Part shown: positions 1 to 64,000 of the stretch, one piece after another | Position numbering within the stretch: position 1 is the stretch's first letter | How the letters are laid out: the number at the start of each line of letters is the position of its first letter | NCBI GenBank assembly: GCA_947494675.1 | Contig: CANLVP010000002.1 | Location: 248,001 to 312,000, forward strand | Reading direction: 5' to 3' | Source: an uncultured Paracoccaceae bacterium | GTDB lineage: Bacteria > Pseudomonadota > Alphaproteobacteria > Rhodobacterales > Rhodobacteraceae | Length of the DNA: 64,000 nucleotides | Made by a program: the position numbers and the translations under genes | The notes under the pieces: generated by a model | The model's input: only the letters and a program-made list of their open reading frames with translations | Databases searched by the model: none | Told to the model about the DNA's origin: nothing

Positions 1-966
1 GGTTTGCAGATATCGCCCAATGGTGCGCGGGTCTTGATGGCCTTGGGCCTTGGGGCGCAGCTTTCGGAAAAATCCATTCAATCTCAGGCGGTTGTGCCGA
101 TGGACGGGCTGACCGGTCGGCCTGTGACACGCTTTGCTTTGTCGCAAGACGCGCCGGGGTTTCGGATGATGCATCGGGGCGATCTGCTGGCGATGCTGGC
201 AGAGGCCTGCGACGCGGCGGGCGTTGAGATTGTGACCGGTAGAACGCTGACCCCTGATACCGCGCCGCAAAGCGGGAACCTCTTGGCGGCCGACGGGTTG
301 CATTCGGAATTTCGCCCACTTTTGAATGGCTTAGGCAAGCCATTCTTTACCGGTCAAGTGGCCTGGCGCGCCGTGATTGAAGGAGAGGCCGCACCTGAGG
401 CTTGCATCTGGATGCTGCCCGGACGGCATGTCGTTAGCTACCCGCTGCCCGGCGGCAAGATCAATATCGTCGCCGTGCAAGAGCGGTCGGAATGGGCGGA
501 AGAAGGCTGGTCACATGCGGATAATCCGGCCCATCTGATGGCGGCGTTTGAAGATGCAGCTTCGCCCTTGAAGTCGTTGTTATCACAGGTGAAGTCGGTG
601 AACCTGTGGGGTCTGTTTCGGCATGAAGTTGCCGAGACATGGGCTGAAGACAACATCTACCTTTTGGGCGATGCCGCCCATCCGACGCTGCCGTTTTTGG
701 CGCAGGGCGCGAATTTGGCGCTAGAGGATGCCTGGGTTTTGTCCCGCTGTCTGACCGGCACCGGCGACTATCAACAGCTCCGGCAGGCGCGGGTCAGGCG
801 GGCGATTGCGGAGGCGAATGCGAATGCGGTGAATTACCATTTGCGGGGCGTGCGGCGAAGCGCGTCTCATGCGGTGTTGAAGGGCATTGGTGCCATTGCG
901 CCGGACGCCTTTTTGTCAAAGTTATCATGGCTTTATGACCACGACGTCACCCGCTCGGCCAGTTAG
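1..966 (+). CDS. FAD-dependent monooxygenase, 5'-truncated by the window edge
   Basis: This is the C-terminal part of a group A flavoprotein monooxygenase of the salicylate/3-hydroxybenzoate hydroxylase type, which hydroxylates aromatic or similar substrates using NAD(P)H and O2. The reading frame is open at base 1 and starts inside the 'GLQISPNGARVL' stretch that normally follows the N-terminal Rossmann GxGxxG by about 35-40 residues, so the FAD-binding start lies outside the window. The second FAD motif is clear: LLGDAAHPTLPFLAQGANLA near residues 220-239. About 320 residues are present. The 3' end overlaps the convergent small secreted gene by 20 bases. The substrate cannot be read from the sequence. 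Confidence 0.85.
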   Translation, partial: GLQISPNGARVLMALGLGAQLSEKSIQSQAVVPMDGLTGRPVTRFALSQDAPGFRMMHRGDLLAMLAEACDAAGVEIVTGRTLTPDTAPQSGNLLAADGLHSEFRPLLNGLGKPFFTGQVAWRAVIEGEAAPEACIWMLPGRHVVSYPLPGGKINIVAVQERSEWAEEGWSHADNPAHLMAAFEDAASPLKSLLSQVKSVNLWGLFRHEVAETWAEDNIYLLGDAAHPTLPFLAQGANLALEDAWVLSRCLTGTGDYQQLRQARVRRAIAEANANAVNYHLRGVRRSASHAVLKGIGAIAPDAFLSKLSWLYDHDVTRSAS

Positions 967-1285
967 CTCCGGCCTCTGACGTGGCGCGTTCGAGGACTTC
1001 CATCGTTTCAAAATCAACGCGGTAAACGTCGTCTTCGATGCGGAAATAGACCCAGCCGTCTTTGGCGTCCGGCAGGCTATACCAGCGGGCGTTGAGGATC
1101 ATGGAATATCTGCCGCGTTCGAGTATTTCGCCGATCTCAACCGGGGGTGGGCCGAGGTCGTGAGAGGTCTGTGGAACGCTGATGATCTTGGCGGTGGCGC
1201 AGCCCGCGCCGGTGTTCGCCGTGAGGCATTGGGCACTCGCGAGCGTCGGCACAAAGATAAATGATATGAGTGTGATACGCAGCAT
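947..1285 (-). CDS. Small secreted protein of unknown function
   Basis: A 112-residue protein with a clean signal peptide (MLRITLISFIFVPTLASA, cleavage before QCLTAN). The mature part has two early cysteines (QCLTANTGAGC) that could form a disulfide. Its C-terminal half, 'YSLPDAKDGWVYFRIEDDVYRVD', has the Tyr-x-Leu-Pro...Tyr-Arg-Val pattern seen in small periplasmic RcnB-like proteins, but that resemblance is weak. I chose the ATG at 1285 because the signal peptide begins exactly there; the upstream in-frame extension is antisense to the neighbouring xthA gene. It lies 2 bases downstream of xthA and is probably co-transcribed with it. Function not recognised. Confidence 0.7.
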   Translation of the reverse strand: MLRITLISFIFVPTLASAQCLTANTGAGCATAKIISVPQTSHDLGPPPVEIGEILERGRYSMILNARWYSLPDAKDGWVYFRIEDDVYRVDFETMEVLERATSEAGANWPSG

Positions 1286-1287
1286 AC

Positions 1288-2094
1288 TTAAGCCGCCAGA
1301 TCGACCCAGACGGGCACGTGATCGGAGGGTTTTTCGCGGCCCCTGACGGCGCTTTCGATCCAGCAGCTTTGCAGCAGATCGGCGCATTGTGGAGTCAGCA
1401 GAAAATGGTCGATGCGGATGCCGTCGTTGCGGTCCCATGCGCCAGCTTGGTAGTCCCAGAAGGAATAATGGCCGTCGCCAAAGGTCGTGGCGCGAAAAGC
1501 TTCTGTAAAACCAAGGTGTTGGATGCGGCGAAACGCTTCGCGCGAGGGCAGGCGGTGTAGGGCGTCTTTGGTCCAGGCGTCGGGGCGTTTGGCGTCTTCG
1601 GGCTGGGGAATGATGTTGTAATCACCCGCCATCAGGGCGGGCATCTCATCGGCCATAAGTGTCTGAGCACGTTGATATAATCTGTCCATCCAGCCCATCT
1701 TATAGGCGTATTTTCCGCCCTGGACGGGATTGCCGTCGCTGTCCAGTTCGACCGGGTTGCCGTTGGGCAGATAGAGGCCGCAAACACGCACCGGAATATC
1801 GCCCATCACGGTCGCTTCGATCCAGCGGGCTTGTTCGTCACTGTCGTCACCGGGGAGGCCACGAGTGACGTCTTCGAGCGGGATCTTGGACAGGATCGCG
1901 ACGCCGTTGAAGCCTTTTTGTCCATGGGTTTCAACGATATAGCCCATATCCTCAAGGTGCTGACGGGGGAAGTTCCCGTCGACCGATTTGATCTCTTGCA
2001 GCAGCGCCACATCCGGTTGGCTTTCGGTCAGCCAGTCGGTCAAAGCGCCGATCCGGGCCTTGATGCCGTTGATGTTGAATGTCGCGATCTTCAT
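1288..2094 (-). CDS. xthA: Exodeoxyribonuclease III (AP endonuclease)
   Basis: A 268-residue exonuclease III of the endonuclease/exonuclease/phosphatase fold, acting in base-excision repair at abasic sites and as a 3'-5' exonuclease. Family motifs appear in order: FNINGIKAR (Asn7), LLQEIKS with metal-binding Glu34, GDYNIIP, the YSFWDYQ stretch, RIDHFLLTP, and the terminal SDHVPVWVDL containing the catalytic Asp-His. Length matches the family. The ATG at 2094 gives the canonical MKIATFNINGIKAR start and has a purine-rich site (AGGGG) about 10 bases upstream. Longer in-frame extensions run into the upstream repeat-like intergenic sequence and were discarded. Confidence 0.95.
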   Translation of the reverse strand: MKIATFNINGIKARIGALTDWLTESQPDVALLQEIKSVDGNFPRQHLEDMGYIVETHGQKGFNGVAILSKIPLEDVTRGLPGDDSDEQARWIEATVMGDIPVRVCGLYLPNGNPVELDSDGNPVQGGKYAYKMGWMDRLYQRAQTLMADEMPALMAGDYNIIPQPEDAKRPDAWTKDALHRLPSREAFRRIQHLGFTEAFRATTFGDGHYSFWDYQAGAWDRNDGIRIDHFLLTPQCADLLQSCWIESAVRGREKPSDHVPVWVDLAA

Positions 2095-2128
2095 GAAGTC
2101 TAACCCCTGCGTTCGCCCGAATATCAAC

Positions 2129-2204
2129 GATGCAGAACCTATGCACAACCCGTATGGAAACCATACAGAACCCATGTGCATCGAAGTGTTAAAGTGGGTT
2201 AACC
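2129..2204. repeat. Intergenic repeat, copy 1 (degenerate AACCCATGCAC units)
   Basis: Between xthA and the Dabb gene lies a run of imperfect 10-11 base units, each close to AACCyATGCAC, framed by GATGCAG at the left and TTAA-rich sequence at the right (GTGTTAAAGTGGGTTAACCC). A closely similar arrangement is found at 33033-33077 after an unrelated gene, so this is an interspersed element rather than gene-specific sequence. There is no coding potential. Its role is unknown; an RNA-processing or protein-binding array is conceivable. Confidence 0.6.
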
Positions 2205-2501
2205 CTAAGCGAGATCGTAGACCTGCACGCGCGACCACAAGTCTTTGCACTGCGCGAGAAAGTCGTCGTGGTGCGGGCCGGTTTGATAGGCGTTGTGGGC
2301 GTCGAGGCTGTCGAAGGTGGCGACAAGGCCAAAGTCATAGCCATTCTCTACTACATCGCGGGCGGTGTTCGCAGGGCCACCGATGGTCGATTGGGTGACG
2401 CGCGGGTCCTTGACCAGATGCGCCAAGCCATCGGCAAAGCGACGGCGGTGATCGGCGTTGTCAGGGTCTTTGAGCCAGAAAAAGACAATATGGGTGTGCA
2501 A
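2205..2501 (-). CDS. Dabb-family (stress-response A/B barrel) protein
   Basis: A 98-residue protein of the dimeric alpha/beta barrel (Dabb, PF07876) type. It begins HTHIVFFWLKDP and ends with an aromatic-rich helix and 'WSRVQVYDLA', the usual outline of these small ligand- or haem-fold-like dimers. No initiating ATG exists. A TTG at 2501 is the likely start, because AGGAG lies 7 bases before it. The gene sits 52 bases downstream of the SRPBCC gene on the same strand and may be the last gene of the Tm-1-like operon. No specific reaction can be assigned. Confidence 0.8.
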   Translation of the reverse strand: MHTHIVFFWLKDPDNADHRRRFADGLAHLVKDPRVTQSTIGGPANTARDVVENGYDFGLVATFDSLDAHNAYQTGPHHDDFLAQCKDLWSRVQVYDLA

Positions 2502-2553
2502 GGGACACTCCTGTCAGAGCGGGAGGCGATCACGCGGATCGTTTCCCTGTGGT

Positions 2554-2994
2554 TTAGCCAAAGCTGGCTTCGAGCGCGCGGAAGCCGCCGATGAACACGT
2601 CGTCGGACACGAAGGCCTTCCACTTTGGTTCATCGCCATCGCCCGCCTCAAAATCGGCCCACCATTCGGCGAAAGTTTCATTCCTGTCGGTGATCGGCGT
2701 GAACTTCATCTTGGCGACGTAGTTGACAAAGGGCAGGGGCCCGCCAGGCAGCATGTCGTAGGTCAGGCTGCGGTCGGGGTTCGAAATGGCCAGCAGGGTT
2801 TCGCGGATGCGGCCACTGCCGTCGGTCAGGGCAAAGTTGCGCACGCAGCCAAGTTCGCCATTGTTGCGGCCCGGTTCGATTTTGCTGTCAGTGGCGGCGG
2901 GGTGCCAGTTGGGCAGCCCGTTGAAGTCGCGGACGCGGTCCCAGACCTGATCGACGGGGACGGCGATGATGGTGGAGGAATAGGCGTTGATCAT
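2554..2994 (-). CDS. SRPBCC-family (START/Bet v1-like) protein
   Basis: A 146-residue protein with the polyketide-cyclase/START-like layout: N-terminal strand 'AYSSTIIAVPVDQVWDRVRDFNGLPNWHP', then a central SGRIRETLLAISNPDRSLTY section and a C-terminal helix (GGFRALEASFG). Such proteins hold hydrophobic ligands in a deep pocket, and some are cyclases or dehydratases. The ATG at 2994 is 5 bases after the stop of the TIM-barrel gene, so the two are surely co-transcribed. It therefore probably belongs to the same pathway as the Tm-1-like proteins and the importer. A longer in-frame start at 3237 would lie inside the upstream gene and is unlikely. Confidence 0.85.
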   Translation of the reverse strand: MINAYSSTIIAVPVDQVWDRVRDFNGLPNWHPAATDSKIEPGRNNGELGCVRNFALTDGSGRIRETLLAISNPDRSLTYDMLPGGPLPFVNYVAKMKFTPITDRNETFAEWWADFEAGDGDEPKWKAFVSDDVFIGGFRALEASFG

Positions 2995-2999
2995 GGCGT

Positions 3000-3845
3000 C
3001 TATGCCTTTTGACCGCGGTTGAGATTGCCAAACGCTTTGACCTGCGCGGTGATCGCGCGTTCGGTCGGCAGACGTTCCATCGAGGATGCGCCGTAGAAAC
3101 CGTGGCAATCGGGGCAAAGGTCCATGAAGGCTTGCGCGTCTTCGGGTTCGGCCAGCGGGCCACCGTGGACAATGAAGAAGAGGTCGTCGCGCACCGCTTT
3201 GGCGGCGTCCGTCCATTCGCGATAGAGCCGGGCGCATTCGGGGATGTCAGGTGCAGTGTCATCCGCCCCGATGCTGCCGCCCGTGGTCAGGCCAAAGTGG
3301 GCCACGATCACGTCCGCACCAGCGCGGGCCATGTCGGCGGCGTTTTCGGCGCTGAAGACGTAAGGTGTTGTGAGCATGTCCTTTTGATGGGCCATGCCGA
3401 TCATCGCGACCTCTTGGTCATAGCGCATGCCTGTGGCCTCGCATTCCGCGCGGAAGCGGCCATCGATGAGGCCCATGGTGGGGAAGTTCTGCACCCCGGC
3501 GAACCCCATGGTTTTGAGGTCATCAAGGTGTTTGTCCATGATGCAAAAGGGGTCGGTGGCGTTGACGCCTGCCAGTACCGGGGTCTTTTCCACGACTGGC
3601 AGCACCTCGTAGCCGAGTTCCTTGGCAACCTCATTGGCGTTGCCGTAGGACATGTAGCCTGCCAGCGATCCGCGCCCGGCCATGCGGTATTTGCCGGAGT
3701 TGTAGATCACGATCATATCGGCGCCGCCCGCTTCTTCGCATTTGGCAGAGAGGCCGGTGCCGGCACCGCCGCCCACAAGCGAATGGCCTGCGTCGAGTTT
3801 GGCACGAAGATTGGCGAGGATGGTTTGGCGGTTCGTCTCGGGCAT
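3000..3845 (-). CDS. TIM-barrel signalling-domain protein ('phosphoenolpyruvate hydrolase family', PF09370)
   Basis: A 281-residue full-length TIM-barrel of the TIM-br_sig_trns family, often named phosphoenolpyruvate hydrolase family although no reaction is established. Visible landmarks are VGGGAGTGLSAK near residues 24-35, YNSGKYRMAGRGSLAGY (about 48-64), GVQNFPTMGLIDGRFR (about 117-132), AHFGLTTGGSIGADDT (about 185-200) and the terminal VHGGPLAEPED...YGASSMERLP. The same landmarks recur in the regulator at 10445-12181. The gene begins 12 bases after the UPF0261 gene. In tomato Tm-1 these two domains are fused in one polypeptide, so the adjacent genes are a split counterpart. Probably cytoplasmic; ligand unknown. 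Confidence 0.88.
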   Translation of the reverse strand: MPETNRQTILANLRAKLDAGHSLVGGGAGTGLSAKCEEAGGADMIVIYNSGKYRMAGRGSLAGYMSYGNANEVAKELGYEVLPVVEKTPVLAGVNATDPFCIMDKHLDDLKTMGFAGVQNFPTMGLIDGRFRAECEATGMRYDQEVAMIGMAHQKDMLTTPYVFSAENAADMARAGADVIVAHFGLTTGGSIGADDTAPDIPECARLYREWTDAAKAVRDDLFFIVHGGPLAEPEDAQAFMDLCPDCHGFYGASSMERLPTERAITAQVKAFGNLNRGQKA

Positions 3846-3857
3846 AGGCTTCGTTCC

Positions 3858-5051
3858 TTATGATTTGATGGCTTTGAATGCGGCAACGGCGGCTGCGGCG
3901 AATTCGGGGTCATTGATGTGCATGTCCAGCTCAACCAGCTTGCGCTTGTCGGTTTGCTGGACGGTGTCGCGGAGGGCGGAAAAGAGCGCCTCGTTTGCTG
4001 CCGGGTCCCAGAAGGGGCCGCCGTCGACATCAAGGGCAGAGACGCCTTTGAGCGGCAGCAAGAAACGGACGTCTCCGTCGCAGGTGTTGAGTTTGTTGCC
4101 GATCCACGCGCCGATTTTGGCGCATTCCTCTGGCGTGGTGCGCATGAGGGTGATCTGGGCGTTGTGGACGTAGAGGTTGCGGTCCTCAAACTGGGCGGGG
4201 ACAGTGTCGCGGGCCCAGAAGTTGACCATATCGAGCGCGCCGCAGGACCCCACGTAGGGGATTTTGCTGCGGGCGATGGCGTCAAAGCGGCCCTCATCCG
4301 CCGCCAGCACGCCGCCCACGATCATATCGCAAACCTCGGTCGTGGTGATGTCGAGCGCGCCTGAGATGCTGCCCTGATCGACCAACAGTTCCATTGCACG
4401 GCCACCGGTGCCGGTGGCGTGGAAGACGAGGCAGTCGTAATCGGCTTCAAGGTCGGCCACCATGGCCTGCACGGCGGCAGTGGTGACGCCGAACATGGAC
4501 ATCACCAGCGCCTCGCGGTCGTCGGCAGAGCCGGGCACGTTGTAGTTCATCATGCCAGCCAGCGCATGGGCGGCGTTGCCCAAGAGCTGCCGCGACACGC
4601 GGTTGAGGCCTTGGACGTCCGTGACAGGGTGGAACATGTTCACATCAGCAGCCCCGACAAAGGCAGAGACGTCGCCGGAGGCGAGGGTCGAGACCAGCAC
4701 CTTGGGGATGCCGATTTCGAGCGATTGCATGGCAGGCGCCACAAGGCTGGAGCCGCCGGAGCCGCCCATGGAGATGATCCCGCCCACGTCGTCGCGGCCC
4801 TGCATGAAGTTCAGCAGCGCGTCGGACATGGCCATGACGGCCTGTCCCCGGTCATTGACGAAGACGGCAGAGGGGCCATTGGGGTGGTTGGCGGCCACTT
4901 CGGCGGCGGTCACGTCAACGGGCGTGTCGCTGTCGCGGGTGCCGACGTTGACGAGCACGGTTTCAAGCCCGGTGCTGGCGATCAAGTCGCGGACAAAGAC
5001 AAGTTCCGGCCCCTTGGTATCAGCAGTGCCGACGATATATGCTTTCTTCAT
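3858..5051 (-). CDS. Tm-1-like ATP-binding domain protein (UPF0261)
   Basis: A 397-residue UPF0261/Tm-1-like protein. It opens with the family signature KKAYIVGTADTKGPELVFVRD, followed by a glycine-rich nucleotide-binding segment 'IISMGGSGGSSLVAPAMQ' near residues 92-109, then 'TGTGGRAMELLVDQG' and 'DITTTEVCDMIVGGVLAADEGR' in the second lobe. Members of this family bind ATP; the plant homologue Tm-1 blocks tomato mosaic virus RNA replication, but the bacterial role is unknown. Upstream of it are the genes of a LivFGMH-type importer on the same strand (16 bases from livF), and downstream the TIM-barrel gene. Assignment to the family is secure; function is open. Confidence 0.92.
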   Translation of the reverse strand: MKKAYIVGTADTKGPELVFVRDLIASTGLETVLVNVGTRDSDTPVDVTAAEVAANHPNGPSAVFVNDRGQAVMAMSDALLNFMQGRDDVGGIISMGGSGGSSLVAPAMQSLEIGIPKVLVSTLASGDVSAFVGAADVNMFHPVTDVQGLNRVSRQLLGNAAHALAGMMNYNVPGSADDREALVMSMFGVTTAAVQAMVADLEADYDCLVFHATGTGGRAMELLVDQGSISGALDITTTEVCDMIVGGVLAADEGRFDAIARSKIPYVGSCGALDMVNFWARDTVPAQFEDRNLYVHNAQITLMRTTPEECAKIGAWIGNKLNTCDGDVRFLLPLKGVSALDVDGGPFWDPAANEALFSALRDTVQQTDKRKLVELDMHINDPEFAAAAVAAFKAIKS

Positions 5052-5066
5052 GATTGACCCCTCCCG

Positions 5067-5783
5067 TTAATGTTTCGCGGCCTCGAGGCCGAGATGTTTC
5101 TTTTGCATGGCTGCGTCGTTTTCCAGTGTCGTGGCAGTGACCTGTTCGATGACCTCGCCGCCCACGACGATGGCGACGTCGTCAACGGCTGACAATGCGG
5201 CATGTAGGTTCTGTTCGACCAGCAGCACGGCGGTGCCTTCGCTGACCACCTGTTTGATCAGGTCGATCACGTCAGAGACGATGGCCGGGGCGAGCCCTTC
5301 GGTCGGTTCATCGAGCACCAGGACCTTTGGGTTGAGCAAGAGGGCGCGCGAGATCGCCAGCATTTGCTGTTCGCCGCCAGAGAGCCGGTCGCCGAGGTTG
5401 CGGCGGCGTTCCTTGAGGCGGGGGAAGGTGGCATAGACACGCTCAATGCTCCAGGCCGCCCCTTTGCGTTCAAGGATGCGCAGGTGTTCGTCGACGGTGA
5501 GTGAGCGAAAGATGCGGCGGCCTTGTGGCACATAGCCGAGGCCTGCTTGCGCGCGTTTTTCGGGCGGCAGTTTTGATAGGTCCTGATCGCCGAGCATGAT
5601 CTGGCCCGAGGTGATGGGGGCAAGCCCGAAGATCGCGTTGCAAATGCTGGTTTTGCCCACGCCGTTGCGGCCAAGGATGCCCAGAGGGCGGTCGCCAAGG
5701 TCGAGGCTGACATCGTGCAGCACGTGGCTTGAGCCGTAGTGCAGGTTTATGTCGCGCAGGCGCAGAAGCGGTTCAGTGGCCAT
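5067..5783 (-). CDS. LivF-type ABC transporter ATP-binding protein
   Basis: A 238-residue ATPase of the branched-chain amino acid/amide importer family (HAAT). Walker A is GRNGVGKTS, the LivF-like YVPQGRRIFRSLTV stretch follows, the ABC signature is LSGGEQQML, and Walker B is KVLVLDEPTEGL followed by the switch His region VLLVEQNLHAA. The ATG at 5783 overlaps the LivG gene by 11 bases. It supplies one half of the nucleotide-binding heterodimer for the importer encoded by 5773-9627. Because the operon continues into the Tm-1-like genes rather than amino acid metabolism, the substrate is probably not leucine. Confidence 0.93.
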   Translation of the reverse strand: MATEPLLRLRDINLHYGSSHVLHDVSLDLGDRPLGILGRNGVGKTSICNAIFGLAPITSGQIMLGDQDLSKLPPEKRAQAGLGYVPQGRRIFRSLTVDEHLRILERKGAAWSIERVYATFPRLKERRRNLGDRLSGGEQQMLAISRALLLNPKVLVLDEPTEGLAPAIVSDVIDLIKQVVSEGTAVLLVEQNLHAALSAVDDVAIVVGGEVIEQVTATTLENDAAMQKKHLGLEAAKH

Positions 5784-6549
5784 GCGCGCCCCCGACGTAG
5801 ATCTGGTGCACGTCCTTGTCGGCCATGACCTCATCCGGTGTGCCTTCGGCCATCAGTTCGCCATTGAAGAGGACCGTGACGCTTTCAGAGGTTTGAAAGG
5901 CGATGTCCATGTCGTGTTCGATCAGGATGACGGTGACCTCTTTGGGCAGCGACAACAGCAGCTTGCTGAGTTGCGGGCGTTCGGCGGGCGAGAGGCCAGC
6001 GGCGGGTTCATCAAGCAAGAGCACCTTGGGATCTTCGGCCAGCGCGATGCCGATTTCCAGCTGGCGGCGTTGGCCATGGCTGAGATCCGAGACCATGCGG
6101 TCAAGGAATTGCGTGATGCCTGCGACCTCGGCCAGACGCTCCGCCTCTGCCCGGCGGGGGTCGCTGAGGCGGACGGGCAGCACCTGCCGCCAGCCGCCGC
6201 GGATCCCGGCCACAGCCAGAAACAGCGTGTCGCGGACCGAGAGGCCGTCAAAGAGATAGGCGTGTTGATAGGTGCGGCGCAGGCCACGGTTGATCCGTTT
6301 GGGGATGGATTGTTTGGTCACATCCTCGCCAAACAGGCGGATTGATCCGGCAGAGGCTTTGTAGTCGCCGGTCAGAATATTAAACAGGCTGGTTTTCCCG
6401 GCACCATTGGGGCCGAGGATGGCGCGCCGTTCTCCGGGTTTGACGGAGAACGTCACGTCCTTGACGGCCCAGAAGCCGCCAAACCGTTTGCCAATGCCCT
6501 GTGTCTCAAGGGCATTGGCGGTTGTGTTATGCGCGTCGCTTAGGGGCAA
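5773..6549 (-). CDS. LivG-type ABC transporter ATP-binding protein
   Basis: A 258-residue ATPase pairing with the downstream LivF-type protein. It shows FGGFWAVKDVTFSV at the N-terminus, Walker A GPNGAGKTS, the LivG-typical RTYQHAYLFDGLSVRDTL, signature LSHGQRRQLEIGIAL and Walker B KVLLLDEPAAGLSP with the downstream VILIEHDMDIAF. No ATG is available in the first 20 codons; TTG at 6549 is the best start, overlapping the binding-protein stop by 10 bases, which suggests translational coupling. No strong ribosome site is visible, so the exact start is uncertain. Confidence 0.9.
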   Translation of the reverse strand: MPLSDAHNTTANALETQGIGKRFGGFWAVKDVTFSVKPGERRAILGPNGAGKTSLFNILTGDYKASAGSIRLFGEDVTKQSIPKRINRGLRRTYQHAYLFDGLSVRDTLFLAVAGIRGGWRQVLPVRLSDPRRAEAERLAEVAGITQFLDRMVSDLSHGQRRQLEIGIALAEDPKVLLLDEPAAGLSPAERPQLSKLLLSLPKEVTVILIEHDMDIAFQTSESVTVLFNGELMAEGTPDEVMADKDVHQIYVGGAHGH

Positions 6550-7778
6550 GATGGGTTGTCCCGGCTGACCGGACCTGCGGCGAGGAAGGTCTCAAGGTCC
6601 TGACCAAGGGTCTGGTTGACGTCCTTGACCACCTGAATGGCCCGTGTCCCCAAGGACCCGTCGTCAAGTTCGACCACTTCGATCACGAAGTTATCGACGA
6701 TGCCATTGCGGTTCTCATCCAGACGCATGGTGCCACCGGTTGGTTGGATGAATTCCAGATCATCCAGAACAGCGCGGAACGCAGCGCCGCCGTCTGACAG
6801 ATCGCCGCCGACAGCTTCAAGCCCCAGCATCGCGGCCTGTGCGCCCATGTAGTAGTGGTGCGCAAAGATCGACGGTGCACCGAGCCCATCTGGATAGGCC
6901 TCTGCATAGGCCGCAGCAAAGGCCACCCATTCGGGGCTATCGTAGTCGGACACAGTAGGAGTGCCTGCTGGTGCACCGATCAGCATGTCGCGGAACGATG
7001 CGTCGCTGGACAGCACCGTCTGGTCGATGGTGATCGAGCCGCCGATGATTGGCGTGCTGAACCCGGCTTGCTGATACTGTGTCAGGAAGCTAACGGCGTC
7101 AGAGCCGCCCAAGGCCACAAAGATCGCGTCAACATCCTGTGGGATCGAATAGACCACGGATGAATAGTCAGCGTTGCCGATGGGGGTCCAGAACTTCTCT
7201 GGCACGGTGCCGCCTGCCGCGCAGAATTCAGACATGAAGCCCAGAACCTGCGTGTAGGGGAAGGAATAGTCTTCCGCCACAACGGCGACCTTTTCATAGC
7301 CCAGCGTGTCATGGGCATAGGTGCCAACACCGGCCATCCATTGTGCGCCGTCACCGCCAAAGCGATAAAAGTTCGGGGATGGATCACGCAGCGTGGTATC
7401 CTGTGCACCCGAAGAGCCGTTGATGATGGTCACATCCGGGTAGGACCGCGACAGATCGCGCAGGGCCAGACCTTCGGAGCCCGAAAGTGGGCCAACGATG
7501 ATCTTTGCGCCGTCCTGTTCGATCAGGCGACGTGCGGCTGCGACTGCGCTGTCGGGGCTTGCGTCGGATGAGACAACGACAAGGTTGATCTCATTCCCGG
7601 CGACAGAGCCGCCGGCGTCGGCCACGGCCATTTCAACGCCGCGGATGCCGTCCTGACCCAGCGCCGCAAACGCGCCTTCCAGGATCGAGATAACGCCGAT
7701 GGTGATTTCCTCGGATGAGGCGGGCATTGCCGCTGCACTGAGCGCAATTGCAGATACCGCTATTTTGAGATGCTTCAT
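6540..7778 (-). CDS. LivK-type periplasmic substrate-binding protein
   Basis: A 412-residue periplasmic binding protein of the type I fold (Peripla_BP_6). A signal peptide (MKHLKIAVSAIALSAAAMPASS) is followed by EEITIGVISILEGAFAALGQDGIRGVEMAV, the usual first lobe of amide/amino acid receptors. GGAG lies 7-8 bases before the ATG. Ligand preference cannot be read, but this protein sets what the whole cluster takes up. It precedes the two ATPase genes and follows the permease genes, an unusual but not rare order within the importer operon. Confidence 0.92.
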   Translation of the reverse strand: MKHLKIAVSAIALSAAAMPASSEEITIGVISILEGAFAALGQDGIRGVEMAVADAGGSVAGNEINLVVVSSDASPDSAVAAARRLIEQDGAKIIVGPLSGSEGLALRDLSRSYPDVTIINGSSGAQDTTLRDPSPNFYRFGGDGAQWMAGVGTYAHDTLGYEKVAVVAEDYSFPYTQVLGFMSEFCAAGGTVPEKFWTPIGNADYSSVVYSIPQDVDAIFVALGGSDAVSFLTQYQQAGFSTPIIGGSITIDQTVLSSDASFRDMLIGAPAGTPTVSDYDSPEWVAFAAAYAEAYPDGLGAPSIFAHHYYMGAQAAMLGLEAVGGDLSDGGAAFRAVLDDLEFIQPTGGTMRLDENRNGIVDNFVIEVVELDDGSLGTRAIQVVKDVNQTLGQDLETFLAAGPVSRDNPSCP

Positions 7779-7798
7779 GATTTCCTCCCATTAAAGTC

Positions 7799-8764
7799 TC
7801 AAGTGGTTCTTGATTTTGCTGCGCCTCCACGCAGCTTTTTCGCCCCATCAGTGATCAGTTGCGTCAGCCCGTTGGGGGCGGCCACAATGATCAGCAACAA
7901 GACAATTCCGATAAGCAGGTTGAAACGATCGCGATCGATCAGATCGATCGCAAAGATGTCGAGAACGACATAGACGATGGCCCCGACAAAGGCCCCGGTG
8001 GGGTGGCGCAGGCCACCGATGACGCTGATGATCAGGATGTCGATGATCGGGCCAAAGCCCACAGAAAAGCTGGAGACCCGTTCCTGAAACCAGACGTTCA
8101 GGATGCCACCGCTGCCCGCGATGAGACCCGAAAAGGCAAATGCGGCGACGATGGGCAGGGTGGTCGGGATGCCAAGGGCCAGCAGGCGGCCCGGCGCGTC
8201 GCGCACCGCTTGCACCGCAAGGCCAAGGGGCGAGCGCACGAAGCCTTGGACCAGACCCACGCAGATGGCGGCCACGATAAGCGATAAGAAATAAAGCGGC
8301 TTGGGATCGCCCCAGTTGCCCTCGCCCAAAGCAGGCGCGATCACGCCGGAAAAGCCGGTAAAGCCGTTGAACAGCACGTAGTTCTGGCGGGTGAAGTAGA
8401 AGAACGCCACGCCAATCGCCAAGGTGATCATGATGGCGTAGATCCCGCGCGAGCGGCGGGCGATATAGCCCATCATCGCACCTGCGGCCATGGCGAGGAT
8501 CAGCGCCAGCGGGATCGTCACGATCAGGGGCAGGGGGACGCCCACACCCACGGTATTTGGCCCGAAGTAGGCGATGGCATAGCCTGCGACCCCGGCAAGG
8601 GTCACTTGGGCAAATGAGACAACGCCAAGGTAGGTTGCCAGAAAGCTGAGGCTGAGCGCGATGGTGCCCATGATGAGCGCGCGGGTCAGGACTTGGCTGA
8701 GCCAAAAGTCATTGAGCACCAGCGGCAAGAGCGCCATGGGGATGAGGATCAGCAAATACTTCAT
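7799..8764 (-). CDS. LivM-type ABC transporter permease
   Basis: A 321-residue integral membrane permease with about nine hydrophobic segments. It contains the LivM-type 'LSLSFLATYLGVVSFAQVTLAGVAGYAIAYF' region and the cytoplasmic coupling stretch SPLGLAVQAVRDAPGRLLALGI near residue 200. The ATG at 8764 overlaps the LivH stop in an ATGA arrangement. Codons upstream of this start are antisense-like arginine-rich sequence and not part of the protein. It forms the transmembrane heterodimer with the LivH-type protein. Confidence 0.92.
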   Translation of the reverse strand: MKYLLILIPMALLPLVLNDFWLSQVLTRALIMGTIALSLSFLATYLGVVSFAQVTLAGVAGYAIAYFGPNTVGVGVPLPLIVTIPLALILAMAAGAMMGYIARRSRGIYAIMITLAIGVAFFYFTRQNYVLFNGFTGFSGVIAPALGEGNWGDPKPLYFLSLIVAAICVGLVQGFVRSPLGLAVQAVRDAPGRLLALGIPTTLPIVAAFAFSGLIAGSGGILNVWFQERVSSFSVGFGPIIDILIISVIGGLRHPTGAFVGAIVYVVLDIFAIDLIDRDRFNLLIGIVLLLIIVAAPNGLTQLITDGAKKLRGGAAKSRTT

Positions 8765-9627
8765 TTCTCGGACCGTCCCAGCAGGCCTTGCGGACGGACG
8801 GCGAGCACGAAGACCATAATCACAAAGGTGACGACGGCGGCATAGGTGGGCGCATAGGCCAGCCCGTATTGCTCGGCCAAGCCAATCAGTAGGGCGCCAA
8901 GGGCGGCTCCGCCGACGGACCCCATGCCGCCCACGATCACCACAACGAGGGACGACAACAGGAATTGCAGATCGGTGCCCGGTGCGATGGACAGGGCAGA
9001 GCCTGCGATGACGCCCGCCATGCCCGCCAGCATCCCGCCCATGGCGAAGACCAGAATGAAGATTTTGTTGATCGGGTAGCCCAAGGCGCGCAGCATTTGC
9101 TGATCGTCTACGCCTGCGCGGATCACCGCCCCGATGCGGGTTTTCTGGATAAAGAGCCAAAGGGCCACGCCCACCACAAGGGCAAAGATCATCAGTGATA
9201 TGCGGACCTTGGCATAGCCGATCCCCAGCATTTCCAGTCGGACACCACCCGAGAGCCAGTCAGGCGTGCGCACCTGATAGGTGTTGCCGCCCCAGATCCA
9301 GAGCATCAGATCAGCCAGAATGATCGAGATCGCGATGGAGGCGAGCGTCTGCCGCAGCTCATCGCCCTGCATCCAGCCCAGCACACCGATTTGCACCATG
9401 GCACCTGCAAGGGCCGCCGCAAGACCGCCCGCCAGAACGCCCAAGGCCCAAAGCCCTGTGGCATCGGCCACGGACCAACCGACATAGCCGCCCAGCAGCA
9501 GCAAAGCCCCATGCGCCATGTTGACGGTGCGCATCAGGCCAAAGATCAGGCTAAAGCCGCTGGCTGCAAGAAAGTAGAGTGCAGCAAGCGTGAGCCCGTT
9601 GAGCGTCACGACGAAGAATAGTGTCAT
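8761..9627 (-). CDS. LivH-type ABC transporter permease
   Basis: A 288-residue permease, the first gene of the leftward operon. It shows the LivH hallmarks 'LTLAALYFLAASGFSLIFGLMRTVNMAHGALLLLGGYV' at the N-terminus and a coupling stretch TRIGAVIRAGVDDQQMLRALGY about residue 165-185. GGAGG lies shortly before the ATG at 9627. The promoter must lie in the 176-base divergent region shared with the TIM-barrel/regulator pair, so the regulator at 10445-12181 is the natural candidate to control it. Confidence 0.93.
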   Translation of the reverse strand: MTLFFVVTLNGLTLAALYFLAASGFSLIFGLMRTVNMAHGALLLLGGYVGWSVADATGLWALGVLAGGLAAALAGAMVQIGVLGWMQGDELRQTLASIAISIILADLMLWIWGGNTYQVRTPDWLSGGVRLEMLGIGYAKVRISLMIFALVVGVALWLFIQKTRIGAVIRAGVDDQQMLRALGYPINKIFILVFAMGGMLAGMAGVIAGSALSIAPGTDLQFLLSSLVVVIVGGMGSVGGAALGALLIGLAEQYGLAYAPTYAAVVTFVIMVFVLAVRPQGLLGRSEK

Positions 9628-9713
9628 TGGTCCTCCCGTCGGTCACAGTTGCGGCTGCGGCAGAACGGCGCACGTCAAAATGCGGAATGGGGTGGTGGAA
9701 AAATATGCAATGA

Positions 9714-9741
9714 AAACAGGTTGTTGGGAATTTTCCTGTTT
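9714..9741. promoter_or_regulatory. Inverted repeat in the divergent promoter region (AAACAGG-N14-CCTGTTT)
   Basis: Perfect 7-base arms AAACAGG (9714-9720) and CCTGTTT (9735-9741) flank a 14-base spacer containing GGAATTTTCC. The element lies between livH (start 9627) and the barrel gene (start 9804). Two-turn spacing of the half-sites suits a dimeric Fis-type helix-turn-helix such as that of the neighbouring regulator. Inferred operator; no binding data. Confidence 0.4.
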
Positions 9742-9751
9742 CTATGGGTGA

Positions 9752-9777
9752 CATATTTCGGAATATGTTTCCGAAAT
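9752..9777. promoter_or_regulatory. Overlapping palindromes, probable operator of the Tm-1-like locus
   Basis: Two perfect inverted repeats overlap here. One is ATTTCGGAA-TATGT-TTCCGAAAT (9755-9777), with 9-base arms. The other is CATATT-TCGG-AATATG (9752-9767), with 6-base arms. They sit 27 bases before the ATG of the barrel gene, where a bound protein would block or assist transcription. No -24/-12 sigma-54 promoter is visible on either strand of this region, in line with the regulator's missing GAFTGA loop. Confidence 0.5.
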
Positions 9778-9803
9778 TTGCCGATTCTTGCTACGCTCGC
9801 GGG

Positions 9804-10448
9804 ATGAGTTCTTTGACCCTTGGCGGTGGGATTCCGTCAGCCGACCGGCAGATGCCGCATATCTATTGTCCCAGCCTCCGTGGCCTGTCGGTGCGGGTGG
9901 CGGATGCGGCGTTTCTGATGCCGCGGATCGATCACAATCAGACTGTGAAGGATGCCAAAGGGTGCGGGCATTGGGCCTCGACCATTGCGGCAGATCCCTT
10001 TGGGTCCAACAGCGCCTATTTCACGGCCCTAGTGGCGGCAGGTTATGTCGGTGTGGTGAATTGGCCGTCGTCGATTTTGCTGGAAGGGCAGACGCGGCAG
10101 CAGATGTCGACGATCCCGGCCACGCCGGACACCGAATACCGGTATTTGGCCAATGCGCAGGACTTTGGGTTGTCCACGCTAGGATTCATCCTGACGCCGG
10201 ATCATGCGGCTGCGGCGCTGAAGTTGGGGCTGCGCAACCTTGTGCTGCATCCGGGGCTGTTGCTGGATGTTGACGCGGCGGGCGTGTCGATGATCCGTGG
10301 GGCGCTGTCGTCGATTGTCGCCAATGTCAAAGCGATGGAGCCGACGGCGACCGTGCGGCTTTATACCTCTGATTGGCACGAGAGCATTTTGGGCCTGTCG
10401 GATGTGACCTGCGATGGGTTGGTGTGTTTTGAGGCGGCGCGGCCATGA
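9804..10448 (+). CDS. Shortened TIM-barrel signalling-domain protein (PF09370-like)
   Basis: A 214-residue divergent relative of the 281-residue barrel at 3000-3845. Matching landmarks are AADPF...ALVAAGYVGVVNWPSSILLEGQTR (compare NATDPF...GVQNFPTMGLIDGRFR), then a 'TLGFILTPDHAAAALKLGLRNLVLHPG' section and the C-terminal 'DGLVCFEAARP'. The N-terminal part holding the NSGKYR motif of the full-length barrels is absent or unrecognisable, so it may not be an active enzyme. Its stop overlaps the regulator start (ATGA), so the two products are made together and may interact. An in-frame ATG at 9744 would place the palindromes inside the gene; 9804 is preferred, though neither has a strong ribosome site. 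Confidence 0.7.
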   Translation: MSSLTLGGGIPSADRQMPHIYCPSLRGLSVRVADAAFLMPRIDHNQTVKDAKGCGHWASTIAADPFGSNSAYFTALVAAGYVGVVNWPSSILLEGQTRQQMSTIPATPDTEYRYLANAQDFGLSTLGFILTPDHAAAALKLGLRNLVLHPGLLLDVDAAGVSMIRGALSSIVANVKAMEPTATVRLYTSDWHESILGLSDVTCDGLVCFEAARP

Positions 10449-12181
10449 TGCCCAAGGCGAACCGTTTTCTATTTGGGGCCGTGGTCGGGTCCGGCATGAC
10501 CGCGCAGGTCGCGGACCGGTCGGGCGCAGATTACCTATTGGTCTTGAACGCGGGCCGTTTTCGGGTGCAGGGGGCGTCGTCGCTGGCGTGTTTTCTCCCC
10601 GTGAGGGACGCCAACAAATGGGTCTTTGAATTCGCAGAGCGGGAGATTTTGGGGCGGGTTAAAGCGCCCCTGTTTGCGGGGCTGAGCGTGTCGGACCCTT
10701 GCATTGATCTGGACCGGCTGGTGGGTGAGGTCCGCGATCTGGGGTTTCGCGGCGTATGCAATTTTCCGTCCAACGCGCTGGTTGAGGGGCGTATTCACCG
10801 GATGCTGGAGGCCGAGGGGCTGGGCTACGGGCGCGAGATTGAAATGGTGCGGCGGGCCAGGAAGGCGGGGCTTGATGCGCTGGTCTATGTGGCGACGAAC
10901 GCGCAGGCCCACGCGATGCTGGACGCCGGGGCCACGACAATTTGCGTGAACATGGGCTTTACCAGTGGTCCAACGGGTGTCGATACGGACCTCAGCATGA
11001 CCTCTGCTGCGCAGATGATCGATCAGGTGCTGGACGGTTTGCCGGAAAAGATGCCGACGCTTTGTGCGGGCGGGCCGATCATCACGCCCGAGGACGCGAT
11101 GGCGGTGTGGCGGACGTCCAAGGTGCAGGGCTATATAACCGGATCGTCGTTGGACCGGCTGCCGATTGAACAGACGCTGGAAGACGTGGCCAGCGGGTTT
11201 CGCGTGATCTCTCGCCTGACGCAGGCGCAGAATTCGGATGATGATCCAAGCCTGCGGCTGGTCGGGTCGTCGGCGCAGATTGCCGCGCTGAACCGCGACA
11301 TCGAAGAATTGGCGAAGGAACAAGCGCCGGTGCTGATCCTTGGGGAAACGGGAACTGGCAAGACCAAAGCGGCGCGGCTGTTGCACGAGCTTTCGCCACA
11401 TAAACGCCAGCGGCTGTCGATCATTGATTGCCCAGGGTTGGATTCCGAAACCGGGCGTATTCAGCTGATGGGGGCGACGGGTGGTGCCTTGAAAGCAGGC
11501 GTGGCGAGCACGCGCGGCGCGCTTGAGGCGGCCGCACGCGGGACGGTTCTATTTGAGGGGGTCGATGCCTTGGATGCAGAGCATCAGGGAAAGATCCTGC
11601 GCTTTGCCGAGGATGGCACGGTCCAGCGGCTTGGCGATCCAGAGGTGCGGCGTATCTCAGCCCATATAGTCGCCACGGCTGGCCCGACTTTGCTGGATGA
11701 TGTGGCGGCCAAGCGGTTTCGGGCCGATCTTTATTACCGTTTGGCAGTGCATCAGCTATCTATTCCGCCGCTCCGGGACCGGATTGAGGACCTGCCGGAA
11801 CTTGTGAGCTTTATCGCCAATAGCCTGACCCGGGGGGAGGGCGCGCGGTTCGCAAACTCTGCCCTCAAGACCATGATGGATTATGCTTGGCCGGGAAATG
11901 TGCGGGAATTGCAGAACGTAGTGGCGCAGGCGATCCGCAAGGCCGCGGGCAAGACGATCACGCGCAACGATCTGGCGTTTTATCATGTGCCAATGGCGCA
12001 GCCCGGCACTGGTCCTGCGCCGGTTCAGGCGCCCGCACCGGATGCACCCAAGACCGAGCGGGAGTGGATATCAGCGGCCCTTGCCCGTCATGGCTGGCGA
12101 CGGGCGGAGGCCGCAGGCGAATTGGGAATGTCCACGCGGACGCTGTTCAACAAGATCAAGAAATACGGGCTGGACGCCTGA
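10445..12181 (+). CDS. NtrC-like regulator with a TIM-barrel sensor domain and no GAFTGA motif
   Basis: A 578-residue three-part regulator. Residues 1-255 are a TIM_br_sig_trns barrel (NAGRFRVQGASSLACF, GVCNFPSNALVEGRIHR, CAGGPIITPED, TGSSLDRLP). Residues 270-510 are an AAA+ module with Walker A GETGTGKT (300-307), arginine-finger region RFRADLYYRL and WPGNVRELQ. Residues 540-578 are a Fis-type helix-turn-helix (RRAEAAGELGMSTRTLFNKIKKYGL). The sigma-54-contacting GAFTGA is replaced by GALKAG (347-352), and Walker B reads LFEGVD rather than LFLDEI. It therefore probably acts without sigma-54, as a repressor or sigma-70 regulator, with the barrel sensing the ligand handled by the divergent operon. 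Confidence 0.9.
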   Translation: MMPKANRFLFGAVVGSGMTAQVADRSGADYLLVLNAGRFRVQGASSLACFLPVRDANKWVFEFAEREILGRVKAPLFAGLSVSDPCIDLDRLVGEVRDLGFRGVCNFPSNALVEGRIHRMLEAEGLGYGREIEMVRRARKAGLDALVYVATNAQAHAMLDAGATTICVNMGFTSGPTGVDTDLSMTSAAQMIDQVLDGLPEKMPTLCAGGPIITPEDAMAVWRTSKVQGYITGSSLDRLPIEQTLEDVASGFRVISRLTQAQNSDDDPSLRLVGSSAQIAALNRDIEELAKEQAPVLILGETGTGKTKAARLLHELSPHKRQRLSIIDCPGLDSETGRIQLMGATGGALKAGVASTRGALEAAARGTVLFEGVDALDAEHQGKILRFAEDGTVQRLGDPEVRRISAHIVATAGPTLLDDVAAKRFRADLYYRLAVHQLSIPPLRDRIEDLPELVSFIANSLTRGEGARFANSALKTMMDYAWPGNVRELQNVVAQAIRKAAGKTITRNDLAFYHVPMAQPGTGPAPVQAPAPDAPKTEREWISAALARHGWRRAEAAGELGMSTRTLFNKIKKYGLDA

Positions 12182-12183
12182 TC

Positions 12184-12510
12184 CTACATCGAGAACGACG
12201 TGCCGCAGCCGCAAGATGAGGTGGCGTTGGGGTTGTTGATGACAAAGCGCGCGCCAATCAGCTCTTCGGTAAAGTCAATCTCGGCCTCGGTCAGGAAGGG
12301 CAGGGAGACGCTGTCGATCACGACCTTTTCGCCGGCACCTTCAAGCACGAGATCATCGTCCTTCACATCATCAAGGTCGATTTCATACTGAAAGCCCGAA
12401 CAGCCGCCGCCTTCAACCGCGACGCGCAGGGCCTTGCCTTGGTCGGCGGCACCGATCTCAGACAAACGCTCGAACGCGCGGGCTGTGACTTTGGGGGGAA
12501 GGGTCAGCAT
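12184..12510 (-). CDS. erpA: Iron-sulfur cluster insertion protein (HesB/IscA family, ErpA-like)
   Basis: A 108-residue A-type carrier with the three conserved cysteines: Cys37 in GGGCSGF and Cys100/Cys102 in the terminal SCGCGTSF. The TARAFERLSEI N-terminus and the FVINNPNATSSCGCG ending fit ErpA better than SufA, but the subfamily is not certain. It delivers Fe-S clusters to apo-proteins in the cytoplasm. It ends 2 bases after the regulator stop (convergent) and is divergent from dgt, an arrangement common in this order. Confidence 0.9.
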   Translation of the reverse strand: MLTLPPKVTARAFERLSEIGAADQGKALRVAVEGGGCSGFQYEIDLDDVKDDDLVLEGAGEKVVIDSVSLPFLTEAEIDFTEELIGARFVINNPNATSSCGCGTSFSM

Positions 12511-12583
12511 GATGGAACCTATCGGAGTGGGTATGGTTCAGATATAGAGGCCCCAGGCAAAGACGACAAGACAGGGCAGGGAC

Positions 12584-13756
12584 ATGGCAGCCCCATATGC
12601 AACCGATCCCGCGCAGGCGCGGGGGCGGCTTTATGCGGAAGAAGAGAGCAACTTTCGCTCTCCGTTTCAGCGTGACCGCGACCGGATCATTCATGCGAGC
12701 GCGTTTCGACGGCTGAAGCATAAGACGCAGGTGTTTATTGAGCACGAGGGCGACTATTTTCGCACGCGCCTGACCCATTCGATTGAGGTGGCGCAGGTGG
12801 CCCGTACCGTCGCGGCGGCGCTGGACCTCAACGTGGAGCTGACCGAGGCCGTGGCGCTGGCCCATGATCTGGGGCACACGCCCTTTGGTCATACGGGCGA
12901 AGAGGCTTTGGATCGGTTGATGCAGCCTTATGGTGGGTTTGATCACAACGCGCAGGCCTTGCGGATCGTGACCGATCTGGAACGGCATTATGCGGAATGG
13001 GATGGGCTGAACCTGACGTGGGAGACGCTGGAAGGCATTGCCAAGCATAATGGTCCGGTGACGGGTGATGTGCCTTGGGCGCTGACCGCTTACAATAATC
13101 GCCACGATCTGGAGCTGCACACCCATGCCAGCGCCGAGGCGCAGGTGGCGGCCCTGGCCGACGATATCGCCTATAACAATCACGATCTGCATGATGGGTT
13201 GCGGGCAGAGCTTTTTAGCACCGATGAATTGGCCGAGATGCCGATCTTGCGGGATTGTTTTGTCGAAGTGGACGCCCGCTATCCGGGGCTGAATTATTAC
13301 CGGCGGCGGCATGAGGCCTTGCGACGGTTCTTTGGGGTTTTGGTCGAGGATGTGATTGTTGTCAGTCGTCGCAATCTGGCAGAGCTGAACCCTGGTTCTG
13401 TGGCGGATATTCGTCATGCGGGGCGAATGGTGGTGCAGTTCACCCCGGCCTTGTGGGAAGACCTCAAGGTGATCCGCAAGTTCCTGTTTGAGCGGATGTA
13501 TCGCGCCCCCGCCGTGGTGAAAATGCGGGTGGCTGTGACCCATATGGTTGATGAGCTTTTTCCGTTTTTCATCTACAATTCCAATGAGTTGCCCAAGCAG
13601 TGGCGCAAGGATGTGGCCGAGGCGCGGGATGAACAGGCGCTGGCGCGGATCGTGGCCGATTACATTGCAGGCATGACCGACAGGTTTGCCATTCAGGAAC
13701 ATGCGCGCCTGATTGGCGGCACCCCCGTCCCGGCAGGAGTAACCGATGGCGATTGA
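12584..13756 (+). CDS. dgt: Deoxyguanosinetriphosphate triphosphohydrolase-like dNTPase
   Basis: A 390-residue HD-domain dNTP triphosphohydrolase of the type 2 (shorter) family that splits dNTPs into nucleoside and triphosphate. Metal ligands are His65 (RLTHSIEVAQVAR), His94-Asp95 in ALAHDLGHTPFGHTGE, and a downstream Asp in ALADDIAYNNHD. The N-terminal 'FRSPFQRDRDRIIHASAFRRLKHKTQVF' is characteristic. The gene overlaps the antiporter gene by 11 bases, so the two are co-transcribed. Its role is nucleotide pool control. Confidence 0.93.
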   Translation: MAAPYATDPAQARGRLYAEEESNFRSPFQRDRDRIIHASAFRRLKHKTQVFIEHEGDYFRTRLTHSIEVAQVARTVAAALDLNVELTEAVALAHDLGHTPFGHTGEEALDRLMQPYGGFDHNAQALRIVTDLERHYAEWDGLNLTWETLEGIAKHNGPVTGDVPWALTAYNNRHDLELHTHASAEAQVAALADDIAYNNHDLHDGLRAELFSTDELAEMPILRDCFVEVDARYPGLNYYRRRHEALRRFFGVLVEDVIVVSRRNLAELNPGSVADIRHAGRMVVQFTPALWEDLKVIRKFLFERMYRAPAVVKMRVAVTHMVDELFPFFIYNSNELPKQWRKDVAEARDEQALARIVADYIAGMTDRFAIQEHARLIGGTPVPAGVTDGD

Positions 13757-15578
13757 GACAGAAGCAGGGGCGATGGCCCCGGTTGTGGCCTTTGCATTGG
13801 TCGGCGCTTTGGGCGTTGGCAGCCAATGGCTGGCTTGGCGGCTGCGGATGCCTGCGATTGTGCTGATGCTGGTGGCGGGCATTCTGGTCGGCCCGGTCTT
13901 TGGCATCTTTGATCCGGTGCGCGATATCGGGCCGCTGATGGGGCCGATGATCAGTATCGCCGTGGCGATTATCCTGTTTGAGGGCGGGCTGACCCTGAAC
14001 TTTCACCAGCTGCGCGATGCGGCGGTGGGGGTCAAACGGCTGGTCTTTATCGGCGCGCCTTTGGGGTGGATCACCTCGACCCTCGCGCTGCATTACGGGG
14101 CCGGGCTGTCGTGGCAAGCCTCGACCGTGTTTGGTGGGATCATGATTGTGACCGGTCCCACGGTGATTGCGCCATTGCTGCGCACCGCGCGGCTGTCGCG
14201 CAGGCCTGCGGCCTTGTTGCAATGGGAAGCGATTGTGAACGACCCCATTGGTGCGCTGGCGGCGGTGCTGGCATTTGAGGTTGTCGTGGTTGTCCATACC
14301 GCCACCACGGTGGGTGCAGCCGTCATGGATTTGATCGTCGGGATCGGCATCGCGACGGCGCTGGGGGCGGCAAGTGGCTATGGGCTGGCCCATGCGTTCA
14401 AGCGCGGCTGGGTCCCGGAATACATGAAGGTGCCGGTGCTCTTTGCGCTGCTTTTGGCGGTGTTCGGTGTCTCGGATGCGGTGCTGCACGAAAGCGGATT
14501 GTTGGCGGTGACGATCATGGGGATCGTGATCGCGAACGCGGACCTGCCGTCTTATGTGGAGCTGCGCCGGTTCAAGGAACACGCGACTGTTTTGCTGGTG
14601 TCGGGGGTGTTTATCTTGCTGGCGGCAGGGCTGGATTTTGCAGCCCTCGGGGCGCTGGATTGGCGGGCGGCGGTCTTTGTGGCGGCTGTGGTGCTGGTCG
14701 CGCGGCCTTTGACGGTGTTTGTGTCGCTGGCGGGGTCTGGCTTGCCGTGGCGCGAGCAGGTTCTGGTCGCCTTTACCGGGCCACGGGGCGTGGTTTTGGT
14801 GGCGGTTGCGGGGCTCTTTGGCGAGCGCCTTCTGTCGCTGGGGTTTGAGGATGCGGCCCTGATCGCGCCGCTGGCCTTTGTGCTGGTGGCCTTTACGGTG
14901 GTGCTGCACGGGTTCACGCTTGCGCCCTTTGCGCGGGCCTTGGGGCTGACCGGGGCTGACACGCCGGGCGTAATCATCATTGGCGGGTCGGATTGGTCGA
15001 CGGCATTGGCGGAAGCGCTGATGCGGGTTGAAGTGCCGGTGCTGATGACGGACCCCAACTACGGCCATTTGCGCGCGGCGCGTGCGGCGGGGGTGGCGAC
15101 CTATAGCGGTGACATCCTGTCGGAAGGGGCAGAGCAACGGTTGGAGCTTGTGAGCTATGCCACCTTGATCGCGGCCACGGACAATGATGCCTATAACACG
15201 CTTGTCGCCACGGACCTTGCACCCGAATTTGGCCGCGACAACGTGTTTCAGATCGCGCGCGCCAAGTCCGACAATGCGCGCCACCAATTGCCCACGACGC
15301 TGGGCGGCAAGGGGTTGGGCGTTGATGCCACATATGCGGAGATGGAACAGATGTTCCGCGCAGGCTGGACCTTTCGGGTGACGCGGCTGACGGATGAATT
15401 CACGCTGGCGGATTGGCGGGCAGAGCGGCCTGACGCGCGGCTGATGGCGCGGATATCGCCCAAGGGTGAGATCAAGCTGATCAGCCGGGATGAGGATGTG
15501 AAGCCCGCACCAGATGTGCGGCTGCTGTCGTTCCGGCCTGCGGATTCCGCGTCCGATGAACAACCGCCTGCAAGCTAA
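13746..15578 (+). CDS. CPA1-type cation:proton antiporter with C-terminal TrkA-N-like domain
   Basis: A 610-residue membrane antiporter. Residues 1-395 hold about 12 hydrophobic segments with the CPA1 features GPTVIAPLLR and EAIVNDPIGALAAV (Asn-Asp pair in the membrane). From about residue 400 it continues as a soluble domain starting GVIIIGGSDWSTALAEAL, with TDPNYGHLRAARAAGVATYSGD and LIAATDNDAYN, the layout of a TrkA-N/RCK nucleotide-binding fold. The glycine loop is degenerate (GGSDWS). It probably exchanges Na+ or K+ for protons at the inner membrane, gated by a cytosolic ligand. It is translated from a start inside the end of dgt. Confidence 0.9.
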   Translation: MAIETEAGAMAPVVAFALVGALGVGSQWLAWRLRMPAIVLMLVAGILVGPVFGIFDPVRDIGPLMGPMISIAVAIILFEGGLTLNFHQLRDAAVGVKRLVFIGAPLGWITSTLALHYGAGLSWQASTVFGGIMIVTGPTVIAPLLRTARLSRRPAALLQWEAIVNDPIGALAAVLAFEVVVVVHTATTVGAAVMDLIVGIGIATALGAASGYGLAHAFKRGWVPEYMKVPVLFALLLAVFGVSDAVLHESGLLAVTIMGIVIANADLPSYVELRRFKEHATVLLVSGVFILLAAGLDFAALGALDWRAAVFVAAVVLVARPLTVFVSLAGSGLPWREQVLVAFTGPRGVVLVAVAGLFGERLLSLGFEDAALIAPLAFVLVAFTVVLHGFTLAPFARALGLTGADTPGVIIIGGSDWSTALAEALMRVEVPVLMTDPNYGHLRAARAAGVATYSGDILSEGAEQRLELVSYATLIAATDNDAYNTLVATDLAPEFGRDNVFQIARAKSDNARHQLPTTLGGKGLGVDATYAEMEQMFRAGWTFRVTRLTDEFTLADWRAERPDARLMARISPKGEIKLISRDEDVKPAPDVRLLSFRPADSASDEQPPAS

Positions 15579-15652
15579 GTCAGAGCGGGGACATCAACGG
15601 CGATGAAGGCTAGGAGCATTCGGAACATACTGGCGGCGCGCCGGATGGATCA

Positions 15653-15680
15653 GGGCGCGGGGTGTGATCACCTCGCGCCC
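15653..15680. terminator. Strong hairpin between convergent genes
   Basis: Arms GGGCGCGGGGTG and CACCTCGCGCCC pair with a single mismatch around a TGAT loop. It lies between the antiporter stop (15578) and the stop of the convergent VPLPA-CTERM gene (15688). No long T-tract follows on either strand, so it may slow polymerase or protect 3' ends rather than being a classic intrinsic terminator. Confidence 0.5.
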
Positions 15681-15687
15681 GAATGTT

Positions 15688-16494
15688 TCAGGACTTGCGC
15701 CGTTTGGCCAAGCCAAGGCCACCAAAGGCCGCAATCAGCAACCAAGCCGAGGCAGGCAGTGGCACCGCAAAGGACCCCGGGTCAGTCGTGAAGGCCGCGT
15801 AGTTCACAGTGTCCTGGCTGAAGTTGTAGAACCCCATGCGGCCATTCTCAAACGTGCCCGCAAGGTTGAATTCCTCAACACCGTTCACTTTGATCACCAG
15901 ATTGTTGGGGCCAAAGTCGAACGAAAAGTTGTAGCTGGTATTGTTGGCCCATCCGGTGGAGCCCAGGTTCTTCGCGCGGGCGAGTTCCTGAACGCCGCCA
16001 TTGCCATTGCCGGCAAGATCTTCGTGTTGCCACAACTCATCCGCTGTTGGGATACCCGTGACGCGCGACACAGACAGGCCAATTGAACCGAGGCCGCCCG
16101 GCGTCAGGTCCGCTGTTCCGCCACTAAAATTGAAGCTTTGATTGGATTGCTTCCAGTCGATCAAAAGGTAATCAGCGCCCAAATTACTGGTGTCACCAGG
16201 GTCAAACCCAAGCACAAAACCGATAAAATCGTCGTCGTTGTTGGTTTGCACCGCCAAGTCACCGGACGCATCAAGCCCCTGCGCGTTAAAATCGGAATAG
16301 AAGATCGCAGGCTGGCCATTCAGCGTTTGCGTGACCGAAGACCCATCGGGGGCGACGTTCCAATTTGCGCCGTTAAAGCCCGAAACAGGCGGGTAGTTTT
16401 CGGCGGTCCAGGTGTTTAGGTCGACTTGTGCGGCACTTGCGCCAGAGGCAAAGCCAACGACGGCCAAAGCCGCCAGATTGCGAAATATGTTCAT
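15688..16494 (-). CDS. VPLPA-CTERM sorting domain protein with thrombospondin C-terminal-like domain
   Basis: A 268-residue exported protein. It has a signal peptide (NLAALAVVGFASGASA), a beta-rich body, and a C-terminal sorting tail: VPLPASAWLLIAAFGGLGL followed by AKRRKS, the VPLPA variant of PEP-CTERM recognised by exosortase-type systems in Rhodobacterales. The stretch 'DDDFIGFVLGFDPGDTSNLGADYLLIDWKQ' resembles the C-terminal domain of thrombospondins/COMP, a calcium- and matrix-binding jelly roll. ATG at 16494 is taken as start; a GTG three codons upstream (16503) is possible. No exosortase gene lies in the window. Confidence 0.85.
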   Translation of the reverse strand: MNIFRNLAALAVVGFASGASAAQVDLNTWTAENYPPVSGFNGANWNVAPDGSSVTQTLNGQPAIFYSDFNAQGLDASGDLAVQTNNDDDFIGFVLGFDPGDTSNLGADYLLIDWKQSNQSFNFSGGTADLTPGGLGSIGLSVSRVTGIPTADELWQHEDLAGNGNGGVQELARAKNLGSTGWANNTSYNFSFDFGPNNLVIKVNGVEEFNLAGTFENGRMGFYNFSQDTVNYAAFTTDPGSFAVPLPASAWLLIAAFGGLGLAKRRKS

Positions 16495-16576
16495 AATTTT
16501 CACCGATCAAAAAAGTTAATGCCCCGATATTAACACATTTTGGCCGGGGAAGCGACATCTTTCCCCCGCTGGCTGA

Positions 16577-16604
16577 TTGACCCTAAGGTCTAGGGTGATA
16601 GATC
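16577..16604 (+). promoter_or_regulatory. Candidate sigma-70 promoter of argS
   Basis: TTGACC (16577-16582) is separated by 16 bases from TAGATC (16599-16604), ending 27 bases before the argS ATG. Match to the -35 is good and to the -10 moderate. Inferred from spacing only. Confidence 0.35.
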
Positions 16605-16631
16605 AGGCAGCGACCCAATAGGACCAAACCG

Positions 16632-18365
16632 ATGAACGTCTTTGCCGATATCCGCGCCCTTGTGATGGCCTGTCTTGATACGCTGGAAACGGCGGGCACT
16701 TTGCCCGGCGGGTTGAACCGTGCGGCGATCACGGTGGAACCACCGCGCGATGCCGCGCATGGCGACATGGCGACAAACGCGGCGATGGTGCTGGCCAAGC
16801 CTGCCAAGATGAACCCGCGGGCCATTGCAGAGGCGCTGGCGGCAGAGCTTGCCAAGGATGATCGTGTGACTGTGGCCGAGGTCGCGGGGCCGGGGTTCTT
16901 GAACATGCGGCTGGCGGCAGACGTTTGGGGCGGGGTCATCAAGGCCGCGCTGACCAATGCCGATTATGGCCGGTCCACGCTGGGCCAGAACAAAAAGATG
17001 ATGGTGGAATATGTCAGCGCCAACCCCACGGGGCCGCTGCACGTGGGCCACACGCGGGGCGCTGTCTTTGGTGACGCGCTGGCCAGTCTGCTGGATTACG
17101 CGGGCTATGACGTCACGCGGGAATATTACATCAACGACGGTGGCGCGCAGGTCGATGTGCTCGCCCGGTCGGTCTATCTGCGGTATCTTGAGGCGCATGG
17201 CCAAGAGGTTGCGTTTGAGGATGGCACATACCCCGGCGATTATCTGATCCCGGTGGGCGAAGCGCTCAAAGATAAGGTCGGCGATGCCTATGTCGGCAAG
17301 GGCGAGCAGTTCTGGCTGGAAGACGTGCGGGAATATGCGACCGAAGCGATGATGAGCCTGATCCGCGATGATCTGGCGAGCCTTGGGATTGAGATGGATA
17401 ATTTCTATTCCGAAAAGGGGCTTTATGGTTCTGGCCGGATTGAGGATGCGATCCAAACGCTGGACCAAAAGGGCCTGATCTATCGCGGCACACTGGAGCC
17501 GCCCAAGGGCAAGCTGCCAGAGGATTGGGAACCGCGCGAGCAGACGCTGTTCAAGTCAACAGAATATGGCGATGACGTGGATCGGCCGGTGCAGAAGTCG
17601 GACGGCGCATGGACCTATTTCGCGCCGGACATTGCCTATCATTACGACAAGGTGGAACGGGGCTTTGACGCGCTGATTGATGTCTTTGGCGCGGACCATG
17701 GCGGCTACGTCAAGCGGATGAAGGCGGCTGTGGCCGCATTGTCGGACGAAAAGGTGCCGCTGGATATCAAGCTGACGCAGCTGGTGAAGCTCTATAAGAA
17801 TGGCGAGCCGTTCAAGATGTCCAAGCGGGCAGGGACGTTCGTGACCCTGCGCGATGTTGTGGACCAGGTAGGGTCGGACGTGACCCGGTTCCATATGTTG
17901 ACGCGTAAGAATGACGCGCCGCTCGACTTTGATTTCGACAAGGTGACAGAGCAATCGAAGGACAATCCGGTGTTCTATGTGCAGTATGCGCATGCGCGGA
18001 TTAACTCGGTGCTGCGCAAGGCCGAGGTGCCGGTGGATGACGCGACCCTTGCGGGGGCTGATCTGTCGTTGGCAGCACATGAGGCTGAGTTGAAAGTGGC
18101 CAAGACCTTGGCTGAGTGGCCGCGGCTGGTTGAGATTGCGGCAAAGGGCCATGAGCCACACCGGATCGCGTTCTATCTGTATGATCTGGCGTCGGATTTT
18201 CACGGGCTGTGGAACCGGGGCAATGACGACACCAGCCTGCGGTTCCTGCAAGAGGGTGACAAAGCCACAACACAGGCGAAAATCGCCCTTATCCGTGCGG
18301 TTCAGGTTGTTTTGGCCTCTGGGCTTGGTATCTTAGGTGTGACCCCGGCGGAAGAGATGCGCTAA
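16632..18365 (+). CDS. argS: Arginine--tRNA ligase
   Basis: A 577-residue class I aminoacyl-tRNA synthetase charging tRNA-Arg. The N-terminal additional domain is followed by the HIGH motif as HVGH (137-140, in [16 protein letters not shown]), the KMSK-region signature [10 protein letters not shown], and a C-terminal anticodon-binding DALR domain ([11 protein letters not shown]...[31 protein letters not shown]). Full-length for the family. It heads a rightward run with the SPOR protein, nagZ and scpAB, a conserved order in Rhodobacterales. Confidence 0.97.
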
Positions 18366-18434
18366 AGCGCACGTGTCCGGGTGAGCTGAGGTAACCAATC
18401 GAGGGCGGCAAACGTCCCGTGCAGTGAGGCGGAC

Positions 18435-19418
18435 ATGGCAGTTTATGAAGAGGGCGCGGAATACGTGCCCCTGACCCGTAAGGCGGGTGCTTTTGCAAAT
18501 TATGCGGGTGCGGCAGTATCGCTTGGCCTGATGGCCGGGATCGGCGTCTGGGGCTACCAGTTGATCATGCGCGACGTGACCGGCATCCCCGTGGTGCGGG
18601 CGATGGAAGGGGCGATGCGTGTGGCCCCTGAAAACCCCGGTGGCGAAGTGGCCGTGCACACTGGTCTGGCCGTCAATGCGGTCGCCGCCGAAGGCGTGGC
18701 CGCAGCCCCTGAGGACCGTTTGGTGTTGGCTCCTGCAACGACCGATCTGGCCGAAGAAGATCTGACCGTGCAACCCACCGCGGAGGCCGGCGAGGTGATC
18801 GCGACAGATGCGCCTGCGGTTGAGGTTGAAACCCAGACCGCCCTGACAGACCCGGAAGATGTAGCCCCTGCGGCGCCTTTGGATACCGACGACGTGCTGG
18901 CCCTAGCCGATCAGCTTGCCGCCGGTGCCGCACCTATGGTGCCACTGGAAGAGGGCGAAGTTGTTGCACCCACCGTCCTGCTGGACGGCGAGGCGGTTGA
19001 GGCACCTGCCGTGACCGTGATTTCCACATCGATCCCCGGCGTGACCACATCCTTGCGCCCCATTTTGCGCCCTGCCGCTGTGGCTGTGACGCAAAGCAGC
19101 GCTGTCGAAGCCGCTGTGGAACAGGCCGCGACACCGACCGTTGCCGTGGCCACGCAAGCGCTGCCCACCGGCACTAAATTGGTGCAGCTGGGTGCCTTCC
19201 CAACGCCTGAAGCCGCAGCGAACGCCTGGACCGGGTTGCAAGGCAAGTTCAGCGCCTACCTCAATGGCAAGGACCAGTTGATCCAAGAGGCCGAGCGTAA
19301 TGGCAAGGCGTTTTACCGGCTGCGGGCCAAAGGCTTTGCTGATCTGAGCGAAGCACGTCGGTTCTGCGCTGCGTTAGAGGCAGGCAACGCGGATTGTATC
19401 CCCGTGGTTGTCCGCTAA
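18435..19418 (+). CDS. SPOR-domain membrane protein
   Basis: A 327-residue single-pass protein. A cytoplasmic N-terminus is followed by a transmembrane segment (YAGAAVSLGLMAGIGVWGYQLI, about residues 17-38), a long Ala/Val/Pro/acid-rich periplasmic linker, and a C-terminal SPOR domain (KLVQLGAFPTPEAAANAWTG...FYRLRAKGFADLSEARRFCAAL). SPOR domains bind denuded septal peptidoglycan, so a role at the division site is likely. The stop is immediately followed by the nagZ GTG, linking it to peptidoglycan recycling. Confidence 0.9.
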   Translation: MAVYEEGAEYVPLTRKAGAFANYAGAAVSLGLMAGIGVWGYQLIMRDVTGIPVVRAMEGAMRVAPENPGGEVAVHTGLAVNAVAAEGVAAAPEDRLVLAPATTDLAEEDLTVQPTAEAGEVIATDAPAVEVETQTALTDPEDVAPAAPLDTDDVLALADQLAAGAAPMVPLEEGEVVAPTVLLDGEAVEAPAVTVISTSIPGVTTSLRPILRPAAVAVTQSSAVEAAVEQAATPTVAVATQALPTGTKLVQLGAFPTPEAAANAWTGLQGKFSAYLNGKDQLIQEAERNGKAFYRLRAKGFADLSEARRFCAALEAGNADCIPVVVR

Positions 19419-20408
19419 GTGGCCCACGGCGCGGTCATTGTTGGACCTCAGGAACAACGCATAACCGATTGGGAAAAGGCGCATTTTCGGGATGCGGACC
19501 CCTGGGGGTTCATCCTATTTGCACGCAATGTCGGTGACCCAGAGCAGTTGCGCCGCCTAACGGGCGAGCTGCGCGAAAGCGTAGGGCGCGCGGCCCCGAT
19601 CATGATCGATCAAGAGGGTGGCCGCGTGCAGCGGATGCGCAGCCCCCATTGGCGCGAATATCTTCCCGCTTTGGATCAGATGGAACGCGCGAGCGACCCG
19701 ATGCGGGCCATGTGGCTGCGCAACCGCTTGATCGCACAAGAACTGCATGACGTGGGCATTGATGCCAATTGTGCGCCGCTAGCGGACCTGTTGGAGGATG
19801 AGGCGCATCCGGTGATGCGCAACCGTCTCTATGGGCGCGATGTGGACACGGTGGTCAAGGCCGCCCGCACCGCAGCAGAGGCGCATTTGGCCGGTGGCGT
19901 TCTGCCGATCCTCAAGCATATTCCGGGGTATGGTCGCGCGACGGTGGACAGCCACAAGGAACTTCCCACTGTAAGAGTGCCGCGTAAGACATTGGAAGGG
20001 CGTGATTTTGCCCCCTTCGTGGCGCTGAACGACATGGCGATGGGGATGACGGCGCATATCGTTTTCACCGACATTGATCCGGATCAGCCCGCCACCACCA
20101 GCAAGGTCATGATGCAGGTGATCCGCAACGATATTGGCTTTGCCGGGCTGATCATGACCGATGACATCGGAATGGATGCACTGACCGGAACGCCTGCCGA
20201 ACGGGCGCGGGCGTCGCTTGATGCGGGCTGTGATCTGGTGCTGCATTGCAATGGCGACCGGGCCGAGGTTGAGGCGGTTGCGGCTGCGAGTGGGCAGATG
20301 AGTGCCCCGGCCATGGCCCGCGCAGAGCGGGCTTTGGCGCAGCGAAAGCCGCCTATGCCAATTGACATTCCCGGTGCGATTGCCGAACTTGAAGCGCTTT
20401 TGGCGTAG
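19419..20408 (+). CDS. nagZ: Beta-N-acetylhexosaminidase (GH3)
   Basis: A 329-residue cytoplasmic glycoside hydrolase family 3 enzyme that removes N-acetylglucosamine from recycled muropeptides. Visible motifs are IDQEGGRVQRM (about 63-73), KHIPGYGRATVDSHKELP (the KHFPGHG-type loop with His acid/base) and the nucleophile-containing MTDDIGMDAL. The start is a GTG directly abutting the stop of the SPOR gene, with no gap, so translation is coupled. Length is normal. Confidence 0.94.
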   Translation: MAHGAVIVGPQEQRITDWEKAHFRDADPWGFILFARNVGDPEQLRRLTGELRESVGRAAPIMIDQEGGRVQRMRSPHWREYLPALDQMERASDPMRAMWLRNRLIAQELHDVGIDANCAPLADLLEDEAHPVMRNRLYGRDVDTVVKAARTAAEAHLAGGVLPILKHIPGYGRATVDSHKELPTVRVPRKTLEGRDFAPFVALNDMAMGMTAHIVFTDIDPDQPATTSKVMMQVIRNDIGFAGLIMTDDIGMDALTGTPAERARASLDAGCDLVLHCNGDRAEVEAVAAASGQMSAPAMARAERALAQRKPPMPIDIPGAIAELEALLA

Positions 20409-20421
20409 GGGTTTACGGGCA

Positions 20422-21213
20422 GTGCCATCGGAGTTTCAGGAAGACGCGATCAGCGTCAGCGAGCGTGTTGCCGCTGAAGCCTTGATCGTGGACGTCGGCG
20501 CTTTTGAGGGCCCGCTGGACCTGTTGCTGACGCTGTCGCGCACCCAAAAGGTCGACCTGCGCGAAATCTCGATCCTTGATCTGGCCGAGCAATATCTGGC
20601 TTTCGTCGAACAGGCCAAGCAGTTGCGGCTGGAACTGGCGGCTGACTATCTGGTGATGGCCGCCTGGTTGGCGTTCCTGAAATCGCGCCTGTTGTTGCCG
20701 CCTGACCCCACCGAAGAGGGGCCATCGGGCGAGGAACTTGCCGCGCATCTTGCGTTCCAGCTGGAACGGCTTGAGGCGATGCGCGGGGCTGCGGCCAAGC
20801 TAATGGCGCGGGACCAGTTGGGCCGCGATTTCTTTGCCCGTGGCATCACCGAAGACGTGCAGCGGGTGCGGCGCGTGACCTATACCGCGACGCTGTTGGA
20901 CCTGATGCAGGGCTATGCGCGGATCAGGACCAAGGATGAATTCCGTCCCTTCGTTTTGGACCGCAAAGCGGTGATGACGATGGAACAGGCGCTGGACCGG
21001 ATGCGGCATCTGATCGGCTTTGCGGGCGAGTGGACCGACATTTCCAGCTATTTGCCCGAGGGGTGGGAAATGGACCCGGCCAAGCGTCGGTCATCGACTG
21101 CCGCCACCTTTGCCGCGAGCCTTGAGCTGGCCAAGGAAGGCAAGATCGACATCCGCCAATCGGACACTTTTGCCCCCATACAAATTCGAAAAAGAGCGCC
21201 GTACGATGACTGA
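20422..21213 (+). CDS. scpA: Segregation and condensation protein A
   Basis: A 263-residue kleisin that bridges the SMC heads with ScpB. The signature 'FEGPLDLLLTLSRTQKVDLREISILDLAEQYL' and 'LAADYLVMAAWLAFLKSRLLLP' identify it. No suitable ATG exists; the GTG at 20422, 13 bases after nagZ, gives a protein beginning VPSEFQEDAISV and is preceded by a weak AGGGG. The next upstream ATG lies inside nagZ. The 3' end overlaps scpB by 8 bases. Confidence 0.94.
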   Translation: MPSEFQEDAISVSERVAAEALIVDVGAFEGPLDLLLTLSRTQKVDLREISILDLAEQYLAFVEQAKQLRLELAADYLVMAAWLAFLKSRLLLPPDPTEEGPSGEELAAHLAFQLERLEAMRGAAAKLMARDQLGRDFFARGITEDVQRVRRVTYTATLLDLMQGYARIRTKDEFRPFVLDRKAVMTMEQALDRMRHLIGFAGEWTDISSYLPEGWEMDPAKRRSSTAATFAASLELAKEGKIDIRQSDTFAPIQIRKRAPYDD

Positions 21214-21850
21214 CGCCCCTGAAAACGACAGCCTGTTTGAAGCCCCGCCAATGGGCGAACAGGAACGCATGGTCGAGGCGATCCTGTTTGCCACCGCCGA
21301 CCCCGTGACAGTGACCGAATTGATCGGGCGGATGCCGCATGGGTCGGACCCGGCAGAGGCGCTGGCGCATTTGCGCAAACGCTATGAGGGGCGCGGGGTC
21401 AATGTGATCAAAATTGGCGACGCATGGGCCATGCGCACGGCGGCTGATCTTGGGTTTTTGATGCAAAAAGAGACGGTTGAGACCCGCAAGCTGTCACGTG
21501 CTGCGATCGAGACCCTGGCGATTGTCGCCTATCACCAGCCTGTCACCCGCGCCGAGATCGAAGAGATTCGCGGCGTCAGTGTCAGCCGCGGTACGATTGA
21601 CCAGCTGATTGAGCTGGAGTGGATCCGCTTTGGGCGGCGGCGGATGACGCCGGGGCGGCCCGTGACCTTTGTGGTGACGCAAGGCTTCCTTGATCACTTT
21701 GGGCTTGAGAACGCGCGCGATTTGCCGGGGCTGAAGGAATTGCGCTCTGCCGGTTTGCTGGAAAATCGTCCTCCGCCCGGCGCGTTGTCTGATCCCGACG
21801 AGGTAGTCGAGGACGACACCGATCAGGTGGATATGTTTGAAGACGAATAA
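21206..21850 (+). CDS. scpB: Segregation and condensation protein B
   Basis: A 214-residue winged-helix protein that binds ScpA in the condensin complex. Typical stretches are MVEAILFATADPVTVTELIGRMP, TRKLSRAAIETLAIVAYHQPVTRAEIEEIRGV and GRPVTFVVTQGFLDHFGLENARDLPGL. The acidic tail ends DQVDMFEDE. The ATG at 21206 overlaps the scpA stop. Confidence 0.95.
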   Translation: MTDAPENDSLFEAPPMGEQERMVEAILFATADPVTVTELIGRMPHGSDPAEALAHLRKRYEGRGVNVIKIGDAWAMRTAADLGFLMQKETVETRKLSRAAIETLAIVAYHQPVTRAEIEEIRGVSVSRGTIDQLIELEWIRFGRRRMTPGRPVTFVVTQGFLDHFGLENARDLPGLKELRSAGLLENRPPPGALSDPDEVVEDDTDQVDMFEDE

Positions 21851-21878
21851 GGCTAAAACTTTAGTCAAAGCCCGTCTC

Positions 21879-21886
21879 TTAACCAT
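21879..21886 (+). promoter_or_regulatory. CtrA-type half site TTAACCAT upstream of the diguanylate cyclase
   Basis: TTAACCAT is the classical CtrA half-site of alphaproteobacteria; the second half at the expected spacing reads TTCG rather than TTAA, so the full TTAA-N7-TTAA is imperfect. It lies about 40-50 bases before the diguanylate cyclase gene. CtrA commonly controls motility and c-di-GMP genes in this order. Inferred. Confidence 0.35.
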
Positions 21887-21921
21887 TCCTTCGATACTTC
21901 CCGGTTAGCAAGTCATCAAAG

Positions 21922-23325
21922 TTGGGATTTGATGTGCACGGACTTGTAACGCCACTCGACGACTTTCGCAGTCGGAATAAATTTATTCTTTTGTCGCAAA
22001 GGTTTCGCAGGCCTTTGGCGGTGCTGACGATCCTCCTTGCTATGCTGGGAATGGTCGAAAACATGTTGGGCGTTGATGCGCTTTTTCGGCCAAATCCGGA
22101 GGCGTCGACCCATTTTGCGACGGGTCTGTTTACCCTGTGCCTTGCAGCGGGATTGGCGCATTACCGGCCGCAAAGGCGCACCCCGATGTGGCGCTATGCC
22201 ATGTCGGGCAGCATCCTGTGCGTCTTGGTCGGCGTGCTAGGATTGCGATTGGCGAGCCATTACGCGGTACCACTGGGCGTGTTTGCCTGGCCGCTGCCGT
22301 ATTTTGCTGGCATGGGGTCCGACACGGCGCTGGTGCTTGCATTCTTCTTTGCCTCCGTCATCACGCGCCGACATTTTGGCCGCACCGGATTATTCCTGGC
22401 GATGGCGGGGATATCGATCTTGATGTGCGGCTTTTTGGCGTTGAGTTTCGGCAATGATCTGTTCGAAGGGCAGATGGCCGTCTCGACCATGCTGGCCCTG
22501 TTTCCGGCGGCATTGGCGGTGCTGACGCTTTATGCGCACCGCCCATTTGCAAGAGTGTTGTTGCTGTCGGGGCCGGTTGGATACCGGACCCGGATGACGC
22601 TGTTTGTTGGCTTTATTGTGCCGTGGATGGGCGGCGTCATTCTGCATCGTTTTGTCGGCGTCCCGGAACGTGCGTCCCCGATTGAGGCCTTGGTGATTGG
22701 TGTCATCATCCTCAGCATGTGCGCGGTGGCGCTGTTTTCGGGCTATGGCCATGAAAAAGCGGACCGGGAGCGGCGCGTGTTGGGCGAAGAATTGCGCCGC
22801 TTGGCGACGATGGATGCGCTGACGGGGGTGCTCAGCCGGAATGGTATCCGCATCGACCTTTTGCGCCGTTGGGATACGTTTCAACTGACTGGAACGCCGA
22901 CTTATGTTTTGCTGTTCGATCTCGACCATTTCAAGCAGGTAAATGACACCTTTGGGCATGACATTGGCGACAAGGTCCTGACGGCGGTTGGTCAAGTGTC
23001 GCGGTCGGTGATGCGAGTCGGCGATGCGATTGGCCGGTGGGGGGGGGAAGAGTTTCTTGTGGTGGCGAACGCGAAATCGCCAGAGCAGATGGCGAAACTG
23101 GCAGAGCGGTTACGCACAGAAATCTCTGAAAATGTCGCTGACATCGCCAGCGGTGCGGTGCAGGTTCCACAGGTGACGGTTTCCATTGGTGTTGCGGCCT
23201 TCGATCCGGGTGATGTCAGCATCAATGCGGTGATCAAGCGTGCTGATCTGGCCCTTTATGCGGCCAAAGGCAAAGGCCGTGATCAGGTCATTGTTGATCC
23301 GGTTGCGGTGCCTGAGGCCGCTTAA
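21922..23325 (+). CDS. Membrane-bound diguanylate cyclase (GGDEF)
   Basis: A protein of up to 467 residues. The first 275 residues contain about seven hydrophobic segments, with no recognised named sensor domain. Residues 290-455 form a GGDEF domain with DALTGVLSRNGIR, VLLFDLDHFKQVNDTFGHDIGD and the active site GGEEF (374-378). RVGD at 365-368, five residues before it, is an intact I-site for product inhibition, so active c-di-GMP synthesis with feedback is expected. No EAL domain. The start is uncertain: TTG at 21922 or GTG at 21934. A CtrA-like half site lies upstream. Confidence 0.92.
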   Translation: MGFDVHGLVTPLDDFRSRNKFILLSQRFRRPLAVLTILLAMLGMVENMLGVDALFRPNPEASTHFATGLFTLCLAAGLAHYRPQRRTPMWRYAMSGSILCVLVGVLGLRLASHYAVPLGVFAWPLPYFAGMGSDTALVLAFFFASVITRRHFGRTGLFLAMAGISILMCGFLALSFGNDLFEGQMAVSTMLALFPAALAVLTLYAHRPFARVLLLSGPVGYRTRMTLFVGFIVPWMGGVILHRFVGVPERASPIEALVIGVIILSMCAVALFSGYGHEKADRERRVLGEELRRLATMDALTGVLSRNGIRIDLLRRWDTFQLTGTPTYVLLFDLDHFKQVNDTFGHDIGDKVLTAVGQVSRSVMRVGDAIGRWGGEEFLVVANAKSPEQMAKLAERLRTEISENVADIASGAVQVPQVTVSIGVAAFDPGDVSINAVIKRADLALYAAKGKGRDQVIVDPVAVPEAA

Positions 23326-23484
23326 CCCCCCGAAAAGTGCCAAATGGTCAGGGTTTCCTGACCCCAAATCCCACCAAGGTATGGAAAGCCGCACTGTTGT
23401 ATCAGGCGCGGGCCGTTAGATTAAATCCCAAGAGCCACGCCTCCGACTGAAGCGGTAAGGCACAGAAAAGATTGGGACTTTCAC

Positions 23485-23919
23485 ATGGTCAGCACACGCA
23501 CCCTGCGCGAGCGCATTTTCCAGACCTGCGCGTTTGAAGTGATCGGCATCGCTTGCGTCACGCCGCTTTTCATGGCGGTCTATGGTGGACACGCGAGCGA
23601 AAGCCTGACCTTGATGGTCGCGATTTCGGTCGCGGTGATGATCTGGGCGCCGATCTACGGGTTTGTCTTTGACCGGATCGAGGCGCGCAAAACCCAGCGT
23701 ATCGCGAGTGACCGACCTGCGCGCATCCGGGTGTTGCATGCGGTGCTGTATGAACTCACAAGCGTCAGCGTCACACTGCCCCTAGCCATGGCCGTCGGCG
23801 GGCTGACCTTTGGACAGGCCGTGGGGATGAACATCTGGCTGACGCTGTTCTATGTGGGATATGCCTTTGCGTTCTTTCTGGCCTATGACCGGCTGCGCCC
23901 GGTGCAGGTGACGTCATGA
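23485..23919 (+). CDS. PACE-family efflux transporter
   Basis: A 144-residue four-helix membrane protein built of two similar hydrophobic pairs, the bacterial transmembrane pair (BTP) layout of proteobacterial antimicrobial compound efflux (PACE) proteins. Typical residues are RERIFQTCAFEVIGIACVTPL at the start, 'WAPIYGFVFDRIEAR' after helix 2, RVLHAVLYELTSVSVTLPLAM, and 'NIWLTLFYVGYAFAFFLAYDRL' at the end. It likely pumps small cationic biocides or polyamines. It stands alone between the cyclase and dcd. Confidence 0.85.
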   Translation: MVSTRTLRERIFQTCAFEVIGIACVTPLFMAVYGGHASESLTLMVAISVAVMIWAPIYGFVFDRIEARKTQRIASDRPARIRVLHAVLYELTSVSVTLPLAMAVGGLTFGQAVGMNIWLTLFYVGYAFAFFLAYDRLRPVQVTS

Positions 23920-24052
23920 TTGTCACCGCACTTTCAGGCAAAACCCATTGCTGGCAAATCTGGATCAACGTCGCCGTTCCAACGCCGAAACCGGCACGGC
24001 CAAAATTATACGTGGTGTCTGGCTGACCTCCCGCAGCGCAGACGCCCATGGG

Positions 24053-25132
24053 TCAGGGGGATTTGAAGTGCTTTGACAGCTTCAGCCCCTGACCCTGATA
24101 ATTCGATTTGATATCAACACCATAAAGCGCCTGCGGCAGGGCCGACATCTGTTCGTAGATCAGGCGTCCGACGACTTGGCCGTGCTCTAGCACAAAGGGC
24201 GCTTCGTGGCAGCGCACCTCAAGCACGCCGCGTGATCCGGTGCCGCCTGCGCCTGCCCAGCCAAAGCCCGGATCGAAAAAGCCCGCGTAATGCACCCGGA
24301 ATTCGCCAACCATGGCCAGATAGGGGGCCATCTCTGCGGCCTGCATGGGTGGGATCGCGATACTTTCGCGGCTGACCAGAATGTAGAAGGCACCGGGATC
24401 AAGGATGATCCAACCGTCGGTCGCATGAACCGGTTCCCAATAGTCGGCGGGGTCATAGTGGTTGAGCTTGCCCAGATCGACCACGCCGGTATGTGGCTTG
24501 GCGCGGTAACCGACCAGCGTGCCGTTGTCCGGCTTCAGATCAACCGAAAAGCCAAGTCCGTCCGAGATGACAGGATCGCCGTCGACAATCGGGGTGTCGG
24601 CATGGAGTGAAGACAGATCCGCGTCGGACATCCGCGTGTCGCCATTGCGAAAGATGATCTGGTTCAGCATCTGCCCGGTCTGGGCCACGACGGAAAAGCT
24701 ACGCGGACAAATCTCAACATAAAGCGGACCGGTATAGCCTGCGGGCACGCGGTCAAATTCGGTGCCGCGATCGGTGATGATGCGGGTCAGCAGATCAAGA
24801 CGTCCGATGGAGGATTTGGCTGAGGCGGCAGCGGTCATACCGCCGGGCAGGGCAAGCGATTCCAGCAAAGGCACCACATAAACGCAGCCCTTTTCCAGCA
24901 CAGCGCCGTCGGTCAGCGAAATCTCGTGCATCTGAAAGTCGGCCAGCCGGTCGGTCACAGTCCGGTTGCGACCTGCAAGGAAAGACGCGCGGACGCGGTA
25001 GGCGACAGTGCCAAGGCGGAGATCAAGCGAGGCGGGCTGCACCTGACCGTCGGCAATGGGGCTGGTCGCGGAAATTGCGCCACTTGCGATTAAATCAGTG
25101 ATCTGGTGATCGGCTAAAACGCCCTGATCCAT
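24053..25132 (-). CDS. dcd: 2'-deoxycytidine 5'-triphosphate deaminase, two-domain form
   Basis: A 359-residue protein about twice the size of enterobacterial Dcd, containing two dUTPase/Dcd-type repeats; this two-domain form is typical of alphaproteobacteria. The first half carries VQPASLDLRLG and SAKSSIGRLDLLTRIITD, the second 'HYAGFFDPGFGWAGAGGTGSRGVLEVR'. It deaminates dCTP to dUTP. An ATG at 25147 would add five residues (MQGDD), but the GGGGG inside that stretch looks like the ribosome site for the ATG at 25132, which I chose. Confidence 0.9.
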   Translation of the reverse strand: MDQGVLADHQITDLIASGAISATSPIADGQVQPASLDLRLGTVAYRVRASFLAGRNRTVTDRLADFQMHEISLTDGAVLEKGCVYVVPLLESLALPGGMTAAASAKSSIGRLDLLTRIITDRGTEFDRVPAGYTGPLYVEICPRSFSVVAQTGQMLNQIIFRNGDTRMSDADLSSLHADTPIVDGDPVISDGLGFSVDLKPDNGTLVGYRAKPHTGVVDLGKLNHYDPADYWEPVHATDGWIILDPGAFYILVSRESIAIPPMQAAEMAPYLAMVGEFRVHYAGFFDPGFGWAGAGGTGSRGVLEVRCHEAPFVLEHGQVVGRLIYEQMSALPQALYGVDIKSNYQGQGLKLSKHFKSP

Positions 25133-25150
25133 GTCGTCCCCCTGCATAGC

Positions 25151-25175
25151 AAAACGCCCGCGACGGACGCGGGCG
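25151..25175 (-). terminator. Intrinsic terminator of tRNA-Pro
   Basis: On the minus strand, stem CGCCCGCG/CGCGGGCG (8 base pairs, 5-base loop) is followed by TTTT, starting about 7 bases after the tRNA 3' end. The stem sits in the short gap between the tRNA and dcd, separating the two transcripts. Confidence 0.7.
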
Positions 25176-25182
25176 GTTTGAT

Positions 25183-25259
25183 TGGTCGGGCTAGCAGGAC
25201 TCGAACCTGCGACCTTCCGTCCCCCAGACGGACGCGCTACCAGGCTGCGCTATAGCCCG
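25183..25259 (-). tRNA. tRNA-Pro (anticodon GGG)
   Basis: A 77-base cloverleaf read on the minus strand. The acceptor stem is CGGGCTA/TAGCCCG, the D-arm contains CCTGGTA, the anticodon stem is TCCGT/ACGGA with loop CTGGGGG giving anticodon GGG, and the T-arm is GCAGG-TTCGAGT-CCTGC. Discriminator A and CCA are encoded. All stems pair perfectly. Confidence 0.97.
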
Positions 25260-25308
25260 ACTGATGGGCTGTTTACCCGAAAATTCTGGCGGGGCAAGCC
25301 CGAAGTGA

Positions 25309-25971
25309 TCAGCCCTGACGCATCCGGTCGCGCACATCTTGCAGACGGGCGACGAGCGGTGCGATTTGCGCAGCTTTTGCGCGCAGACGGTCGTCATTTG
25401 CGTCGCAGAGGGCCGCAAAAATACGTGGCTCTGCCGGGGCTTTTGGTTCGCGTGGCAGCACCGGTTCAGCAGCGCGCGCAGGGTCCAATGCGATGGCTGG
25501 ATCAAGCGCGAGGGCAGGCTCCAAGGCCGCGGCGGGTTCTTCGGCGACGGGCTCGCTCGGCGGCGGCATCGCGGTGATCGGCGTAACGTTCGTCTCAGGC
25601 GTTGCAACGGCGGACTTTTGTTCCGGCGCGGGGGCGGGGGCCGGTGCTTCTGGCGCTTTAGCGGGCGGCGGCATCATCGCTTTGGCGGTGGTCGCATTGG
25701 GATCAGCGGAAAGGCCCGCCACATGCTTAACGCCTTGTTCGCGCAAGAGTTTTTGCGCGCCTTTGATCGTCATGCCCTGTTCGTGCAGCAGCACCTTGAT
25801 GCCGCCCAAGAGCTGCATGTCTTCGGGGCGGTAATAGCGCCGCCCACCGGCGCGCTTGACCGGTTTCACCTGCGTGAACTTGCTTTCCCAAAAGCGCAGC
25901 ACATGCGCGGGCGTATCAAGCCAGTCAGAAACTTCTGAGATGGTGCGGAAGGCGTCGCGGGCTTTGGCCAC
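25309..25971 (-). CDS. MerR-family transcriptional regulator with Pro/Ala-rich tail
   Basis: A 220-residue protein with an N-terminal MerR winged helix ([45 protein letters not shown], residues 8-52) and the following '[27 protein letters not shown]' helix. From about residue 95 the protein is a low-complexity Ala/Pro/Glu stretch without metal-binding cysteines. It ends with '[35 protein letters not shown]', a predicted coiled coil. It follows ihfA by 15 bases, the usual arrangement in this order. Regulated targets unknown. Confidence 0.88.
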
Positions 25972-25986
25972 GTCCGGCTCCTTTGC

Positions 25987-26289
25987 TTACTTTTTGTTGC
26001 CTGCGGCGACCCGGTCTTTCATCAGGTGGCTTGGGCGGAATGTGAGCACCCGGCGGGGGTGGATCGGAACCTCTTCCCCGGTTTTTGGGTTGCGGCCCAC
26101 GCGAGCGGCTTTTTCACGGACCGAAAAGGTGCCGAAGGACGAGATTTTGACCTGTTCGCCTTTGACGAGCGCGTCGGACACATGGGTCAGCACACGTTCA
26201 ACAAGATCGGCGCTTTCGTTGCGGGACAAGCCCACCTGGCTATGGACGGCATCTGCGAGATCCATACGTGTCAAAGTCTTATCGGCCAT
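25987..26289 (-). CDS. ihfA: Integration host factor subunit alpha
   Basis: A 100-residue DNA-bending protein of the HU/IHF family. [27 protein letters not shown] is the alpha-subunit N-terminus, and [23 protein letters not shown] is the beta-arm with the intercalating proline. The ATG at 26289 is preceded by a G-rich ribosome site; a longer start at 26310 would add seven non-conserved residues. It partners with IhfB encoded elsewhere. Confidence 0.95.
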
Positions 26290-26390
26290 CATTTCCCCCT
26301 GCGGTTTCACAAGACCTTAGGCGGAGGGGAAATTCAGAGTCAATAACAAGGGCTTGGCTGACACCGTTAAAGGAGGCTTTTTGCCAAAAT

Positions 26391-27362
26391 TTACCAGCGG
26401 AGGACGACTGCGCCCCAGGCCAATCCACCCCCGATTGCCTCGGTGACGACCAAATCGCCCTCTTTGAGCTGCCCATTGGCCTTACCAACGGACAAGGCCA
26501 GCGGAATGGAAGCGGCGGATGTATTGCCGTGATCCTGCACAGTGACAACAACGCGGTCCATGCCGACACCCAGTTTCTTGGCGGTGGATTTGATGATGCG
26601 GATGTTGGCCTGATGCGGCACGACCCAATCGACATCGTCGGCACCAAGTCCGATTTTGTCCAAAGCGGTGTCGGCGGTTTGGGCCAGTTTTTCAACGGCG
26701 TGGCGGAAGACCTCTTTACCTTCCATTTTGAGGACACCGGTGCTTTGCGTGGCAACACCGCCGTCAACATAGAGGATATCGCGGAAGCGCCCGTCTGAGT
26801 TCAGGTCGGTGGACAGAACGCCGCGATCAGTGGTGTCGCCATTGCCGGTTGCGGACTCGAGCACCAAGGCGCCCGCGCCATCGCCGAACAGCACGCAGGT
26901 GGACCTGTCGGTCCAGTCCATGATCCGGCTGAATGTTTCTGCGCCGATCACCAGCACACGGTCGGCTTGGCCCGAGACGATCAGCGCGTTGGCGTTGGTT
27001 AGGGCAAAGACGAAGCCGGCGCAGACGGCTTGCACGTCGAAGGCAAAGCCCTTGGTGTTGCCGATATTGGCCTGCACCATGGTCGCGGCAGAGGGGAAGG
27101 TCATGTCAGCTGTGGAAGTGGCCAGCACGATGGCGTCAATGTCGTCGCCGGTGAGCCCTGCATCGGCGAGGGCAGCGTTGGCGGCATGTGTGGCAAGGTC
27201 CGACGTCGTCTCACCCTCAGCGGCGAAGTGGCGGCGTTCGATGCCAGAGCGGCTGACGATCCATTCGCTGGTGGTGTCGAGGGAAGCTTCGAATTCGGCG
27301 TTCGGCACAACACGGTCTGGCAGGTAGTGCCCGACCCCTTTGACCACAGCGCGTCTTGTCAT
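26391..27362 (-). CDS. fabH: 3-oxoacyl-[acyl-carrier-protein] synthase III
   Basis: A 323-residue ketoacyl-ACP synthase III that condenses acetyl-CoA with malonyl-ACP to start fatty acid synthesis. The catalytic triad is visible: Cys114 in DVQAVCAGF, His250 in VVPHQANIRI and Asn280 in DHGNTSAAS. Also typical are SRSGIERRHFA at the N-terminus and the C-terminal GGGLAWGAVVLRW. The ATG overlaps the plsX stop in an ATGA arrangement, coupling phospholipid and fatty acid initiation genes. Confidence 0.97.
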   Translation of the reverse strand: MTRRAVVKGVGHYLPDRVVPNAEFEASLDTTSEWIVSRSGIERRHFAAEGETTSDLATHAANAALADAGLTGDDIDAIVLATSTADMTFPSAATMVQANIGNTKGFAFDVQAVCAGFVFALTNANALIVSGQADRVLVIGAETFSRIMDWTDRSTCVLFGDGAGALVLESATGNGDTTDRGVLSTDLNSDGRFRDILYVDGGVATQSTGVLKMEGKEVFRHAVEKLAQTADTALDKIGLGADDVDWVVPHQANIRIIKSTAKKLGVGMDRVVVTVQDHGNTSAASIPLALSVGKANGQLKEGDLVVTEAIGGGLAWGAVVLRW

Positions 27363-28477
27363 TTGCCCGTATCCTCTGCGGTGTCTGTCGCACCTGTTTG
27401 GATCGTATCTTGGGCGAGGGCGGCGGCGGTGGCAACCCGTGCCGCAAGTTTGTCCGAAAAGCCTGATTGCGCGAGGCGGTATCCAAGGGCCAATGCGGCG
27501 GCGACACCAGTCGCATCGGCAGAGCCATGGCTTTTGATGACGGTCTTGTTGAGGCCCAGGAAAACGCCACCATTCACACGGCGGGGATCGATCTTTTTGC
27601 GCAGCCAGCCCAGCGATCCGCGCGCCATGACAGCGCCCAGCATCGACAGCGGGTTCCGTTTGAAAGCGGTGCGCAGGGTGTCCGAGATCAGGTTTGCAGT
27701 GCCTTCGCCGGTTTTGAGGGCGACATTGCCGGTGAACCCGTCGGTGACGATGACGTCTACACGTTCAGAGGGCAGGTCGCCGCCTTCGACAAAGCCGATA
27801 TATTCAAACTCGCCCTTTGGTGCCGCAGAGGCGATCATCTCATGCGCGACCTTCAGTTCGGCGCGGCCTTTGTGTTCTTCGACGCCGACATTCAGCAGGC
27901 CGATCCGGGGTTTTGCCAGGTCAAAGGCATTGCGGGCGTAGGATGCGCCCATCAGCGCATAGGTCAGCAAGTCGTCCTGGTCGGCGCGGATGTCTGCGCC
28001 TGCGTCGAGCATCACGTTGTAGCCTTGGGGATTGCGCGAGGGCCAGAGGCAGGCGATGGCGGGGCGGTTCACGCCCTCGGCCTTGCGCAGGCGCAGCATC
28101 GACATGGCCATCAGCGCGCCGGTGTTGCCGCAGGAAATGACCACACCAGCCTCGCCACTGCGGACCGCCTCAATCGCGGACCACATGGAGGTGTTCTTGC
28201 CACCGCGCAGGGCCTGACTGGGCTTGTCGGTCATCTTGACCACATCGGTGGTGTTCCGAATGGTCACACGGTCTGCGATTTTGTGTTTGGTGACAAACTT
28301 TTGCAGCTTGGTCTCTGACCCGTGCAAGATCGCCTGTGCCTTGGGATTCTTGGACAGAAAACGCGCAAGGCCCGCAACAACCGTTGCAGGCCCAGAATCG
28401 CCACCCATGGCATCAACAGAAAGAACGTGGGCAGCTGACGTTGGCGTCGGATTGTCGTCCGTTTGGCCGATGGTCAT
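27359..28477 (-). CDS. plsX: Phosphate acyltransferase PlsX
   Basis: A 372-residue acyl-ACP:phosphate acyltransferase that makes acyl-phosphate for glycerolipid synthesis. Diagnostic stretches are SVDAMGGDSGPATVVAGLARFL at the start, SCGNTGALMAMSMLRLRKAEGVNRPAIACLWP in the centre, and 'DVIVTDGFTGNVALKTGEGTANLI'. It lies between rpmF (21 bases upstream) and fabH (overlapping), the standard rpmF-plsX-fabH order. Confidence 0.97.
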   Translation of the reverse strand: MTIGQTDDNPTPTSAAHVLSVDAMGGDSGPATVVAGLARFLSKNPKAQAILHGSETKLQKFVTKHKIADRVTIRNTTDVVKMTDKPSQALRGGKNTSMWSAIEAVRSGEAGVVISCGNTGALMAMSMLRLRKAEGVNRPAIACLWPSRNPQGYNVMLDAGADIRADQDDLLTYALMGASYARNAFDLAKPRIGLLNVGVEEHKGRAELKVAHEMIASAAPKGEFEYIGFVEGGDLPSERVDVIVTDGFTGNVALKTGEGTANLISDTLRTAFKRNPLSMLGAVMARGSLGWLRKKIDPRRVNGGVFLGLNKTVIKSHGSADATGVAAALALGYRLAQSGFSDKLAARVATAAALAQDTIQTGATDTAEDTGK

Positions 28478-28498
28478 AAAGTGCCGCCTGTCCCAGCC

Positions 28499-28705
28499 TT
28501 AGGCTGCGTCGTCGTCCAGATCGATGTCGTTTGCCTGTGCAACAACTTCGCGCGTGGCGTAGTGACCGCAAGAGGGGCAAACATGGTGCGGGCGCTTCAG
28601 CTCACCGCAGTTGTCGCATTCGTTGGGGTTTGCAGCCACCAATGCATCATGCGCGCGACGGTTGTTGCGGCGTGATTTGGAGACTTTATTCTGCTGGACG
28701 GCCAT
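28499..28705 (-). CDS. rpmF: 50S ribosomal protein bL32
   Basis: A 68-residue bL32. [20 protein letters not shown] is the family N-terminus. Four cysteines, Cys30/Cys33 and Cys43/Cys46 in ECDNCGE and HVCPSCGHY, form an intact zinc ribbon, so this is the zinc-containing form. It ends with an acidic tail (DIDLDDDAA). Confidence 0.97.
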
Positions 28706-28855
28706 GTCGCCACCTATCGTCTGGGGGGCCAGTTGGCCCGGATTTTCAAGAACTCTTCGGGGTCTTATGCCACGCGGGCGGCCCTGTCGAGTGGGGGTGT
28801 TAGAAGTTGGCGGAACATACTGCGATTCCTTGGCAACGCAACCCTTTTTCGGGGC

Positions 28856-29428
28856 CTATTTTTCGCCGTCCTCATCGGGGGTATCAGTGAGGCTGTCGCG
28901 CAGAGCGGCAAGGCCCGCAAATGGCTTTGCATCATCGTCTGTCATGGGCGTGGCACCGGGCTGCGCAAACTGGGCTGACCCCAGGTCTGCACCCTCTGCG
29001 CGGGGAAAATCGGGCAGGGCGAGCGACAGCGCCTCTATCATCACGGCGGCGACATCGACGGATGTGGGCAGCGGTTCGATCGTGTCATCCTCTGGCATTT
29101 CGACCTCTGCCCCATCGGGATCAACCAGATCAGCGGCATAGGTGCGCGTAACGGGTTCATCGATCCGTGTGGTCACGGGATCAAGCGTCACAACACAATC
29201 CTGTGTCACTGTCGCACCCAGCGTTCCGGTCAACGTCCAGTCGGTTTGCCCCAGCGGCGCAATTTCGCCTGCAAAGCGCAGTTTGCGCAGGCCGCGCAGG
29301 TCCAGATGGGCCGCAATCGCGCTGTTTTCATCAGCCGAGGGGACAATCGCAAAGGTTGTCGCCCGGCGGCTGGCAAGGTCGGAAAGGCGCAAGATGGTGC
29401 TGGGTAAGTCGGCCAAAGTTGGTTCCAT
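28856..29428 (-). CDS. DUF177 family protein (YceD-like)
   Basis: A 190-residue DUF177 (YceD) protein, a family tied to 23S rRNA accumulation and almost always encoded before rpmF, as here. Typical are 'LRKLRFAGEIAPLGQTDWTLTGTLGATVTQDCVVTLDPV' in the middle and an acidic C-terminus (SLTDTPDEDGEK). The ATG at 29428 gives the normal length; codons further upstream run into the divergent bamE promoter. Cytoplasmic; exact activity unknown. Confidence 0.88.
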   Translation of the reverse strand: MEPTLADLPSTILRLSDLASRRATTFAIVPSADENSAIAAHLDLRGLRKLRFAGEIAPLGQTDWTLTGTLGATVTQDCVVTLDPVTTRIDEPVTRTYAADLVDPDGAEVEMPEDDTIEPLPTSVDVAAVMIEALSLALPDFPRAEGADLGSAQFAQPGATPMTDDDAKPFAGLAALRDSLTDTPDEDGEK

Positions 29429-29501
29429 TCTTGATAACAGGGCCTGCGATGTTGTAGTGGGAATAAAAGGCCGACATGGCCGAGGCAAGAGGGCAGACCA
29501 G

Positions 29502-29966
29502 ATGAAGCTTGGCATGGGTGCGCGTGTGCGGTCTGTTGTGATCTGTGGTGTGCTGGGGTTGGCAGTGGCCTGTTCCCCTGTGATCCGCAACCATGGCTAT
29601 ATCCCCTTTCAAGAAGACCTCGACCGGATTGTCATCGGACAAGACACCCGCGACAGCGTCGCGACCCTTGTGGGCCCGCCAACCGCGGGCGGTGTTTTGG
29701 CGGGCGGTGACTATTACTATGTTGCCAATCAATTCCGCCATTATGGGGCGATTGCCCCTGTGGAAATCTCGCGCGAGGTGCTGGCGATCCGTTTTGATAG
29801 TGCGGGCGTTGTGCGCAATATCGAACGCTTTGGGTTGGAAGACGGTCGCGTCGTGGTGCTGTCGCGCCGTGTCACGGACGACAATATCGCCGACACCACC
29901 TTTATCCGGCAGCTTTTGGGCAACATTGGTCGCGTGAACGCCGCCGACTTTATTGGCGAAAACTAA
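29502..29966 (+). CDS. bamE: Outer membrane protein assembly factor BamE (OmlA/SmpA lipoprotein)
   Basis: A 154-residue lipoprotein. Signal sequence VRSVVICGVLGLAVAC ends in lipobox LAVAC. The mature BamE fold is recognised by 'GYIPFQEDLDRIVIGQDTRDSVATLVGPPT' and 'YYYVANQFRHYGAIAPVEISREVLAIRFD'. It is part of the beta-barrel assembly complex at the outer membrane. It is divergent from DUF177 and its last 4 bases overlap the convergent msrB stop. Confidence 0.93.
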   Translation: MKLGMGARVRSVVICGVLGLAVACSPVIRNHGYIPFQEDLDRIVIGQDTRDSVATLVGPPTAGGVLAGGDYYYVANQFRHYGAIAPVEISREVLAIRFDSAGVVRNIERFGLEDGRVVVLSRRVTDDNIADTTFIRQLLGNIGRVNAADFIGEN

Positions 29967-30370
29967 GCGTCCTCTTCAGGTTCAAACGCCAGTGCCGCGC
30001 CGTTGATGCAATAGCGCAGGCCCGTGGGCTGTGGCCCATCAGGAAAGACGTGACCCAGATGCCCGTCGCAACGGTTGCAATGCACCTCTGTGCGGCGCAT
30101 GAAAAAGCTGCGATCCTCTTTTTCCCCAACCATTTCAGGGTCTAAGGGCGCGTAGAAAGAGGGCCAGCCTGTGCCGCTTTCGAATTTTGTTGCCTGTTCA
30201 AAAAGCGGCGCACCGCAGCCCTGACACATGAATGTGCCGGCTTCTTTTGGGAAATCGTCATGGGTGCCAGCGCGTTCGGTGCCGTGTTTGCGCAAGACTT
30301 TATAGGCCATATCGGAAAGCTGCGCGCGCCATTCGGCATCTGTCTTGGTGACTTTTTCGACCACTGTCAT
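29963..30370 (-). CDS. msrB: Peptide-methionine (R)-S-oxide reductase
   Basis: A 135-residue MsrB that repairs methionine-R-sulfoxide. Structural zinc ligands are two CxxC pairs, Cys49/Cys52 (CQGC) and Cys98/Cys101 (CNRC). The catalytic Cys121 lies in the RYCINGAAL motif, and the substrate-binding HLGHVFPDGP stretch is intact. It is cytoplasmic, as there is no signal peptide. Confidence 0.96.
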   Translation of the reverse strand: MTVVEKVTKTDAEWRAQLSDMAYKVLRKHGTERAGTHDDFPKEAGTFMCQGCGAPLFEQATKFESGTGWPSFYAPLDPEMVGEKEDRSFFMRRTEVHCNRCDGHLGHVFPDGPQPTGLRYCINGAALAFEPEEDA

Positions 30371-30433
30371 ATTCCTTTTCCAACACTTATGCCTAATCTA
30401 GGCGACACAGGCAGACCCGCAAGGTGAGTTGCA

Positions 30434-31147
30434 ATGACAATTGCGTTCCGCATCGGCCCCTATGGGGTCCGACTGGCCGAAACTGACGCGGACCTCGCGC
30501 AGTGTCAGGCGTTGCGGCACCAGTGCTTCTTTGGCGTGCCGGGGGTCGATGCCGAAAGCTATGACCAGCGCTGTGATCATCTGATGATCGCGGAAGCGGG
30601 GCGTTTGGTGGCCACCTGTCGGTTTCTGCGGTTGGGGTCCGGCGCAGGCCTGTCCCAGACCTATGCGGGTGCGCGGTACGATCTGACGCGGCTTGGCAGT
30701 TGGGACACCCCGATGATGGAGCTTGGGCGCTTTTGCATCGCGCCGGATGCACAGGACGCCGATGTGTTGCGGCTGTTGTGGGGTGCGCTGGCGCAGATTG
30801 TGGATGCGGATGGGATTGGGTTTCTCTTTGGCTGCACAAGCTTTTCGGGTTTGAATTCAGCGCCCTATGCGGCGGTCTTTGCGTTGCTGGCGCGGAAGTA
30901 TCAGGCACCACTGGCTCTTGCCCCCGGTATTGGTGTGGGTGAGGTTTTGCCATTGGCGCAATGTGCGCCATCGGATCACGCGGCCCCCATGCCGCCGCTT
31001 TTGCGCAGTTATTTGGGGATGGGTGGCTGGGTGAGTGACCACGCGGTGGTCGATCACCAGATGCAGACCCTGCACGTCTTTACCGGGCTTGAAACGGCCA
31101 AGGTGCCGCCACGCCGTGCAGCGGCCTTGCGCGCGATGATGGCCTAG
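30434..31147 (+). CDS. olsB: GNAT-family acyltransferase, probable L-ornithine N(alpha)-acyltransferase (OlsB-like)
   Basis: A 237-residue acyl-ACP-dependent N-acyltransferase of the hemolysin-like/OlsB family. The characteristic ordering is LRHQCFFG near residue 27, 'CDHLMIAEAGRLVATCRFL', and MMELGRFCIAP followed by a 'DVLRLLWGALAQIV' helix. In roseobacters OlsB makes lyso-ornithine lipid. No OlsA partner lies next to it, so ornithine lipid synthesis would need an OlsA or OlsF elsewhere. An amine other than ornithine is possible. Confidence 0.7.
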   Translation: MTIAFRIGPYGVRLAETDADLAQCQALRHQCFFGVPGVDAESYDQRCDHLMIAEAGRLVATCRFLRLGSGAGLSQTYAGARYDLTRLGSWDTPMMELGRFCIAPDAQDADVLRLLWGALAQIVDADGIGFLFGCTSFSGLNSAPYAAVFALLARKYQAPLALAPGIGVGEVLPLAQCAPSDHAAPMPPLLRSYLGMGGWVSDHAVVDHQMQTLHVFTGLETAKVPPRRAAALRAMMA

Positions 31148-31187
31148 GGGCCTTGCGCTAGGGGCGCGGGCGTTCTAGCTGGTCGGC

Positions 31188-33008
31188 ATGGCCAGAACTC
31201 CGCTTTTGCAACTCTCTGATATCGCGCTGACCTTTGGCGGCGATCCTGTGTTTGAAGACCTGTCGCTTGTGGTGCAGCCCGGCGACCGGGTGGCGCTGGT
31301 GGGGCGCAACGGGTCGGGCAAGTCGACGCTGATGAAAGTCATGGCCGGATTGGTCGAGGCGGACACCGGGACGGTCGTGCCGGCCCCTGGTGTGACTGTC
31401 GGCTACATGGAGCAAGACCCTGATATGAAAGGGTTTGCGACGCTGGGCGACTATGCGGTCAGCGGTATGGACCCCGATCAAGCCTATAAGGTTGAGATGG
31501 TCGCGGAAGGCCTGAAATTCGACCCTGCAGGCGATGTGGCCACTGCTTCGGGGGGCGAACGGCGACGCGCTGCTTTGGCCAAGCTGATGGCCGAAGCGCC
31601 GGAATTGATGCTGCTGGATGAGCCGACAAACCATCTGGATATCGAGGCCGTGCAATGGCTTGAGGATGAGTTGAAGCAGACCAAGGCCGGGTTTGTCCTG
31701 ATCAGCCACGACCGCGCCTTCCTGAGTGCTTTGACCCGCGCGACGCTTTGGATTGACCGCGGGCAGGTGCGCCGGGCCGAGGAGGGCTTTGACCGGTTCG
31801 AAGCCTGGCGCGACAAGATGTGGGACGAAGAAGACCAACAAAGGCATAAGCTTAACCGCAAGATCAAGGCCGAGGCGCGGTGGGCGGTTGAGGGGATATC
31901 TGCCCGGCGGAAACGGAACATGGGTCGGGTGCGGGCGTTGCAGGATCTGCGTGCTGAACGCGCGGCGCAGATCAAGCGGCAGGGCACAGCGGCGCTAACG
32001 TTTGAAGGCGGGCAGCAGTCGGGCCGTAAGGTGATTGAAGCCAAGGGGCTGAGCAAATCCTTTGACGGCAAGCAGATCGCAAAGGGCTTTGACCTGACTG
32101 TCCAGCGCGGCGACCGGATTGCCTTTGTTGGGCCAAACGGCGTGGGAAAGACCACGCTTATCAAGATGTTGTTGGGTGAAGTTGAACCCGATGAAGGTGC
32201 GATCAAACACGGGACCAACCTGGAAATTGCTGTCTTTGATCAGGGACGCGCGCAGCTTGATCCTGAGGCGACGCTCTGGGATTCGTTGGTGAATGACCCC
32301 GCATTGGGCGGCGCGGGCAAGTCAGATCAGGTGATGGTGCAGGGCAAACCGCGCCATGTCGTGAGCTACCTTAAGGACTTTCTGTTCGATGATGCGCAGG
32401 CCCGTGCCAAGGTTAAGTCCTTGTCAGGCGGGGAAAAAGCGCGGCTCTTGCTGGCGCGACTGATGGCGCGATCGACCAACCTGATCGTCTTGGACGAACC
32501 GACGAACGATCTGGATATCGAGACGCTGGATTTGCTGCAGGATATTTTGGGCGATTATGACGGCACGGTGCTGCTGGTGAGCCACGACCGCGACTTTCTT
32601 GACCGGGTCGCGACAACAACCGTGGCGATGGAAGGTCAGGGGCAGGCCGTGGTCTATGCGGGCGGTTGGTCAGACTATCGTGCGCAGCGTGGCGGTGACT
32701 TTACCGAGGCAAAGACCGCCAGCAAGCCCTTGGCAAAGAAGGAAAAAGCGGCAGAGGCGCCGCGCCAGAAACCCAAGATGTCGTTCACCGAAAGGCACCG
32801 GTTGGAGGCGCTTCCGGGAGAGATTGATCGCCTGACGGCTGAGATTGCTAAGCTCGAAGAGCTGCTGGCTGACCCCGAACTTTTCACCGCGTCACCCGCC
32901 AAATTCCAAAAGGCGACAGAGGCTTTGGTCGCCCGCCAATCTGCGTTGTCAGAGGCTGAGGATGAGTGGCTGATGCTGGAAGAAAAAGCCGGAGAATCGG
33001 AAAGTTAA
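31188..33008 (+). CDS. ABC-F family ATPase (Uup-like)
   Basis: A 606-residue soluble protein with two ABC modules and no membrane segments. Module 1 has Walker A GRNGSGKST, signature ASGGERRRAAL and Walker B LMLLDEPTNHLD. Module 2 has GPNGVGKTT, LSGGEKARLLL and LIVLDEPTNDLD. The C-terminal 80 residues form a Lys/Glu-rich coiled coil (LEALPGEIDRLTAEIAKLEELL), as in Uup, which binds branched DNA or acts on ribosomes. It follows olsB by 40 bases and ends before an intergenic repeat and a terminator. Confidence 0.92.
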   Translation: MARTPLLQLSDIALTFGGDPVFEDLSLVVQPGDRVALVGRNGSGKSTLMKVMAGLVEADTGTVVPAPGVTVGYMEQDPDMKGFATLGDYAVSGMDPDQAYKVEMVAEGLKFDPAGDVATASGGERRRAALAKLMAEAPELMLLDEPTNHLDIEAVQWLEDELKQTKAGFVLISHDRAFLSALTRATLWIDRGQVRRAEEGFDRFEAWRDKMWDEEDQQRHKLNRKIKAEARWAVEGISARRKRNMGRVRALQDLRAERAAQIKRQGTAALTFEGGQQSGRKVIEAKGLSKSFDGKQIAKGFDLTVQRGDRIAFVGPNGVGKTTLIKMLLGEVEPDEGAIKHGTNLEIAVFDQGRAQLDPEATLWDSLVNDPALGGAGKSDQVMVQGKPRHVVSYLKDFLFDDAQARAKVKSLSGGEKARLLLARLMARSTNLIVLDEPTNDLDIETLDLLQDILGDYDGTVLLVSHDRDFLDRVATTTVAMEGQGQAVVYAGGWSDYRAQRGGDFTEAKTASKPLAKKEKAAEAPRQKPKMSFTERHRLEALPGEIDRLTAEIAKLEELLADPELFTASPAKFQKATEALVARQSALSEAEDEWLMLEEKAGESES

Positions 33009-33032
33009 CGCCGCAAAAGTGCCGGGTTAACG

Positions 33033-33077
33033 GATGCAGAACCGATACACATCCCGTACACAGCCCATGCGCATGGG
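33033..33077. repeat. Intergenic repeat, copy 2
   Basis: GATGCAGAACCGATACACAT at the left, then CCCGTACACAGCCCATGCG and GCATGGG, closely matches the element at 2129-2183 minus one unit. Downstream, 'AACCCACCGCGCTTAACACTT' (33099-33119) resembles the reverse complement of the right flank of copy 1. It sits after the ABC-F stop, before the terminator. Confidence 0.55.
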
Positions 33078-33130
33078 CGTCGGCATCCCCTATGATGAAC
33101 CCACCGCGCTTAACACTTGCGCCCAAACGC

Positions 33131-33162
33131 AAAAGCAGGACGCCGAAACGCCCTGCTTTTTT
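33131..33162 (+). terminator. Intrinsic terminator after the ABC-F gene (probably bidirectional)
   Basis: Arms AAAAGCAGG (33131-33139) and CCTGCTTTT (33152-33160) with a 12-base loop, followed by further T residues. On the minus strand the same hairpin is followed by TTTT, so it may also end the convergent iron-binding-protein transcript. Confidence 0.8.
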
Positions 33163-33169
33163 GGTTTCG

Positions 33170-33207
33170 AAATATCCTGCGGGGGTCTGGGGGTGCAAAA
33201 CCCCCAG
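33170..33207. repeat. Hairpin with AAATATCC-type leader (CTGGGGG/CCCCCAG)
   Basis: AAATATCCTGCGGGGGT is followed by a perfect hairpin CTGGGGG-TGCAAAA-CCCCCAG (33187-33207), 8 bases from the stop of the leftward binding-protein gene. The leader resembles AAATATCCCCGCCGGAGG at 44301, also followed by a hairpin. It is probably a recurrent 3'-end element; termination of the leftward gene is a likely role. Confidence 0.45.
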
Positions 33208-33214
33208 TCCGGGA

Positions 33215-34219
33215 TCAGCCGTCGAAGTTGACCTCTTCCATGATGCGCAACGCAGCAGCACGGTGGCTGGCCAGTTCGGTGAGCGACACGTCGTCCGCGG
33301 TAAAGCTGCCCCAGCTTGCCACAAGCTCTGACACTTCAGCCTCGGCGAGGACAGGGTATTCGCTGTTTTCCTCGGCATAGATCGCTTGGGCGGCAGGCGA
33401 GACGAGGTATTCCATCAGCTGGATCGCCTCATCTGGGTTGCTGGACGATTGGGTCAGCGCGATGCCAGAGACGTTGATGTGTGTGCCGCCCCCTTCGAAT
33501 TCAGGGAATTCGATCCGCACGGCGTTGGCCCATTCTGTCTGCTCTTCATCGGCAAGCATTTTGCCCATGTAGTAGGTGTTGCCCAAAGAGATGTCGCATT
33601 CGCCAGCCCAGATCGCTTTGACCTGTGCGCGGTCGTTGCCTTGTGGGGTGCGGGCCAGATTGGCCTTGACGCCAGCGGCCCATTCTTTGGCAGCTTCTTC
33701 ACCGTGTGTTGCGATGGCGGCGGACAGCAGGGCGAGGTTGTAGTTGTGCAGGCCAGAGCGGGTACAGATGCGGCCGGCCCATTTGGGGTCAGCAAGATCT
33801 TCGTAGCTTGTGACTTCGCCGTCAGCGACGCGGTCTTTGCTGGCGTAGACGATGCGGGCGCGTTCGGTCAGCGCGAACCAGTCGTTGTTTTCGCCGCGCA
33901 GGTTTGCGGGGACGGCTGATGTCAGCACTTCGCTATCGACGGTTTGCACAACACCGGCATCCACAACGCGGGACAGGTTGGCGATGTCGACGGTCATCAC
34001 GAGATCGGCGGGCGAACGGGCGCCTTCGGTCTTGAGGCGCTCAACCAAGCCGTCTTCGACGAATTGCAGATCAACAGCGATGCCGGTGTCTGCGGTGAAC
34101 GCATCCATGACGGGCTGGATCAGGTCGGGCTGACGGGTGGTGTAGATTGTGACGTCTGCAAAGGCCGGAGCGGCAAGAACGAGTGCGGTGCTGGCCAAGC
34201 AGATGGCGCGGATGGACAT
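33215..34219 (-). CDS. Iron(III)-type ABC transporter periplasmic binding protein
   Basis: A 334-residue periplasmic protein with signal peptide MSIRAICLASTALVLAAPAFA. The mature start DVTIYTTRQPDLIQPVMDAFTADTGI and the 'NTYYMGKMLADEE' motif with adjacent tyrosines fit the FbpA/FutA ferric-binding family. The ATG at 34219 has GGAG upstream inside a possible longer start (34237). Two iron-box-like sequences precede it. No permease or ATPase gene is adjacent, so it must work with components encoded elsewhere. Confidence 0.88.
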   Translation of the reverse strand: MSIRAICLASTALVLAAPAFADVTIYTTRQPDLIQPVMDAFTADTGIAVDLQFVEDGLVERLKTEGARSPADLVMTVDIANLSRVVDAGVVQTVDSEVLTSAVPANLRGENNDWFALTERARIVYASKDRVADGEVTSYEDLADPKWAGRICTRSGLHNYNLALLSAAIATHGEEAAKEWAAGVKANLARTPQGNDRAQVKAIWAGECDISLGNTYYMGKMLADEEQTEWANAVRIEFPEFEGGGTHINVSGIALTQSSSNPDEAIQLMEYLVSPAAQAIYAEENSEYPVLAEAEVSELVASWGSFTADDVSLTELASHRAAALRIMEEVNFDG

Positions 34220-34258
34220 GGGAGTGTCTCCATTCAAGGTTTCGATGGGCGCTTTAAG

Positions 34259-34277
34259 CCTGACTCTTTTAGTCGGG
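34259..34277 (-). promoter_or_regulatory. Iron-responsive box, proximal copy
   Basis: Read on the minus strand, CCCGACTAAAAGAGTCAGG is a near-perfect inverted repeat fitting the (T/C)GA-N9-TCA layout of RirA/iron-Rhodo boxes known in alphaproteobacteria. It overlaps the spacer of a possible promoter with -35 TTGACC at 34276-34281. It is 40 bases upstream of the binding-protein ATG. Confidence 0.6.
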
Positions 34278-34283
34278 TCAATA

Positions 34284-34302
34284 CCTGAATTTTTTAGTCA
34301 GG
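34284..34302 (-). promoter_or_regulatory. Iron-responsive box, distal copy
   Basis: CCTGACTAAAAAATTCAGG on the minus strand has exact TGA-N9-TCA spacing and matches the proximal copy at 14 of 19 positions; the centres are 25 bases apart. Its left end overlaps the last codons of mazG. Two such sites in tandem suggest cooperative repression by an iron- or Fe-S-sensing Rrf2-family regulator (RirA/IscR). Inferred. Confidence 0.6.
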
Positions 34303-35113
34303 CTTTTTCAGCGGCTTTCGCCGCGTCCCAAAGCGCGTCCATTTCGGCAAGATCACTGTCGGCGGGTTTACGGCCGTCTTGCGCGAGCGCGTCCTCAATC
34401 GCGGCGAACCTTCGGGTGAATTTGGCGTTGGCAGCGCGCAACGCTTCTTCGGGGTCGATTTTGAGGTGCCGGGCGAGGTTGGCCATCACAAAGAGCATAT
34501 CGCCGTATTCTTCGGCCATCTCGGCGGGGGTGAGGGTATCGCGCGCCTCGACCAATTCGGCGGCTTCTTCTTGCAGCTTGTCGATGACATGGCTGACGTC
34601 GGGCCAGTCAAAGCCGACGCGGGCGGCGCGCTTTTGCAATTTGACGGCCCGCATCAGGGCGGGCAGGCCAAGGGCGACACCGTCAAGTGTGCGGGTCTCT
34701 TTCTTGCCTGCGCGTTCCTTGGCTTTGATAGCCTCCCAATCGGCGGTTTGCTGGTCCGCGGATTTGTCACGCGATTCGTCACCAAAGACATGCGGGTGGC
34801 GGGCGACCATTTTGTCGCTGATGTTTTTGACCACGGAATCGAATGTGAAATGCCCAGCCTCGGCCCCCATTTGCGTGTGATAGACCGATTGCAGCAGCAG
34901 ATCGCCCAGCTCGCCCTCAAGCTCTGGCCAGTCGCGGCGCTGGATGGCGTCGGCAACCTCATACGCCTCTTCAATCGTGTAGGGGGCGATGCTGTCGAAG
35001 TCTTGCTCGATGTCCCAAGGGCAGCCTGTGGCAGGATCGCGCAGGCGGCGCATGATTTCTAACAGGCGCGGCATCCCGCCGTTTGGATCGTGGATAAGCG
35101 TGTCGTCGGGCAT
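34298..35113 (-). CDS. mazG: Nucleoside triphosphate pyrophosphohydrolase MazG
   Basis: A 271-residue MazG with two tandem all-alpha NTP-PPase domains. The first has the 'CPWDIEQDFDSIAPYTIEEAYEVADAI' and ELEGELGDLLLQSVYH metal-binding motifs, the second 'VGFDWPDVSHVIDKLQEEAAELVEA' and EEYGDMLFVMANLARHL. Both catalytic EExxE/ExxD sets look intact. It hydrolyses non-canonical and excess NTPs to NMP and PPi. The ATG at 35113 gives the normal start (MPDDTLIHDPNGGMPRLLEIM). Confidence 0.95.
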   Translation of the reverse strand: MPDDTLIHDPNGGMPRLLEIMRRLRDPATGCPWDIEQDFDSIAPYTIEEAYEVADAIQRRDWPELEGELGDLLLQSVYHTQMGAEAGHFTFDSVVKNISDKMVARHPHVFGDESRDKSADQQTADWEAIKAKERAGKKETRTLDGVALGLPALMRAVKLQKRAARVGFDWPDVSHVIDKLQEEAAELVEARDTLTPAEMAEEYGDMLFVMANLARHLKIDPEEALRAANAKFTRRFAAIEDALAQDGRKPADSDLAEMDALWDAAKAAEKA

Positions 35114-35170
35114 TGCGGATCGTCCCTTGGTGGTGTTGTCTGAAGCTAACGAGCCAAGGGAGCGAAGGCC

Positions 35171-36337
35171 ATGCCAGTTGTGAACCGGATCGCGGGATAT
35201 GCCGATGAGATGAAGACGTGGCGGCGGCATCTGCATACGATGCCAGAGCTGATGTTCGACTGTCACAAGACGGCGGCGTTTGTGGCCGAAAAGCTACGGG
35301 CCTTTGGGGTGGATGAGATCCACGAGGGGATCGCGGAGAGCGGCATTGTCGCGATCATCAATGGCAAGGGCGATGGGCCGACGATTGGGTTGCGGGCCGA
35401 TATGGATGCGCTGCCGATGGCGGAACAGACCGGGCTGGAGTACGCCAGTGAGGTGGATGGCATGATGCATGCCTGTGGCCATGACGGGCACACCACGATG
35501 CTTCTGGGCGCCGCGCAATATCTGGCGGAGACGCGGAATTTTTCGGGCCGTGTCGCGCTAATTTTTCAGCCTGCCGAGGAAGAGGGCGGCGGCGGGAATG
35601 TGATGGTGCAGGAAGGTATCCTTGACCGGTTTGATGTGGGCGAGGTCTATGCGTTGCACAATGCGCCCGGCACGCCGGTGGGGCAGTTTTATACCACGAT
35701 GGGCCCGATCATGGCGGCGGTGGATACGTTTGAGGTGCATATCAAGGGCAAGGGCGGGCACGGGGCCTATCCGCATGAGTGCATTGACCCGATTGTCGCC
35801 GCTGTTGGCATGGTGCAGGCCATTCAGACCATCGTCAGTCGCAACCATGATGGTCGGCAAGAGATCGTGATTTCGGTGACGCAGATCCATGCGGGCACGG
35901 TCAACAATGTGATCCCCGAGACGGCCTATATCAACGGCACGGTGCGGACCTTTGACAAGGACGTGCAGGCGCTGGTGCAAAAGCGGCTGCCAGAGGTGAT
36001 TGCGGGACAGGCGGCCTCTTACGGGGTTGAGGCAGAGTTTTCCTACGAGGTGGGGTATCCCGCGACGATCAACGATCCGGACCGGGCCGCTTTTGCTGCA
36101 GCGGTGGCGCGCGAGATCGCGGGTGAGGCTGGCGTCACAACCGATGCGGTGCCTGAGATGGGTGCGGAGGATTTCTCCTATCTGTTGAACGCGCGACCCG
36201 GCGCCTATCTGTTTGTCGGCAATGGGGAAACGGCGGGGCTGCATCACCCAGCTTATGATTTTGATGATGAGACGGCGGCCTATGGCGCGTCGTTCTTTGC
36301 GCGGCTGGTGGAACGGGCGCAGCCGGTTTCGGGATGA
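35171..36337 (+). CDS. M20-family amidohydrolase (hippurate hydrolase-like)
   Basis: A 388-residue metal-dependent M20D amidohydrolase that releases an acyl group from an N-acyl amino acid or related amide. Metal ligands are in MMHACGHDGHTTML (residues about 97-110), PAEEEGGGG (Glu pair), LHNAPG and the C-terminal LHHPAYDFDD. The lid-domain entry is KGKGGHGAYPHECIDP. It is the first gene of a four-gene operon with an aminotransferase and two ureohydrolases, overlapping the next gene by 4 bases. The substrate is likely an N-acylated amine or amino acid used by the following enzymes. Confidence 0.9.
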   Translation: MPVVNRIAGYADEMKTWRRHLHTMPELMFDCHKTAAFVAEKLRAFGVDEIHEGIAESGIVAIINGKGDGPTIGLRADMDALPMAEQTGLEYASEVDGMMHACGHDGHTTMLLGAAQYLAETRNFSGRVALIFQPAEEEGGGGNVMVQEGILDRFDVGEVYALHNAPGTPVGQFYTTMGPIMAAVDTFEVHIKGKGGHGAYPHECIDPIVAAVGMVQAIQTIVSRNHDGRQEIVISVTQIHAGTVNNVIPETAYINGTVRTFDKDVQALVQKRLPEVIAGQAASYGVEAEFSYEVGYPATINDPDRAAFAAAVAREIAGEAGVTTDAVPEMGAEDFSYLLNARPGAYLFVGNGETAGLHHPAYDFDDETAAYGASFFARLVERAQPVSG

Positions 36338-37683
36338 GCAACCTCGCCGCTTTGGATCAGGCGCACGCGCTGCATCCCTGGACCCATTTTGACAGCTTCG
36401 CGGCCACGCCACCTATGGTGATGTCGCGGGGGGACGGGTGTTATCTGTGGGATGATCAGGGGCGGCGATATCTGGATGCAGTTGGCGGCTTGTGGTGCAC
36501 CAACATCGGCCTTGGGCGGCGCGAGATGGCGGATGCGATTGCCGATCAAGTGCTGAAGCTGGGGTTTTCTTCAACCTTTGTGGATATGACGAACGATCCC
36601 GCAGCGCTTTTGGCGGCGAAACTGGCCGAGATTGCGCCCGGCGATCTGAACCGCGTGCATTTCACCACGGGCGGGTCGACGGCGATCGATAGCGCCTACC
36701 GGATGGCGCAATTTGTGCAGGCCGCACGGGGGTTTAAGGGCCGCACCCATGTGATTGCGCGGCAGCATTCCTATCACGGATCGACCTTCGTGGCGATGTC
36801 GGTGGGGATGCGAAATGGCGATCGGGCCGCAGAGTTCACCTATAAGACCGACACCATTCACCACGTCAGCGCGCCCTATGTCTACCGCGAGGGGGCAACG
36901 ACGGCGGCGCTGGTGGCGGAGTTCGAGGCCAAGATCGCCGAGGTTGGGGCGGACAAGATCGCGGCGTTTTTTGCCGAACCCATTCAAGCCTCAGGCGGTG
37001 TGCTGGTGCCGCCAGACAACTATTTGAAGGCGATGTGGGAGGTCTGTCAGCGGCTCGGCATCCTGTTCATCACCGATGAGGTCGTGACCGGGTTTGGGCG
37101 TTTGGGGCATTGGTTCGCGTCTTGGGACGTCTACGGCGTGCAGCCGGACATCATTTGTTGTGCAAAGGGGTTGAGCTCTGGCTATCAACCTATTGGTGCT
37201 GTTATATTTTCTGACAAGCTTTGGGCGGATATGGCGGGGGACCGCTGGTATACCTCGGGCTTTACCTATGCGGGGCATCCGGTGGCCTGTGCGGCGGCGT
37301 TGAAGAATATTGAGATTATCGCACGCGAGGGTTTGCTGGATCATGCGTCTAAGATGGGGGCGCTGTTTCAGGAGGGGCTTGCGACGTTAAGCGAGCTGCC
37401 GATTGTAGGGGATGTGCGGGGGCATACACTGATCGGCTGTGTAGAAAACGTGGCCGATAAGGCGACGAAGCGACCCTTGCCAGATGAGATCGACATTGGC
37501 AAACGTGTGAGTAATGCCGCAGAGGCAAGAGGTCTGCTTGTACGGCCAATCGGGGCATTGAATGTGATGTCGCCAAGCCTCATCATCACGCCGGAACAGA
37601 TTGATTTTGTGGTGGAAAACCTGCGAGCGGCGATCATGGACGTGACAGACACGCTGGTGCGTGAAGGAGTGGCAATCGGATGA
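36334..37683 (+). CDS. Class III PLP-dependent aminotransferase
   Basis: A 449-residue omega-aminotransferase. The substrate-binding 'GLWCTNIGLGRREMADAI' region lies near residue 50, phosphate-binding GGSTAIDSAYRMAQF near 110, the PLP-contacting ITDEVVTGFGRLGHWFASW near 247, and the Schiff-base lysine in IICCAKGLSSGYQPIGAVIF near 280. It likely transaminates a diamine or omega-amino acid (putrescine, 4-aminobutyrate or similar). Both ends overlap neighbours by 4 bases (ATGA), so stoichiometric production with the amidohydrolase and agmatinase-like enzymes is expected. Confidence 0.9.
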   Translation: MSNLAALDQAHALHPWTHFDSFAATPPMVMSRGDGCYLWDDQGRRYLDAVGGLWCTNIGLGRREMADAIADQVLKLGFSSTFVDMTNDPAALLAAKLAEIAPGDLNRVHFTTGGSTAIDSAYRMAQFVQAARGFKGRTHVIARQHSYHGSTFVAMSVGMRNGDRAAEFTYKTDTIHHVSAPYVYREGATTAALVAEFEAKIAEVGADKIAAFFAEPIQASGGVLVPPDNYLKAMWEVCQRLGILFITDEVVTGFGRLGHWFASWDVYGVQPDIICCAKGLSSGYQPIGAVIFSDKLWADMAGDRWYTSGFTYAGHPVACAAALKNIEIIAREGLLDHASKMGALFQEGLATLSELPIVGDVRGHTLIGCVENVADKATKRPLPDEIDIGKRVSNAAEARGLLVRPIGALNVMSPSLIITPEQIDFVVENLRAAIMDVTDTLVREGVAIG

Positions 37684-38648
37684 CATTGGACAATGCCAAG
37701 AAGGAAATCGATCTGGCGTTTACACGCGATGGGCATCGTGGTTTGGGGTTTGAAAACGCCTTTGGCGGGGCCACGTCGTTCTTGCGGCGTAGCTATACCA
37801 AGGACCTGACGGGTGTTGATCTTGCGGTGACAGGCGTGCCGTTTGATCAGGCGGTGACAAACCGTCCGGGCGCGCGCTTTGGCCCCCGTGCGATCCGCGA
37901 AGCGAGCACATTGCAGCCCTATGACCCGCCTTATGGCTGGGACGGGTTTGACCCCTTGGGCGAATTCTCCATCATCGACTATGGCGATCTGGCATTTGAC
38001 TATGCCCATACGCCAAGTTTTCCGCTGCTGCTTGAGGCACATATCGCGGGGATTATTGGGCAGGGTCCGGGGACAGTGACGCTGGGGGGTGATCATTTCA
38101 TAACTCTCCCGATATTAAGGGCTTACGCGGCGAAGTTCGGGCCGATGTCGGTCATTCAGTTTGATGCCCATAGCGACCTTTGGGCGGACGACGACATGGA
38201 CCGGATCGACCATGGGACGTTCATGTACAAGGCGGTGAAACTGGGCCTCGTGGATGTGACCCGTTCGGTGCAGGTGGGCATCCGGACGGAGTGCGAGGAC
38301 TACCTTGGCATGCCTTATATCGATGCGCGGACTTGCCATGAAGAAGGCGCAAGCCATGTCGTGGAGCGCGTGAAAGAGATCGTGGGCGATCATCCGACCT
38401 ATGTGACCTTTGATATTGACGCGCTTGATCCGGCCTTTGCACCCGGCACCGGGACCCCGGTCTGGGGTGGTCTGGCGTCTTGGCAGGCGGCGGCGATGCT
38501 GCGCGATCTGGCGGGGATCAATATGGTCGGAGGCGACGTGGTTGAGGTGTCACCGCAATATGACGTGAGCGGTGCCACGGCGGTCGCGGGCGCACATGTC
38601 GCGATGGAGCTTTGCTGTTTAGCGCTATGGAACGAAAGGGAAAAGTAA
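37680..38648 (+). CDS. Agmatinase-family ureohydrolase, copy 1
   Basis: A 322-residue binuclear manganese ureohydrolase. Metal-binding motifs are TLGGDHFITLP (His), IQFDAHSDLW (Asp/His/Asp) and YVTFDIDALDPAFAPGTGTP (two Asp). It hydrolyses a guanidino compound to amine plus urea. The N-terminal half is rather different from copy 2 and includes 'GGATSFLRRSYTKDLTGVDLAVTGVPFDQAVTNRPGARFGPRAIR', so the two probably prefer different substrates such as agmatine versus guanidinobutyrate or arginine-like compounds. Its stop shares one base with the next start (TAATG). Confidence 0.9.
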   Translation: MTLDNAKKEIDLAFTRDGHRGLGFENAFGGATSFLRRSYTKDLTGVDLAVTGVPFDQAVTNRPGARFGPRAIREASTLQPYDPPYGWDGFDPLGEFSIIDYGDLAFDYAHTPSFPLLLEAHIAGIIGQGPGTVTLGGDHFITLPILRAYAAKFGPMSVIQFDAHSDLWADDDMDRIDHGTFMYKAVKLGLVDVTRSVQVGIRTECEDYLGMPYIDARTCHEEGASHVVERVKEIVGDHPTYVTFDIDALDPAFAPGTGTPVWGGLASWQAAAMLRDLAGINMVGGDVVEVSPQYDVSGATAVAGAHVAMELCCLALWNEREK

Positions 38649-39589
38649 TGCCTGAGATGCCAATTTCCGGGAATGATCTGGCGCGGTTTTCCGGTCCGCA
38701 AACCTTCATGCGGTTGCCAGAGGCGGCATCAGCTGAGGGGCTGGATGTGGGGTTCATCGGCGTGCCGATGGATATTGGCACCTCCTGGCGGTCGGGCACG
38801 CGGTTTGGGCCAAAACAGCTGCGGCAGGAAAGTGCGATGATCCGGCCCTATAACATTCAGACCGGGGCCGCGCCCTTTGATGCGCTGCATTGTGCGGACC
38901 TTGGGGATATTGCGATTAATACGTTTAGCCTTAGCGATACTATTCGTATTATTACAGAGACTTACGATGTGCACCTCAAGCATGATTTCATCCCGATGGG
39001 GCTGGGTGGTGACCATACGATGACGCTACCGATCCTGCGGTCGATTGCCAAAAAGCATGGGCCGGTGGCGCTTGTGCATGTGGACGCCCATGCGGATGTG
39101 AATGACGAGATGTTTGGGGAGCGTGAGACCCATGGCACCGTGTTCCGCCGCGCCTATGAAGAGGGGATATTGGTGGCCGATAAGGTGCATCAGATCGGCC
39201 TGCGCGGCACGGGCTATACGGCAGATGATTTTACCGAAGCGGCGGGCTGGGGCTTTAACCAATATCTGGCGCCAGAGTTGTGGCATAAGTCATTGACACC
39301 ATTGGCAAAAAACATCCGTGAGCAAATTGGTAACCACCCCACATATATAACCTATGACATAGATTCGCTTGATCCGGCCTATGCGCCGGGGACCGGGACG
39401 CCGGAGATTGGCGGCTTGACGACGCCACAGGCGATGGAACTGATCAGAGGTTTGAAAGGATTGAACATTGTGGGCTGCGACTTGGTCGAAGTGTCGCCGC
39501 CCTATGATACCAGCGGGAACACCGCGTTGACGGGGGCGAACCTGATGTTTGAGCTCTTGTCGATTTTGCCCGGCGTGCCATATCGATAG
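38648..39589 (+). CDS. speB: Agmatinase-family ureohydrolase, copy 2
   Basis: A 313-residue ureohydrolase, closer in layout to classical agmatinase (SpeB). Metal motifs are GLGGDHTMTLP, LVHVDAHADVND, and YITYDIDSLDPAYAPGTGTPEIGG. The N-terminal 'MRLPEAASAEGLDVGFIGVPMDIGTSWRSGTRFGPKQLRQES' stretch is typical of agmatinases and guanidinobutyrases. The ATG at 38648 follows the previous stop with a one-base overlap. Some AT-richer runs (38915-38960, 39295-39355) stand out against the otherwise GC-rich codon use. Substrate assignment between agmatine and guanidinobutyrate is uncertain. Confidence 0.88.
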   Translation: MPEMPISGNDLARFSGPQTFMRLPEAASAEGLDVGFIGVPMDIGTSWRSGTRFGPKQLRQESAMIRPYNIQTGAAPFDALHCADLGDIAINTFSLSDTIRIITETYDVHLKHDFIPMGLGGDHTMTLPILRSIAKKHGPVALVHVDAHADVNDEMFGERETHGTVFRRAYEEGILVADKVHQIGLRGTGYTADDFTEAAGWGFNQYLAPELWHKSLTPLAKNIREQIGNHPTYITYDIDSLDPAYAPGTGTPEIGGLTTPQAMELIRGLKGLNIVGCDLVEVSPPYDTSGNTALTGANLMFELLSILPGVPYR

Positions 39590-39616
39590 TCGTGCAGGGC
39601 AGAAGGTGTTGGCATC

Positions 39617-40063
39617 ATGAAACTGGTTGTGGTCTTGGCAGTGCTAGTTTTGGCCGGGCTGGGGGTGATCCGGTTTGTACCGATTGATCCCGCGCGCGTC
39701 CATACCCCAAGCCATGCTGACGTACCCGGTGATGTGAGCACCGCCACGCGGTTTGTCGCGACGCGGCAGATCACAACAACGGGCGAAGGGATATTAACCG
39801 CAGCGGACCGGATGATCCGGGCCACACCACGCACAAGCCTGTTGGCGGGCGATGTGGCGGAGGGGCGGATTTCCTATGTCACACGCAGTGCCATCATCGG
39901 ATTTCCCGACTACGTCACGATCGAGGCCTTGGAAGGTGACGAAGGCACGCTGCTTGTTGTGCGCAGTCGGGCGCGCTTTGCCGGTTACGACTGGGGCACC
40001 AACAAGGCGCGGGTTGAAGGCTGGCTGGCGCAGCTTGGGCCCTTGGTCGTGAGCCCATCTTGA
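39617..40063 (+). CDS. DUF1499 family membrane-anchored protein
   Basis: A 148-residue protein with an N-terminal membrane anchor ([19 protein letters not shown]) and a DUF1499 body: '[21 protein letters not shown]...[29 protein letters not shown]'. Family members are extracytoplasmic proteins of unknown function. It lies 27 bases after the ureohydrolase operon and before prfA, and may be co-transcribed with either. Confidence 0.85.
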
Positions 40064-40094
40064 CGAAGCGGCATCGGGGAGGCATCTGCAGGGG

Positions 40095-41153
40095 ATGATA
40101 CCCACAGACCGTATGCACCAAATCGTTGACCGCTTTCAGTTCCTGGAGGCGAAGATGTCCGGCGGCGTGGACGGCGGCGATATTGCGGCGCTTGCCAAGG
40201 AATACAGCGACCTCAAGCCGGTGGTTGAAGTCGTGCAGCATTATCAGGGGCTTGTCAGCCAGATCGCGGATGCAGAGGCGATGCTGGATGATCCTGAAAT
40301 GAAAGAGCTGGCAGAGATGGAGCTGCCTGATCTGCGCACTGCACTTGCGCAATCGGAAAGCGAAGTGCAGCTGGCGCTTTTGCCCAAGGATGCGGCTGAC
40401 GGGAGGCCCGCGTTGCTGGAGATCCGGCCCGGGACGGGCGGCGACGAGGCGGGGCTTTTTGCCGGTGATCTTTTGCGGATGTATCAGCGCTATGCCGAAA
40501 AGCAGGGCTGGTCGTTTGAGATTTTGGAGCAATCCCTGTCGGAGCTTGGCGGCGTCAAAGAAGTGACAGCGCGGATTGCGGGCGATGGCGTTTTTGCACG
40601 GATGAAATACGAATCCGGTGTGCACCGCGTGCAGCGCGTGCCCGAGACGGAAAGCGGCGGGCGCATCCATACCTCTGCCGCGACGGTGGCGGTGCTGCCC
40701 GAGGCCGAAGACGTGGATATTGAGATCAACCCATCCGACATTCGCATCGATACCATGCGGGCGTCAGGGTCGGGCGGGCAGCATGTGAACACCACAGATT
40801 CGGCGGTGCGTATTCTGCACGAGCCTACGGGAATCATCGTTGTCAGTTCCGAAAAGTCACAGCACCGCAACCGCGAGATCGCGATGCAGGTGCTCAAGAC
40901 CCGGCTGTTTGATCTGGAACGTCAAAGGGTCGATAGCGAGCGGTCGGCGGACAGGAAGTCTCAGGTCGGGTCTGGTGACCGGTCAGAGCGAATCCGGACC
41001 TATAATTTCCCGCAGGGGCGGATGACGGATCACCGGATCAACCTGACGCTTTATTCGTTGGGGCAGGTGATGCAGGGCCATTTGGACGAGATTATTGATG
41101 CCTTGCAAGCGGACGCGCAGGCGCAATTGCTGGCCGAGATGGGCGACGGATGA
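40095..41153 (+). CDS. prfA: Peptide chain release factor 1
   Basis: A 352-residue class I release factor reading UAA and UAG. The catalytic GGQ is at 227-229 in [19 protein letters not shown], the substrate of the PrmC methyltransferase encoded immediately downstream. Also typical are [14 protein letters not shown] (about 109-122) and [18 protein letters not shown]. The start at 40095 could alternatively be the ATG at 40113, since a purine-rich site is ambiguous here. Confidence 0.97.
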
Positions 41154-41998
41154 CCGCGCAAGAGGCGCTGACAGAGGCGATTGCCGCGCTGAAAGACGCA
41201 GGGGTGGAGGATGCCGCACGCGATGCCCGGCGGTTGTTGGCCCATGTTCTGGATATTGATGCGGGCCGTGTGACGCTGATCCTGCCGGACCCGATTGGTG
41301 TGGCAGAGCGTGCGGCGTTTCAGCGGATGATCGTAGAGCGGTGCCGCCGTGTGCCGGTTTCGCATTTGACGGGACAGCGGACGTTTTATGGGCGCAGCTT
41401 TGAGGTGGGGCCAGACGTGCTTGATCCCCGGCCAGAGACTGAGACGCTGGTGGCTGAGGCATTGTCACAGCCCTTTGTCCGCGTGTTGGACCTTGGCACT
41501 GGGTCGGGGTGTATCGTCACCACGCTGTTGGCCGAGGCGGGCGTGACCGCCTTTGGCATCGGTACTGATGTCTCGCCTGCTGCACTTGCCATCGCGGGGC
41601 GCAACGCCGCGCGTTTGGGGGTGGCGGACCGGGTGCAGTTTCACGCAGGCGACTGGCTTGATGCGGTGCCAAGCGGTGCCGATTTTGATCTGATCGTCAG
41701 CAACCCGCCCTATATCGCCGCCGATGAAATGCCCGGGCTGGCGCCGGAAGTGCGCGATTTTGAACCGCGTGTGGCGCTGACGGATGAGGGTGACGGGCTT
41801 GCGTGTTACCGGATCATCACCGCAAAGGCGCAGGCGTATCTGGTGCGGGGCGGTCGCCTTATGGTTGAGATCGGCCCGACACAGGGCCAAGCTGTTGCGA
41901 AGATGATGGAAAACGCGGGATTCGCGCAGGTCCGGATAACCACTGATCTGGATGGCCGTGACCGCGTTGTGAGTGGTGAAAAACCGCGCACTGGTTAG
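41150..41998 (+). CDS. prmC: Release factor glutamine methyltransferase
   Basis: A 282-residue SAM-dependent methyltransferase that methylates the GGQ glutamine of RF1/RF2. An N-terminal helical substrate-recognition domain is followed by the SAM motif [16 protein letters not shown] and the catalytic NPPY in [13 protein letters not shown]. It overlaps prfA by 4 bases, a near-universal pairing. Confidence 0.96.
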
Positions 41999-42184
41999 GT
42001 TTTAGCCATCCGTTAAGGGTTTTAGGCTTGTATTGGCGGCAACTTCGTGCTTTTTGAGAGGCGTCTAAGGTTGAGCACGATGCTCGCCATGACATGTCGC
42101 CATACATCGCTTGGGCCTTTGGATCGCACTGCTGCGACTGCCCGAAAAGCGCAACATTTGCCACAGGCTTGACGAAAGCACATC

Positions 42185-42712
42185 ATGAGATCTTCGAAGT
42201 CCCGGTCACGGAATAAGAACCGTAATAACCGTCCCTCTGGCGGCAACATTATCAACCGGGTGTTTGATAGCTCTGGCCCCGACGGCAAGGTGCGCGGCAC
42301 GCCGCAGCAGATCATCGAGAAATATAACCAGATGCACCGTGATGCGGTGTTGGCGGGTGATCGCGTGGACGCGGAAAACTATGCCCAGCACGCAGAGCAT
42401 TACACACGGATGCTGGCCGAGGCGCAGCGCGAAGTGGATGCCAAGCGCGAAGAGCAGGAGGAACAGAACCGTCAGCGGCAGGCAGAGCGTGACCGTGAAC
42501 GGAATGAGCGTTTGCGGGCGCAGGAAGAGGCTGCAGGTGGTGGTGACCAGCCCGACAGCGGCCTTGTTGAGACGCCAGAGGCGCGCAGCAATGCCCAGCC
42601 TGAACAAGATGCAAAACCGGCCCGCAAGCCGCGCCAGCGCAAGCCGCGCGCGCCCAAAAGCGATGCGCCGCCACAGCCCGATCCGGGCAGCGCGCCGGAA
42701 GCCGCAGAATAG
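42185..42712 (+). CDS. DUF4167 family protein
   Basis: A 175-residue basic then acidic low-complexity protein. The DUF4167 core is 'NIINRVFDSSGPDGKVRGTPQQIIEKYNQMHRDAVLAGDRVDAENYAQHAEHYTRML' (residues about 21-77), preceded by an Arg/Asn-rich head (MRSSKSRSRNKNRNNRPSGG). After residue 78 there is a charged coiled coil and a Pro/Ala/Lys-rich tail. The head suggests RNA binding. The family is nearly confined to alphaproteobacteria; function unknown. A good terminator follows. Confidence 0.9.
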   Translation: MRSSKSRSRNKNRNNRPSGGNIINRVFDSSGPDGKVRGTPQQIIEKYNQMHRDAVLAGDRVDAENYAQHAEHYTRMLAEAQREVDAKREEQEEQNRQRQAERDRERNERLRAQEEAAGGGDQPDSGLVETPEARSNAQPEQDAKPARKPRQRKPRAPKSDAPPQPDPGSAPEAAE

Positions 42713-42718
42713 CAAAAC

Positions 42719-42745
42719 ACCCCGCCCGATGAGGCGGGGTTTTTT
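42719..42745 (+). terminator. Intrinsic terminator after the DUF4167 gene
   Basis: ACCCCGCC-CGATGA-GGCGGGGT, a GC-rich 8-base-pair stem with a 6-base loop, runs directly into six T residues. It begins 7 bases after the stop codon. Confidence 0.9.
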
Positions 42746-42841
42746 GTGACCTGTCTGAAAGTCAGGTTTCCCCCCGGATGACGTCAGGTTAAGCGCAAAA
42801 GTGGGACGGGGCTGAGCGATTGGCCTATCGGGAGAATACGA

Positions 42842-43447
42842 ATGACTGACGAGGTTTCTCAGGTCGGTGACCTGCGAATGCAACCTGCCGAGACGGGGTC
42901 CGCGTCACGTGATGCGACGTCTGAGCGGATTGTCAGCTATACAAAATCAGATCAGACCGTGTTGGAGCTTGGTGCGGGCGACGGGCGATTGGCGTTTGAT
43001 ATTGCCCCTCATGTCGGCCGCTATATCTGCTCGGATGCCGCCGCTGATCTGGTGTCAGTTGCGGCTTCGCGCACGCGCGGGCTGGGGAACGTGGAATGCG
43101 TGAACTTGTCGGCGGAGGATGCCAGTCTGCCACGGCATCTGGATATGGTGATCGCGATTGATCTGTTGCAGCAGCTTGACGATATGCCGCGCGCGTTGCG
43201 CCGGGTGCATGGATTGCTGCGACCCGGCGGGCTGTTTGTGTCGCGGACGGTGACTGTTGCGGGGTCAAGTCAGGCGTTGCGGCTGCCGGACCTGTTGCGC
43301 CAGATGATCGGCCGCCCGCCGCGCATGTCATTGGTCAGCGCCCCTGCGCTTGAACGGATGGTGCGGACGGCGGGCTTTGACGTGATCAGCTGCGATATGC
43401 TGCCGCGCGATAGCCGCAACTGCATGATCGTCGCGAAAGCGCGTTAG
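42842..43447 (+). CDS. Class I SAM-dependent methyltransferase
   Basis: A 201-residue methyltransferase. SAM motif I is [16 protein letters not shown] (about residues 40-55), followed by '[50 protein letters not shown]', the standard motif II/III region. The closing part '[15 protein letters not shown]' fits small-molecule methyltransferases. Substrate unknown. It ends with a 4-base overlap of the convergent rsmA stop. Confidence 0.85.
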
Positions 43448-44277
43448 CGATCAAGGCTTTGCGCGAGTGCGCAGAACGCCTCTAACCCCACCTGTTCGGC
43501 GCGTTCTGTTGGCTTGATGCCAGCGGCGATCAGATGATCCTCAATCTGAGGCGAGACGGATTTCAGTGCGGAGCGGAGCATTTTGCGGCGTTGGTTGAAG
43601 GCCGCGGCAACCACACGGTTGAGCGTGGCGGCATTGGCCGGATAGCGCGGTGCGGGCAGGGCGGTCAGATGCACCACGGCAGAGGAGACCTTGGGTGCGG
43701 GGCTGAATGCCTCTGGTGGCAGATCAAGCACGATGCGTGGATCGCTGCGCCACTGGGCGAGCAGGGCCAACCGACCGTAAGCCTTGGACCCCGGTTGCGC
43801 GACGATGCGCTGCGCGACCTCGCGTTGAAACATCAGCGTAAGCGATGACCATTGTGGTGGCCATGTGGGTGGGGTGAGCCAGCGGACCAAAAGCTCTGTC
43901 CCTACGTTGTAGGGCAGGTTCGCTGCGATCTTATAGGGCGGTGTCAGGTGCCGTGTGACATCCACGTCCAGCGCGTCGCCCACGACATAAGACATGCGGT
44001 CAGGGTAGCGGGCGGCGATCTGGTCAAGCGCGGGGGCGCAGCGCGGGTCTTTTTCAATGGCCAGCACGCGGCGCGCGCCTTCGGCGAGTAGCCCACGGGT
44101 TAGTCCGCCGGGGCCGGGGCCGACCTCAAGCACATCTGTTTCAGACAAATCACCCGCCAGCCGCGCAATCTTGGCCGTCAGATTGAGGTCGAGCAGAAAG
44201 TTCTGACCAAGCGACTTTTTGGCGGCGATCCCATGGGCGTCGATCACCTGCCGCAGCGGGGGAAGATCATCAATCAT
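43444..44277 (-). CDS. rsmA: 16S rRNA (adenine(1518)-N(6)/adenine(1519)-N(6))-dimethyltransferase
   Basis: A 277-residue KsgA-family enzyme dimethylating two adenines in helix 45 of 16S rRNA. Motifs are [35 protein letters not shown] (SAM), and the catalytic NLPY in [19 protein letters not shown]. It is the last gene of the leftward envelope block, 66 bases after pdxA, the surA-pdxA-rsmA order known from many proteobacteria. Confidence 0.96.
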
Positions 44278-44300
44278 GCATGGGTCTTTCTTTGATCTCT

Positions 44301-44340
44301 AAATATCCCCGCCGGAGGCATGATTTTTCGCCGAAAAATC
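44301..44340. repeat. AAATATCC-type intergenic element with hairpin GATTTTTCG/CGAAAAATC
   Basis: AAATATCCCCGCCGGAGGC (44301-44319) is followed by a perfect 9-base inverted repeat GATTTTTCG-C-CGAAAAATC (44322-44340) in the gap between pdxA and rsmA. The leader resembles the element at 33170. Being inside a presumptive operon, it could be a processing or attenuation point rather than a full terminator. Confidence 0.45.
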
Positions 44341-44343
44341 GCA

Positions 44344-45273
44344 TCACCTGCTCCGCGCATCGGCCATGGTGGCGGCCATCTTGATCGCGGCGATCATCGA
44401 TGTGGCGTCGGCAATGCCCTTACCTGCGATATCAAACGCAGTGCCGTGATCGGGAGAGGTGCGGATGAACGGCAAGCCAAGGGTTACGTTCACGCCGCCT
44501 GAAAAGTCGAGTGTCTTAATGGGGATCAGGGCCTGATCGTGATACATGCACAGGGCCACGTCATAGCCCGCGCGCGCGCCTGCGTGAAACATCGTATCTG
44601 CTGAGAGCGGTCCAAAGATATCAAGCCCCTGCGCCCGCAGGGCGGTGATGACGGGGGCGATCATCTCACCCTCTTCATGGCCCATCTTGCCGTCTTCGCC
44701 TGCGTGGGGGTTCAGCCCGGCGACGGCGATGCGTGGTGAGGTGATGCCAAAGTCGCGTTGCAGCGCGCGGGCCGTGATCAACGCGGTGTCGGTCAAGAGC
44801 CGTGCGGTCAGTTGGCTTGGCACCTCGGACAGCGGGATATGGATGGTGGCGGGCACGACGCGCAGGGCGTCGCAGGCGAGCATCATCACCACGGGCACAT
44901 CACCGGCCAGCGCCGAGAGGTATTCGGTATGGCCGGGGTAGGCGAAATCAGCACCGTCTTTCAGCGCGGCTTTGTGGATGGGGGCGGTGCAGATGGCGCG
45001 GGCCTTGCCGGAGGTAACCATTTCAACGCCCTCGGCGATGGCGTCGATGACACCCTGGGCATGGGCGGGGTTGGGAACGCCGGGCACGCGGGGTGCGCCA
45101 AAGTCGCGCGCAAGCACCGGAAAATCGGACGGTGTATGTGTGGGCAGGTGGCTGGGGTCACCAATCCACACGATCGGCACCTGATCCTTCAGGGCTGCCC
45201 AAGCGGTCACGGCAATTTCGGGGCCGATGCCCGCAGGCTCGCCGCAACTGATCACGATGGGGGGCTGGGACAT
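44344..45273 (-). CDS. pdxA: 4-hydroxythreonine-4-phosphate dehydrogenase
   Basis: A 309-residue metal-dependent NAD(P)+ dehydrogenase of vitamin B6 synthesis. Recognised by ISCGEPAGIGPEIAVTAW at the N-terminus, the metal-binding PGHTEYLSALAG His, NPHAGEDGKMGHEE, MYHDQALIPIKTLDF and SPDHGTAFDIAGKG. It shares one base with the surA stop (TGATG), so translation is coupled. Confidence 0.96.
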   Translation of the reverse strand: MSQPPIVISCGEPAGIGPEIAVTAWAALKDQVPIVWIGDPSHLPTHTPSDFPVLARDFGAPRVPGVPNPAHAQGVIDAIAEGVEMVTSGKARAICTAPIHKAALKDGADFAYPGHTEYLSALAGDVPVVMMLACDALRVVPATIHIPLSEVPSQLTARLLTDTALITARALQRDFGITSPRIAVAGLNPHAGEDGKMGHEEGEMIAPVITALRAQGLDIFGPLSADTMFHAGARAGYDVALCMYHDQALIPIKTLDFSGGVNVTLGLPFIRTSPDHGTAFDIAGKGIADATSMIAAIKMAATMADARSR

Positions 45274-46469
45274 CAGCCGTTGATATTTGCCGAAGAGCGC
45301 AGCTCTTCCAGCAGCGCATTTGCGAGACCCGCCAGACGTTGGCTGCGCAGCTGTTCGGCCACGGCTGTGCGGTCGCCGGTGTCTTCGCTGGATTGACGGT
45401 TACACAGCATCAGGAAAACGATGTTGTTGCCACGGGTCACGTTGTAGCTGACCTCACCCCGGTCGAGACGGGCCAGCTCAAGCGCGATGTCTTGCGGAAT
45501 CTCAGAAGGGGCGCGTTCGTTGCGTTCCAGGACTTCGGGGGCTTGGCCCTGCGCGGCACCGTAAAGGTCGTCACAGACATCAACGTCCAGTGCCAGGCGG
45601 GCCGCTGCGGCGCGGCCTGCATCGGTGCCCGCGCCGGGGATGTAGTAGGCTGCATATTCAATGGAGGTTGGTGCACTCGGCGCTGAGGCAACCTCGCGCA
45701 CGCCGCGCATTTGGAAGAGGGCGACGCCGCCCGTGATGCCGATGGGGGCGGTGACTTCACCCGGGGACAGACCCAGCAAGAGGCCCTGCAGTTGGGGCGG
45801 GTAGTTTGAGATTGGCAACCAGCCCAAGCGTCCGCCATTGTTGCGTGATGGCAGCGCAGAGTGTTGCCGGGCAAAGCTGGAAAACTGCGCCTCGGACGTG
45901 GTTTGCGCAATCTGGCTGGCCAGCGCGTTGGCGCGGGCCGCCTGTGGTGGTGGCGCGGGGATGATGATTTCGGACAAGAGCACCTCAATCCCGTCCGCGC
46001 CAGCACCGGACTGGCCCAACGCGCGGTCGATGTCAGCGGCGGTGATGGTGACGGAATTGCCATAGCGGGACCGGATATAGTCGCGCCAGCTGACGCCCAT
46101 GCGCACGAATTCCTCGAGCGTTTCATAGGCAACGCCATTTTGCGCAAGGATCGTCGTGAATTGCTCAGCCGTCAGATTTGCGCGGCCTGCAAAGGCCTCA
46201 ACCTCATTGGCGAGCGCTTCTGGCGTGATTGACAGGCCCGCGCGGTCCAGCGCGATCTGCTTGAGCCGGTCGTCGATCAATTGCTCGCGGGCCAGTTCGT
46301 CCAGATTGCCCGGCGTGCGGAATAGCTCCAGCAGCTTGCGGCGCTGTTCCAGTTCAAAGACCGTGACCACCTTGTTGTCGACCGTGATCGCGGGCGAAAA
46401 GTTCTGGGCAGAAGCGATGGCCGCAGGCAGGGCCAGCAGGATCGAAAGCAAGAGGGGTGCAAGGCGCAT
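45273..46469 (-). CDS. surA: Periplasmic chaperone/peptidyl-prolyl isomerase SurA
   Basis: A 398-residue periplasmic chaperone for outer-membrane proteins. Signal peptide MRLAPLLLSILLALPAAIASA, then the SurA N-domain (ITVDNKVVTVFELEQRRKLLELF ... LIDDRLKQIALDRAGLSITPEALANEVEAFA), then a parvulin-like domain (VLLSEIIIP ... FARQHSALPSRNNGGRLGWLPISNYPPQLQG). The parvulin active site may be degenerate, as in many SurA domains. It sits just after lptD, one of its main clients. Confidence 0.94.
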   Translation of the reverse strand: MRLAPLLLSILLALPAAIASAQNFSPAITVDNKVVTVFELEQRRKLLELFRTPGNLDELAREQLIDDRLKQIALDRAGLSITPEALANEVEAFAGRANLTAEQFTTILAQNGVAYETLEEFVRMGVSWRDYIRSRYGNSVTITAADIDRALGQSGAGADGIEVLLSEIIIPAPPPQAARANALASQIAQTTSEAQFSSFARQHSALPSRNNGGRLGWLPISNYPPQLQGLLLGLSPGEVTAPIGITGGVALFQMRGVREVASAPSAPTSIEYAAYYIPGAGTDAGRAAAARLALDVDVCDDLYGAAQGQAPEVLERNERAPSEIPQDIALELARLDRGEVSYNVTRGNNIVFLMLCNRQSSEDTGDRTAVAEQLRSQRLAGLANALLEELRSSANING

Positions 46470-46494
46470 CGTCTAGGTCCTTTGGGTCGTCTGG

Positions 46495-48585
46495 TTATTG
46501 CGTGCAACGGGCTGTGGGTCTGCCGGTGACGCTGGCGGCGGAAAAGCCTGCCAAGGACACCGATAACCCGTAATCCGTCGATGGGTCCACCGTAGTGGAA
46601 GACGTATAGCGGCGCGAGACCGAAAGATCGACTGTCACGCATTCGTTGCGCCATTCCACGCCAAGGCCTGCGGTGGCGGGCGCGTCGGCGATAATGTCGT
46701 AGCGGGCGTCAAAGCTGACGGCCCAGCTGGGTGAGAGGCGCACGCTGCCATCGACCGACCATTCCGACACAGTGTCAGAGCGGCCCACCTCGCCATCGGC
46801 GATCTGGTAGATATAGGCGGCCCCAAGGTTCAGCGTTTCGGTTTGCCAATCCACGAGCGCTTGGGCCAGCACCGGCTGGAAGTCATCCGAGAAAAGGCTG
46901 CGCCCTTCAACCCGCAGGCCTTGGGGCAACAGGACATGCCCCGCGATCAGCCAGTCAGAGCGTTTGTCGCGCTGGCCCGAGGTGACGGTGAAATCGGTTT
47001 GCGCGGTGTCGCGGAAGATGCGCCCGAAGCTAAGCGATGTATGGCTGCCGCCTTTGCCGACGCGGGTGTAGTTCAGCCCTACAGTGCCACGCAGGCCGGT
47101 TTCAACGGCGTCATCGCCGGGAAAGCGGGTAAGGGACATCAGGTTCGCGGTGTCGAATTCAGGGCGCGTGCTGTCCTCATTCGGGACGGCATCGCCATAA
47201 GCGTCAGACCAGGCCAGCGCCAAGGTGGGTTCCAGCAGGTGGCTGGCGTTGGAGGTTTGTTTGGTCAGCGGGTAGCGCATGGTGACACCAAGGCTGGGCA
47301 CGGCGCGGGTGAGATCGGTCTTGAACGCGCCGGAATCGTTGACCTGATACCAATCGGCGCGCAGGTCCGCTGTCGCGGTTGTCAGCAGCCCGATGGGGGC
47401 CACCCATGTGCGGTCCCAGTTTGCATTCGCACCCACACGGGTCACGTCGCGGCCATCTTCGCCCGTGGCGTCGCCATAGCGGATGATCGCATCGCCCGAT
47501 GCCCCAAGGGTCAGCGTGCCACCGGCGGCAGCAAGGCGGCGGTCGTAGGTAACCTCTGCCACGATGGGCGGTAGGGAGCGGTTTGATTCGTCGTCGCGCA
47601 GGGTCTGGTAGTAGGTAAAGCTTGCGTCCAGCAGGGCGTTGTCGGTGATCCGGGTCAGTGAGACGGCGCTATCGAGGCGGTCTTTCTCGGAATAGCCGTA
47701 GTCCAGCAGGTAGGCGTCGTCGCTCGCGGCCTCGGCGTCGAAGTTCAGCGTATAGCCACGGCCCAGATCAAAGCGGCCCATGGCAAAGATGTAACCGCGC
47801 GCGCCATCGTCACCCAGCGTGTCGTCGCTGGCGGCGGCTGAGATTGCGATGTCGCCCGTGGCAAAGGCTTGGCGGTAGCGCGCCTCAAGCGTGCGGGTCT
47901 CAGGCGAGACATAGGGCGTGAGCAGCACGTCGCGGTGGTCGCCCAGCGTGATGAAATAGGGGAGCTTGAGCCCGATCCCGAGCTGGTCGGTAGAACGGAC
48001 ACGCGGGATCAGCAGGCCGGTGGCGCGGTCAACGCTGGGATCCGGCAGGCGCACACGGGGCAGGTAGACGAGCGGCACGCCTGCGACGCGGAACTGCGCG
48101 CCGGTAAAGTAAAGCTGGCCTGCCTCTTCATCATGGACGATCCGCTCGGCGCGGATTTCCCAAAGCGGGGCCTTACCACCGCAGACAGCACAGGAGGTGA
48201 CGGCGGTTTTGTAGAGCTGGGAATAGCGCCCCTCGGCCCGGTCGATCTGATTGGCGGCCAGTTGCAGCTGTTGGTTCAGCACAAGGCGCGCGCCCAAAAG
48301 GACACCGTTTTCAAGACGGGGGTCCAGCGTGGCGCTGTTTGCTGTCAGGATCGTGCCATCAGGGGCGGTGATAAAGATCGGGCCGGTGATGGTCAGTTGG
48401 TCACTGGGGCGGTCATAGATGATCTGGGCGGCGGACATACGGGTGCCGTCGGCGAAAACCTCAATATTGCCGGACGCGATCAGGCGTTCACCGCCGGCGA
48501 CAGTCACGCTGTCGGCCACAAGGGTCGCGGGGGTTTGCGCGGCGGCTGCAAGGGGCAAAAGCAAGAAAAAGATGAGCCAGCGCAT
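46495..48585 (-). CDS. lptD: LPS-assembly protein LptD
   Basis: A 696-residue outer-membrane LPS translocon. Signal peptide MRWLIFFLLLPLAAAA, then an OstA/LptA-like jelly roll (VADSVTVAGGERLIASGNIEVFADGTRMSAAQIIYD), then a large beta-barrel (LYFTGAQFRVAGVPLVYLPRVRLPDPSVDRATGLLIP onward). Cysteines occur in pairs at the N-terminal region (TSCAVCGG) and near the C-terminus (NECVTV, TARCTQ), as needed for the inter-domain disulfides. ATG at 48585 overlaps the lptG stop by one base. Length is a little shorter than the E. coli protein, normal for this order. Confidence 0.95.
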   Translation of the reverse strand: MRWLIFFLLLPLAAAAQTPATLVADSVTVAGGERLIASGNIEVFADGTRMSAAQIIYDRPSDQLTITGPIFITAPDGTILTANSATLDPRLENGVLLGARLVLNQQLQLAANQIDRAEGRYSQLYKTAVTSCAVCGGKAPLWEIRAERIVHDEEAGQLYFTGAQFRVAGVPLVYLPRVRLPDPSVDRATGLLIPRVRSTDQLGIGLKLPYFITLGDHRDVLLTPYVSPETRTLEARYRQAFATGDIAISAAASDDTLGDDGARGYIFAMGRFDLGRGYTLNFDAEAASDDAYLLDYGYSEKDRLDSAVSLTRITDNALLDASFTYYQTLRDDESNRSLPPIVAEVTYDRRLAAAGGTLTLGASGDAIIRYGDATGEDGRDVTRVGANANWDRTWVAPIGLLTTATADLRADWYQVNDSGAFKTDLTRAVPSLGVTMRYPLTKQTSNASHLLEPTLALAWSDAYGDAVPNEDSTRPEFDTANLMSLTRFPGDDAVETGLRGTVGLNYTRVGKGGSHTSLSFGRIFRDTAQTDFTVTSGQRDKRSDWLIAGHVLLPQGLRVEGRSLFSDDFQPVLAQALVDWQTETLNLGAAYIYQIADGEVGRSDTVSEWSVDGSVRLSPSWAVSFDARYDIIADAPATAGLGVEWRNECVTVDLSVSRRYTSSTTVDPSTDYGLSVSLAGFSAASVTGRPTARCTQ

Positions 48586-49679
48586 CAGCCTTCTTCCCGA
48601 TGCAGCAAGAGCCCCATGGCGAGGCCGATGGCAATGAGTGGCGGGGCCCAAGCGGCCAATGCTGCGGGCACATCGCCGTTTTCGCCCAGGATTTGCGCGA
48701 AGTTGCGCAGGAAGTAGAGGGTGAAGGACAGTAGGATTGCCAAGAGGACGGCGAGTCCGGTTTTGCCACCGCGTTGGTGGCGCAAGGTAAAGGCGGCACC
48801 GATCATCACCATGGCGACCAGAAAGAGCGGCAGGGCGATTTCCATCTGGAACCAGACGGTGTGACGCTGGGCCGAAAAGCCGGAGGTTTGCAGCCGGTCG
48901 ATAAAGGCGGGCAGGTCCCAGATTGAGATCGACGAGGGCGTGCCAAAGCTGTTGCGAATCTGGTCAGGCGTCAGGGTCGAGGGGATCGAGAGCATGGGAT
49001 GGGTCGTGGCCTGCGCCTCTGGCGTTGTATCAAGGGCGAGAGGCCAGCGTTTGGCGTCCCTGAGCTGCCAGTTGCCGTCGACAAGCGTGGCGGTGACGGC
49101 GTCGATCCGCAGCGTTGGGCCACCTGTTGGGGCAAAGGCGATAAAGCTGACGTCTTGCAACACGGTGCCGCCAAGGTTGGCACCCGCCGCACGGATCACG
49201 GTTTGGCCGGTTTCATCCCCTTGCCGCAGCCATAGGCCGGTTTCACCCAGCGACAGGATCGGGCTTTCGCCAGTGAGCAGGTTGGCGCGGATGTCGTATT
49301 GCCGCGAAGTGGCTGCAACGATGGGGTTGAAGGCGGCGACCGCGAGCATGCCAATCAGCAGCGCCATCAGGGCGGGGGGCACAAGCGCGCGCAAGGCAGA
49401 GCGGCCAGCGGCGCGGGTGACCACCATCTCGGAACTGCGGGCGAGGCCAAGAAAGAGCGAGATGGTAGAGATGATCATGATGAGCGGCAGGATGCGGTAG
49501 ATCGATTGCGGGATCGCCAAAAGGGACAGGCGGAAGACTTGGCCGAACGTGGCATCTGCGCCAGAGAACCGGCGGAGTTGGTCCACGAGCCCCAGAAAGC
49601 CGGAGATCAGCAGAAAGACAAAGAACACACCCGCAAAGATCATCACGAAGCGGCGGGCAAAGTAGCGATCAAGGATCAT
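48585..49679 (-). CDS. lptG: LPS export ABC transporter permease LptG
   Basis: A 364-residue YjgP/YjgQ permease. About three N-terminal and three C-terminal membrane helices flank a periplasmic beta-jellyroll. Typical are ILDRYFARRFVMIFAGVFFVFLLI at the start and SSEMVVTRAAGRSALRALVPPALMA for the coupling helix. ATG at 49679 overlaps the lptF stop (ATGA). Works with LptF and LptB2 to extract LPS from the inner membrane. Confidence 0.95.
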   Translation of the reverse strand: MILDRYFARRFVMIFAGVFFVFLLISGFLGLVDQLRRFSGADATFGQVFRLSLLAIPQSIYRILPLIMIISTISLFLGLARSSEMVVTRAAGRSALRALVPPALMALLIGMLAVAAFNPIVAATSRQYDIRANLLTGESPILSLGETGLWLRQGDETGQTVIRAAGANLGGTVLQDVSFIAFAPTGGPTLRIDAVTATLVDGNWQLRDAKRWPLALDTTPEAQATTHPMLSIPSTLTPDQIRNSFGTPSSISIWDLPAFIDRLQTSGFSAQRHTVWFQMEIALPLFLVAMVMIGAAFTLRHQRGGKTGLAVLLAILLSFTLYFLRNFAQILGENGDVPAALAAWAPPLIAIGLAMGLLLHREEG

Positions 49680-50815
49680 GCCAGCGCCCCCGGTTTGCGT
49701 TTGAAGAGGAACGGTTTGGTCGCGATGTAAAGAAGGGTGACGATGATCACGGCCCCAGCCACGACGGCGAGGTAGCTGGCATACCACATCCCCGGTGTGG
49801 TGCGCGCGATGTTGAGGCCTGTGGTCTCAAGCGCTTTGATGACGATGATCAGGAAGATCGCGCCGACGATCTGCCGCCAAACGCCAAAGCGGCTGAACCC
49901 GCCGACGATGAGCGCGGCAAAGCCCAGAAGGGCGGCAATCGTTCCAAGTAGGGCTTGGGACACGCGGTCATGGGCGTCGGCCACAAGCTGTGCGGCAGTG
50001 CGGCCCGTTTCAGCCTCAAGCGCGGGGGTGGGGTTCAGCAGCTCCCACGTCATCAACTCGCGTGCGGTGCGTTGGTCAGACGGCGTGACGGCGATCAGGT
50101 CGCCGATGTTATAGGCAAAATCGCTGAAGGAGGTGGTGAAGAGCCGACCGGTTGCGGTGCGCAGGGTCTGGGCGAGGCCATCGACCATGACCAGTTGCGC
50201 GTCATCGGCGGTGCGCACCAGATAGGCTTGCGAGGCGGTATAGGTCACCTCCGCTCCCGGATCACGCAGGTCAGAGAGGAAGACATCGCGCAGCTCACCC
50301 GCCGGTGTGATTTCCCGGATATAGACGGTGATGCCGGGGGCGGGCTCGAGGAACTGGCCTTCGGTCAGGATCCGGGCGGTGACGTTTTGTGCGATTTCGC
50401 CTTGGCGGTCGTTGAGCTGCGCGGTCGAGAGCGGCACAAGGATGTGCATCAGCACCGACATCAAGAGCGCCACGATCAGGCCAAAGACCAACACGGGCCG
50501 CGCCATGCGCCAGGGTGAAAAGCCGGTGGCCTGCACGACGACAAGCTCGGATTCCGTGCTCATCCGGTTGGTGACATAGACAGAGGCGGCAAAGGCCGCG
50601 AGGGGCAGGGCGAGGCGGATCACACCGGGGAGGGAGAGCGCGGTGAATTCCAGAAAGACGCCAAAGGATTGGCCGTCAGCGATCAGCTGATCAAAGAGGC
50701 GCACCGCCTGATTGATCCAATAGACCAGAACAAGCACAAGGCTGAAGAAGCCAAAGAGCATCATCAGTTGCGCCAGCAGATATCGGTCAAATCGCGGCAA
50801 ACGCCCGCACCCCAT
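49676..50815 (-). CDS. lptF: LPS export ABC transporter permease LptF
   Basis: A 379-residue partner of LptG with the same six-helix plus jellyroll layout: PRFDRYLLAQLMMLFGFFSLVLVLVYWI at the start, then the coupling helix region STESELVVVQATGFSPWRMARPVLV. The ATG at 50815 gives the conserved beginning; an upstream in-frame ATG (50872) would add 19 non-typical residues and reach nearly into the pepA promoter. First gene of the leftward envelope operon. Confidence 0.94.
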   Translation of the reverse strand: MGCGRLPRFDRYLLAQLMMLFGFFSLVLVLVYWINQAVRLFDQLIADGQSFGVFLEFTALSLPGVIRLALPLAAFAASVYVTNRMSTESELVVVQATGFSPWRMARPVLVFGLIVALLMSVLMHILVPLSTAQLNDRQGEIAQNVTARILTEGQFLEPAPGITVYIREITPAGELRDVFLSDLRDPGAEVTYTASQAYLVRTADDAQLVMVDGLAQTLRTATGRLFTTSFSDFAYNIGDLIAVTPSDQRTARELMTWELLNPTPALEAETGRTAAQLVADAHDRVSQALLGTIAALLGFAALIVGGFSRFGVWRQIVGAIFLIIVIKALETTGLNIARTTPGMWYASYLAVVAGAVIIVTLLYIATKPFLFKRKPGALA

Positions 50816-50932
50816 TCTTTTGTCGGAGAAACTAGCGCAAGCGGGGGCCAGACAAAACTGCAAACTGGTCATTGTGGCGGGGGATCGCTAGGCATTGGGG
50901 GATGATTTGATCCGCTTTGAAAGGCCGCGCCC

Positions 50933-52399
50933 ATGACCACCCCCGTTGATATCCGTTTTGAAGCTGTTGATCTGGATGCGCTGGGCGCAGTGGAGGGCAT
51001 GATCGCGGTCTTTGTGACGCCTGATGGCAAGCTTGATGCGGGCGCGCGCAAGGTGAACACGCTGAGCCGCAAGGCGCTGACGCGGTTGGTCGAGAGTGCG
51101 GCGTTTGAAAAGGCCAGTGAGGGCGATGTTATGCGCATGGGGTTCCCGGCGGGCATGGCCGCAGAGGCGGTGATCGTGGTGAAGCTGTCCAAGCGGCCCG
51201 ATGTTGCGCGCGCGCGTAAGGCGGGTGCTGCCTTGGGTAAGGCGCTGGGCAAGGCAGGGCTGTGCGTTGTCGCGGGGGCTTTCGGCCGGGCCGAAGAGGT
51301 GGCGCTGGGGATCGCGCTGCGGGCCTATGACTTTGACGTGCACAAGTCGAAGGAAAGCGACCCAAAGGGTAGCGTCACGATGATGGTGTCCAAGCCCGAA
51401 GAGGTCGCGGCTGAAGCGCGGTCTGGCATGGCTGTGGCAGAGGGCGTGTTCTTTACCCGTGATCTGACCAATGAGCCTGCCAATGTGCTGACCACCGACG
51501 ACTTTGCCGCCCGTCTGGCCGCGATGCAGGAGCTGGGGCTGGAGGTTGAAATCCTCGAAGAGCCGGAGCTGGAAAAACTGGGGATGCGGTCGCTTTTGAG
51601 TGTGGGGCAGGGGTCAGCAAGCCCGTCCAAAGTGGTTGTCATGCAGTGGAATGGCGGCGGTGATGAGGCCCCCTTTGCCCTTGTCGGCAAGGGGGTGGTC
51701 TTTGACACCGGCGGGATCAGCCTGAAACCCGCGGCGGGCATGGAAGACATGACGATGGATATGGGCGGCGCAGGTGTGGTGTCTGGCGTGATGCGGACGC
51801 TGGCGCTGCGCAAGGCGAAGGCCAATGTGGTCGGACTTGTGGGGATCGTTGAAAATATGCCGAGCAGCACAGCGACGAGGCCCGGCGACGTGGTGACGGC
51901 AATGTCGGGCACCACGATTGAGATCATCAACACCGATGCCGAGGGGCGTTTGGTGCTGGCGGATGTGCTTTGGTACGCGCAGGAACGGTTCAAGCCGCAG
52001 GGGATGATCAATCTGGCGACGCTCACAGGCGCGGTGATCATCGCGCTGGGCCATGAGAATGCAGGCGTCTTCAGCAATGATGATGCGTTGGCGGGGCAGT
52101 TCCTGAAAGCCGCAGAAGCCGAGGGCGAAGGTGCGTGGCGGATGCCGCTGGGCAAAGGCTACGACAAGCTGATCAAAAGCCGGATTGCGGACATCAAGAA
52201 CACAGGCGGGCGGCCAGCAGGGTCCATCACGGCGGCACAATTCCTGCAGCGGTTTGTGAAGGATGACATGCCATGGTGCCATCTTGATATCGCGGGCGTG
52301 GCCCATATCAAGAGCGGCACAGCACTTGCGCCCGGCGGCGCGACGGGCTGGGGTGTTGCGGCGCTGAACCGGCTGATCGCGGATCAGTTTGAGGGCTAG
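50933..52399 (+). CDS. pepA: Leucyl aminopeptidase (M17)
   Basis: A 488-residue cytosol aminopeptidase. An N-terminal macro-like domain precedes the catalytic domain with VGKGVVFDTGGISLKPAAGMEDMTMDMGGAG (catalytic Lys/Asp metal ligands) and the family signature NTDAEGRLVLADVLWYA. It cleaves N-terminal residues from peptides and can bind DNA in some species. Divergent from lptF; holC starts 3 bases after its stop, a conserved pepA-holC pair. Confidence 0.96.
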   Translation: MTTPVDIRFEAVDLDALGAVEGMIAVFVTPDGKLDAGARKVNTLSRKALTRLVESAAFEKASEGDVMRMGFPAGMAAEAVIVVKLSKRPDVARARKAGAALGKALGKAGLCVVAGAFGRAEEVALGIALRAYDFDVHKSKESDPKGSVTMMVSKPEEVAAEARSGMAVAEGVFFTRDLTNEPANVLTTDDFAARLAAMQELGLEVEILEEPELEKLGMRSLLSVGQGSASPSKVVVMQWNGGGDEAPFALVGKGVVFDTGGISLKPAAGMEDMTMDMGGAGVVSGVMRTLALRKAKANVVGLVGIVENMPSSTATRPGDVVTAMSGTTIEIINTDAEGRLVLADVLWYAQERFKPQGMINLATLTGAVIIALGHENAGVFSNDDALAGQFLKAAEAEGEGAWRMPLGKGYDKLIKSRIADIKNTGGRPAGSITAAQFLQRFVKDDMPWCHLDIAGVAHIKSGTALAPGGATGWGVAALNRLIADQFEG

Positions 52400-52402
52400 G
52401 GC

Positions 52403-52867
52403 ATGGGCGCTGCGTTCTTTTATCACCTGACCGAAAGCCCGCTGGAGGCGACGCTGCCGATGCTTTTGACCAAGTCGCGGCAGGCGGGGTGGCGGGTGCT
52501 GGTGCGTGGGCCTGCACCGCTTTTGCAGCGTCTGGATCAGGTGTTGTGGGAGGGCGACCCCGACGGGTTTCTGCCGCATGGGATGGCCGGTGGCGCGCAC
52601 GACGCAGACCAGCCCATCTTGTTAGGCGATGTGCCTGCGGATGGGTTTGATTGTGTGATGAGCGTGGGCGGCGCGGCGATCACATCAAGCGAAGTTGGCT
52701 TGGCGCAGCGGGTTTGCGTTCTCTTTGACGGGGCGGACGGCGAAGCGCTGCAAACCGCGCGGGACCAGTGGAAAGGTCTGACGGGAGAAGGGTGCCAAGC
52801 GCAATACTGGGCGCAGGATGATGGCCGCTGGGTGAAAAAGGCGGAAGCTGGGGGAGGCGAGGCCTAG
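52403..52867 (+). CDS. holC: DNA polymerase III subunit chi
   Basis: A 154-residue chi subunit of the clamp-loader complex, which contacts SSB. Typical are AFFYHLTESPLEATLPMLLTKSRQAGWRVLVRG at the N-terminus, LWEGDPDGFLPHGMAGGAHDADQPILLGD in the centre, and the QWKGLTGEGCQAQYWAQDDGRWVKK ending. It overlaps the tiny convergent lipoprotein gene by 4 bases. Confidence 0.93.
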   Translation: MGAAFFYHLTESPLEATLPMLLTKSRQAGWRVLVRGPAPLLQRLDQVLWEGDPDGFLPHGMAGGAHDADQPILLGDVPADGFDCVMSVGGAAITSSEVGLAQRVCVLFDGADGEALQTARDQWKGLTGEGCQAQYWAQDDGRWVKKAEAGGGEA

Positions 52868-52956
52868 AAGGCAAAGTCGGAATTGAAATCCTCGGGCAGC
52901 GTATTGGTCCCTGCACAGGCGGTCAGGGTCAGGCAAAGCAAGATGGTGCGGAACAT
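52864..52956 (-). CDS. 30-residue small lipoprotein
   Basis: A 30-codon gene: MFRTILLCLTLTACAGTNTL followed by PEDFNSDFAF. The first 13 residues form a short lipoprotein signal with lipobox LTAC, so a mature peptide of 17 residues starting with lipidated Cys14 is expected. The ATG lies 3 bases after the stop of the retropepsin gene (TAG CCC ATG), making translational coupling likely. No homologue is recognised. Too short for most gene finders, but position, start and lipobox together make it credible. Confidence 0.6.
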   Translation of the reverse strand: MFRTILLCLTLTACAGTNTLPEDFNSDFAF

Positions 52957-52959
52957 GGG

Positions 52960-53538
52960 CTACCTTTGAAGTGTGAGTTCGCCGTTAGCAAACTGGATCG
53001 CGGAAAAGCCGTCAAGGTAGGACATGCCCAAAAGCGAGCCCTCCATCTGGCCTTGGTTCACGGTCGCGCGGAAATCGGTGTCGACGATTGGGCCAAGTGC
53101 GACCTTGTCCAGCCAGACATCCGCCGTACGCACCACGCCATTGGCGGTGTTGGCTGAGCCTGTGTACTGCAGCGTGGACGTGTTGTAGCCGATCCGCGCG
53201 GCATCACGTTGGGTGAGGACCATCATGGAAGCCCCTGTATCCACAACAAAATTCACCGGCGTGTCATTAATATCAAGGGTCAGGTAATAATGCCCATCGC
53301 TCGCCTGCGGCACAGTGATCACGCCAGCATCCGAGACGTTTTGACTGCCCGCCAGATCGCGGCTGACGTCGCCCCAGAGGCCATAAGCGGCGATCACGCC
53401 CACAAAGATCAAGGCCCAGATCGCCCCGTATTGCGCCATTTGGCCCATATTCTTGCGGTTTGCGATGAGATAGCTGCCGCCGATCACAAGGCCCAGAAGC
53501 CCCAGATAGGTCAGATCAAGAAGTTGGTCACTGTTCAT
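52960..53538 (-). CDS. Membrane-anchored retropepsin-like aspartic protease (clan AA)
   Basis: A 192-residue protein with two N-terminal membrane segments (LTYLGLLGLVIGGSYLIA and YGAIWALIFVGVIAAYGLW) and a periplasmic aspartic protease domain. The catalytic Asp100 is in FVVDTGASMMVLTQRDAARIG; one DTGA per chain means it must dimerise, as in retropepsins. The layout matches the TIGR02281 family found in alphaproteobacteria (perP/SpdA-like). It ends 3 bases before the lipoprotein ATG. Target protein unknown. Confidence 0.9.
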   Translation of the reverse strand: MNSDQLLDLTYLGLLGLVIGGSYLIANRKNMGQMAQYGAIWALIFVGVIAAYGLWGDVSRDLAGSQNVSDAGVITVPQASDGHYYLTLDINDTPVNFVVDTGASMMVLTQRDAARIGYNTSTLQYTGSANTANGVVRTADVWLDKVALGPIVDTDFRATVNQGQMEGSLLGMSYLDGFSAIQFANGELTLQR

Positions 53539-53554
53539 GGGATCGATATAGGCA

Positions 53555-54184
53555 CTAACCGCCCAGACCAAAAGACTGGCGGATCCCGTCTAGGATAAAC
53601 TGAATTGCCAAAGCCGCGAGCAGCATCCCCAGGACGCGGGTCAGAATGTTGAGGCCGGTTTTGCCCAACAGCCGTTCAATCGCCGAGGACGACAGGAAGG
53701 CCAAAAAGACGATCACCAGAACCGACAGCATGACAACCGCGAGTGTGACGATATCAAGCGCGGTTTGGGCTTGGCCCGCAAAGAGGATAATCGTTGTGAT
53801 CGCACCGGGCCCCACGATCAGCGGCAGAGCGAGGGGGAAGACCGAGGGGTCGTCATGGTCAGCGGCCCCTTCCTCTGCATTGTCGGCGCGGCGGGCCTGG
53901 CGGCGTTGGAACAACATCTCAAGCGCTGTGAGGAACAAGAGCACTCCACCTGCGATGCGGAAGGCGGGCATGGAGATGCCGATGAAATTGAGCACAGCTT
54001 CACCAACAAAAAGGAACATCAGCATCAGCACGGCAGAAATCACGCAGGCCCGCAGCGCGATAGTGCGCCGCTGGGCGGGGCTGAGGCCTTGGGTCAGCGC
54101 CAGAAAAATCGGCGCAAGACCGGGTGGGTCGATGATGATGAAAAGGGTCGAAAAGACGGTGATGAGGGTCGCGATTTCGGTCAT
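53555..54184 (-). CDS. MarC/UPF0056 family integral membrane protein
   Basis: A 209-residue six-helix membrane protein. Family features are FIIIDPPGLAPIFLALTQGLSPAQRR near the start, ISMPAFRIAGGVLLFLTALEML, and PLALPLIVGPGAITTIILFAG in the second half. The role of MarC proteins is not established despite the name (no link to antibiotic resistance has held). It precedes the retropepsin gene by 16 bases on the same strand. Confidence 0.92.
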   Translation of the reverse strand: MTEIATLITVFSTLFIIIDPPGLAPIFLALTQGLSPAQRRTIALRACVISAVLMLMFLFVGEAVLNFIGISMPAFRIAGGVLLFLTALEMLFQRRQARRADNAEEGAADHDDPSVFPLALPLIVGPGAITTIILFAGQAQTALDIVTLAVVMLSVLVIVFLAFLSSSAIERLLGKTGLNILTRVLGMLLAALAIQFILDGIRQSFGLGG

Positions 54185-54506
54185 TGGCTTTGGCCCGTGG
54201 TTGGCGGCGTGAGGGCAAGATGATGGAGCGGACCGCAGAAGGCCAGAGGTGAAAGTGAGGTGTTTCAGGCGGGGTTGGTCAGACTTACTGTTGTTCAGTC
54301 GCGCGGCGAAGCCCCGTGTTCAAGAGACTTGCCAGACGCCGCAGGTGCGATGCATAAAGCGGCATGGGTCGGCGATGGCGTCGCCAGCATTCAGATGCAT
54401 ACCCATTTTCCCTTCCTGAACGCCGGGATTTTTCTTTGCTGTGATACAGCCGGGGAAGGTCAGCTTCTTCGGGTCGTGTCGCGGCATGATGGTGAAGGAG
54501 CCAGAC
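54185..54506. other. Divergent intergenic region between marC-family gene and creatinase gene
   Basis: This 322-base stretch separates two divergent genes and must hold both promoters. I see no convincing ORF, RNA gene or strong palindrome. The only clear signal is AAGGAG followed 6 bases later by the creatinase ATG. The region contains TTACTGTTGTTCAG and an AT-richer stretch (54398-54450) that could be promoter DNA. Confidence 0.4.
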
Positions 54507-55709
54507 ATGGATCGTCCAGAATTTTACCGTTTTCATCAGGGTGAAAAGACCCTGCCTTTTGCGCCGCGAGAGTATGAGGATCGCCTGACGCGCCTGCGGG
54601 CGGACATGCAGGCCAACGGTGTTGAGGCCTGCGTTTTCACGTCGATGCACAATGTCGCTTACTACTCGGGCTTTCTTTATTGTGCGTTCGGGCGGCCTTA
54701 CGCTTTGGTTGTGACCCAAACCGAAGATGTGACGATCAGCGCGGGGATTGACGCGGCCCAGCCCTGGCGGCGCAGTCATGGCGATAACATCACCTATACC
54801 GACTGGCAGCGGAATAACTATTGGCGGGCGGTGCTGTCCGTCACGGGCGCAGGCAAGACCATCGGATATGAAGCGGATCACCTGACGCTCGCGCAGTGTG
54901 ATTTGATGGACAGCTTCCTGTCGCCAAAGGCAACGGTAGATGTGGCCCCGATGACGATGCGCCAACGCATGCACAAATCCGCCGCTGAAATCGCGCTGAT
55001 CCGGTCCTGCGCGCAGGTGGCGGATGTCGGGGGCTATGCGATCAAGGACGCCATCAAGGCAGGCACCCGCGAAATTGACGTGGCCATGGCGGGCCGCGAC
55101 GCGATGGAGCTGGAGATCGCCAAGCGGTTCCCTGACGCGGAATATCGCGATACGTGGGTCTGGTTCCAATCGGGCATCAACACCGACGGCGCGCATAACC
55201 CCGTCACCGCGCGCGTGCTACGACCGGGCGATATCCTGAGCCTCAACACCTTCCCGATGATCAGCGGGTATTACACAGCCCTTGAGCGGACATTGTTTGT
55301 TGAAACGGTGGACCCGGCCAGCCTGAAAATTTGGGAGGCCAACGTCGCCGCTCATGAATTTGGCATGAGTCTTTTGAAGCCGGGCGCGAGCTGCGCGGAG
55401 GTGACGGAACAGATCAACACGTTCTTTACGGAGCGTGATTTGCTGCAATACCGGACGTTTGGATACGGGCATTCCTTTGGCGTTTTGTCTCACTACTACG
55501 GTCGCGAGGCGGGTCTGGAGCTGCGCGAGGACATTGATACCGTGCTGACACCCGACATGGTGATCTCAATGGAGCCGATGCTGACAGTTCCAGAGGGCAC
55601 GCCCGGCGCAGGTGGATATCGCGAACATGACATTCTGGTCATTACAGAGGACGGGAACGAAAACATCACAGGCTATCCCTACGGGCCTGCGTTCAACGTC
55701 ATCACCTGA
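54507..55709 (+). CDS. Creatinase (creatine amidinohydrolase), M24 fold
   Basis: A 400-residue pita-bread-fold protein matching Pseudomonas creatinase almost throughout, e.g. YTDWQRNNYWRA, WFQSGINTDGAHNPVT, GYYTALERTLF, LQYRTFGYGHSFG and PGAGGYREHDILV. Active-site residues known for creatinase are present: His230, Glu260, Arg333, Glu356 and the Phe61/Arg63 pair in FGRPYA. It lacks the metal ligands of true M24 peptidases. It converts creatine to sarcosine and urea. The ATG at 54507 is set by AAGGAG 6 bases upstream. No creatininase or sarcosine oxidase is adjacent. Confidence 0.92.
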   Translation: MDRPEFYRFHQGEKTLPFAPREYEDRLTRLRADMQANGVEACVFTSMHNVAYYSGFLYCAFGRPYALVVTQTEDVTISAGIDAAQPWRRSHGDNITYTDWQRNNYWRAVLSVTGAGKTIGYEADHLTLAQCDLMDSFLSPKATVDVAPMTMRQRMHKSAAEIALIRSCAQVADVGGYAIKDAIKAGTREIDVAMAGRDAMELEIAKRFPDAEYRDTWVWFQSGINTDGAHNPVTARVLRPGDILSLNTFPMISGYYTALERTLFVETVDPASLKIWEANVAAHEFGMSLLKPGASCAEVTEQINTFFTERDLLQYRTFGYGHSFGVLSHYYGREAGLELREDIDTVLTPDMVISMEPMLTVPEGTPGAGGYREHDILVITEDGNENITGYPYGPAFNVIT

Positions 55710-55724
55710 TTGCGAAACCCGCAG

Positions 55725-55792
55725 GGGGCGAACGCCCCTTGCGTGCAAGCAGATCCGACCTTGGCCCAAACGGCGCGAAGGTCGGTTCTTGC
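55725..55792 (+). terminator. Paired hairpins downstream of the creatinase gene
   Basis: GGGGCG-AA-CGCCCC (55725-55738) and a larger imperfect stem GCAAG...CCGACCTT / AAGGTCGG...CTTGC (55745-55792) lie between the creatinase stop and the convergent ABC-F stop. No clear T-tract follows, so termination is plausible but not textbook. Confidence 0.4.
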
Positions 55793-55828
55793 TCGCAGTG
55801 CGGCCATTGGAAAACGATTTCGGCAGGC

Positions 55829-57676
55829 CTATTTCTGCGCTTTTTCCAGCTTTTCCAGCGCGGCCATCCAGAGGGCTTCGGCGCGCTCTAGCCCGTTCAT
55901 GACTTCGGCGTATTTCTGGTTCCACGTGGCAAGCTCGCCCTTGCGGGCGTCTTCGTAAAGCACAGGATCGGCGAGCTTCTTGGCGAGTTTGTCGCGCATG
56001 TCAGAGATTTTTGTCACGCGCTCTTCGGCTTTGCGGACTTCGGATTTGAGCGCAAGAAGCTCATCGCGTGTCGCCTTGGCCTTGACCGGTTTTGCCTTGT
56101 CCTTGGGCGCGGGTTTGTCCGGGGTCAACAGCATCTTGCGATAGGCTTGCAGGTCTTCCTCATAGGGTTTGACATGGCCGTCTTTGACCAGCCAGAGGCG
56201 GTCGGCCACCATCGACAGCAGGTGCATATCGTGGCTGACGAGGATCACGGCACCGGTATAGGCGGTTAGCGCCTCGACCAGCGCTTCGCGGCTTTCGATA
56301 TCAAGGTGGTTTGTCGGCTCATCAAGGATCAGGAGGTGCGGCGCGGGCAGGGTGGCGAGCAAGAGCGACAGGCGCGCCTTTTGACCACCCGAAAGGCGGC
56401 CCACTTCGGTATCGGCCTGATCGGGGCCAAGGCCAAAGCCTGCGAGGCGGGCGCGCAGCTTGGACTGGCCCTCTTCCGCGCGTTCACGGATCAGGTGTTC
56501 CAGCGGGGTTTCGTCGACGTGCAGTTCGTCCACCTGATGCTGGGCAAAGAAGCCGATGCGCAGCTTGTTGGAGGTGATCATCTGCCCGCGCGCCACATCA
56601 AGACGGTTCGATAACATCTTGGACAGGGTGGATTTTCCTTCCCCGTTGCGCCCCAAAAGCGCGATGCGGTCGTCCTGGTCGATGCGTAGGTTCAGATCGT
56701 GCAGCACGATGTGATTGCCATAGCCCACGGCAGCACCTTCGGTGGCGATAATGGGGGGCGACAGCTCTTCGGGCTTTGGGAAGGTGAAGACGGTCCGTGC
56801 GGCGTCTTCGGGGGTGCGGATGGTTTCCATCTTTTCGAGCATTTTGACGCGGGATTGCGCCTGTTTGGCCTTTGAGGCCTTGGCCTTGAACCGATCCACA
56901 AAGCTTTGCAGGTGGGCGCGTTGCAACGCCTGTTTCTTGGCCGCGGCGGCCTGCACGGCGCGTTTGGCCATGCGCTGTTTGACGAAGCTGTCGTAGTTGC
57001 CCGTGTAGTAGGTCAGCCCCTTGTCTTCAAGATGCAGGATGCCGCCGACGGAGCGGTTCAGCAATTCGCGGTCGTGCGAGACAATGATGACGGTATGGGG
57101 ATAGCGGGTGAGGTAGTTTTCCAGCCAGAGCGCGCCTTCGAGGTCGAGGTAGTTTGTGGGTTCGTCCAAAAGCAGTAGGTCAGGTTCGGAAAACAGCACG
57201 GCCGCGAGCGCCACGCGCATCCGCCAGCCGCCTGAAAAAGCAGAGCAGGGCTGTTTTTGTTCGTCATTGGTAAAGCCAAGGCCGCGCAGGATGGTGGCGG
57301 CGCGCGCCTCTGCAGACCAAGCGTCGATGTCAGTCAGGCGGGTCTGGATGTCGGCGATGCGGTTGGGGTCGGTCGCGGTTTCTGCCTCGGCCAGCAGGGC
57401 GGCGCGTTCGGTGTCGGCGGCAAGGACGGTATCGACAAGGCTGACCTCGTTACCCGGCACCTCTTGGCTGACGCCGCCGATCTTCCAGCCGCGCGGCAGG
57501 TCGATGTTGCCAGTATCCAGCACCATCTCACCCCGGATCACCCGGAAGAGCGTGGTTTTGCCGGTGCCATTGCGACCGACAAGGCCGACCTTATGACCTG
57601 TGGGGATCGTCACGCTGGCGTGTTCGATCAGGTGACGGCCTTCGACGCCGTAGGTGATGTCTGTGAGCTTTAGCAT
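55829..57676 (-). CDS. ABC-F family ATPase (YheS-like)
   Basis: A 615-residue twin ABC protein without membrane segments. Module 1 has GRNGTGKTT, FSGGWRMRVALA and LLLLDEPTNYLD; the linker is Lys/Gln-rich (RMAKRAVQAAAAKKQALQRAHLQSFVDRFKAKASKAKQ); module 2 has GRNGEGKST, LSGGQKARLSL and LLILDEPTNHLD; a Lys-rich coiled-coil tail ends the protein. The length and linker match YheS/ABCF3-like translation factors. It is different from the Uup-like protein at 31188-33008. Confidence 0.93.
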   Translation of the reverse strand: MLKLTDITYGVEGRHLIEHASVTIPTGHKVGLVGRNGTGKTTLFRVIRGEMVLDTGNIDLPRGWKIGGVSQEVPGNEVSLVDTVLAADTERAALLAEAETATDPNRIADIQTRLTDIDAWSAEARAATILRGLGFTNDEQKQPCSAFSGGWRMRVALAAVLFSEPDLLLLDEPTNYLDLEGALWLENYLTRYPHTVIIVSHDRELLNRSVGGILHLEDKGLTYYTGNYDSFVKQRMAKRAVQAAAAKKQALQRAHLQSFVDRFKAKASKAKQAQSRVKMLEKMETIRTPEDAARTVFTFPKPEELSPPIIATEGAAVGYGNHIVLHDLNLRIDQDDRIALLGRNGEGKSTLSKMLSNRLDVARGQMITSNKLRIGFFAQHQVDELHVDETPLEHLIRERAEEGQSKLRARLAGFGLGPDQADTEVGRLSGGQKARLSLLLATLPAPHLLILDEPTNHLDIESREALVEALTAYTGAVILVSHDMHLLSMVADRLWLVKDGHVKPYEEDLQAYRKMLLTPDKPAPKDKAKPVKAKATRDELLALKSEVRKAEERVTKISDMRDKLAKKLADPVLYEDARKGELATWNQKYAEVMNGLERAEALWMAALEKLEKAQK

Positions 57677-57690
57677 AGGCGCGGTTTGAC

Positions 57691-57725
57691 CCGGTCAAGG
57701 GGCAAGGTCAATGACCCTTGACCGG
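57691..57725. promoter_or_regulatory. Long inverted repeat of GGTCA half-sites
   Basis: Perfect 11-base arms CCGGTCAAGGG (57691-57701) and CCCTTGACCGG (57715-57725) around a 13-base spacer that itself contains GGTCA-A-TGACC. It lies between the VPLPA-CTERM stop and the ABC-F start, both read leftward. It could be a terminator hairpin of the first gene or an operator for the second. Confidence 0.45.
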
Positions 57726-57762
57726 ACGCTGCCCTTGCAGGGACAGAAAACCGCGCGCTTGA

Positions 57763-58425
57763 CTAGTGTGTCCGGCGGCGCCTGTGTAGCAAGCCGCCAA
57801 GTCCAAGGCCCGACAGCAGTAGCAGACCGCCTGCGGGCAGCGGCACCTGGGACGGGGTTTGTTGGTCGTCATAGGTCAATGAGATGTCATCAAGCCCATA
57901 GTCATTGCCGCCAAAACCAACACTTTGTTCCACGAACGAGAGCGCAAAGGTGCCGGTCTGGGTCGCGGTGAACGTGGTACCGAAGGTCAGGAAGCTGGCG
58001 CCCGCCGGTGCGGAGGCATTTAGAAGTTCGACCCCGTCAAGTTGCACCGAAAGCTGCCCAACCGGGGTTGGCGCGGCGGAGGTGCCGCCCAGGGCGAGGG
58101 AAAGGGTGTAGGATATGCCGGATACAATTGCGACGTCCTGTTCCCAGACGGTGGGGAAGGCGTTCGGGGTGTTGCCACCATTCACCGCGAGGAACGCGTT
58201 ACCAGAATTCACGGAGAGCCCCAGAAAGTCGACCGTTACGACAGACAGCGTTGCCGGGCCACCGGGAAAACCGCCGTTGGCATTGGCAAAATCGGTCGAG
58301 AAGCCGGTACTGCCCGATTCGAACCCGCCATTTGTAATAAGGTCTATTGTGGCCGCTTGCGCAGAGGTGGCCAGCGTAAAGAACGCGGCGGCGGCCGCAA
58401 ATTTTGTTCGTTTGAAATCAACCAT
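57763..58425 (-). CDS. VPLPA-CTERM sorting domain protein (PEP-CTERM-like)
   Basis: A 220-residue exported protein. Signal peptide (TKFAAAAAFFTLATSAQA), then a carbohydrate-binding-like beta sandwich beginning NLITNGGFESG-type sequence (IDLITNGGFESGSTGFSTDF), and a sorting tail VPLPAGGLLLLSGLGLGGLL followed by HRRRRTH. The NGGFE opening is common in PEP-CTERM choice-of-anchor proteins. ATG at 58425 chosen; a TTG four codons upstream is possible. Probably processed by an exosortase/archaeosortase-like enzyme encoded elsewhere. Confidence 0.88.
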   Translation of the reverse strand: MVDFKRTKFAAAAAFFTLATSAQAATIDLITNGGFESGSTGFSTDFANANGGFPGGPATLSVVTVDFLGLSVNSGNAFLAVNGGNTPNAFPTVWEQDVAIVSGISYTLSLALGGTSAAPTPVGQLSVQLDGVELLNASAPAGASFLTFGTTFTATQTGTFALSFVEQSVGFGGNDYGLDDISLTYDDQQTPSQVPLPAGGLLLLSGLGLGGLLHRRRRTH

Positions 58426-58437
58426 TGTCCCATCCAA

Positions 58438-58919
58438 CTTGTGTTACATAACCTGCGCGAATGCGCGCCATAGACTGTGCATCGGGGGCGAAAGCTGACA
58501 ACAAAAAAGGGTGGTGGTTTTCAGATTGAAAAACACAAAATCGGCCGGCGCGCAGGCGCATCATCTGTCTTGTTAGCGGCAGCCATGTTTTGCAGTGGCC
58601 AGATTTTTCAAACTGAAAAATCGCCGTGCGGCGCGGGGGCGGCAGATTTGGCCTGTTTTTGGCCGCGGTGCGGCAGGTCGCGAATCGATTTTGACCCAAG
58701 GGCCGCTTTCCGGCGTGCGCGTTTGTCGTGTCTGTTGGTGTCGATGGTGCATTCGCATTGGCGCTTTGCAGCCAGCCTTGGCGATGGATGGGGCACAGCC
58801 GGGTGCTGCGCCGGGTGCGGGCCGCACCCGCAAAGGGTTTTCAAGCTTCTGGACCCGTGCTAATGCGCGGCCAAGCACGGCAGGCAATGGGTCTGCTGCC
58901 ATTGTTCAAGAGGCATATC
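58438..58919. other. 482-base divergent intergenic region with two TTTTCA-N3-TGAAAA palindromes
   Basis: Between the VPLPA-CTERM gene (leftward) and ndk (rightward) I find no credible gene. Open frames exist on both strands but have no ribosome sites and no protein-like composition. Two related palindromes stand out: TTTTCA-GAT-TGAAAA (58518-58532) and GATTTTTCA-AAC-TGAAAAATC (58602-58622), 84-88 bases apart. They could be binding sites of one regulator. AAGAGG precedes the ndk ATG. Confidence 0.5.
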
Positions 58920-59342
58920 ATGGCTATCCAACGCACCTTTTCCATCATCAAACCTGACGCAACCAAGCGCAACCTGACCGGCAAGATCGTCGCCAAGTTC
59001 GAAGAAGCTGGCCTGCGCGTTGTCGCGTCCAAGCGTATCCAGCTGACACTGGCACAGGCACAGCAGTTTTACGGCGTGCACGCTGAACGTCCGTTCTTTG
59101 GCGAGCTTTGCGAATTCATGATCTCTGAGCCAATCGTTGTGCAGGTTCTGGAAGGCGAAGACGCCATCATGAAGAACCGCGAAGTCATGGGTGCCACCAA
59201 CCCAGCAGACGCCGCAGAAGGCACAATCCGCAAGGAATTCGCGCTGTCGATCGGTGAGAACTCTGTCCACGGGTCGGATGCGCCTGAAACGGCTGCCGAA
59301 GAAATCGCGTTCTTCTTTTCCGGTCTTGAGCTGGTCGGCTAA
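58920..59342 (+). CDS. ndk: Nucleoside diphosphate kinase
   Basis: A 140-residue NDK that equilibrates NTP and dNTP pools. [21 protein letters not shown] is the family start, and the phosphorylated His117 lies in the signature [10 protein letters not shown]. Ends with [15 protein letters not shown]. The ATG at 58920 is preceded by AAGAGG; in-frame upstream codons are not conserved sequence. Confidence 0.97.
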
Positions 59343-59356
59343 ACGCCAAAACCACT

Positions 59357-59375
59357 GGTGGGCAGATTGCCCACC
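59357..59375. terminator. Perfect hairpin GGTGGGCA-GAT-TGCCCACC between ndk and DUF4112 gene
   Basis: Eight-base perfect arms with a 3-base loop start 14 bases after the ndk stop and touch the stop of the convergent DUF4112 gene. No T-tract follows. The sequence with its CCCTACG flank looks like the small palindromic elements scattered between genes in this order. Confidence 0.45.
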
Positions 59376-59813
59376 CTACGAGATGAGGGCCGTTCCGTTG
59401 AGGGGCGGCCTTTGTGTTTGTGGCGTAAGGGTCGCGGGATCATAGACCGTCCGGGCACCGGCGGCTTGCAGGTTCAAATTGCGTTCCAGCGCGCGGTAAT
59501 TGCGGATGTTGGCGTTGTAGAGCATGTCGAAGATATCGCCGAAAATCGGGATCGACCCGACCACCACGTCTAGCATCACGTTAAAGAGCATATAGGCCAG
59601 CGCGCCCGGTGTCGCGCCCAGTTGGCGCGCCTTCCACACCATCCAAAGGGCCGGGCCGAGTGCCAGAAGATCGCCCACCACAGGGATCAAACCCAAGATG
59701 TTGTCGAACCCGATAGAGATTCGCGTGCGCGGAATATAGAACAATGCGTCCATCCGGCGGGCGGTTTTGCGCAGGCGAGAAAGCTCAGAATCGAGGTGCT
59801 GTTCAATGTTCAT
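59376..59813 (-). CDS. DUF4112 domain-containing membrane protein
   Basis: A 145-residue protein with the DUF4112 pattern: ARRMDALFYIPRTRISIGFDNILGLIPVVGDLLALGPALWMVWKAR, then LAYMLFNVMLDVVVGSIPIFGDIFDMLYNANIRNYRALE. Two amphipathic/hydrophobic hairpins with Pro-x-x-Gly-Asp turns suggest membrane insertion. Function unknown. It is read leftward, divergent from the metalloprotease. Confidence 0.88.
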   Translation of the reverse strand: MNIEQHLDSELSRLRKTARRMDALFYIPRTRISIGFDNILGLIPVVGDLLALGPALWMVWKARQLGATPGALAYMLFNVMLDVVVGSIPIFGDIFDMLYNANIRNYRALERNLNLQAAGARTVYDPATLTPQTQRPPLNGTALIS

Positions 59814-60060
59814 GGTCTTAACATAACGAATTTGTCAAAAAATGTAAATACTATTCACATTGTTGTGCCGTTCTTCGCCCAACGCCCTGCATAATCCTGC
59901 CGTTTGCCTTGAACCCGCCATAATTATTGCCGCGATCTGCCCTGATTTTGTCGGTAAAGCGTCCCAAACCTTTGTTCATGTGTTTCGAGTATTGGGTCCG
60001 GCGGCCCCATTTTCTTTGGCGCCACCACTGGCCGGGATGGGTCAGATGCAGGAGCACTAA

Positions 60061-61512
60061 ATGACGACGGAAAAACAGACGTTTGAGATCGAGTTATTGG
60101 GCGCAAATGAAAAGGCCCAGGACATGTGGGAGATGCATCGCGAGCGGTCGAATGGCCTCAAAAGCAATATGCACGACCACCATCATGACGACGCCCACGC
60201 CCATGATCACAGCGATGATTGCGAGGGGTGCGAAATTTGCTGCGGCGAGAAGGAAGAGGATCATGATCACGATCATTCCACGCATCTGCCACATGCCGAT
60301 CACGCGATCTTCATCGAGAGCTGGACCGATGATCAGATCATTTTCGTTGATTATCAAACCGCATTAGAAGCAGGTCTGATCGACGCCGAAGGGGTGCCGG
60401 TTGAGGCCGCCGATGAAGATGCAGCAGAACCGCTGACGGTTGATGAAACGTCTGAGGCAAAGGGCGGGAACGGCAAAAAGGATATTCCCAAGTGTTTTGA
60501 TCCCAAGACCGACAAGGGTAAGCCAAAAGACGATCCGGACCCGGAACCTGATCCCGATCCGGTGCCTGATCCCGATCCAGTGCCAGATCCTGATCCCGAT
60601 CCGGTGCCAGATCCTGATCCAGCGCCAGACCCTGATCCTGATCCGGTACCTGATCCCGATCCCGATCCGGTACCTGATCCCGATCCCGATCCGGTGCCAG
60701 ATCCCGATCCAGTGCCAGACCCTGATCCCGATCCAGTGCCCGATCCCGATCCGGTACCTGATCCCGATCCTGTCCTGTTGACGAGCTACACCAGTGGTGG
60801 GCCTGTGGATTCATCCTTTAACGTGACGGTCAACTTTACCGGGACGTGGACGATTGAACTGCAGCAGGCGTTTGTCAGTGCGGCGGACTTCTTTAGCAGC
60901 ATCATTCTGGCCGACTTGCCGGATAACTATGGTGTGGACGACATCACCATTTCGGCGTCGCTGGAAGACATCGATGGGGCAGGCGGTGTGCTTGGCTCTG
61001 CCGGGCCGCGCGCTGTGCGTTATCCTGGTTATTTGCCAAGCACAGGCGACATGGATTTCGATAGCGCCGATGCGTCGAACTACAATGGTCGCGGACTGTG
61101 GGACGATATCGTGCTGCACGAAATGCTGCACGCGATGGGTTTTGGCACATTGTGGAGCTACATGGGCCTGACCGAAGGGTCCGTCAGCGGCGGTGACCTG
61201 CGGTTTACTGGTGAGAATGCCAACCGCGTTTATGCCGAAGAGTTCCCTGATCTCGATTCCGCAGATGGCTTTGTCTTTGGTGTGCCGATCGAAACGGATG
61301 GCGGCAGCGGCACAGCTGGCGGTCACTGGGACGAAGGTACCTTTGATAAGGAAATCATGACCGGATACATTGATAACTCGAACTTTATCTCGACGCTGAC
61401 TTTGGCAGCGCTTGAGGACATGGGTTACGATACGATCTATGACGATCCGAACGATCCCAACGATCTGTTTGGGGTGTGGCCGGTGGGTGATCCACTTGGG
61501 CTGGTCGCCTAA
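60061..61512 (+). CDS. Zinc metalloprotease (leishmanolysin/M8-like) with metal-binding head and Asp-Pro repeat spacer
   Basis: A 483-residue protein in three parts. Residues 36-82 are His/Asp-rich with a Cys cluster (Cys54, 57, 60, 61 in DDCEGCEICCGE), a probable metal-binding head. Residues 158-238 are an acidic PDPDPV-type repeat. Residues 240-483 are a protease with HEMLHAMGFG (His353, Glu354, His357), a likely third ligand His422 in GGHWDE and a Met-turn EIMTGYID. The order fits the M8 family. There is no N-terminal signal peptide, so export, if any, would be by a type I or other route. AGGAG lies 7 bases before the ATG. Confidence 0.85.
   Translation: MTTEKQTFEIELLGANEKAQDMWEMHRERSNGLKSNMHDHHHDDAHAHDHSDDCEGCEICCGEKEEDHDHDHSTHLPHADHAIFIESWTDDQIIFVDYQTALEAGLIDAEGVPVEAADEDAAEPLTVDETSEAKGGNGKKDIPKCFDPKTDKGKPKDDPDPEPDPDPVPDPDPVPDPDPDPVPDPDPAPDPDPDPVPDPDPDPVPDPDPDPVPDPDPVPDPDPDPVPDPDPVPDPDPVLLTSYTSGGPVDSSFNVTVNFTGTWTIELQQAFVSAADFFSSIILADLPDNYGVDDITISASLEDIDGAGGVLGSAGPRAVRYPGYLPSTGDMDFDSADASNYNGRGLWDDIVLHEMLHAMGFGTLWSYMGLTEGSVSGGDLRFTGENANRVYAEEFPDLDSADGFVFGVPIETDGGSGTAGGHWDEGTFDKEIMTGYIDNSNFISTLTLAALEDMGYDTIYDDPNDPNDLFGVWPVGDPLGLVA
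60532..60774 (+). repeat. In-gene tandem repeat coding (PD)n/PDPDPV units
   Basis: About 243 bases of near-identical 12- and 18-base units such as CCTGATCCCGATCCGGTG encode alternating Pro and Asp with occasional Val, Ala or Glu. Such tracts expand and contract by slippage, so length variation between strains is likely. It encodes an extended, acidic, probably calcium-binding or simply stiff spacer. Confidence 0.85.
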
Positions 61513-61615
61513 AAGAACTTGCGCCGCATTCTTTACTGTCTCTTTGACTTGAAGTTTGCGGCGTAACTACTTGATAATTTGACGTTAACGGCTGTCGACT
61601 TGCGGCACGCCCGCA

Positions 61616-61939
61616 TCACAGATCGACAACACCGATGCGGTTGAGGAAATCCTCAAGCTCCGAGCGGTCCTGGTCAAAGGATTGGGCCTTGAGGGCGTCA
61701 AACTGTTTGCGCAGGGCCTTCTTTTCCTCGCCCTTGCAGTCATTCCATGGACGTCCCTGAAGGGCCATGTGCAGCACGTAATATCCAATAAAATGCGGCT
61801 TGGTGCCTGAGGCTAAAAGCTTGGCATAGGCGGCGTCTGCGCCGATTTCACGCAGTTCCTCAGCGCTTGTGATTCCGACCTTCTTGAAGGCGGATTCCAT
61901 GGCGGGGCCAAGATTGCGGATCGAGGATATGGCGGTCAT
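61616..61939 (-). CDS. TfoX/Sxy C-terminal domain protein
   Basis: A 107-residue stand-alone TfoX C-terminal domain: ISSIRNLGPAMESAFKKVGITSAEELREIGADAAYAKLLASG followed by 'LHMALQGRPWNDCKGEEKKALRKQF'. The helix-hairpin-helix-like NLGPAMExAxxxxGI segment is typical. In TfoX it accompanies a domain linked to competence; alone its role is not known. A perfect 21-base palindrome (61995-62015) sits about 56 bases upstream. Confidence 0.88.
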   Translation of the reverse strand: MTAISSIRNLGPAMESAFKKVGITSAEELREIGADAAYAKLLASGTKPHFIGYYVLHMALQGRPWNDCKGEEKKALRKQFDALKAQSFDQDRSELEDFLNRIGVVDL

Positions 61940-61994
61940 GGCCCGAGCTTAACAAAGCGGCCGGGGCGGGGCCAGCAGGCAAAGTCTGGCGCGT

Positions 61995-62015
61995 ACATGC
62001 AATTGGATTGCATGT
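61995..62015. promoter_or_regulatory. Palindrome ACATGCAAT-TGG-ATTGCATGT upstream of the TfoX-domain gene
   Basis: Nine-base perfect arms with a 3-base spacer, in the promoter region of the leftward TfoX-domain gene and 30 bases downstream of the small peptide gene. The AT-rich arms and absence of a T-tract favour an operator over a terminator. Regulator unknown. Confidence 0.45.
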
Positions 62016-62044
62016 TGTAATGATCTTCAGGGCTGGCCGGGCAG

Positions 62045-62155
62045 TTAGATGCTGGCGAAGTCCTTGAAAACAGGCGGCTTTGGCGCGCTTGTTTCAACCG
62101 GCGCGGGCTTGGGCGCGGGTGGATTTTGGGTGGGGGCTTGCGGTGCAGTGGCCAT
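62045..62155 (-). CDS. 36-residue proline/alanine-rich small protein
   Basis: A 36-codon frame starting MATAPQAPTQNPPAPKP and ending with KPPVFKDFASI. Nine or so prolines spaced by Ala/Lys/Thr make an extended, probably disordered chain; the last ten residues carry aromatic anchors (VFKDF). CTAAGGACAAAGCC before the ATG provides a good ribosome site. There is no signal peptide or membrane segment. Not recognised; it may be a docking or adaptor peptide. The start, the ribosome site and the ordered composition argue it is real, but support is modest. Confidence 0.5.
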   Translation of the reverse strand: MATAPQAPTQNPPAPKPAPVETSAPKPPVFKDFASI

Positions 62156-62231
62156 GGCTTTGTCCTTAGGTTGCCTGTTGATGGGGATCATCCCCACGCC
62201 TCTTGCTGGGCGATATGATTAAAGAACCATG

Positions 62232-62254
62232 AAAATCTGCCGCTGGGGCGGCAG
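62232..62254 (-). terminator. Probable intrinsic terminator of the DEAD-box helicase gene
   Basis: On the minus strand a stem CTGCCGC-CCCA-GCGGCAG is followed by ATTTTC, 36 bases after the helicase stop codon. The T-run is short, so termination may be partial. Confidence 0.55.
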
Positions 62255-62289
62255 GAATGTGGCGGAAATGTGGCGGCTCGCGCGAGTTT

Positions 62290-64000
62290 TCAGTGCTTTT
62301 GACGCTTTGGCGGTGCATTTCCGCCTTTGCCGGGGCCCTTGCGGCCTCCGGGCTTGCCGCCGGGCGGCGTGAACCGCTTGGAAGTGTCAGAGGCACTCGC
62401 GCGGGGTTTGCCGCCGGGCTTCCCACCGGGTTTGTCGCCCGGCTTGCCTTTTGAAAACGGCTTGCCGCCTGGTTTTCCGCCGGGCTTTCCCTTGAAGGGT
62501 TTGCCGTCGCCGCGTGGACGGTCGTCACCTTTACCCTGATAGGGTTTCTTGTCGCCCTTGGGCTTGTCAAACCCGCGTTTGGCAGTGACGGCACCGGAGT
62601 GGTCACGCTTTTCCGCCTTGTTGTGCCGGGGCTTGCGCGGTTTGGGATCGTCGGCGGCACCGGGGATAATTGGGGGCACATCGTCCTGACGCGAGGGCGG
62701 TGGTGGCGATGTATCGCGGGGGCGCCGGTCTTCGCGTGGTTTGCGCGGGCCGCGGTCGTCGCGCGGTTTCTGCGGGCCACGGTCGTCGCGCGCTTGGTAG
62801 TCGCGTTTGTCGGGCCGGGGGCCACGACGCTCGCTGATTTGCGGCGCACCGTCGAGTGCCTTGAGCGTTGCCTGGTTCTCAAGGCTCATGTCGCTGCCAA
62901 TGCTCCGCAGGAATCCCGCAACCGCAGGTTCACTAATTTCCACAAAGGTTTCATGGGGTTGGATGCGGATCGCGCCAATCTCGTTCTTGGTGATGCCGCC
63001 AGCCTTGCAAATCATCGGCAAAAGCCAACGCGCTTCGGCCTTGCCCTCGCGGCCCACATCAACCGAGAACCATTTGGAGGGGCCAAAGGCGGCTTTCTCA
63101 CGCTTTGGCTTTTCGTGGCGGTCGGGCATGTCGACGACTTCGGACAGGTGTTCCGGTGCGGACTGGCGGTTTTGGTAAAGCCGCAGATAGGCCGCTGCGA
63201 TCTGTTTGGCGTCGTGCTTTTCGAGGAGACGCTCGGCAAAGGTGGTTTCGACGTCCGTGAAGTCTTCGGTCCAAACGGGATCGTTCATCAGGCGCTCTTC
63301 ATCGGCCTTCAGGATATCCTCGGCGTTTGGCGGAAAGGCCCATTCGGCATTCAACTTGCCCCATTTGAGCAGGTTTTGCGCGCGTCGCTTCATCTTGGGC
63401 GGCACGATCATCGCAGAGATGCCCTTGCGCCCGGCGCGGCCTGTGCGGCCAGAGCGGTGCAGCAGAATCTCGGCGTTTGTGGGCAGTTCGGCGTGGATCA
63501 CCAGTTCCAGATTGGGCAGATCGATACCACGGGCGGCCACGTCCGTGGCGACACAGACGCGGGCGCGGCCATCACGCATGGCCTGCAGGGCGTGGCTGCG
63601 TTCTTGTTGTGACAGCTCACCCGAGAGCGCCACACAGGCAAAGCCCCGGTTGGACAGACGGGTGGTCAGGCGGGTGACCATGGCGCGGGTGTTGGCAAAG
63701 ACGATGGCGTTGGGGGCATCATAGAAACGCAGCGCATTGATGATCGCGTTGTCCACGTCGTGGTTTGCCACTTGCAGTGCACGGTAGGTGATATCGGCGT
63801 GCTGGCTTTCCTTGGTGACGGTCGTCACGCGGTAGCTGTCGGTTTGGTAGCTTTTGGCGAGCTTGGCGATCATCGGCGGCACAGTGGCCGAAAACATCAG
63901 GGTGCGGCGGTCTGCGGGAGCTTCGCCCAGGATGAATTCCAGGTCTTCGCGGAAGCCCAGGTCGAGCATTTCGTCAGCTTCGTCCAGCACGATGGCGCGG
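62290..64000 (-). CDS. DEAD-box RNA helicase, 5'-truncated by the window edge
   Basis: The C-terminal 569 or so residues of a DEAD-box helicase; the window ends just before the DEAD box (VLDEADEMLDLGF), so the Q-motif and Walker A are outside. Motif III is FSATVP, and the second RecA domain has IVFANTRAMVTRLTTRL, VATDVAARGIDLPN and HRSGRTGRAGRKG. From about 'KWFSVDVGREGKAEARWLLPMICKAGGI' there is a DbpA-type RNA-binding domain, and then a tail of about 180 residues rich in Arg/Lys/Gly/Pro (GGKPGGKP, RGPRKPR units). Probably acts in ribosome assembly or cold-stress RNA remodelling. Confidence 0.94.
   Translation of the reverse strand, partial: RAIVLDEADEMLDLGFREDLEFILGEAPADRRTLMFSATVPPMIAKLAKSYQTDSYRVTTVTKESQHADITYRALQVANHDVDNAIINALRFYDAPNAIVFANTRAMVTRLTTRLSNRGFACVALSGELSQQERSHALQAMRDGRARVCVATDVAARGIDLPNLELVIHAELPTNAEILLHRSGRTGRAGRKGISAMIVPPKMKRRAQNLLKWGKLNAEWAFPPNAEDILKADEERLMNDPVWTEDFTDVETTFAERLLEKHDAKQIAAAYLRLYQNRQSAPEHLSEVVDMPDRHEKPKREKAAFGPSKWFSVDVGREGKAEARWLLPMICKAGGITKNEIGAIRIQPHETFVEISEPAVAGFLRSIGSDMSLENQATLKALDGAPQISERRGPRPDKRDYQARDDRGPQKPRDDRGPRKPREDRRPRDTSPPPPSRQDDVPPIIPGAADDPKPRKPRHNKAEKRDHSGAVTAKRGFDKPKGDKKPYQGKGDDRPRGDGKPFKGKPGGKPGGKPFSKGKPGDKPGGKPGGKPRASASDTSKRFTPPGGKPGGRKGPGKGGNAPPKRQKH

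Follow-up and report, generated by a model that had tools for sequence, protein, structure and literature searches.

What do the bacterial relatives of the tomato virus-resistance protein Tm-1 do? In Tm-1 (PDB 3wrw, 3wrx, 3wry) a UPF0261 region is fused, according to PMC5028733, to a barrel of the PF09370 family in a single plant protein with antiviral activity, whereas the two families are encoded by separate, adjacent genes in the stretch of 64,000 nucleotides from an uncultured Paracoccaceae bacterium analysed here (hereafter the window). The partnership of the two families is already published, with 97.4% co-occurrence in bacteria and correlated evolution given in that source (Yang, 2016; PMC5028733). 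An earlier note on this DNA had proposed that the pair belongs to one system for the import, processing and sensing of a small molecule. The reading that we favor, to which we assign a probability of about 0.5, is that import, phosphorylation by UPF0261, a barrel step and barrel-based sensing are joined in one transplantable catabolic module of ~10 kb.

Gene content and boundaries of the block

Our analyses have identified eleven genes in 2205-12181 (Table 1), ten of them assigned by Pfam and one (5773-6549) by NCBIfam, and these assignments confirm the gene set described earlier, viz. nine genes of the - strand divergent from two of the + strand. Gene starts were refined with a codon-usage gene caller. 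The start of the small barrel protein TBST2 is probably at 9804 and not at 9744, judging by the conserved repeats at about 9757-9784 and by comparison with the related locus L046. Neighboring genes of the - strand overlap or are 5-71 bp apart, and a pattern scan of 2000-12600 listed seven terminator-like sites, all on the + strand and none on the - strand.

Table 1. Features of the block and the matches on which their assignments are based.
Feature	Position	Strand	Evidence
Dabb alpha/beta-barrel protein	2205..2501	-	PF07876 7.2e-18
SRPBCC (Polyketide_cyc2) protein	2554..2994	-	PF10604 9.2e-24
TIM-barrel enzyme (PF09370, TBST / 'PEP hydrolase-like')	3000..3845	-	8.8e-118
UPF0261 protein, N+C domains	3858..5051	-	PF06792 3.6e-56, PF23189 1.5e-90
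LivF-type ABC ATPase	5067..5783	-	ABC_tran 6.2e-27
LivG-type ABC ATPase	5773..6549	-	NCBIfam UrtD/LivG-like matches, under their cut-offs
LivK-type periplasmic solute-binding protein	6540..7727 (6540-7778 in Pfam assignment)	-	PF13458 (Peripla_BP_6) 2.2e-51
LivM-type permease	7799..8764	-	PF02653 (BPD_transp_2) 7.9e-27
LivH-type permease	8761..9627	-	PF02653 (BPD_transp_2) 2.7e-36
Candidate operator, TCGGMAA half-sites	9757..9784	.	10-bp period, inverted copies
Degenerate barrel protein (TBST2), putative regulator partner	9804..10448	+	PF09370 3.3e-12
Regulator: barrel + sigma54-type AAA + HTH_8	10445..12181	+	2.2e-70 / 1.4e-34 / 5.5e-13
Block missing at xth-erpA site of five other genomes of the genus	2204..12184	.	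BLAST

Homology to the corresponding loci of these five genomes (L197-L202) ends at 2137-2203 and restarts at 12184-12186. Because the ends of the block as first delimited (2205, 12181) are also the ends of the insertion, the block behaves as one unit. The same gene order is found in the blocks of L007, L046, L048-L050 and L052, and also in L051, but with two gene pairs merged or mis-called; the arrangement is therefore more than a chance one. The genes xth, erpA and dgt are absent from all 20 related loci (18 distinct, L138 being a repeat of L052 and L152 of L046), where the module thus has other flanks. No integrase or transposase genes were found in the block by Pfam and NCBIfam, about 130 bp at either block end hold no common 8-18-mer, and no tRNA lies at the ends (the sole tRNA found is at 25183); a transposon- or integrase-borne element and a tRNA-linked island were therefore rejected. 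The base composition of the block, with a G+C content of 61.5% vs. 58.9% and 60.4% on the two flanks, is not foreign.

Neighborhoods of the barrel family and the importer

The PF09370 barrel family was found in 26 of the 341 genomes of our sample of the order, and all 26 also encode UPF0261. The two genes are adjacent in 25 of these genomes and a clear ABC importer is present within the same 20 kb in 24, which bears out the linkage expected from the earlier note. In control stretches, LivH/M/K were found in 0/20 and MalF+UgpC in 2/20, the latter two being about as strong as the importer of L151. These counts were made by tblastn, because in some loci (e.g. L143, L146, L150, L158) the gene caller had called frames on the opposite strand; they leave out L001-L005 (overlapping the window or its genome), L129 (overlapping L128) and, from the barrel-bearing set, G655, whose match of 23 bits is below the cut-off. 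The linkage does not extend to UPF0261 in general: 112 of the 138 genomes of the order with UPF0261 have no barrel over the cut-off, and the second UPF0261 of the window's own genome (L011) lies elsewhere, in a Tct/aldehyde-dehydrogenase locus. In the order sample, all six barrel frames of regulator size are located within 9 kb of an enzyme barrel, and in a phylum sample three further frames are within 11 kb (G753 by frame length only).

An SRPBCC or cupin gene occurs at most 5 kb from UPF0261 in all 26 pair-bearing stretches of the order (0/20 controls). The SRPBCC protein is a core third partner, replaced by a cupin in other loci, and it may have an assisting role. The Dabb protein, earlier regarded as a second helper, is accessory, being missing from the 25 other stretches of the order and, of 20 related loci, present in L047 alone.

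The importer has the same five-part set as known LivKHMGF-type importers (two BPD_transp_2 permeases, two ABC ATPases and one Peripla_BP protein), and its subunits, LivM aside, score under the curated cut-offs of named urea and branched-chain amino acid systems. The relatives of LivK in the PDB are 4zpj (3.8e-42), 4evq (2.8e-21), 4evs and 4f06, of which we take the last three to bind aromatic acids. The molecule imported would be small and, most likely, aromatic or heteroaromatic with hydroxyl substitution. Unlike the known importers of this type, relatives of the window's system have LivF joined to UPF0261, in 12 of the 26 barrel-bearing genomes, as a single open frame uninterrupted by any stop codon from the one match to the other (e.g. 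L034:8859-11156); LivF is separate in the window. Among the fusion loci, L142 also encodes a hydroxylase of the xanthine-dehydrogenase/4-hydroxybenzoyl-CoA-reductase family, L149 a Rieske oxygenase, and L034 both FAH-type and PcaD-like hydrolases. No ring-opening enzyme is encoded in the window block, which counts against the favored reading. The module does not have its own importer in the sense of a fixed partner, as had been supposed; the clear importers of the 24 genomes are swapped (18 LivHMKGF, 6 MalFGK-like) and, since the relatives with MalFGK-like importers adjoin sugar-acid-type genes, the module is not tied to one substrate class. The presence or absence of the block as a unit, the barrel-UPF0261 adjacency, the importer frequency above controls, the LivF-UPF0261 fusions and the proximity of the regulator all uphold the view of one system, albeit one whose importer is swappable and whose core excludes Dabb.

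The UPF0261 protein, its barrel partner and competing readings

The UPF0261 protein of the window passes both Pfam domains at full length (190.4 and 302.7 bits; cut-offs 27), and its relatives in the PDB include 3wry (5.9e-89) and 9mpy (8e-49). The former statement that the bacterial relatives of Tm-1 have no known function no longer holds: by its title, 9MPY is a UPF0261 protein with acetovanillone, the only small-molecule ligand named in the UPF0261 structure titles found here, and MarK of Novosphingobium aromaticivorans is termed a single-component kinase in a 2026 paper (PMC13101465), which attributes to it the opening of aromatic catabolism (Hall et al., 2025). From the organism and the ligand, we infer that MarK is Saro_1862 (PDB 9MPY). 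A search of open-licence papers by the code 9MPY returned nothing relevant. Saro_1862 and the window protein have the UPF0261 fold in common over their whole length (Foldseek E 2.7e-36) and are ~30% identical. Tm-1 is 44.5% identical to the window protein vs. 29.7% to 9MPY; the family-core residues are kept at 43/43 positions in the window protein, 42/43 in Tm-1 and 37/43 in 9MPY, and 19 polar core residues are identical across all three. In a tree of 155 rows (153 distinct; stretches <300 residues excluded) thinned to 103 at 80% identity, 9MPY clusters with L173 (SH-aLRT 100), apart from the clade of the window protein. On the basis of these comparisons, the window protein is predicted to be an ATP-dependent small-molecule kinase of the same family as the N-terminal region of Tm-1 and 9MPY/Saro_1862, which would phosphorylate the imported compound with ATP, as reported for MarK with acetovanillone. 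Because of the ~30% identity and the separate clade, both the kinase activity and the aromatic preference are extrapolated.

The MarK-like gene of L173 (53% identical to 9mpy) is accompanied by genes for BCCP, biotin carboxylase, carboxyltransferase, HAD phosphatase and acetoacetate-CoA ligase, a layout that matches the Hpe pathway. Carboxylase, phosphatase and beta-keto-acid genes of the Hpe/Acv type, present in L173, were not found in the window block by Pfam and NCBIfam; conversely, no PF09370 barrel was found in the L173 locus or, over the cut-off, in its genome (G626). HpeHI and AcvAB resemble the system proposed here in that a phenolic substrate is phosphorylated as the first catabolic step (PMC9618137, PMC12167813). 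They differ in being a two-component ATP-grasp/swivel dikinase (for HpeHI, PMC12167813) that is unrelated to UPF0261, and a derivation of UPF0261 from an HpeHI-like enzyme was rejected on this ground.

The barrel at 3000-3845 passes PF09370 at full length (392.7 bits; profile 2-266/267; cut-off 33.8). It is 57% identical to Mll9387 (PDB 2p10, 'putative phosphonopyruvate hydrolase'), with the same motifs, the function of Mll9387 being its depositors' 'putative' label; a profile search for solved relatives past 2p10 gave only weak, chance-like matches, none convincing by sequence. Across 18 sequences, the enzyme barrel has 108 invariant positions, including K35, E37 and H183. In the barrel model (mean pLDDT 79.8) the GGP and GASS motifs follow strands 7 and 8, and these putative phosphate-gripping loops, of which that of strand 8 is poorly modelled (only about 54 for residues 251-260), would hold the phosphate of the kinase product while the barrel carries out the next step. 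Among the 50 Foldseek matches listed are PEP-mutase/isocitrate-lyase members, ManNAc-6-P epimerases, TIM, TrpA and TrpC, which leave the reaction unfixed; the fold is compatible with a lyase, hydrolase or isomerase reaction.

The same logic of import, phosphorylation and barrel chemistry could serve an aliphatic hydroxy compound, such as a sugar acid or a polyol, a reading that we consider unlikely but the strongest of the competitors. Class C loci have sugar-type importers, with a MalFGK-like set in 46 of the 72 long named loci (from the best 80 of 295); the annotated R. lentis locus encodes an MR/MLE enzyme, a sugar-phosphate isomerase, a cupin, an Xaa-Pro-peptidase-type protein and an NAD(P)-dependent oxidoreductase (in L072, an enzyme of the 2-hydroxyacid dehydrogenase type), and a four-carbon acid sugar kinase gene is near L135. 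The homology of the window's LivK-type importer to those of the Rieske, xanthine-dehydrogenase-type and PcaD-like loci argues against an aliphatic substrate, as does acetovanillone, the sole ligand in the structure titles. Slightly less probable again is that UPF0261 proteins of the window's clade share the fold of MarK with a diverged reaction, using ATP for adenylation, ligation or ATP-driven hydrolysis that the barrel completes. The 19 polar core residues common to the window protein, Tm-1 and 9MPY and the phosphate-type loops of the barrel partner and the regulator favor a kinase instead, against the 30% identity to 9MPY, the separate clades and the lack of a barrel in L173, the only MarK-type locus examined (and, over the cut-off, in G626).

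It is very improbable that the locus is a signalling or stress system with the barrels as signal-transduction domains, in keeping with their older family name, and the importer incidental. A barrel is indeed joined to the regulator, another barrel protein is degenerate and the fusion protein of the plant acts as a virus inhibitor (PMC5028733), but the 108 invariant positions of the enzyme barrel include the three residues lost by the sensors, the importer co-occurs far more often than in controls, and ring-modifying enzymes are found in the fusion loci. A chance neighborhood, in which importer and Tm-1-like genes are separate units travelling together, is the least probable of all: barrel-less UPF0261 is common in the order (112/138 genomes), but LivF and UPF0261 are fused, the module is kept amid other flanks and the importer frequency (24/26) exceeds that of controls. 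Returning to the reading of a kinase-barrel catabolic module, we tentatively suggest that the bacterial ancestor of Tm-1 was the catalytic core of a swappable module, in which UPF0261 would phosphorylate a phenolic-type import, the barrel would convert the phospho-product, and a regulator whose copy of this barrel is catalytically dead and joined to an AAA domain would read the phospho-intermediate. If so, plant Tm-1, with its 42/43 core residues, would be a small-molecule kinase-barrel enzyme and viral resistance a late side job. Together, the report on MarK and the neighborhood data yield a concrete hypothesis, open to enzyme assay, on the role of these proteins in bacteria and on what a classical virus-resistance gene originally did.

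The barrel-containing regulator and its candidate operator

The regulator has an AAA core (Walker A GETGTGK) and HTH_8 in addition to its barrel. Among 17 distinct barrel-AAA regulators (19 before removing repeats), GGP and S254 are kept in 17/17 and R258 in 16/17; the putative catalytic residues K35, E37 and H183 are kept in 1/17, 0/17 and 0/17, respectively. Because the putative phosphate loops are kept but these three residues are lost, the barrel of the regulator probably senses the phosphorylated intermediate. In TBST2 (9804..10448; 9 distinct sequences, 11 before removing repeats) the phosphate loops are not recognisable in the residue table.

The GAFTGA loop that contacts sigma-54 is absent from all 17 distinct regulators, and no -24/-12 promoter (TGGCAC-N5-TTGCW, <=1 mismatch) was found between the divergent units; the sole match in the window is at 46447, vs. 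4.0 matches expected by chance. Sigma-54 control of the operon was rejected on both grounds, and the regulator would work via an ordinary sigma factor. VpsR, TyrR and NtrC of R. capsulatus are NtrC-type regulators without GAFTGA and, like the window regulator, they combine an AAA domain with a Fis-type HTH; the latter differs from them in having as its sensor an enzyme-like barrel that belongs to the pathway's own family. This arrangement and the LivF-UPF0261 fusion are unusual designs as far as the open-licence literature, searched under other names, is concerned. The older name of the barrel family, 'TIM-barrel signal transduction', presumably indicates that barrel-regulator fusions were noticed earlier. 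A search of open-licence papers by Sinorhizobium gene names gave no useful induction data.

In 8/8 orthologues the sequence TCGGMAA lies between -147 and -169 relative to livH, and 9768-9784 is also matched by the pattern. The regulator and the degenerate barrel TBST2 may act at these repeats between the two transcription units. The motif was picked after looking, and its 13 genome-wide matches compare with 12 for the reversed control; a genome-wide regulon was rejected for lack of enrichment. One match, at C3:701624, is near the second UPF0261 gene and is a probable coincidence.

Layout and mobility of the module

The eleven-gene locus described by an earlier note is present in the window as claimed, with the layout summarized in the table. 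The nine genes on the minus strand overlap or lie 5–71 bp apart, a pattern scan of positions 2000–12600 listed no terminator-like sites on that strand, and no ring-opening genes are found in the block. For TBST2, a small degenerate barrel protein, 9804 is a more likely start than 9744, because conserved repeats are located at about 9757–9784 and the L046 protein begins at the matching residue.

Coordinates of the features discussed (window positions unless a locus or genome is named)
Feature	Position	Strand
livH-livM-livK-livG-livF-UPF0261-barrel-SRPBCC-Dabb	9627 to 2205	-
Enzyme barrel (PF09370)	3000-3845	
UPF0261	3858-5051	-
TBST2, then barrel-AAA-HTH_8 regulator	ends 12181	+
xth-erpA gap	2180-12184	
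Insert in genus genome G1059	L199:2968-11634	
Second UPF0261 of the window's genome	G000:C3:703799-704329; L011:9782-11023	
MarK-like UPF0261 cluster	L173:2576-11571	
LivF-UPF0261 fusion	L034:8859-11156	
LivF-UPF0261 fusion	L066:8963-11218	

The module is real, conserved and mobile. In a genus sample of six genomes, including that of the window, homology to the window in the five other genomes extends up to 2137–2203 and resumes from 12184–12186, and the flanking genes of the window are common to none of the 20 loci compared (18 distinct). Hence, the coordinates 2205 and 12181 of the earlier note represent the ends of a transplantable module. No UPF0261 was found anywhere in G405, G406, or G1058, while G1059 and G1060 each have one on a different contig, scoring in the range of the barrel-less type. 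The PF09370 barrel is absent from G405 and G406; for G1058, G1059, and G1060 it was searched for in the fetched stretches beside the site, which hold no block.

The xth-erpA gap (L197-L202) is an insertion hot spot in this genus: it is empty in two genomes (G405 and G406, with xth and erpA 0.79 kb apart), holds other inserts in two (G1059 and G1060), and is rearranged in one (G1058), where the flanks are about 450 kb apart and the block is traceless beside either. The G1059 insert holds one gene, for a 2783-aa cadherin/RTX-repeat protein, with a partial, stop-containing erpA-like copy at its left edge that is perhaps a duplication scar.

Neighbourhoods of UPF0261 and the barrel

The survey of UPF0261 neighbourhoods proposed by the earlier note has been completed for 341 genomes of the order Rhodobacterales. 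UPF0261 is found in 138 of them and the barrel family, above the cut-off, in 26, every one of which also has UPF0261; in 25 of the 26 (the exception being G422) the two genes share a strand and are no more than 3 kb apart. The suggested neighbourhood link is thus borne out for barrel-bearing genomes but does not extend to the other 112 UPF0261-bearing genomes, where no barrel was found.

Neighbouring genes were scored by tblastn on 20-kb stretches, with 20 stretches from arbitrary places in 20 of the 26 genomes as controls. LivH, LivM, LivK, LivG, and LivF are all present in 18/26 barrel-bearing stretches and a strong MalFGK-like set in six; the set is weaker in L151, and L159 shows nothing clear. 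In controls, LivH/M/K occur in 0/20 and MalF plus UgpC in 2/20, at about the strength of L151. SRPBCC (18) or cupin (8, three of these matches being weak at 46–65 bits) is located within 5 kb of UPF0261 in all 26 stretches and in none of the controls. A similarity search with UPF0261 gave 295 loci; of the best 80, 79 have the barrel, and 68 of the 72 that are at least 12 kb long carry one of the two importer types. In the 14 barrel-less regions sampled (L163-L176), Tct transporter genes are present in eight, accompanied by genes for IclR, aminotransferase or aldehyde dehydrogenase; UPF0261 adjoins a MalFGK-like importer in L171 and L175, L173 is MarK-like, and L170, L172, and L174 differ.

The second UPF0261 of the window's own genome belongs to another clade and has no barrel; its neighbours are genes for a Tct tripartite transporter, an aldehyde dehydrogenase, an IclR regulator, and a class-III aminotransferase, a setting similar to that of those eight regions. 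On an Ensifer plasmid (L135), a BMP-family ABC importer precedes UPF0261-barrel-SRPBCC, and importer swapping therefore exceeds two types. A Halopiger (haloarchaeon) plasmid (L131) holds barrel, cupin, and UPF0261 as a compact trio; the 25-kb stretch around it has no annotated importer, which suggests that this trio is the module core. On an Azospirillum argentinense plasmid (L128, L129), a barrel regulator, degenerate barrel, UPF0261, barrel, and SRPBCC occur together near genes for a xanthine-dehydrogenase-type hydroxylase, amidase, HpxZ, and DUF1116, a setting that hints at N-heterocycle degradation.

Relationship to Tm-1 and a putative kinase role

A Foldseek search with the model of the window UPF0261 (pLDDT 89.7) returned Tm-1 first, followed by 9MPY, titled "Saro_1862, a UPF0261 domain protein from Novosphingobium aromaticivorans with bound acetovanillone." Acetovanillone catabolism in this species begins with the single-component kinase MarK, according to PMC13101465, which cites Hall et al. 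(2025), and we infer that MarK is Saro_1862. In L173, a locus from this order whose UPF0261 is the nearest to 9MPY in the whole set compared (53%), genes for BCCP, biotin carboxylase, carboxyltransferase, HAD phosphatase, and acetoacetate-CoA ligase lie alongside; the cluster has the layout of the acetovanillone (Hpe) pathway described in PMC9618137, with UPF0261 replacing the HpeHI kinase. This likeness provides independent support for a kinase role of MarK-like UPF0261 proteins.

An alignment of 155 UPF0261 rows (153 distinct, with the same result) has 43 core columns whose conservation is 93% or higher; the window UPF0261 keeps 43 of them, Tm-1 42, and 9MPY 37, and Tm-1 is 44.5% identical to the window UPF0261 vs. 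29.7% to 9MPY. In a 103-row tree, a set of 67 rows (SH-aLRT 100) unites Tm-1, the window clade, and the LivF fusions, and 9MPY and the Tct-linked paralogues fall outside; the exact position of Tm-1 is unsure because of its long branch and odd composition. Apart from Tm-1, itself unlabelled, 57 of these rows are labelled as barrel-linked and nine are not, though for six of the nine a barrel is shown by other searches (L040, L053, L058, L064, L144, and L151); the remainder are L140 (split G422), L089 (a 4-kb contig), and L026.

The enzyme barrel is 57% identical to 2p10, and the other folds among the 50 Foldseek rows listed are PEP-mutase/isocitrate-lyase members and the phosphate-handling barrels ManNAc-6-P epimerase, TIM, TrpA, and TrpC. 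Phosphate-handling barrels hold phosphate after strands 7 and 8, where the barrel model places GGP and GASS, respectively, although its quality is poor at the latter (pLDDT about 54). With a kinase adjoining a putative phosphate-gripping barrel, a two-step reading, in which a UPF0261 kinase step would precede a barrel step, is natural.

The module is best read as importing and phosphorylating its substrate, and we infer each functional step; the remoteness of the window UPF0261 from MarK, the resemblance of the MalFGK-like relatives to sugar-acid loci, and the lack of ring-opening genes in the block count against this reading. LivF and UPF0261 matches share one stop-free frame of 731–762 residues in 12/26 genomes, the L034 protein having an ABC ATPase domain fused to UPF0261, and a flotillin-like gene is present in all 12 fusion stretches vs. 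0/14 others of the order sample. The fusion loci examined encode an SRPBCC-quinone reductase (L033), FAH-type hydrolase, PcaD-like hydrolase, and amidohydrolase (L034), a xanthine-dehydrogenase-family hydroxylase (L142), and a Rieske oxygenase (L149), a gene content that places them in an aromatic or heteroaromatic degradation setting. That UPF0261 and the barrel are partners was already known, as was a report of kinase function in one branch of UPF0261; the literature searched yielded nothing on how the module is laid out, on the LivF fusion or the enzyme-derived sensor, or on a connection between these features and Tm-1.

Regulator barrels and a candidate operator

A comparison of 18 enzyme barrels gives 108 invariant positions, 35 of which are also conserved among the regulator barrels, with a cut-off of at least 80%. 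The 17 distinct regulators retain G228-G229-P230 (17/17), S254 (17/17), and R258 (16/17), but K35 is retained in 1/17 and E37 and H183 in 0/17. The nine distinct TBST2 proteins show the reverse pattern, D98, N120, and H183 being present in 9/9 and the phosphate loops lost, in a less sure alignment. GAFTGA is missing from all 17 distinct barrel-AAA regulators and no -24/-12 site was found between the divergent units, and an ordinary sigma factor is, therefore, likelier to be used; VpsR and TyrR are regulators that resemble the window regulator in this respect.

The paired form of the candidate operator TCGGMAA is not enriched genome-wide (13 vs. 12 for the reversed control). TCGGMAA itself, which was picked by eye from the very sequences tested, is located 147–169 bp upstream of livH in 8/8 orthologues, and a looser version of it gives 21 matches there, whereas 500 shuffles average 2.8 and never exceed 9.
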